DNA from: Larix sibirica | Lineage: Eukaryota; Streptophyta; Pinopsida; Pinales; Pinaceae | Length of the DNA: 29,704 bases | NCBI GenBank assembly: GCA_004151065.3 | Contig: NWUY0304905839.1 | Coordinates: 1 to 29,704, forward strand | Direction of reading: 5' to 3' | Part shown: positions 1-29,704 of the stretch, in pieces | Position numbering within the stretch: the first letter of the stretch is position 1 | How the letters are laid out: each line of letters starts with the position of its first letter | Translations under genes and position numbers: made by a program | The notes under the pieces: generated by a model | Told to the model about the DNA's origin: nothing | Databases searched by the model: none | What the model saw: only the letters and a program-made list of their open reading frames with translations

Positions 1-268
1 TACTTGGATTTAAGAGCTTTGTCCATACAATTACGTAATTAGAAACAACTGCATTGCTAGGAATCCGAGCCTCTCGCCTTTCATTTAATGCCTGCCTGCT
101 ACTCACAGATTTAACCACTTTCTTATACCTTTTAGCCTTAGAACACTTCCTGAATTCATGCTTTGTTGCTATTGCACTATTGCTATTTACACTCTGCCTA
201 CCTACCTTATCTTTTACAACCCCACCCACCGTACTAGACCTAGATAGATCTTCCCTATACTACTTGGA

Positions 269-842
269 TGAATGAAGCGCTTAGGGAGGTATAGCTATAG
301 ACCCAGGATTGTATAGCATGGCATGAAACAACCACCTTACCCTTCTTCCCCTTATGTGTTTTCTTTTTGCCCTAAACCTTCTGCATTAATGTTTAGGAAG
401 TACTGCTATTGACCTTCTCTTAGAAGCACCGGATGGGATAGGATGGATGGAATGGATGGAAAGACCAGCATAGATAGAGCGAGCTTTACGGGCTTCAGAC
501 TACAAGGAGATGCTTTTATCACACTTGCTTAATGAATGCTTTAATGAATGCTTAGGAAGTATGGCACTCTGACTATTCACTCTTACTTTTCTATTTACCA
601 ACCAGAATACATAACCCTACTTAGTTAGTGGATGGAGTACTGCCTGTCCTTCACAACCCACTTGATTAATTAATCTTCTTAGGGAAGTACAACTATAAAA
701 CCGGGCATGGCATGGATGAATACCTTACCCTTCTCCCTTACTGAAGTGTTTCCTAACTACCTATCCACCTTCAGACCTAGACCTTTCTACCTAGACATCA
801 CTTCCTGAATGAATCGCTTAGTGAGTCGGTACCGCTATCAGG
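269..842. repeat. Five degenerate copies of a short repeat
   Basis: Five related segments begin near 269, 385, 541, 670 and 805. Each has an AATGAAT-like start, then CTTAGG or CTTAGT, then an AGTA-like element and often CTAT followed by GACC or GGAC. Spacing is uneven, roughly 115-155 bases, so this is a decayed tandem or locally spread repeat rather than a clean satellite. A 12-base tandem (TTAATGAATGCT, about 529-552) sits inside the third copy. The stretch between copies contains no convincing reading frame; a 73-codon frame at 54-275 is unsupported by any motif. The family name and origin are unknown to me. Confidence 0.5.
411..439 (+). repeat. 29-bp repeat shared with 26243-26271
   Basis: The 29 bases here, beginning GACCTTCTCTTAGAAGCACC, are identical to 26243-26271 in the same orientation, about 26 kb away. 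Both copies lie in similar surroundings: an AGTACTG element just upstream and GGATGGA-type repeats just downstream. It is a small dispersed repeat of the kind that can mediate rare recombination in plant mitochondrial genomes. Confidence 0.7.
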
Positions 843-2160
843 ACGGACAGATTTGGACCAGGACTCTTCCGGTTCGGCCGAGCCTTGCCCCATACTATTC
901 AGGAATTAGAATCCACTGACTATAAATAGACCTACCTTTTTATGCCTTCACCCGACGGAGTGCTGCCCAACAACACTTGCTTCAGCCAGGCCAGGAATAG
1001 AAGGGTACAGCATCTATGAACCCTTTCGAGCTATCCACTATCGAGAGAATTTAGAGGATTTCAATCTAGATAGAACTTCTATTTCTTCTGCACTAATGTT
1101 AAGGTGAACTACAGCGGGCGGGGCAGGCAATAAATTCGCTTCGAATAGATCACAGAAAACATTCGCATTTTCATTTTTAATGATGATACTTACTTACAAT
1201 GCACCTTTGGATCTTCAACATAACATGGTTTCATTCACGCTTTTCAGGGCCAGTCAGCAATTATGGGGAATAGCACCGGTTAGTAAGTGATTTATTGGAC
1301 AGAGGGGGGTCCCCAACGGAATAGCAGCACCGGTTTGTGACTGATTGCCCACATCGGCTGAAAGGAGAGAGGCGGTATAACGGATGATTTAATGACAGCT
1401 TGAGTGAATGAGCATTGGAAGCCTTAACCAGCAATACAGAACAGGAGGTCTACAGATATTCAATGGGCCTAATCACAGGGAGGGGAATAAGAAAGGGAAA
1501 TAATAAAGGAGAATACTAAATTAGGCTACTCCGCTAATACAATGGGAGAGGCTAATCCGATGATACAATGGGAATAATCAACGGGAATACTCAATGGGGA
1601 CTAATAAATGCAATACTCGCCTGGGATACTCGACACTAGAGACAGGAAGATGGATCTTTTTAGTTACTTACGAGCATCTAGATTGAGACTCTAATTGGAT
1701 TGAATTTGATTGAGAACTTATTAGTCTGATGATGGGAGCGGTGCCCACAGACACGATGATGATGACACGATGAGGCTATATGAGTTTGTTACATGTTGAG
1801 TACTCAGAAAAAAACACAATTAGATACACCTAATCTGGTAGGCCATCTCTAAATAAATATCTAAATAAATAAAATATATCTCAGCTCTGGGTGGTAACTT
1901 GGCTGCAATGGGTGAGTTTGGGGATATGCTCGTAAGTAAACAACATGGCTCAATGTCTGAAGGTGGTCACGTGGGAACATAATTGATCTCATTCAGTGGA
2001 TCGATGGGTGAACCTCCTTCTATCAGTTATGGTTACTAAATAGGGCCTTTCTTCTCCTTCTTCTTGTCCGGTGTTGATGTGTGCTTTCTTCTCTGTTGGG
2101 TATGGCTTGAACGATAGGGGACATCTCCTTCCTCTTTCGATGAGCACAGGATTTCATTCA
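843..2160. other. No gene recognised; weak local duplications
   Basis: I see no supportable gene. Local structure includes a pair of similar segments near 1267-1290 and 1319-1345 (GGAATAGCACCGGTT versus GGAATAGCAGCACCGGTTT), a run of related short units between about 1515 and 1625 built around AATACAATGGGA and AATACTC, and ATCTAAATAAAT in tandem near 1848-1870. All look like slippage or decayed repeats. Confidence 0.5.
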
Positions 2161-2459
2161 ATTGCTACCCAATTAATTCGCGCGTACAATAAGAGTAATT
2201 GATCTGTCACGATCAGGTGGTAGATACTTAAACAGTATATTCTCCGGGTGAAGCTCGATATCGAGTTGAAGTTCGCGTGGATTCAGTTGTTGGCCTTTTT
2301 TAGATACCTTTTTACATACTTTTATATCTGTATAAATATCATCTATGGGTGTATATCTAGCGAAACATGTGTTGATGTTTATGTGCTTTATGTATGTTTT
2401 TGCTTCTGTATATGATATTGACATGTTTGGCGTGGTTTGTTTTCCTTGTTGTTAAATGA

Positions 2460-2879
2460 GAGAAATTCCAACTATTCTAATAGTTTATTTACTAGATCAT
2501 CAGTATATGCATTATGCCCTTTTTGGATGTGTATTAATGTAATGTGTTCAAAATAGTATGTGATAAGTCTGACCTTCAGGAATTATCAGAGAAGATGTAG
2601 TGACTAGACTCAGTATATCTGATTTAACTGGGAGACAGGGAGCTATGAATCCAGGTGAACGTGTAAGCGATGAATACGTAGGTTGATGGCATCAGTCAGT
2701 AGGCCAATAACATCATCGTATTCTACTTTGTTATTGGTGGTTGAGCCAATGCAACCACTGTCAGAGTGCAACAAGTGGTGCGTGGGGTAAGAAAGAGTCC
2801 AGGTGGAGGAGGCTAAGTTATCTGTGTGACTGCTTTCTCCATCAGTGAATCTGAGATAATAGGGGACTTCTATAATCAT
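2460..2879 (-). pseudogene. Gypsy RNase H remnant (plant type)
   Basis: A minus-strand frame (2879 to 2643) reads as an RNase H domain of plant Ty3/gypsy elements. All three carboxylates I would expect are visible: D in FTDGES, E in NNKVEYDDVIG and D in HVHLDS. The similarity continues through a stop after LDS, with SQLN, then an FLKVRL-like and a YFEHITLIHI segment down to about 2460, in the style of the additional (archaeal-type) RNase H of the Tat group. It lies directly downstream, on the same strand, of the integrase remnant at 2965-3770. A further minus-strand frame at 2173-2424 (83 codons) follows; I do not recognise it. Stops show the element is dead. Confidence 0.7.
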
Positions 2880-2964
2880 TTGTAAAAAAGGATGGAATAA
2901 TAGCGTGAGCTAGAAAATTTGAAGACTAGGGGACAAAAAAAAGAAAAGTATGCTACATTGTACA

Positions 2965-3770
2965 AAGAGATGCTTTTCTAATTTAGGCATAGAATTTCTT
3001 TAGATACGGTCCATTGAAAAGCTGCCTAAGAAAGGATCCATCATGGTGAACCAACCAGTATGCCCCTTTCTATAAGATTCGTTTTATGATGAAGAGGCCA
3101 TACCATAAAGATGAAAATGAACCTAGTCATAGTTTTTCTTTGGTGGAACTGTATACTAGGACCATTTCACTCTCAGAACAAATTTTAGGTACGGAACACT
3201 GTGTGAAAATATTTCACTTTGGAGTGTTTCTTGTTCACCTCGATGTTAGTTTGAGCATCATGGCAATGCTCATCCAAGCTTTGTAGGAATAACAGTTGTT
3301 GTTTTATGTCGGAGGTGTGCAGAATAAGTTTGACAATGATCTTCAAGGCAAGGAGCTCGTATTCAATGGATAAGATGGCTTCTATGCCCTACGTGAGCTA
3401 GAATGGTGTTCAACTCATTACAGATTTTACCAATGTGTGGTATGCCCATAGGGTGATAAAAATTAATAGATGCCAATTGGTTTTGTGGCTTATCGATAGT
3501 TCGTTAGAGAATGGGTTTTATAACTTTATTGATGGCCTCAACCTGGTAATTGACTTTAGGGTAGTAAGTTATGGCTTGTTCGAGGATCAGTCAAAAGCTA
3601 TTATTCATATAGAAAACTCTAACTCCCACTATAGTTTCTTGTGACTTTCCCCATATTATTTTGAAATGAATGCTTTTATAGTTGTTTGCTACTTTCCACT
3701 CACATACTCATCTTATGTTGTAACTGGCAAGAGAGACTCACCCTATGTGGATCTTTATCCCTCCCTATAC
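2965..3770 (-). pseudogene. Gypsy integrase remnant (core and C-terminal)
   Basis: Read on the minus strand, this is the later part of a plant Ty3/gypsy integrase broken by stops. About 3640-3290 carries the post-catalytic core: TYYPKVNYQVEAINKVIK matches the usual YYPQANGQ-EA-NK-IK motif, so the catalytic glutamate is present, followed by ILKRTIDK. About 3290-2965 carries the C-terminal domain: HSKVKYFHTVF, then EMVLVYSSTKEKL, FSSLWYGLFIIKRIL and GAYWLVHHDG, ending LKKFYA. The upstream part to 3770 is too decayed to place the two catalytic aspartates. Plus-strand frames here are shadows. Confidence 0.75.
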
Positions 3771-3899
3771 CAATAAGTTTTTGGTATTATATAGATTTCT
3801 TTTAGTGGAATATTTTCATGCCAAGACCATAAGTCTATGGTGTGTGTTTCATTAATCCCTTGATTGGATTTGGATAAGGCATCATTATTATGATTTGGA

Positions 3900-4080
3900 T
3901 TGGATTTTAGCTAGTTTAGTTGCCACAACTTATGGTCAGAACCTGATTGATTTGGGTGAGTCTCACAACATGATGATTTGAAATAGTATCTCTAACTTCA
4001 TGTAGTCTTCTAGTTTCACTTATTTTCCTGATAAGATGGTACCTTTATTTAAAAGCTGCAAGTACAAAGATAGATATTGG
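3900..4080 (+). pseudogene. Possible retroelement protease scrap
   Basis: One plus-strand frame near 3925-3985 reads LIDLGESHNMM, which resembles the LIDSGASHNFI active-site motif of gypsy aspartic proteases, although the catalytic pattern D-S/T-G would be altered to D-L-G. It is followed by a stop and by FTYFPDKMVPLF-like residues. The match is short and could be chance; what favours it is the dense retroelement debris nearby. The rest of 3770-4080 has no assignable content. Confidence 0.3.
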
Positions 4081-4579
4081 TTTCAACTTAAAAGCACTCT
4101 AGGGGCATCATACCGCTTCCAAAGCACCTTCTCTAACCACGTCCAAGGATGGAATCACATGAACAGGATGAGAGTTACCTGTTTATTCTAAGACCTACAA
4201 ATTCTTTTTTCCATTCCGAGAGTGTGTGGGGTGAATTACTACCCTGAGAACTAACTCTGATACACCCATCCATGCATTACGTCTGTCCACTAAATGGGCG
4301 TGGACCCATAGAGAAGCAGCCTTTCAACCCCTTTCATAAACTTTCGGAGTGCTGCCTTTACATGGAACAATGCTCCTATTTGGAAACTCTCTCTCTATAA
4401 AGGCCTATTTTGACTTGCTGCTACGGGGTGCTGCCTATACATACATTGATTTACAATGTTGCATATCTCCCATTTCAATTAGAATAAATTCTATTTCTAT
4501 TGGTCTAATGACTCTTTGTCCCTACGTCTACGTTTCGTTTATAGTTGAAACCCAGAGTAGTGCCATATCTTAGTTCTAC
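4081..4579. other. No gene recognised
   Basis: No supportable gene. The motif GGAGTGCTGCC or a close variant recurs at about 4345 and 4426, and also at about 959 and, as AGTACTGCC, at about 26227. It is a small dispersed sequence, not a coding signature. Confidence 0.4.
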
Positions 4580-6990
4580 TTAGTTGATGCTGGAGATCCA
4601 CATTGGTTGTCTGTCTGGTGCCGGCCAATGCCAGAGCTGGGCTAAGAGAGACTCCGCTTAGTCTACTTGGGGTGGTCCATACGCGTTAATATATGCTATT
4701 GGCATATCTAAGTTTTGCTTTATATCTGATGTCGCTATATCTAACTGGCTCTGCTGAAACCGGGTATCCAGAGCTCTCCATGGGAAATGTGCCATTGAAA
4801 AAGAGAACTCTTTTCTAGTCTCCCATTCCTATGAACTAGTTCTAGTCCGATTTGAAAAGAAGAGAAATAAAAACTCTTATCTCTAGCTTTAACATATGAT
4901 CTCACATCATCTCCACTTGTTACTATATGATGATGTTTCCATAGAAACGTTTACACTTGGATTCGCATATCTACGACCCTTCGGTGTATTTTCTCGTACC
5001 TCGAAAATATTGAGACTTTGTCCGTTTTAAAAGGAAGGAATCAGCTTCTGCAGTCTCACCTTATGGAGACACACAACTTACCTTAACTAGTCTCGCTTAT
5101 TGCCATGTAACTAACTAAGTGCACGGACTCTTAAGGCTTGAACTCTATGCCTTGTGGACTTAATACATATGAGATATTTTGGCTATATTAAGTTGAAATG
5201 TGCCATTGCTACACCCAGGCCCACTTCCCTAGCTGAAAGAAAGGAGATGAGTTAGTTACTACTCATTTAACAACCTGAATCAGACATTCCGATATGAACT
5301 TAGTGCGTTGTGTCCGTGTTCCAAAAGATATGAGACTTGCATATATAAGTTTAACTATGCCTAATCCAATTATAAAGGTTCCGAAGAGGAAAGGCTTGCT
5401 TGACCAAAGGGAGGGCAAGGTGCACCTTACAACTTTTCTCCAAGCATTACCTGGTTCAACAAACAATCTGAAGTTAATTTGGATGTTTTCCCTGCTGCTC
5501 TGAAGAATAAGAAGGTTGTTTCCGTCCTAGTTCCAAAATAAATGCGCTGAACAACCAATGCTATGGGGCAGGTTTCAATTGCATATCTACCTTGCATCCC
5601 AGCCAGAAGTCGTGCAGCCTGGGGCCGATCAACGCCGGGGGCAGGTGCAACAACCCGTATTCCCTATAGTAGCTGCTGCTCCTCCAAAGCCAACAACATA
5701 TGACAACGCATAGAGAATAATTTCTTCCATTTTCACATGCTATACTGGGGGGTTTAAATGACCCTTTATCCGCCCTCCCGCTCTAGGTGCCGAACCCGGG
5801 GCCATCGATTCGAAAGCTAATAAATACACATTTCGTCTGAACTCGCAAAGACTGAAACTAGTTGTACCATTGCCCCATGTTACCAGATGCGCCACCTCTC
5901 TAACGAACCTTGACCTTGTGGCCTACGATACAGCCATATATACATTTTCACATAGGATGTCGCCATGTCTACGTCCTGGCTAGGAACAAAGAGAATCCGA
6001 CCTATTTATATATGATATCGCCATGGATAAGTACTGGCATGCTATGGCAGGTTTGAACTCGCATAGAGAAGTTGGTTGAACTTGCCCAGAGGCCATATGA
6101 GTTATCGGGCTAGTTGATGCTGGTGGATGGAGATCCACTACTACTAGGTGGTGTCGATGCCAGAGCTGCTGGGCTAATAGAGTCTTGGTGACTCTACTTG
6201 GGGTGGAACAACTACAACTACTACAACCTATGACTAAATGATCTCGCCATAGAGATATTCTACTAAGACCAATAACTATATGATATATCGGCATATCTAC
6301 CTGGCTATGAACAACCATCTCTACCTGGCAATAAATATAGTAAGTGTCCCATGTGGACCTTATACATATTATATCGCTATAAAGACGTGTTAACCTATGA
6401 TATCGCCGCCATGTAGAAGTTTACCTTTGACTCGTCCAAGGATAAGACCTATGAAACCTAACCGGCAGATCTCGCCCAGCCATACCTACTACTACAAACT
6501 ATTACTATATGATGTCACCATGGAGACGTTGGTTGAACCGAGAGTAATGCCATCTTAGTTCGGGCTAGTTGATGCTGGTGGAGATCCACTACTAAGCCAG
6601 GATGTCAGAGCTGGGCTAATATTTCTGCACATGGTCATTTCAGGAACTTGACCTAGGTGGGTATGCCCCACCATAGCCCACTTAAACCTAACCGGGACGT
6701 AAGCCCACCACCATGCTCATATAACCATAGATATATGATGCATTGAGACCTTTTTAACCTATGATATATTGCCATGGAGAAGTTGACCTGGCACCAGACA
6801 TGAATTTAGAGAATTGCATATTATATGTTTTCAAGGTCCCCCTACTAGTGGGGTTACTATATGATATTGCCATGGAGAAGTAGTCCTTGCCAGGAACAAA
6901 GAGAAAACATGTTATGGAGGACCTGGAGGCAAGTGTCTCAATCAACGCCCTGATCTCCTGTTAATATACAATGTCAAAATGGAGACGTTA
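4580..6990. repeat. Array of two interleaved degenerate repeat families
   Basis: Family one has the core TATGATATCGCCATGGAGA with variants. Copies start near 4727, 5953, 6009, 6237, 6276, 6368, 6394, 6506, 6731, 6760, 6856 and 6966, usually followed by AGTT, ACGTT or a GGCTAGGAACAAAGAGA element (seen after the copies near 5953 and 6856). Family two begins AGTTGATGCTGG and runs through GAGATCCAC, CCAGAGCTGGGCTAA and, in the two longer copies, CTACTTGGGGTGG: 4582-4678, 6112-6208 and 6567-6620. The copies differ by many substitutions and small indels, so the array is old. Reading frames inside it (5263-5503 on both strands, 5980-6318, 6754-6945) contain no known domain and are repeat shadows. 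Confidence 0.6.
5388..5420 (+). repeat. Dispersed copy of the 31-bp repeat
   Basis: The segment reading GGAAAGGCTTGCTTGACC and on through AAAGGGAGGGCAAGG differs by one base from the tandem unit at 22503-22566. A degenerate inverted copy lies at about 27930-27962. It is not part of the repeat families that surround it. Confidence 0.7.
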
Positions 6991-9900
6991 GAATCGCATA
7001 TAATTTTCTGAAGTGTGAGGGGAAAAAGCTCACCTGACGGTAGGAGGGTGAGGTGCACTAAACACAAAACTGATCCATGGGAGAGGATAGGCTTGACCAA
7101 GAGATAAACTGGCTAGGTATACCCCGCATTACTTCCACCACGTCAACCTATTCCTAGCTAACCCCCGTATAAAGTCCACCCCGCTATTAGGCTTATCTGC
7201 CCAGCTCTCTAGACCGCACTATCCACTGCTATCTATGTATGTCCCGTATCACTGGCAGGTGAAAGTAAATCCTTTAATTAAATGCATTAGTGTGTAGGTT
7301 ATATATGTAAATATGTCATACCAAGTATATATAATTTACTGAGTATAGCTGGAATCAAGGGAAGTAGTCCTCAGCGATGCATGCCTCACCCCATTGAGTT
7401 AGGGCGTGGGCAACAAACAACCTCTCTGCCACACGAACTATAAGGGTCAGTGTAAAGAACAAGTGTCCTTAACAAGCCCATATTATATCTGAGATATCTA
7501 TTGATTACTATATATATACCTAGATGGCAGATGCATATATAGATATAGCTTACCACCATGCTTGATGAGACTAGCTTGGTTAGAACTACTTGCTTGGACA
7601 TATTATAACTAGACTATTAGGTTAGACAGCATGGTTCGGGTAGACGAGCTTCAGCTTCGCACAGGTTTGGTTCGGGTAGACCAGTTGGATTAAACATCCG
7701 AGGTACGGTTAAAAGATAAGAACAAGACTATTAGGTGGGACTGCTTAGATCTACTTATACTTTTACTTATTAGCTGAGAACAAGACTATAGGTTCAGTGA
7801 ACTACTAGGACAGATTGGCTTAAAACTATACTATTGTTTAATGGAACTACTTGGTCAGAGAAGAAGTATACTAATTGGTTGGACTAGAACTACTAGCTTG
7901 GCTCGTTTAGCAGCCCCAGTGAGTAGCGAGAGGGATAATAAGCCCAATAGAAGTAAGAGGTCTGGGGGTTATACGAGGTTTGGGGTCGGGGATTATAAGC
8001 CGAATATCAGTACGAGGTAGGGATGATTACCAGCCCGAAGCAGCTCGGGAGGGAGGAGTACCAGCCCGAAACAGTACGAGTCCCCGTAATAGTCTTTGTC
8101 TTCGGCTAACCCGGTTGATCCAGACTACTGAGTTTGTTTCAAGCCTGAGTTGATCCCGGCAACTGAGTCAAGCCATTAGCATAGGCAACAAAGACTGTAT
8201 GGCAGCTCAAGGAGTTTGGCTAACGCAGTTGATCCGGGCAACATTATATATGGAAGCATCAGGCCACTTTCCTTATATATATATTCCTTATCTATGCGAG
8301 CACGAGTTTAGTAGCCCCTAGGGGGTGCTCTTTATTCCCTTTCAGTCGAGTAACTTCAAGTTTATATTATACCTAAAAACCAAATATGTGCAAGGCTACC
8401 TTACTATCCATTTACTTACTTTGTTTACCACTAAAACCCTGAGTTACGCATTTTTTGTTCCAATGTGCCAAGCTAGCTACTGCAGTAATATTCTATTTTA
8501 TCATTGCATTATCTCAAGAGTGTATCCGATTTAAGATATAAATGAACTCTGCACACCACAATTTTGCATCCCTCTCCTTTCTCTTTATAGGGTTTCCCTA
8601 TTAGGTATAATCTTTAGGATTGTAACCAGGGACTTTTTTCATTATAACCTGACCTGCAGGCAGGACTTGGGACTTACCTTCAAGACTAGGGGTTTTACTT
8701 TTAGGATAAGGGATCTGGGTGGGAACGAGCTAAGAATGGAGGGTGATCCCAAAGAGCAGTCGATAAATCCTTACATTGTTAAAGAGGAGGACAGGCTAAT
8801 AATAAGGGTGTTTAGAGGGAAGGTAGAAGGGGCTTTATAAAGGCGTGCTGCTCCGGGCTTGAAGTGCATGGTGTTTTTTCTCCTTCACTTCAATATTCTT
8901 ATCTTTTTGAAGGAAGGACCTGCCGCGGTCAGTTTAGTAATTACAACCCTTTGCTAAATTGCATAGACTAAAATAGAGTTGTTGGAATCAGCCACGGATG
9001 CGCCAACTTAGAGAAAAAGTATAAGTAAGAAAGATGTATCAGAATGCAATAGAGTTATAAGTTTGTAGAGAGAAAAAGAGTAGGATTTTCATTATGGAGT
9101 TTTTCTTTACCAATGCTCATGCACTAATTGACATAATATAGTATTTGCACCTGTTGTGTAAACAGTTGTGGGTAAGGTTCCAATGGTCGAAGATAAAGCA
9201 ATAGATTGAGCAATTGCAAGCCTGATAAGAAAGGTTTATTATCAAGTTATTTATTCCGATTATACAGCAGTACGTGCAACTAATAGGACTTTTTGTATTG
9301 GCTTACTGAAGAGGCAGAGAGCAACAACTTTGATAGCAATTAGATTTCAAGACTACGTTGCTATGCTGCTTGCTGCTTAAAGTGAAGCCCATAATGTTAG
9401 AGCTAGCAGTGTATCTATATTGATTATTCAGCGTTAGTTGGCTTATACGAGCGAAATATGACAAATGATTATTTCCCCTATATAGAGTGGTTTAAAGGCA
9501 AGTCAGAAGGCGGGCGTGATTAGGCAGATTTCTTATTGATAGGTACTGCCATATATATAGATCTATACAAGGTTATACCTCCTTTCCTGGCCTTCCTTCC
9601 TTAAAGTGGTAAATTCAGTACTAAAAGGTGGCCTGGTAAAGACCTATCGGACCTTGGAACAGGATTAGTACGGGATAGTGGCTCTGAAACTTATAGAGAA
9701 CTAGTAAGATATTCAGTAGCAGGCGTAGCAGGATGTGAAAAAGAAGATGAAATCCCACCCCTAGCTAGGTACCCATGATGTTATATGTGTGGCCCAGCGG
9801 AGTGCTCTACCCCAAACGATCAGTAGCATGCACGCTCTACTGCTGGAATATATTTTGATAGCTGGCTATGCCATTGAAAGGCGAATCCTTACATTATCAC

Positions 9901-10142
9901 GCGCATCTAAGAGCTCTACTAATGCAATTGACTTCACCCAGTGTGAAATTGCTTGATCAAACTGGAGAAGGAGAAGGTAGAACAAGCGGATCTGGAGTAG
10001 AAGGCACTGGGATTCACCTAAAGCTCGCCTGCCTTAGGGTCGAGAGGAGGAACCGGAAACACTACCCCCTCTTGGGATAAAAAAATAGAGATTTTTGTTA
10101 CTCAACTATACACCCTTTCTAAGCTATACCCTTTAATGAGGT
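6991..10142. other. Long stretch without a recognised gene
   Basis: Nothing here supports a gene. Between 7600 and 8300 there are weak internal repeats: AGACTATTAGGTT-like elements near 7612 and 7727, with AGACTATAGGTT near 7784; GGTTCGGGTAGAC at about 7632 and 7669; and GTACGAGG or CAGCCCGAA-GCAG elements between about 7955 and 8085. The segments CAACGCAGTTGATCCGGGCAAC-like at about 8223 and GGTTGATCC near 8111 are also related to each other. The longest frames (7386-7601, 8325-8534, 9868-10080) show no domain. Confidence 0.5.
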
Positions 10143-10840
10143 TTATCTCTGAGTTCCAGTATTCATCCAGTAATGCGCAGTATTCCCCTCCTTCTGAACT
10201 AAATAGGAGCCTATGATTTGGGGTTGGACCCGGGCAACAAAGTGGAGTTGGAGATGATCCTCCCAAGAGGAGCTGAAAACCAGAATGTCATCTAAATAGA
10301 TAACCACAAACCTACCCAAATGTAGCCGCCTGAAGGTGTCGTTAATAAACCTCATGAAGGTGGACGGAGCATTGGTTAGCCCAAATGGCATGACGAGCCA
10401 CTTATACAACCCTAAATTTGTTTTTAATGTGGTCTTAATGTGTCTGCTACGTGCATCCTGACTTGGTGGTAGCCTGCTGTAAAGTCCATTTTAGTGAAAA
10501 AGCGAGCACCCCGCAAGTGGTCCAGTAGGTTGGCAATCCAAGGAAGGGGGTACCGGTTCTTAACAGTGGCCTTGTTTAGGGCATGATAGTCTGTAACCAT
10601 GCACCACTCATTGGAATCTTTATTTGGGATTATGATGGTTGGGAAGGTACAAGGAGAGGAGCTGGGTTGGATGTGGCTCAACTCAAGTAATTGGTTAATT
10701 TTATCTTCAATCTGCTCAGCTTCGTGAGGAGCCAAACAATATGAAGGAGTGTTGGGTAATGACGCCCCGGGGATAAGATCAATAGTATGCTCGATGGGCC
10801 AACAAGGTGGGAGGCCGGTGGGAGGGGGATTGGGACCCAT
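10143..10840 (-). pseudogene. Gypsy reverse transcriptase remnant, nearly complete
   Basis: On the minus strand from 10840, a frame carries the upstream RT motifs in order: GLPPCWPIEHTIDLIPGA, LLELSHIQPSSSPC, WCMVTDYHALNKATVKNRYP and FFTKMDFTAGYHQVRM, in which the first catalytic aspartate is present. A single-base break near 10430 moves to the second frame, which has KWLVMPFGLTNAPSTFMRF and VVIYLDDILVFSSSWEDHL, so the YLDD catalytic box is also intact. After SSWEDHLQ the usual thumb region is replaced by unrelated residues to the stop at 10143. Family style is plant Ty3/gypsy. Apart from the one frameshift this is the best preserved retroelement piece in the window. No RNase H or integrase follows on this strand. 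Confidence 0.85.
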
Positions 10841-10868
10841 TTATAAACCCATATGGTTTTTCGGGTTG

Positions 10869-11290
10869 AAGTACATCATTATTGCGATTTATTATCTTAC
10901 ATGGTGGACAGAAGATGCCCTAACCAGAGATTGCACCAAAGAAATACGTGCAAGGTTCATCTTTGAGCATATTGTAGTGAGGTTTGGTTGTTCACGAAGT
11001 ATCAATAGTAACCAAAGCAACTTTTTGTCAATGAGTATTTTACTTCGTCGATTAGGGAATTTATGATCCAACATCATAGGACAATGCCCTACCATCCATA
11101 GGTGAATGGTACTGTGGAAGCCTTCAACAAAATATTAGTGCGGTTTTACATTTACAATTAGTGGAGAAACAAAACAATATTTTCAAAGTTGCAGAGAGCA
11201 ATTCGTACCATATTGCTGCCTATGCTTCCAAAGGACCTTCGGCCCTCCTCTATTAGGAACATACTTATTTCTTTATTCCTCACGGGGCCC
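10869..11290 (+). pseudogene. Gypsy integrase core remnant, catalytically dead
   Basis: Plus-strand frames read as an integrase core: KYIIIAIYYLTWWTEDAL, then ARFIFEHIVVRFGCSRS and INSNQSNFL. A frame change follows, then REFMIQHHRTMPYHP and VNGTVEAFNKILVRF. Compared with the plant gypsy pattern (AIDYLT, TSDQG, NGTVEA) the first catalytic aspartate is tyrosine and the second is asparagine; the glutamate remains. Further stops follow. It abuts the minus-strand RT at 10840, back to back, so it comes from a different insertion or a rearrangement. Confidence 0.75.
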
Positions 11291-11659
11291 CTCAAATCGC
11301 TATGCTCAAGCTGAAAAGAAATCTAGTTCACTTTATGATAGTGAGTTATGAGCTATGCACCCATCAATCCATTGATCTATCCATCATAGCTCCCAATCCA
11401 TCTCATAGTGATAACCAACCCGATTTTTCTTTCCTTACCCGAACCCGAGACCCTAGTAGTTATGACCACCCCAATGGAGTTAAGTGAATGGCGTAAGCCC
11501 GCTAATTGTGTTAAGTGACCCCAAGTGTATGAACCAATTGAGTTAAAGCACGTTCATAAAGCACCTGAGCTATAGACCCAATGTTAGTTTATTTGACCCG
11601 ATCGTTACCGTACTTGTTATGACCCGTTTGTTACCGGCACGTTGTTTTTAATGCATCTG
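11291..11659. other. No gene recognised; short direct repeat
   Basis: No gene is supported. Two similar units lie near 11591-11640 (TTTGACCCGATCGTTACCG and TATGACCCGTTTGTTACCG). The 61-codon frame at 11302-11487 has no recognisable motif. Confidence 0.4.
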
Positions 11660-12140
11660 AGAGCCCCGTAGAGCCAGCCTTTCCTTTGAGTATTGAGATA
11701 TACTGTCTTGATGGGACTTTAAGAATTTGTATTGACTACATAGCTCTGAATAAGATCACCCTAAAGAATGAACACCCTCTTCCCAAGATCAATTAATTTT
11801 TTAGATTAGTTGCAACATACCAAGTACTTCACCAAGTGGGATATAAAATTGGGATACCACCAAGTATGAGTAATAGAAGAATACACTTGGAAAACCACCT
11901 TCAAGATGAGGCAAGGCTCATATCATGGTTTCCTTTGGTTTATGTAATACCAACTACATCTAGTGTTTAATTAATAATGTATTGCATCCCTTTATAGATT
12001 CATTTGTAATAGTGTACTTTAACGATATATTTATATTACTCTACCTAGGTAAATCATATATCACACCTCATGCAGGTGTTGGAGATCTTTAAAAAGCATA
12101 AACTGCCCCCGCATATTTCAAAAGCTTTTGCTTTTCACTA
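11660..12140 (+). pseudogene. Second gypsy reverse transcriptase remnant
   Basis: Several plus-strand frames, interrupted by stops and shifts, follow the RT order: [28 protein letters not shown], a GYHQV segment, then TTFKMRQGSYH, and VIVYFNDIFILL where the catalytic YLDD box has decayed to YFND. The thumb-like KHKLPP follows. The piece ends near 12140. It is more decayed than the RT at 10143-10840 and differs from it in sequence, so it is an independent insertion. Confidence 0.7.
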
Positions 12141-12635
12141 GATAAGTGAAACCTTCAGCAGCCGCAAGCCAAGCCCATCAGGCAAGCTACCTAGATAAGC
12201 AAGTTCCCACCCACTACGAAAGCTACCATGATAAGAAAGCTATTCACCAGCTATTAACCGCCAATCAAGCTATTAACCGCCAATCAAGCTAGCCCCCCTC
12301 TGTTTCATTATTTTCTTAATAATCTTATGTATTTATTATTAACTTCTTTATGCTTGGACTTGGTTTATTTTAATACATGGTTTATGAGTCAATAGTTAGG
12401 GTTTTATGTGAGTTCTTTCCCTTCATATATTATCTGTTGCTTAATTCACACAAAAATGAAGTAGTCTATTTTGGTACACCTTTGCACCGAAATACCCATA
12501 ACACAGACTAGTACTATGTCCATTAGGCAATGGAGTCAAAATGCCTGCCAACTTCGGACTTATTAAAAAAGCTCGACGGAGCTAAAAACTGGGAGAAATA
12601 ATAGAAAAGGGAAAAAACAAGAAAATACTTGGAAC
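12141..12635. other. No gene recognised; contains a 19-bp tandem
   Basis: The sequence between two retroelement remnants contains a perfect two-copy tandem of a 19-base unit (AGCTATTAACCGCCAATCA) at 12249-12286 and otherwise nothing I can assign. Confidence 0.5.
12249..12286 (+). repeat. 19-bp tandem duplication
   Basis: The unit AGCTATTAACCGCCAATCA occurs twice in succession, followed by AGCT. Perfect identity suggests recent slippage. Confidence 0.85.
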
Positions 12636-13890
12636 CTAATCTATTATAGTACAAGGTAGGTTTATTCTTTCAACATCTTCGTTCTTTCTTAAGCAATAAA
12701 GTGCTTTATATGCCTGCCATTGACAGGAAAATCCAGCAGCTCTCTCTCCATCCAGATTTTCCAAATGAAAATAATTAGGGTACTGTCCACAGACGGTGTC
12801 AATCACATAAGGCCCTAACCAGAGACTATAAAACATTCCATTTTTACCGGGGTCCTCATGCCTTTTGTCCCACAACAGAACCAGGTCTCCTACTTTCAAA
12901 TCCCTTGGCTTGGCTTTATTATCAAAGATCTTATTAATCCGATGGTGATACTCTTGAAACCTTTAATATAACTGATTACTCTATTCTTGTACCTCCACCA
13001 GCTGATTTCTCCTCCTCTTGATCATGTCTGGCTCTGAAACTATATCCTGCAATAATTTCATGACAGGTAGTTCCAGCTGGATAGGAAGCACTACCTCCAT
13101 GCCATAAACTAACTGGAAAGGTGCTTGTCTTTTGTCCCTCTTTATGCTGATCCTATCTCCCCATAGTGCATATCTGATATGATAATCCCATGTTTTTGGG
13201 TTATCTTCCAGTGTCTTCTTGAGGACCCTCATTATATTTTTGTTAGAAGACTGAGTGCAATCAAAGGCAAACTCCGTAATAAACCCTACAATGATGCTGT
13301 CCAACCAGAAATAAACTGCCCTCAATGAGTTGAAAGCCTTAGCATTATCCAGTCACAATCTTCTGCGGACAACTAAACCTAGATAGGGTGTTTTCTTAAA
13401 GGAATTTAATAACAACCTGATCGGTGGCTTGTTTAGTGGGGATGGCTTCTACCGATTTAGTAACGTAATCTATGGCTGTTAAGATCCATCTATGCTGGCC
13501 ACTAGAGGGTGGATGAATTTATCCTTTGAAATAAAGACCCCACTGCTGGAATGGTGCTTCTACTTGGACACACTTCAGAGGAAGGGTGGGGATTTTCTAT
13601 TTACCAGCAAATATTTGACACTCATGGCAAGCCCTAAAAAAAATATATAAATTGGAGTAGGTTCGGCCTATCCCCAACCTAAATATTTTTTTTTTAGCTA
13701 TTCCCCTAGTTGCATAATGTCCACCACAAATTCCTCGATGCATGTCCACTTCTTCTTCCAGCATCCACTTGAGTAGTAGGCCATCATGATCTTTCCAATG
13801 GAGGAATTCTGTCCTAACTACACAATACTTGACTGCCCTGAGCTTTAGTGACCTCCTTTTTTACTTCTCTATCCCTTCCTTGAGGTCATT
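12636..13890 (-). pseudogene. Gypsy integrase remnant, all three domains
   Basis: Minus strand, 13890 down to 12636, in integrase order. The zinc-binding part has HRGICGGHYATRG and later ACHECQIF, so the H, H, C, C ligands are visible. The core has PFQQWGLYF, SSGQHRWILTAIDYVTKS (first aspartate intact), VEAIPTKQATDQVVIKFL, and a one-base insertion near 13350-13365 just at the second aspartate. Next comes SSNKNIMRVLKKTLEDNPKT, where the expected catalytic E before SSN is Q, then PFQLVYGMEVVLPIQLELP and VMKLLQ. The C-terminal domain is MKVGDLVLLWDKRHEDPGK, WLGPYVIDTV and FHLENLDGE. Stops separate the blocks. Together with 13990-14322 it forms the longest single element in the window. Confidence 0.85.
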
Positions 13891-13989
13891 GGCCTGTGAT
13901 CAACAAGTGGGCCATATCACGGTACCAAGGGGATTAATGGTAGCAGGGCTTTATATTAGTATCCTCCTCATCCTCCTCTTGGGTAGTGC

Positions 13990-14322
13990 CTATCATGCAG
14001 CCTTCTACTCTGTTGATGCCCATTGCTTGCTAATTTTTCCATTAACTTCGCCAACCCTTGTCCGTTTCAAAACTTGGTGGGCTTTATAACCATATCATAT
14101 TATTTAATCATGGTTATCTATTTCCCTCTTTTGCCATCGGCATCTGGCTGGTAGAGCATATCCTTCACTGATATATGGGTCACATATGCAACTATCCAAG
14201 ATTGCAGTACGTATTCTATTAAGGATTTTGGAGCCTTGACCAAAGCATAGGCCCGCTTTTCCATGATATTCTACTTCAACTCTGAATCCCTGAGGGCCTT
14301 GCTTAAATAGGCAATGGGCCCA
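13990..14322 (-). pseudogene. Gypsy RNase H remnant, 3' part
   Basis: Upstream of the integrase on the same strand. The frame opens abruptly at 14322 with GPIAYLSKALRDSE, matching the GRPIAYFSKAL motif of gypsy RNase H, then EKRAYALVKAPKS, SVKDMLYQPDADGKRG and IKPTKF with NGQGLAKLM after stops. Order RNase H then integrase is normal for Ty3/gypsy, so this and 12636-13890 are one element. The abrupt start next to unrelated sequence marks an insertion or deletion junction. Confidence 0.75.
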
Positions 14323-15492
14323 CCTACGCGGATCCTGCCGGCAAGCGAGCTAGCCCGGCTAATCCCACCCAGCCAGCACCAGGATAAATAGAAAAATAGA
14401 TAGCGAAACTTAATTTCCTTTCGTTTCCTTTACTGCTCCCACCCAAGTAAGTGGTTGAGCAACTCCGTTCCCTTTACTTCGCCTAGGGCTAAATAAGAGA
14501 CTACGTTCCTATCCCGGAGTTCCCTTCTTTTCGGTAACTAGAGCCAGGGCCAGGGAAAAATAATAAGGATAAGGAAGGGTAAGTTCCAGACACAACTCTA
14601 TAACACTATCCCACTGCTATCATTTTAGCCCGCTACTTTAGACTCAGCTCATCAGCTGACGGGTTTATCCTTATAAGTTTGAAGGGGTCCGGATCCTAGT
14701 TTGGTCCTTAGCTAGCCTAGTATGGTCCTGAATTAGTAAGATTCTTATTTATTACGAAATTACATATAATTATATTGAAGGGTGGTGACTCAAGTTTTGT
14801 GCCCCTTATCAGTGAGGTTTGGAAATGCAACGTCTCAACATGTGCGGGCTAATCGGTATGCTCTCCACTGACTCACCTGCATGAAATAGCTGTCTCAACA
14901 TGGTATTGGCAATGAGGGTACACCACAAATTTTATTGACTGAACAATGAGCTGCGGAGCTACATTTGGCTTGGCACGGAATTTGCGCAATTTACTTATAT
15001 ATATATAATACAGTATACATAGCCGATTTAACGACATCTTCATGCAGGACTCAACTAAGCGAATTAAGGTCTTGGATCGAAGAAGATTTATCCTCCAATC
15101 ATACCTAAGAACGAGACTAGGCTCCATAGAATGGGGGCTAGGAACAAATGTTGGAAAAGCGGCAGCAATAGATTCGCGAGTACTTAGTTGTAGATATAAA
15201 TAATACAACAGTAAAGAAAGCCATAGGTATCTTTGATATTCCCCCTTATTTTTCTTTCTTCTTTGGAGTTATGGGATCTGGCCGTGGGGCGCCGGGAGAC
15301 CATAAACCTTTCAATTAGGGGACTGCTTTTGAGGCTTCGCTTTCTTCCATCCCATTCCTGCCTGATCGCCGTAGATAATGCCAAGTGAACATTTAGTTCG
15401 CTGTCGCTCACTGTATGCGGCGCTTTGTGCAGTAATAGCAAAAAAATAGCAGAAAGCAGCAGGCAGTAATATAGTGTGTAAATAGGGTGGGT
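14323..15492. other. No gene recognised
   Basis: Two minus-strand frames overlap here: 14873-15208 (111 codons) and 15184-15543 (119 codons, with one hydrophobic segment, YCLLLSAIFLLLLHK). Neither shows a domain I know, and neither has a recognisable neighbour. CT-rich text around 14410-14540 resembles ordinary plant mitochondrial spacer. A short TA run lies at about 14996-15008. Confidence 0.4.
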
Positions 15493-15552
15493 AAAGATAT
15501 TAGTTGAGTGGCCGGTAGTCCGTAAAGAGTGGTTCGATTCCACTATATACTA
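15493..15552 (+). pseudogene. Possible truncated tRNA
   Basis: A T-arm is clear: stem AGTGG, loop TTCGATT, stem CCACT (15528-15544), followed by ATATACT. About 50 bases upstream AAGATATTAGTTGAGTGG resembles an acceptor 5' strand, D-stem and D-loop start; five of seven acceptor pairs form. Only about 15 bases lie between the two parts, too few for an anticodon arm, so no identity can be given. It sits just upstream of the cox2 pseudogene, which makes a fungal mitochondrial tRNA scrap plausible, but chance similarity is possible. Confidence 0.25.
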
Positions 15553-16040
15553 TTAAGAGCGCTCCTCGGCGGCACAGGTAAGTCCAAGGGTCTAAACCGA
15601 ATCATCTAAGTGTGGTCTTATCAATAAAGTGTGTGGAAAGAGAGCGGCAATCAGCCCTTTAGGGCGGGGCCGACCCAGACTATAAATTATCTAAAGCTAG
15701 AAGGCTTAGTAAATGGGCGCAGGAGCCGCGATAAGGCAGCAAAAAAGAGAGCAGTCATTCATAAGCTATATCAGCAGCCCCAATTAAAAATGATACTCCA
15801 CAAGCTTGGTTGGCAATTTGGGTAGACGGTGCAACCCCAACACAAGAAGGACTAACTGAGCTACACAATTCACTCTTATTCTATCTATACGTAATCGCTT
15901 TCGGTGTACTTTGGGTTATAACTTCTGCTGTTATTTTCAACTTAGCCATAAATAAAGAAATAATAGTAGAGCCCTAATCAAACTAAGTTGGACTATAATG
16001 TATTGCTTTCCCGAGTTTGAAACTACTTTACCTTATGGAT

Positions 16041-16398
16041 TGGCAGGATCCCGCTAGGGCTCGCCGCCCCGCTTCGCGCAGGACCAGGGGGACGTGGTAA
16101 GTTAAACGGGGTATAATATAACCCGAAAAGCCTTTTCAATATTGTGCTATAAAACCTCGGGCTAGGCGAAAAAACCTAAGATATGCTAGCGGAAAGCGGA
16201 GCTATATTACTTTTTCCATAATACTGCCATCACTAAAGGCAATCAAATAACTATTAAGTGCTACCTACTTAAATTAGCCGCCTCCAGCCAGCCGGGACAA
16301 TTATTAGAGTAATTATAACTTGCAGTGGATAGTGACATCCTAAAAGACTATACTATGATACGGTATATGACTGAGTCTCCTTTCATGAGAGCGCAGCG
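16041..16398 (+). other. Intron-like interruption in the cox2 pseudogene
   Basis: This 358-base insert lies between the cox2 codons for LLYLMD and EVIYPSM, which are contiguous in normal cox2. The exon before it ends in T and the insert ends in G, as group I introns do, and fungal cox2 genes do carry introns. A run CTAAAAGACTATACTATGAT near 16338 is faintly like group I core sequence, but I could not pair a full P3-P7 core and no homing endonuclease is visible. A GC-rich insertion is the alternative. Part of the segment (16041-16085) is a GC cluster. Confidence 0.4.
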
Positions 16399-16499
16399 GA
16401 AGTAATATATCCATCAATGACACGGCGGCAGCAGCTGGACATCAGTGGTATTGGTCTCGGAATTGATTTAGCGCTACAAGGAAGGGGTAATAAGCCCTA

Positions 16500-16560
16500 G
16501 CCCCACTAGCGGGCGCAAAGCGCGGTAGCGCAACCCGCCCTCTAAGCGTCCCGAAACGCG
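16500..16560. repeat. GC-rich multi-hairpin element
   Basis: GCGGG (16509-16513) pairs with CCCGC (16534-16538); inside it CGC-AAA-GCG and CGC-GGTA-GCG can each form a small stem, and GCGTCCCGAAACGC follows. Such GC clusters with nested hairpins are common in fungal mitochondrial spacers. Other GC clusters in this block are at 16041-16085 and 18028-18065. Confidence 0.5.
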
Positions 16561-16733
16561 CGAAGCAAGCCTCTAGCTAACCCCCGGAGAGTGGGAAACA
16601 AGGATACTGAAGCGAACCGAGCAAGTTATAGACCTAAAGCCCTTGCCATAATAAGAAATCAAGATGGCTATAGAGTGGAATGCAGTATCAGCACCAGGAC
16701 TAAAACTATACTGTATACCAGGACGGCCTATAA

Positions 16734-16937
16734 ACTGTCATTTATGCAAAAACACCCAGCCCGCCTTTACTTAATATAACTGCTTCCCCGGCTAAGAGTA
16801 ATAATTTCATAGATTGGTTTGCTGACGGCGGGCGCTCTCACCGCAATTACGTGAAAAAAGGGGCACAAACCACACCAGAAACAGTCCAAAGCTTAATAAT
16901 ATGATTCGCCCCGACCCTGGGCAGGATGCTAAGATAA
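16734..16937 (+). other. 67-codon frame open only if TGA is Trp
   Basis: Between stops at 16731 and 16935 one frame runs with a single TGA at 16902. Fungal mitochondria read TGA as tryptophan; plants do not. The translation includes NNFIDWFADGG, HRNYVKKGAQTTPETVQSL and, after the TGA, FAPTLGRMLR. I do not recognise it and it does not match the missing cox2 segment. It may be part of an intron-encoded protein or chance. The plus-strand frame at 16591-16779 is in another frame and has no support. Confidence 0.25.
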
Positions 16938-17121
16938 AGTAAACAGGCAAAGCTAGAAATTGTAGAGTAGCAATCAAAGCAATAATAACCGGCCGGGAGT
17001 AGCAAGATGATCATAGGTGTGAAAGCATCCTAAGCGGCCCAGAAGGACCGAACCCGCGATAGAATCCTCTCTACTAATTGAGCGTGAAGGTGTCTTCTAT
17101 GGGCAATGTTCAGAACTATGA

Positions 17122-17689
17122 ACCAATTAATCGGTCGGGCCCGCGCTTGGTTGGTATTTTAGAAACTGGGTTGCCTAGAGTAATCTTAGACGCTGCCTAC
17201 CTACCTATATATAAGTAACATCAGCTAAAATTACTCTAGGTTATACGGGGTAAACCTAATAGCGCGGGCTAGAGACAGCCGGGCCGGTTCAACAACTAAT
17301 AGTTTATAAATAAGAATCCTAACACGAATGCCCAGCAACTAAAACGATTTTATATTTTGTTTTATAGTGGTGTGTCTAATCAAAAGTGTAAACTAGTGGA
17401 AAAAACGTTGTTAAAAAAAAAATAGTTCGACGCATGTCTATTCAAATATAAGCTCTTTATCCATTCATCAGGCCTCGCTTTGATTGATAGCCTCTCAATG
17501 ACCGAACCCCCCCCCTTCCCCTAAAGTGCGCGGAAGCAAAGTAAGCCATAAAAAACCCCTTGTAGAGAACGCGTTATATATAAAGAAATCTATAGTCCAC
17601 TGCAAGGCTGTTATTCTACTTGGTGGTATGGTACAATTACTTAAAGGAGGTACCTAATCTTACTAACATAATTTGGTAACAACAAAGTG
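17122..17689. other. Spacer without a recognised gene
   Basis: No gene is assigned. An imperfect inverted repeat is visible: TTGCCTAGAGTAATCTTAG (about 17171) against CTAAAATTACTCTAGG (about 17225), able to form a stem of about 15 bases. A run of nine C residues occurs near 17508 and one of ten A near 17413. Confidence 0.4.
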
Positions 17690-17870
17690 TATGGTCTCTC
17701 CTACCCCTACTACCTCCTTCCTATCTTTAGAATTCTTTTTTCTTTCTGCTCTAGCCGAGAAAAATCGTACACCAACCTACCAGAGGCGTAACTCTAGACT
17801 TGGCCTTCAAATACTACAAAATTCCGACCAAAAAGGACCGTCCCCACTTGGGGGAGCGCACCCTAAGTAA
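17690..17870 (+). pseudogene. nad1-like remnant (N-terminal part)
   Basis: NADH dehydrogenase subunit 1 is a membrane subunit of complex I. The plus-strand frame has a hydrophobic start (SFLSLEFFFLSALAE) and then AEKNRTPTYQRR. The spacing from AE to QRR is the same as in the conserved nad1 motif AERKVMxxxQRR. It continues RLGLQILQNSDQKG, comparable to the nad1 segment GxxGLLQPFAD after loss of about three residues. The frame ends in a stop at 17868. Similarity is short and relies on motif spacing, so the assignment is tentative; the position in the same block as the fungal cox2 remnant supports it. Confidence 0.4.
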
Positions 17871-20100
17871 CAGACTGCTATAGCCTAATCAGCAGCTAAC
17901 TAGTAAGCCCACTTTTGGTAAGGGAGACTAAGCAAGGTAATGAGCATTAAGGAAAATAAAGTAAGTTACTATGAACTTGAGTGGGAAGGGCAAAGGGTTA
18001 TTGCTGCCTACTAAGCTATAATACCGAGGCCCGGCACCGCTAACGGGACGCACGCTGCGCGAACTTATACCCCTGAATGCTTCCCGGTACCCAACGGGAG
18101 GGAGGAACATCCGAACCCATTGCCAGACCCAAATACCCTGCCTGGATCTAGGCTTTGAACAAACTATGGAGAACCCACGCACCCAACCAACCACACACCC
18201 AACCAAACATAGATAACTTGAGACCCACCGCCTTCTTACCTATGCGTTACCCACCTACCCTACCTATCCTATGCGTGAAAAAAGAGCCGGCAAGACACAA
18301 GAGACTGAGCGCCACTAGCCGCCCATACCCGGCACCCCTGATATCCCATTTACCTTCGATCTGGTATCCCTAGTTCCGCCTACCTTGACTTCTTACCTGC
18401 CGCTGGCTTAATTACCCTTTTGCAACTAGTCTCCCTTCCTTCTTACCCGGGTTATTTATTTCTGGACTTCCGACCTGGTACGAGTTACTTAGCTGCGTTT
18501 ATTTCCTTCCGACTTGGTTGGCACTTTTATTACTTTCCTTCCTTACGTTTATTATTTTTATTTACTTGCTGCGAGGTGGGCTGGCATTGTTTACTTTAAG
18601 TTTGAGCTACCGCTTGAATTAACATGAAGACTTAGCCAATATGCGTTGGACAGCGGACGGGGCAACCAACGAACTGTTAAAGATATGCTTTTGCTATTTA
18701 TTGATTTCAAGCCAACATATTGCGTGGAGATCTTGTCCGGCGGACGGGGCTACGACCTACCTGTGCCAGATATCATTTACGATTTATACCACACTTATAG
18801 CTTCTATTTCCGGCTCCCTTTCGGGGACAGGTGCGCTACTGCTACACCAGACCATTGCTTTATTAGATGTTATTACTAAAAACACTAGATTACAGGCGCG
18901 CTACGCGTTTTTCAAATCCTTCTCCTTCGGGAAAGCTCGTTCCTATCTCGTTGGTCGAGTCACTTAACGTACCTCGCTCTCCTACCTCGGGCGAGAACTT
19001 AACGTTCCTGCTAACCTTCTTTATCGCCTTAGCGGAGAGGCACAGCCGGAAGATGGCATAACCAGCTTAAAAATCCTTACCTTCCGTATAAAAGAAAGGC
19101 GGAGCGAGCCTGTGTGGGTGGGGCGCCGCAAGGGAAGGTGAGAGAGATTTAAGCCAGCCAAGAAAAGAAAGATAGCAGGCTTAACATTGAGGGCACCTGA
19201 AATAGGATGAAAGTAGGCATGGCAAAGTATCTGGTTATACCAGAGTTTCTATTTTGTACTACAGTCTCGGAGTAATAAGCGGTTTTGAGGCGCTTTTGCT
19301 AGCGGATGCCAACGACGTGTACAATAATAACTAGTTTAATTAATGGACTACTGTCCACAAAGCCCACTTGGATGAAGGGCATCGCACCGAGCCGAGGTAG
19401 TCCCTGGTTGTTTCTTTTGAGCCCGGAACCGAACATATAGCTTACCTGTGTCCTTTGAGTGAGCCTGGAACCTAATGTTGAAATGGGTATGAAGACGTCC
19501 AATTGCGTCATGAGAAGCGCTTGCATAATTAAGTCTAATATGCGATAAGCCCAATCATTTCAGAAAATGAACACCATCAATTTTTACCATTATTTATACA
19601 TTCACCCCAAAATAGCCCATTTTGTCGTGCAATATTCAAGTAGAATAGCACTTTGCCGCCATTTTCCTATATAAAAATAACTTGCCTTTTTTTAATCTAG
19701 TTGAGCAAAAAAAAAAAAATATTTTTTACCTAACCTAACAGAGAATCTATTTTTGGTAGCCATAATTACGTATATTAGCATTTTGCCTTTTTCTATCTAA
19801 ACATCACTTGCTTTTTCAGTCTTTTTGTTAAAGAAAGCGGAAAAGATCGTACTTGATTAATTAATTGAAGCGGCGAGACCGCCCACACCTGTTTGAGTTA
19901 CGCGTTAAAACCACCCTCCATTTACCCCGTAAGGAATAAAAGAAGTTGCCCCAAAAATAGACCGGTACTCACCGAATAAGTCACTTAGCCTTTTCACCCT
20001 CAAGAATGAAATGACTGCTGGTCATTCATTAATCTAAGTCATTACGCCAACTCACACTTACTGCTTTATAAGGGCTTACTGTAGCTGCGGCTTACCTTAC
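17871..20100. other. Stretch with GC clusters, no gene assigned
   Basis: No gene is supported. GC-rich clusters at 18028-18065 (CCCGGCACCGCTAACGGG and onward) and 18083-18100 resemble fungal mitochondrial spacer elements, as does CGGCTCCCTTTCGGGGACAG near 18811. A pyrimidine-rich stretch covers about 18210-18560. The segment GCGGACGGGGC occurs twice, near 18652 and 18739. Frames at 18641-18967 (108 codons), 18646-18879 and 18867-19061 overlap one another without known motifs. A poly-A run lies near 19707. Confidence 0.45.
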
Positions 20101-21019
20101 TCAAATGGACGTTGGATTTACTGGTATTGGGAGAATTGGTGGGGGGAGCACAGCACAAACAAGCTGGTTGTAGGTTTGGGCAATGGGGCTATAGGTGGTC
20201 AAGCCAGCAGTGGCGCGGTCAGTACGGATGAGGTTGAGGCACTCAAATTGTCGTTGATGGAAGAGAGGGCATTAATGTGTAGTGCCCAAGCTCGAGGCAC
20301 AAGGTGCATGAAATGGTATTATTTTTATAAGCCGGTGGGGGATGGCTAACATGATCTGGGTGGTAAGGGATTAAATCCACGGTTAGGCGCAAGGTCAGCG
20401 GTAGGTGACGTGGGGGGCACCGCCGGAAAAGGTATACAGAAATATCCCGACGATGTCAACTGTTTTGGTGGTGCAGGTTGTGTTTCATGTTGTGCAACAA
20501 AAAAATTGCGCTAGTTAGCTGTCATGGGCACCACAAGATCACTCAGGTGGGGATTCTAGTCCATATGTTGGTGCAATAGATCATGGTATCTAATGCACTG
20601 ACGCGGGTATAATGGCAAACATATGGGCATAAATAACAAGTTATTTTATGAGGATCTTGGGTAGGCTACACTGTTCATGGTGCTGGGGTGATCTGAATAA
20701 TGTGTAGAGGGGGCCTCCTACTTCATGGCCAGGTGGTAGTGGAAGTAGGGTTAGAGGAGGTGCCGACGGGGTTACTGCTCACCAAGTTTGGGTATTGTGT
20801 TGTCTAGACTGTAGTGATGGGCCAGACCAATGAGACGAGCTTGAGGATTCTGCATGGTGAGTGGTGACAATGTGAAAATGCGGAGATGGTCCATCCAAAT
20901 TGGTATCTGACATGGCAGGCAATCTATTTTTGGGGTGTGTAGAGGATGAACACGGTTCATCGACAGGTTGTTAGCCTGATGCGGAATGTCTCAAAAATAT
21001 ATAGATGTATGATGAAGGG
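20101..21019. other. Probable decayed retroelement flank, G-rich on plus strand
   Basis: This G/T-rich plus strand lies downstream (minus direction) of the zinc-knuckle frame at 21020-21301 and has similar composition, so it may be the continuation of the same element. The 62-codon minus frame at 20772-20960 shows no motif. Nothing else is supported. Confidence 0.35.
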
Positions 21020-21301
21020 TCATTCTAAGGTAATGGTGATTGGATACAGCAGTGAGAGGATAGAATCCCGATACCAAGGAAGCTCAATACAATCATGGGT
21101 ATAATGGCCATAGGTGTCGCAAATTGCACAGGGGTGTGAGGTGCGAAGGCCAGTCGGGCATGTCTTGTCTTTGATGCCCCCAGCTGATGGGGTGGGAACA
21201 AGAGGTGGTGCACAAAGAAGATGACACAATTCAGGGAGAGTGGAACACTTATGGGTTGAGTGGCCGAGGGTGTCACACAGGGCGCACGGGGAATAGTGCA
21301 C
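21020..21301 (-). pseudogene. Gag-like double zinc knuckle remnant
   Basis: The minus frame carries two perfect CCHC knuckles: CALCDTLGHSTHKC near its start and CAICDTYGHYTHDC about 35 residues later, each C-x2-C-x4-H-x4-C. Both are followed by a short L/P-rich tail (STLPEL and IELPWY). This pattern, PCAICDxxGHxTHxC, is typical of nucleocapsid regions of plant Ty3/gypsy gag proteins, which bind element RNA. The rest of gag is not evident on either side and no LTR is seen. Overlapping frames at 21025-21276 (minus) and 21303-21620 (plus) are shadows. Confidence 0.6.
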
Positions 21302-22502
21302 GGTGGCTTGGGTGGTCCGGCACTTACCTTTCTACCATGGAGGGTTACGAATGCAGGTCCTAGAAATTGGGGCTATGGCTGGAGGGGTTACATCTTTGTC
21401 AGGACGGGGTAGAATGCCCTCAGTGGGTGGTGTGGGGGAAATAACATGGGCAGATCCATCAGGCAGGATGAACAGGGATCATGTGAAAATGAACGGGAGG
21501 GACTCTGGCAGTATTGGAGTGTGGGGGATAAGGATGGTGGATATAGACAGAGAAAAGGATGCGTTATTGGGAACAGAGCTAAGGAAAAAGGATATTCTTT
21601 GTTATACCGTAGTGACCTGAATGCCTTAATTCCTTCATTCCGTGGAGTGTTTATAATTTCTTTATTTCCACAAAATCTCTATATATATATGTAATTACGC
21701 TTTATAATCTGTATCCCTAGCGGTGATAACCCGATAAAATAGGGGGAAATACCGGAAATCTATTTCGGCATAACATTGCCTCACCAACCAACCAGATCCC
21801 TAGCCTGCCTCACTCTAATATCCCTAATTATTTATAATATACCCATTATAATATACCTAACTATAGTTGTCGGGAAATTAGTGGCCTGCCTTCCTGTATG
21901 GAACAAATACCAATCCGATAGGGATTTATTGCTCGTCCTTCCTAGTACGAGGACGCATTCGCACTCTCTATCATCTTGACACGGCACCTTTGCTTCCTTA
22001 ATTTCCCAGCTTCCTGGAAGTAAGGCCAGGGTCATTAAATCTACATTACTGGCTACTCTACTCTCCATGAACTGAGCATAGGCCACGCTCGCATTCTCTC
22101 TTTTTCTCATCCGGAAAAGTTATCCCTTATTTCTTTCTTCCTGTCCTTCCTTTAACTAGTGGGTGCGGAAGCACGCTCGACAAAAGTGGTGGAGGGGGTG
22201 AGGGTCTTTAGACTTCGATCGGACGCTAGGAGATCGAGAGACGAACCCGATCGACAAAATGGTGGAGGTACGAGAGCCGCCATCGAATTTGACTAATCAA
22301 ACAGGGCGTATCCATTAGATATAAAGGTTTGAGCTGGCCTATTGGAAGGTGGGAATTTGACTTTAGTGGGCGTCTCCAGACAATAGAAAAGCTTACGGGG
22401 TGTTACCGTGATAAAAATATTGAATAGGAAAGTGGGCGTCAAGTAAGGGAAGTTGCTTGCCTTCCCTGAACTGAAGTGAGTGGGAAATTGACTAACAAAT
22501 CT
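21302..22502. other. No gene recognised
   Basis: Frames at 21303-21620, 21446-21694, 21776-21979, 21832-22110 and 22293-22553 show no domains. A repeated element TCGACAAAA-GTGGTGGAGG occurs near 22177 and again as TCGACAAAATGGTGGAGG near 22250. Confidence 0.45.
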
Positions 22503-22566
22503 GGAAAAGCTTGCTTGACCAAAGGGAGGGCAAGGAAAAGCTTGCTTGACCAAAGGGAGGGCAAGG
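22503..22566 (+). repeat. 31-bp tandem duplication, also dispersed
   Basis: A 31-base unit starting GGAAAAGCTTGCTTGACC occurs twice head to tail (22503-22533, 22534-22564) without mismatch. A one-mismatch copy is at 5388-5420 and a degenerate inverted copy at about 27930-27962. Confidence 0.9.
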
Positions 22567-22589
22567 GCGCATCACAGTATCATTATAAG

Positions 22590-23045
22590 TTTATAGCATC
22601 CTTTTTCAATGTGGTTGTACCACTCAATTTTAGAACATAAAGCAGCAATAGTTTACAGTGGGGAAACTATTAACAGAAGGATTTTGTAGAGAGAAAATGA
22701 AAAATTAATAAAGCACTAGTTCTTGCATTGCCCAATTTGCATAAGCCTTTTGAAGTGGAGACAGATGCAATAAGATATGCTATGGAATGTATTGATGTAG
22801 GGAGTTAAGACAGCATGCTATAATTATTAAATGTTTCATGGCTCAGTCCTGAACTACCCCGGAAGATAAGGAACTTTATGCTCTAGTGCAAGTTGTTAAG
22901 ATATGGAAATACTTTTTATAGGTAAGGAAACCATCGTCCACACTGAGAAACAACAGTTTCATCTTTTCATCAAGTATCAAAAAGGTGGTACTAATAAGTT
23001 GGCAGACATGCTTTCAAGGCCACCCACACCCAAGATCACAGCTTT
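22590..23045 (+). pseudogene. Gypsy RT-RNase H junction remnant
   Basis: Plus-strand frames give KALVLALPNLHKPFEVETDA, the classic start of gypsy RNase H with its first aspartate (ETDA), then YAMECIDVG, a PEDKELYALVQVVKIW block in a shifted frame, and KYQKGGTNKLADMLSRPP-like residues in yet another frame. Several stops and shifts separate them. The 100 bases before KALVL fit the connecting region between RT and RNase H but are poorly preserved. The piece ends near the RPP motif; no integrase follows recognisably. Confidence 0.7.
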
Positions 23046-24659
23046 TGGTACAATTTAGGGCCCATTTGCATTAGGTGACTATGTATCACATAAATTTCCC
23101 TATGACAGGAGCAAAGTGCTTTAAAATAATGGCACGCTGGCACTTTTGGTATTTACGAGATTTGGAGACGGAGATTCAAAAGCTACACAAAATTTGGGCT
23201 ACAAAACCACAAAGATAGCTTATAGACTTGCTTGTATAGAAGAACCACCAAATCCCTATAATAGTTTGAAGAGTAGCGCTATGAATTAGAAACTGTAAAC
23301 CCATAGGCCTAACTAGTGTTATTAAGGAAAACCTGGCGTTCATTAAAGGTATCACTTCGCTATCGAGAGCTATTACTACACTCTGCTCAAACCTATGCTA
23401 ACAAGACTGAACTACAACAGCCTATTATCTAAGGAGCTCATTCAGACCTAAGGAGTGAATGAAGGATCAACCATTCTTCTTCCTTGCCCCCCCCAACCTT
23501 ATGACTTTTTATTGTCCCTTGCTCAGCAGTATGATTTGAGTAAATGCCCAGCCTTATTTTCCTTCATGAATTCAAATTCCTAAGAGGGGGAATCAATCCC
23601 ACCAAATTAGCATGCAGGTTTCTAGGAAAACTGGGGGACAACTTCCACCAATTAAAGAGCTAATTTAAGGGGGCAGTTTGGAGTCTATTCAAGCATAAAT
23701 AATAGCAGGATTGATAGCATATGTTGGACACTCTCTTTTACCATTTCCATTATTATTTTTCTCTAGCAATTGAATTCAGCCCTTGCTAGTCGAGGTGCAT
23801 GATACATTCCAACATGTAATCTCTGCTTTTATAATAAGAAGAAGTTGCCTTTCTTTTGAGCATCTAAGGTTTTAGTAGTTCTTGTGGTAACCTTGGTAGC
23901 CCCCTTCAAGGCACTACAAGAACCTTGTTAGTATATATTGTTTGACTTTATTTTAATAGTTAGTTCAATTATTTTATAGTGCTTATATGCTTTTTACTCA
24001 TTTCCTGTAGATTCATGTACAGCTCACATAGTGTAGTTATAATTTCTATAGTTTAATGTTAATTTCTATGGTTATGCCCAGAATTGTATTATTTCCTTTC
24101 AAGCACTTTTCTCTTTATGTAGTGATCAACACTTTGACTCATACTCAATGTCTTGGACCATATTCCATCATAAAGTAGTCTAGTAGCCTTATTGACTTAA
24201 TTCTGTCATACAGCATGAATATGCTTGCCTTCATTGTGTGACAGCTTGAACATAGCAGTTAATATGCTAGCCTGTGGAAGTGAATGAATCAGGTACTAAG
24301 GATTAAAGATCATCTTGTTAGTTGATGTTTCCCGTAGACTAAGAATGCATCTATAGCTACATCTATTGTGCTCAGCACCTCTAAGTTTGTACGAACCTCA
24401 GGTTTACAAATTAAAGTAAGGCCGGCTAAATGCAACAATCTTGTTGTAATCTTAAAGCCCACCAAGGCCCCAGCCCTCAAGGCATAAATAGATAAGCTTT
24501 GTAAAGTATGATTCATATATCCCATTGCATACACTTCTTGGGTGTCCAACCCAGTTTCTATTAATAATAAACAAGCTACTATACGTGTTCATTTTTCATT
24601 TCATTATATAAATTGGGCTTGTCCCAAAGAGAACTCCTAACACCCTTCATTTCTCAAAT
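23046..24659. other. Decayed sequence, no gene assigned
   Basis: The stretch following the RNase H remnant may include more of the same element, since frames such as EFKFLRGGIN (about 23570) look coding-like, but nothing can be named. A minus frame at 24310-24549 (79 codons) contains MDTQEVYAMG, loosely like EIEQEMYTMG in the minus-strand remnant near 29400, so the two could derive from related nuclear sequences. The run CCCCCCCC near 23488 is the only low-complexity feature. Confidence 0.4.
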
Positions 24660-24689
24660 TATTGATGAGTGTGATGGCCACGTGTCCTC

Positions 24690-24990
24690 TCCTTTATGGA
24701 TGGTTTCTTAGGATACAATCAGATCTAGATTATCCCTGAGAACCAATATAGGACTGCTTTCACCACCCCTTAGGCAACATTCACCTATAATGTCATGCCA
24801 TTTAGTTTCAAGAATGATGGAGCCACATTTCAGCGGGCCATATAATACGTGTTCCATTACTTGGTTTTTATTATTATTATTTTATCTAACCTTTATGATA
24901 TCACTGCCAAGTAAAGAAATGATCACAACACCACAAGGATCTTTGTATCATTTTCCTTCAGTGTTTAAAGTACAATATCCTCTAAAATCC
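24690..24990 (+). pseudogene. Third gypsy reverse transcriptase remnant
   Basis: The plus strand carries the RT middle region with two or more stops: DGFLGYNQI, IIPENQYRTAFTTP, YNVMPFSFKNDGATFQRAI. These equal the SGYNQI, EDxxKTAFxTPxG and VMPFGLKNAGATYQRAM motifs. The aspartate box that should follow (YVDD) is replaced by a T-rich stretch, although LYDITAK appears where the DDxxAKS motif belongs. A frame at 24790-24996 covers only part. This RT type (GATFQRA) differs from the two RT remnants near 10-12 kb (NAPSTFM). Confidence 0.7.
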
Positions 24991-25299
24991 TATTAAGTGC
25001 CTTTAAAATGTGCTTACTGGTCGACTATAGTCAGGGATCATCATTGATTCATTCAAAGTATGGGCCATCTCCAAGCTCCCTCCACCCAAAACTCTATGGT
25101 AGCTTATTATGATACTACATCTCATGGGTTCTTGTGTATATTGCATTCCACATAGCTTTCGTATGGGACAACCAAGCCTAGCAATCATTCGACACATTAA
25201 AGTGGGATCTTAGTTATGCACCTCTCATCATCCCTATTTACATTAATAAGGATTTTTACCTTTATGTTTTAGCTAATACTTTCGCAATCACTAGAGTTT

Positions 25300-25715
25300 T
25301 GGCTCAATAGGAAAAAATGGCTCTGAGCATGTCATCTACTACATGAGTAATAATATATTACCTCCCTATCCTACAACCACAACGAGAAGTTAGGCTTCAT
25401 GGTTGTCTTCATTGTCCAGAAGTTGCACCATTACATTCTAACATGTAAAACCAAATTTTTTGTGAATTTGAACCCCATGCCATACATCCTACATTGGTGA
25501 GTCATCAATGGAAAGCTTGCCCGATGGATAGTGATCCTATAGGAGTGAAACCTTTAATTTGTTACTCCTAAGAGTAAAAAAGCCTTAGACCTAGATGAAT
25601 TCATATAAAATATCCCCACTAGTGCATCTGATCCCCCCATTAACAATGATCTTCTTGATGAACATATGTTTTCCATCTCTTTGGAAGATCCTTGGTATGG
25701 TGACATTCTGGTCTT
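25300..25715 (+). pseudogene. Gypsy RNase H and tether remnant
   Basis: Continuing from the RT at 24690 on the same strand: HVIYYMSNN (the AIYYLSR motif), VQKLHHYILTCKTKF, LNPMPYILHW and NGKLARWIVIL in RNase H order. The tether follows: PKSKKALDLDEF, then PTSASDPPINNDLLDEHM and SLEDPWYGDIL, the WYGDI motif that precedes integrase in many plant gypsy elements. The similarity stops abruptly near 25715 where GGCTGG repeats begin, marking a junction. Stops after LDLDEFI and elsewhere show it is dead. Confidence 0.75.
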
Positions 25716-27595
25716 GCTGGCTGGCTGGGATTGCCGGGATGAGGATTACTGGAATGAATGGGACCGCTGGCTTGGGATTGCTGGCTGGAAGACGGTGGAA
25801 CAGCTCTGCTCTATGGGAAGCCGGTGAAGGCACGCAGTTTGGGGGCTAACAAAGTATGGATAGTATTCGGGTGGGTAGGTTGTTTGGTAAGAGTAAAGTA
25901 AAGGTAAGTCTGCAGCTGAGTAAAGGGATTTCTTTTCGAGGTTGTGAAAATAAAGTGCGATACCCACTAAGATTCTTCAAGCAAGTGGTTGGTGAGTCGG
26001 GACTGCTATGAAAAACCCTTTCTATTATTAGGAATGGGTGAATAGATCGATCCCTTACCCGTCTTCTATTTAGACTTTGCCATACAATCTCTTTACCCTA
26101 GACGACCTTATGATTCCAGCTACCACGTATGAACCTTCTTGGTCTCATGTTCTCACCGACGGAGCCCCGCTGAGACGATGAAGGGATTTGAAACCTTGTA
26201 CCTTATAAACCTAGGAGATGATGCAGTACTGCCCAACCTCATGACCTTCTCTTAGAAGCACCGGATGGGATGGATGGATCAACCTTACCCAGACTTGATT
26301 ACTGCCTTCACCCTAGGAGATGCAGTGCTGGCTGCCCATGAACTTCTTTCTCTTTCAAAGCACCCTGCATGGATGGGGTCATTAGCCAAGAGAGGAGAGG
26401 GAGGGTTGTTTACCCTTTTAGCCAGTTCGATTTTTGCTGCTTGGTCAGTCACAAAACAACAAATATCCTGGGAGGGTTATATATTTCAGGGCTGTTCGGT
26501 CGAGCCAGCTTTCGCTTCCTCATAATTAGAAAAACTCTGCTAAGATTCTTCATTATCCGGCACAAAGGGGCAATAAGGGGATGCAACATCGCAGTCTGGT
26601 CTATCATTATAGTGCTGCCTGATTGTAAAAGAGGCATAAAAACAGCCAGCTTATGAGCTACTGCATTCAATTGACTATGAAAAAGATCAAAGTAACTACA
26701 AAGGTAGCTTTACAAACCAAAAGGCTTATTTACTTTTTCAGTTAAACGCCTACCTTCTTTATTTGGTTACCGTGCCTCTCCATTGGTTAGGTCGCCTCTT
26801 TCTCAATACTGTACCTCTTTACTGAAAGGTCTCCCTCTCGGCAAACTACCGTATATATCTATCCCTCTCTCAATAGGGTTCACGCCCCTTTCTCTGTTAG
26901 GTCAAAACGGGGTTACCGTAACTTAAGGTTATAATAACTTTCCCAATAAGGTTATTATACCTCCTAAGATTACAATACCTCTTTCTATACATGGAATCTG
27001 TTTACTTTCCGTAAATCCCGGATCGGATTCCTACAATGTGGATGGGAGAGTTGTAGAGCAGTTACGGAGGGGAGGCACGGAGTGTGGGAAGACCCGGATT
27101 TGCCTAGTAGTTATCACCACTGCACTAGTAGTTCTAACTAGTACTGATAGTCGCTATTGATAGCCGTTATAACTAGTCGTTCTAAAATACTGATGCCATC
27201 AAGGTCGCTGAACACATGGTTGCCATCAAGTACGAAAGAGGTGTTGTTAGCCACTTTGTTTCTCCTCAATTGAAATAATTGGTTGTTAGCCCCGCAGGGC
27301 AACATCACCTTAGGAGCATGAAAGTATTTCTCTATATGGAGGATGGAGGTCTTACCTCATGTTTCAAACTAAAATCCAAAAGAGTAAAGGTTAGTGAAAA
27401 AGCTAGATTGTTGGTAGCTGTAGGTAGGTCGGTTGCACTTAAGTAATGCAAGTAAGCTAAAGTTATTCATAGCAAAGCTGGTAAGTACCTATCCAAGCAA
27501 GCCGGTCCAATGCTCTAAGTTAAAGTAATTGAGCCTGGGGTATGTAAAAAGTAAGGTTAATACTACTACAGGTTGTGGTTATAGGTAAACTACCA
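25716..27595. other. No gene recognised; repeats
   Basis: After the retroelement junction there is GGCTGG-rich sequence (25715-25800), then spacer. A second copy of the 29-bp repeat lies at 26243-26271. Between about 26755 and 27000, CCTCTTTCTCAAT, ACCTCTTTACTG and ACCTCTTTCTATAC recur with GTTACCGT or CTACCGTA, forming a degenerate tandem. Near 27105-27185, CTAGTAGTT, ACTAGTAC and ATAGCCGTTATAACTAGT give overlapping small palindromes. The frames at 25591-25967, 26265-26656 and their antisense partners show no domain. Confidence 0.45.
26243..26271 (+). repeat. Second copy of the 29-bp repeat
   Basis: Identical to 411-439, same orientation. Confidence 0.7.
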
Positions 27596-27814
27596 TTAAT
27601 TAAATGACTCATTGATGTCTGAGGTTAGTCTTATAATGACTCCTGGATTTATTAGGTTAATGGATAACGCCTCCTTGGCTAACGACCCAAATATAAGTAT
27701 GAAAGTAGATACGCCGGCCGGTAGAGTAGCAAGTATAAAGCCAGCGGAAGAGCAAGTAGCTAGGGAATTGAAAGGCATAATAACGTATAATAATAAATGT
27801 CCTCCTTGACCCAC
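27596..27814 (-). pseudogene. atp6-like C-terminal remnant
   Basis: Subunit a of ATP synthase forms the proton half-channels with the c-ring. The minus frame (GTG at 27814, open further upstream, TAA at 27596) is hydrophobic and without stops. It reads GGHLLLYVI, FILATLPAGVSTFILIFGSL, then LSINLINPGVIIRLTSDI and ends ESFN. Fungal subunit a ends AGHLLLHII, then FFILGLIPLAFII, FIQAQV, VVLTSSYI and a stop a few residues later; the length from GH to the stop is 68 codons here against about 66. The order and spacing agree, but identity is low and the channel arginine lies upstream of the preserved part. A chance hydrophobic frame is the alternative. The plus frame at 27612-27809 is its shadow. Confidence 0.35.
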
Positions 27815-27929
27815 GAGGGAGTAGTTTAAGATCTCGGAGTAGCTACTATAGATGGTTTTGGTCCAATAACTAACTAACTAACCTCTGGACTGGGCATGCC
27901 TCAGATTTGTGACTTATCTCCAAATATAG

Positions 27930-27962
27930 AATTTCCTTGCCCTCCTTTTGGTTGAGCAAGTG
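27930..27962 (-). repeat. Degenerate inverted copy of the 31-bp repeat
   Basis: Reverse complement begins CCACTTGCTCAACCAAAAGG and continues AGGGCAAGGAA, a few mismatches from the unit at 22503-22564. Confidence 0.6.
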
Positions 27963-28772
27963 GGTCCTTGGGTTTGTAAAAAGAATATGTTGGGAACATG
28001 CTTCTGGATATGCCTTTGGACTCATCTAGTTGGAAGAACTTGGAATAGCTGTTGGCTGAATCCTTTGGAACTAGGTAAGGCGTCTTACTGGCACTATCCT
28101 TCCACCTAAAGTCGGACTCCGGTGAATGTGCTAGATCAGGCTAACCGGACTTCTCCGAATGAGCTTAACCCGGTGGACTATGGTCTTCGCATACCATTAA
28201 TTATGAAAGCACCGATGGCAATAAGCACTAAATATAAAATTACCGCGAAGCATTAGTAGACTCAAATGCAAAGTAAGCGGTATGCAATTAAAATGCAAAT
28301 CAAACAAATTGGGAGCCCACTAGTAAATTGGGTATAAAATAGATGGGAGAGAAGCATGTGTCTCTTTGCTCAAAGTCATGGCGGGACTAATGGGGCTCCC
28401 GTGCCTCTAAAAAAAAACTCATCATGGGCACCAGATAGATGGCAATCAAGGTGCTAACTAGGGCAGCCCATGATAGGTAGGCACTACCACACAAGTTACG
28501 ACAAACAACTAAAAGAGAGCGGTTTAAATGTCGCAACCTGGTGGGATTGATCTTAATAAAATGAAAGACTTAATAAGGCAAGAATGCAAATGTGCAAAGC
28601 ATAAGACCTAGCCCTATATGCTAGTCAATCAATTTTTTACCTCAGAAATTCGATGCATGTCGCAAGTGAAAAACTCCTACGAATGGTACAACATGCAAAA
28701 ACAAAAGGATAACCCTATATAGAACATATACAAGGAATTCATGAGACATTTCTGCCTATGGATAATACTTCT
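27963..28772. other. No gene recognised
   Basis: No reading frame or RNA gene is supported. GCTAACCGG and GCTTAACCCGG elements near 28140-28172 are weak repeats. Confidence 0.4.
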
Positions 28773-29500
28773 TTAGATTACCATTTCAGGGCCAATGCAA
28801 AGGTTTCCTTGCCAATTCGATCGGAAAACTGCCCCCATTACATGTACGAGCCAGAAAGGGTTAAAACCCATGGCAGTCCTTTCCAAGGTTCGATTTGCCC
28901 AAAGAGGTATAAATCTATCCATCATTTTCATGGTGGGGTCTACCAGTAAAGACTCAACAACACCAACACCCAAAGATATAACACCATGGAGGTTATACTC
29001 AGGAGGGATACCAAAAGAAGAAATAATACCCCAGGACACTGGGATCTGAGAATCTATATGAACAGAGAAGCCAGGCTCAAATCCACCAAGGTTTGAGGAC
29101 CTATGTATAGGGAGATTATACTTATATATATATATATATATAATCAATTTGAATCTTAATAAAAGAGTGAGATAACTTACAAAAGTAAAAGGCCGAGGAT
29201 TCAGTACTAGAGAGAACAACCTCAGAAGGCAAATAAATATTGAATTTGATTGCAAAACCATCCAATGTAATGTTAAAAACCAATCATAGCCTCCAAGAGT
29301 TCTTCATATGAAGGAAGAGCAACCTCCTGAAGAGCACATATGTTGGAACATTTTTAAGGCCAACAGGGGATAAGAACTGCACCAATGCCCCCATTGTATA
29401 CATCTCCTGCTCAATTTCTAGGACCATGTCCCGAGAAGGTGACCATGACTGTAGAGGGCTCCCTTTCAGTAGCAACTAAATACACAGGATCAATTGCTGG
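28773..29500 (-). pseudogene. Unrecognised coding-like remnant with possible intron
   Basis: On the minus strand, 29475-29284 reads SPSRDMVLEIEQEMYTMGAL, FLSPVGLKNVPTYVLF, and after a stop a frame continues LDGFAIKFNIYLPSEVVL to about 29182. A consensus plant 5' splice site GTAAGT follows at 29180-29175 and an AT-rich stretch with a TA run leads to TATACATAG at 29101, giving a candidate intron of 80 bases. Beyond it GGFEPGFSVHIDSQIPVSWG and later KMMDRFIPLWANRTL to 28773 look protein-like. I do not recognise the family. Phase does not fit across the proposed intron without a one-base shift. A nuclear gene or gag-type fragment is the likely source. Confidence 0.35.
29123..29142. repeat. TA dinucleotide run
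   Basis: Ten or so perfect TA units inside the candidate intron at 29101-29180. Confidence 0.9.
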
Positions 29501-29557
29501 GACCATGTCCCAAGAAGTAAACATGAATGCAAATTATCCCTCTTAGTAGCAACTGAA
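29412..29557. repeat. Diverged 79-bp tandem duplication
   Basis: CAATTTCTAGGACCATGTCC with its following 50 bases to AGTAGCAACTAAAT is repeated at 29491 as CAATTGCTGGGACCATGTCC to AGTAGCAACTGAAC. The period of 79 is not a multiple of three, so the duplication would shift any frame across it. Confidence 0.7.
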
Positions 29558-29704
29558 CTCACAGGTACAAGGCCACATAATTTTCCATGGTAAGGCAAAG
29601 TTCGCCAAAACACTAGGAACATATGAGTGGATTTACTAGTTTTAAGTCATAAAAGATCGATATTATCACCTGCAAGCTGATCAATAGTGACAATGCTTTC
29701 GTTG

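Follow-up and report, generated by a model that had tools for sequence, protein, structure and literature searches.

A decayed fungal-type cox2, most similar to that of the smut lineage, in what is most likely mitochondrial DNA of a Pinaceae conifer

Introduction

To our knowledge, orchids are the only plants known to have received mitochondrial DNA from fungi, and in them this is linked to their dependence on these partners. The usual model of entry combines contact between the fungus and the plant with the uptake of foreign DNA by the plant's mitochondria, driven by repair. For orchid mitogenomes such fungal DNA was reportedly described by Sinn and Barrett in 2020 and by Valencia-D et al. 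in 2023. According to the accessible part of Warren et al. 2025 (PMC11827590), the fungal DNA in orchid mitogenomes is mitochondrial DNA of Ustilaginomycetes, epidendroids carry a fungal block of ~8 kb with up to eight tRNA genes, and Corallorhiza possesses pseudogenes of atp6, atp8, cox1, cox2, nad1 and nad4. Whole or partial mitogenomes of plants, mosses and algae have also moved into plant mitochondria, Amborella being the example in the accessible part of PMC9174605.

The locus described here lies in a window of 29,704 nucleotides, by which we mean the whole stretch of DNA analysed. As in the orchid case, in so far as the accessible part of PMC11827590 presents it, fungal mitochondrial DNA would be contained in plant mitochondrial DNA with decayed genes, cox2 among them, and the Ustilaginomycetes donor reported there is also the lineage that fits best here. 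Unlike the orchid case, the host is a Pinaceae conifer; in place of the ~8 kb block with several genes and tRNAs only cox2 was found, with perhaps one tRNA arm; and there is a nuclear-looking second copy, whereas none is described in the same part of that report. We consider the locus to be of the orchid kind, but, with another host and with cox2 as the only gene found, not the orchid event. With the Amborella-type transfers it has in common that foreign mitochondrial DNA is joined into that of a plant and left there as a pseudogene, and it differs from them in its donor, which would be a fungus.

Results

A fungal-type cox2 is present as seven blocks at 15783-17118, all on the plus strand and in the order of the gene, with frames running 3, 2, 3, 1, 3, 2, 1 (Table 1). 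In tblastn searches with 120 homologues as queries, the stretch of blocks 1 to 3 (15774-16040) gave 87.0 bits and E 3e-23 with P0001, the top row of our protein matches, in an alignment that passes through stops and two deletions; block 7 was found at E 6e-7, the row of block 5 (16407-16457) at E 2e-4, and block 6, which is the weakest block standing alone, at E 0.007. When P0241 served as the query, the real sequence of 14500-19600 produced matches of 85.1, 37.4, 28.9 and 20.0 bits; in the control with the same query, 135 of 200 dinucleotide shuffles of 14300-19700 produced any match, the best of them reaching 23.5 bits. Three blocks are above chance individually, and the 20.0-bit block, LSWTI and EVIYPSMT were accepted only because of their order and place. 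Among the Pfam profiles, COX2_TM covers block 1 with 26.4 bits, passing its cut-off of 22.8, and PF00116 covers block 7 with 15.4 bits, under its cut-off of 22. The ordered blocks on one strand and in shifting frames, of which the first-pass annotation of this DNA had read at least seven from the sequence, are confirmed. The extent that it had given needs correction: the homology to a second copy begins further upstream, at 15540, and no cox2 blocks were found 3' of 17118.

Table 1. Parts of the cox2 relic and the neighbouring T-arm (positions in the window; C10932 is the contig with the second copy)
Feature	Position	Strand	Frame	Content
T-arm	15528..15544	+		perfect tRNA-type, AGTGGTTCGATTCCACT; partial cmscan match, 13.1 bits, E 0.17, under the gathering score
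Block 1	15783..15968	+	3	IKNDTPQAW...NKEIIV; N-terminal part and first transmembrane helix
Deletion scar 1	15969..15982	+		14 nt in the window and in C10932, 33 nt in the fungal gene
Block 2	15983..15997	+	2	LSWTI; LIWT in the C10932 copy
Deletion scar 2	15995..16001	+		7 nt in the window, 8 nt in C10932, 27 nt in the fungal gene; overlaps the end of block 2
Block 3	16002..16040	+	3	IAFPSLKLLYLMD
Insert 1	16041..16398	+		358 nt between adjacent fungal codons; without counterpart in the coding sequence
Block 4	16399..16422	+	1	EVIYPSMT
Block 5	16422..16457	+	3	TAAAAGHQWYWS
Block 6	16682..16726	+	2	AVSAPGLKLYCIPGR
Insert 2	16727..17061	+		335 nt; the fungal gene has a few codons there
Block 7	17062..17118	+	1	ESSLLIEREGVFYGQCSEL; copper-site loop

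With its changes of frame between blocks, two deletions and two inserts, the relic is without an open reading frame. The 224 nt that separate block 5 from block 6, where P0241 has 61 codons, contain no recognisable residues. A decayed intron is one possibility for insert 1. Its end contains AAGACTATA, which resembles a core motif of group I introns and which we do not count as evidence. Up to E 1, models of group I and group II introns matched nowhere in the window, and as a source of both inserts such introns were set aside after a search of 16030-17130 at E up to 10, which returned only 4 chance-like matches. The T-arm upstream of the relic may be all that is left of a tRNA gene, perhaps a fungal one. 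ARAGORN found no tRNA genes in the window, Rfam had no matches there at E up to 1, and Pfam showed no other mitochondrial families in 14300-19290, 9340-14330, 19290-24280 and 24700-29690; by these three approaches (with Pfam over 9340-24280 and 24700-29690) no fungal mitochondrial gene or tRNA besides cox2 was found in the window.

A composite of the blocks, taken as a query, matched 723 proteins at E up to 0.001. Among the best 120 of these 723, a minority of which are named, the named eukaryotes are all fungi, and one row has the label of a bacterial MAG. Rhizoctonia, Ophiostoma, 'Ustil...', Jaminaea and Cryptococcus are the fungi named across the two match listings, that of the block composite and that of P0001, along with a few rows labelled as bacterial or bacterial MAG. 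P0001 itself is 93% identical to an 'Ustil...' mitochondrial protein, 85% to that of Jaminaea angkorensis, 81-84% to those of Rhizoctonia and 74% to that of Cryptococcus, and two named rows suggest that its group is Ustilaginomycotina. Over 130 hand-aligned residues the relic agrees with P0001 at 93, with P0241 (its organism name likewise truncated to 'Ustil...') at 90, with Jaminaea at 88, with Cryptococcus at 78, with Rhizoctonia at 77 and with Ophiostoma at 75, while outside these the counts are 68/128 for yeast, 56/130 for Arabidopsis and 51/120 for human, all of them from an alignment that was threaded on P0241 and may slightly favour its kin.

The window groups with P0001, on a long branch, both in a tree of 124 rows (support 87/74) and in one of 42 rows (88/49). 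In the 42-row tree this branch has a length of 1.23, and the Ustilaginales-like group has support of 85/90; the fungal-type part consists of 39 rows, a minority of them with an organism name, and the non-fungal groups are Arabidopsis and human. AU tests, for which some groups were defined after the tree had been seen, rejected the placement of the window outside the 39 fungal-type rows (p 0.00292); they did not reject its placement in a set regarded as ascomycetes, made up of yeast, Ophiostoma and three unnamed rows (p 0.19), nor an Ustilaginales-like clade without the window (p 0.301) or an Ustilaginomycotina-like one without it (p 0.0965). Judged by its residues and its position in the trees, the relic is a fungal-type cox2 and not a plant cox2. 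The same distinction had been drawn in the first-pass annotation, which named a grouping with plant cox2 as the contrary outcome; this grouping was looked at by uniting the window with Arabidopsis, and it is rejected (p 0.00722). As to the donor, identity and tree position favour the smut lineage.

The assembly searched comprises 618,328,334 bases in 19,862 contigs. An atp4 frame on contig C17742, which has repeats in common with the window, is 96% identical to that of Larix sibirica and 94% to that of Abies; lower values were obtained for Podocarpus (84%), Zamia (82%), Sciadopitys (80%), Dendrobium (67%) and Apostasia (67%). The two Pinaceae values lead us to consider the host as a Pinaceae conifer; an orchid host, suggested earlier from the sequence alone, does not agree with the two orchid values of 67%. 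The host has its own cox1, intact on C19808, and a plant-type cox2, with exon 1 on C19326 (L020) and exon 2 on C18752 (L001). The two exons thus lie on separate contigs, and many of their codons are of a type that RNA editing corrects; it is possible that the intron between them is long or trans-spliced. Plant-type codons of this kind were also noticed by eye in a cox1 fragment, L017 (C13998:29189-29359, E 1.8e-4). On contig C35 there are two matches to cox2 exon 2 (L023 and L024, at 38479-38667 and 33543-33731, G+C 0.363), and the one of them that was read proved to be a relic of plant type, which apparently derives from the host cox2 by copying to the nucleus.

A search of the whole assembly with P0001 gave 7 matches, namely the 2 host cox2 exons, 2 in the window, 1 on C10932 and the 2 plant-type relics of C35 (one read), with no intact fungal cox2 among them. 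Likewise, inspection of the 3 COX1 family matches (the host cox1, the C13998 fragment and C5803) found no fungal cox1; the match on C5803, at E 0.124, was taken as noise. An exact 22-base string of the conserved segment occurs 0 times in genome_contigs and 0 times in viral_contigs. The COX2 family search of the assembly returned host exon 2 only and missed both the window and exon 1; searches of this type do not recognise genes in such a state of decay, and are therefore weak evidence for the absence of other fungal genes. Conifer genomes are far larger than this assembly, which may be partial, so the absence of fungal genes is not complete.

A DNA search of the assembly with 14300-19700 gave 15 matches including the window itself. 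The strongest of the others is C10932:15996-16489, on the minus strand, 494 bp long and 81% identical to 15540-16030. The edges of this similarity are sharp and lie within A+T-rich DNA, and a nearby frame has a weak match to an aspartyl protease of retroelement type (E 0.018, under the cut-off). In these features, and in being short, the copy is like the NUMTs, and we infer that it is one, a mitochondrial-type sequence in nuclear-looking flanks on a contig that would be nuclear; it would be unlike other NUMTs in that its mitochondrial source was itself foreign, that is, fungal. The two frame-breaking deletions are common to both copies, and the gene was therefore already dead, with its decay begun, when the copy was made. 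Given the stops and frame breaks, neither copy would have any function left.

Among 488 aligned positions 93 differ. Counted from the window to C10932, 41 of the changes are G>A or C>T and 16 are A>G or T>C. This excess of changes from G:C to A:T points to the direction of copying, towards C10932, and would be expected if C10932 decays in the nucleus. In block 1, 14 of 45 residues are not the same in the two copies; the fungal residue is kept by the window at 8 of these, by C10932 at 4 and by neither at 2, so that the window copy has changed too, which suggests more change than would be expected from the very slow mitochondrial rate alone. The Jukes-Cantor (JC) distance between the copies is 0.22.

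The window has G+C of 0.418, the four contigs with host mitochondrial genes have 0.403-0.441, and C10932 has 0.319 over 14,206 bases. Against 177,843 bases of the four host-gene contigs the window gave 31 blastn matches; the contig of atp4 accounts for 19 of them, that of cox1 for 7, that of cox2 exon 2 for 3 and that of cox2 exon 1 for 2. The matches include a dispersed repeat found in the window at 5387-5421, 22502-22535, 22533-22566 and 27932-27960 (tandem at 22.5 kb, inverted at the last position), which recurs over 27-35 bp at 94-100% identity on the contigs of atp4, cox1 and cox2 exon 2, and on the atp4 contig also as a 64-base pair of copies. The contig of cox2 exon 1, C19326, of which 50 kb of 70.9 kb were read, is without this repeat and its 2 matches are weak. 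In the comparison set of C10932, C35, C13998 and C5803 (25,494 bases), whose non-mitochondrial part is small, with 14,206 bases from C10932 and 4,883 from C35, the cox2 copy was the one blastn match to the window. No host mitochondrial genes were found on the window's contig in the parts scanned. Considering the shared dispersed repeats together with the matching G+C, the window is most likely located in the host mitochondrial genome.

Fragments of gypsy type lie on both sides of the relic, and we take them to be plant elements. On the 5' side, on the minus strand, Pfam finds RVT_1 (around 10245-10630) and RT_RNaseH (around 14130-14318), and on the 3' side there are weak RNaseH matches near 22.66, 25.16 and 25.37 kb (22659-22784 and 25164-25545). 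The first-pass annotation is right in that the relic is decayed and lies inside a plant-derived contig. The nuclear setting that it implied by pointing to the neighbouring retroelements is not supported, in view of the repeats common to the window and the host contigs of atp4, cox1 and cox2 exon 2; these repeats make it most likely that the retroelement debris, too, is in mitochondrial DNA. Given a mitochondrial window, the gypsy-type fragments would be nuclear debris of the sort reported for large plant mitogenomes.

Discussion

We propose, with a probability of about 0.78, that the window is part of the mitogenome of a Pinaceae conifer and holds a decayed fungal cox2, most like that of Ustilaginomycotina (the smut lineage). 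Fungal mitochondrial DNA with cox2 would have entered a conifer cell and been joined into the conifer mitochondrial DNA. It would have been functionless there, and the two frame-breaking deletions, which both copies show, arose. A piece of at least 494 bp would then have been copied to the nucleus as a NUMT, as suggested by the nuclear-looking flanks of the copy, in a direction that we infer. Before or after this step the mitochondrial copy would have been broken further, by the inserts of about 0.35 kb and by the loss of its 3' end, to the anatomy observed today.

A rather improbable alternative is that the window is nuclear. Both copies would then have been inserted into the nuclear genome, as conifer mitochondrial DNA that bore the fungal gene or as fungal mitochondrial DNA directly. 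The gypsy pol fragments, decayed and lying on both sides, would suit such a location, as would the contig's being without a host mitochondrial gene in the parts scanned; against it stand the dispersed repeats shared at 94-100% with the contigs of atp4, cox1 and cox2 exon 2 and a G+C like theirs rather than like that of C10932, and the G:C to A:T excess in C10932 fits one nuclear and one non-nuclear copy. Contamination or a chimeric assembly, in which DNA of a tree-dwelling fungus was joined to conifer sequence, had been named in the first-pass annotation as the other outcome contrary to its reading, and conifer samples do often carry fungi. We regard it as very improbable: a fungal contaminant would have a working cox2, whereas the relic is broken, and the second decayed copy, with the same two deletions on another contig, answers the question indirectly. 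These shared deletions, and the 7 cox2 and 3 cox1 matches without an intact fungal gene, make a fungal contaminant an unlikely source.

Little credit can be given, too, to a donor outside the fungi, namely some eukaryote that is not sampled and whose cox2 is similar. Room for it is left by the listing, which is the best 120 of 723 matches with a minority named, and by a tree whose non-fungal groups are Arabidopsis and human; but all named eukaryotes among the listed matches are fungi, and the position outside the 39 fungal-type rows was rejected. A derivation of the blocks from the plant cox2 of the host itself, by divergence, has a negligible probability. Cox2 is conserved, its short blocks resemble all cox2, and the Arabidopsis protein does match the region (E 4e-5), but of 130 residues it shares 56 with the relic, where P0001 shares 93, the grouping with it was rejected, and the host-type relics on C35 are recognisably plant.

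If the relic is indeed a fungal cox2 in conifer mitochondrial DNA, this case suggests that the transfer of mitochondrial DNA from fungi to plants is not confined to orchids and that its route is wider. In the literature searched, mostly without subscription papers, we found no fungal transfer into conifer mitochondrial DNA, and one may still be in print; the gymnosperm mitogenome papers PMC12222119, PMC7517811, PMC9703787 and PMC9174605, in their accessible parts, make no mention of fungal DNA in plant mitochondrial DNA. The likely same donor lineage in both hosts would pose a testable question, namely why it is mitochondrial DNA of the smut lineage. One may speculate, and we do so tentatively, holding it on the whole as unlikely, that such DNA entered the mitochondria of seed plants repeatedly and independently, in orchids once or more and in the ancestry of Pinaceae much earlier. 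On this reading the conifer copy would be ancient: conifer rates are slow, and if the nuclear copy changes at no more than about 1e-9 per site per year, the JC distance of 0.22 would place its copying to the nucleus, and hence the fungal transfer before it, some 100 million years back or earlier, as a very rough figure. The nuclear-looking second copy offers a way to date the transfer and a guard against contamination.

Two families of repeats can be mentioned in addition. The dispersed repeat, of 30-35 bases, has the appearance of a short interspersed family in the mitochondrial DNA of this conifer. The 13 remaining matches of the DNA search of the assembly are short and lie at 18.1-19.3 kb of the window, where repeats at 18565-18834 and 18935-18995 match, at 74-97% identity, short segments of a dozen other contigs with numbers from C17569 to C19844; parts of the repeat at 18.57-18.83 kb recur on five of the contigs examined.
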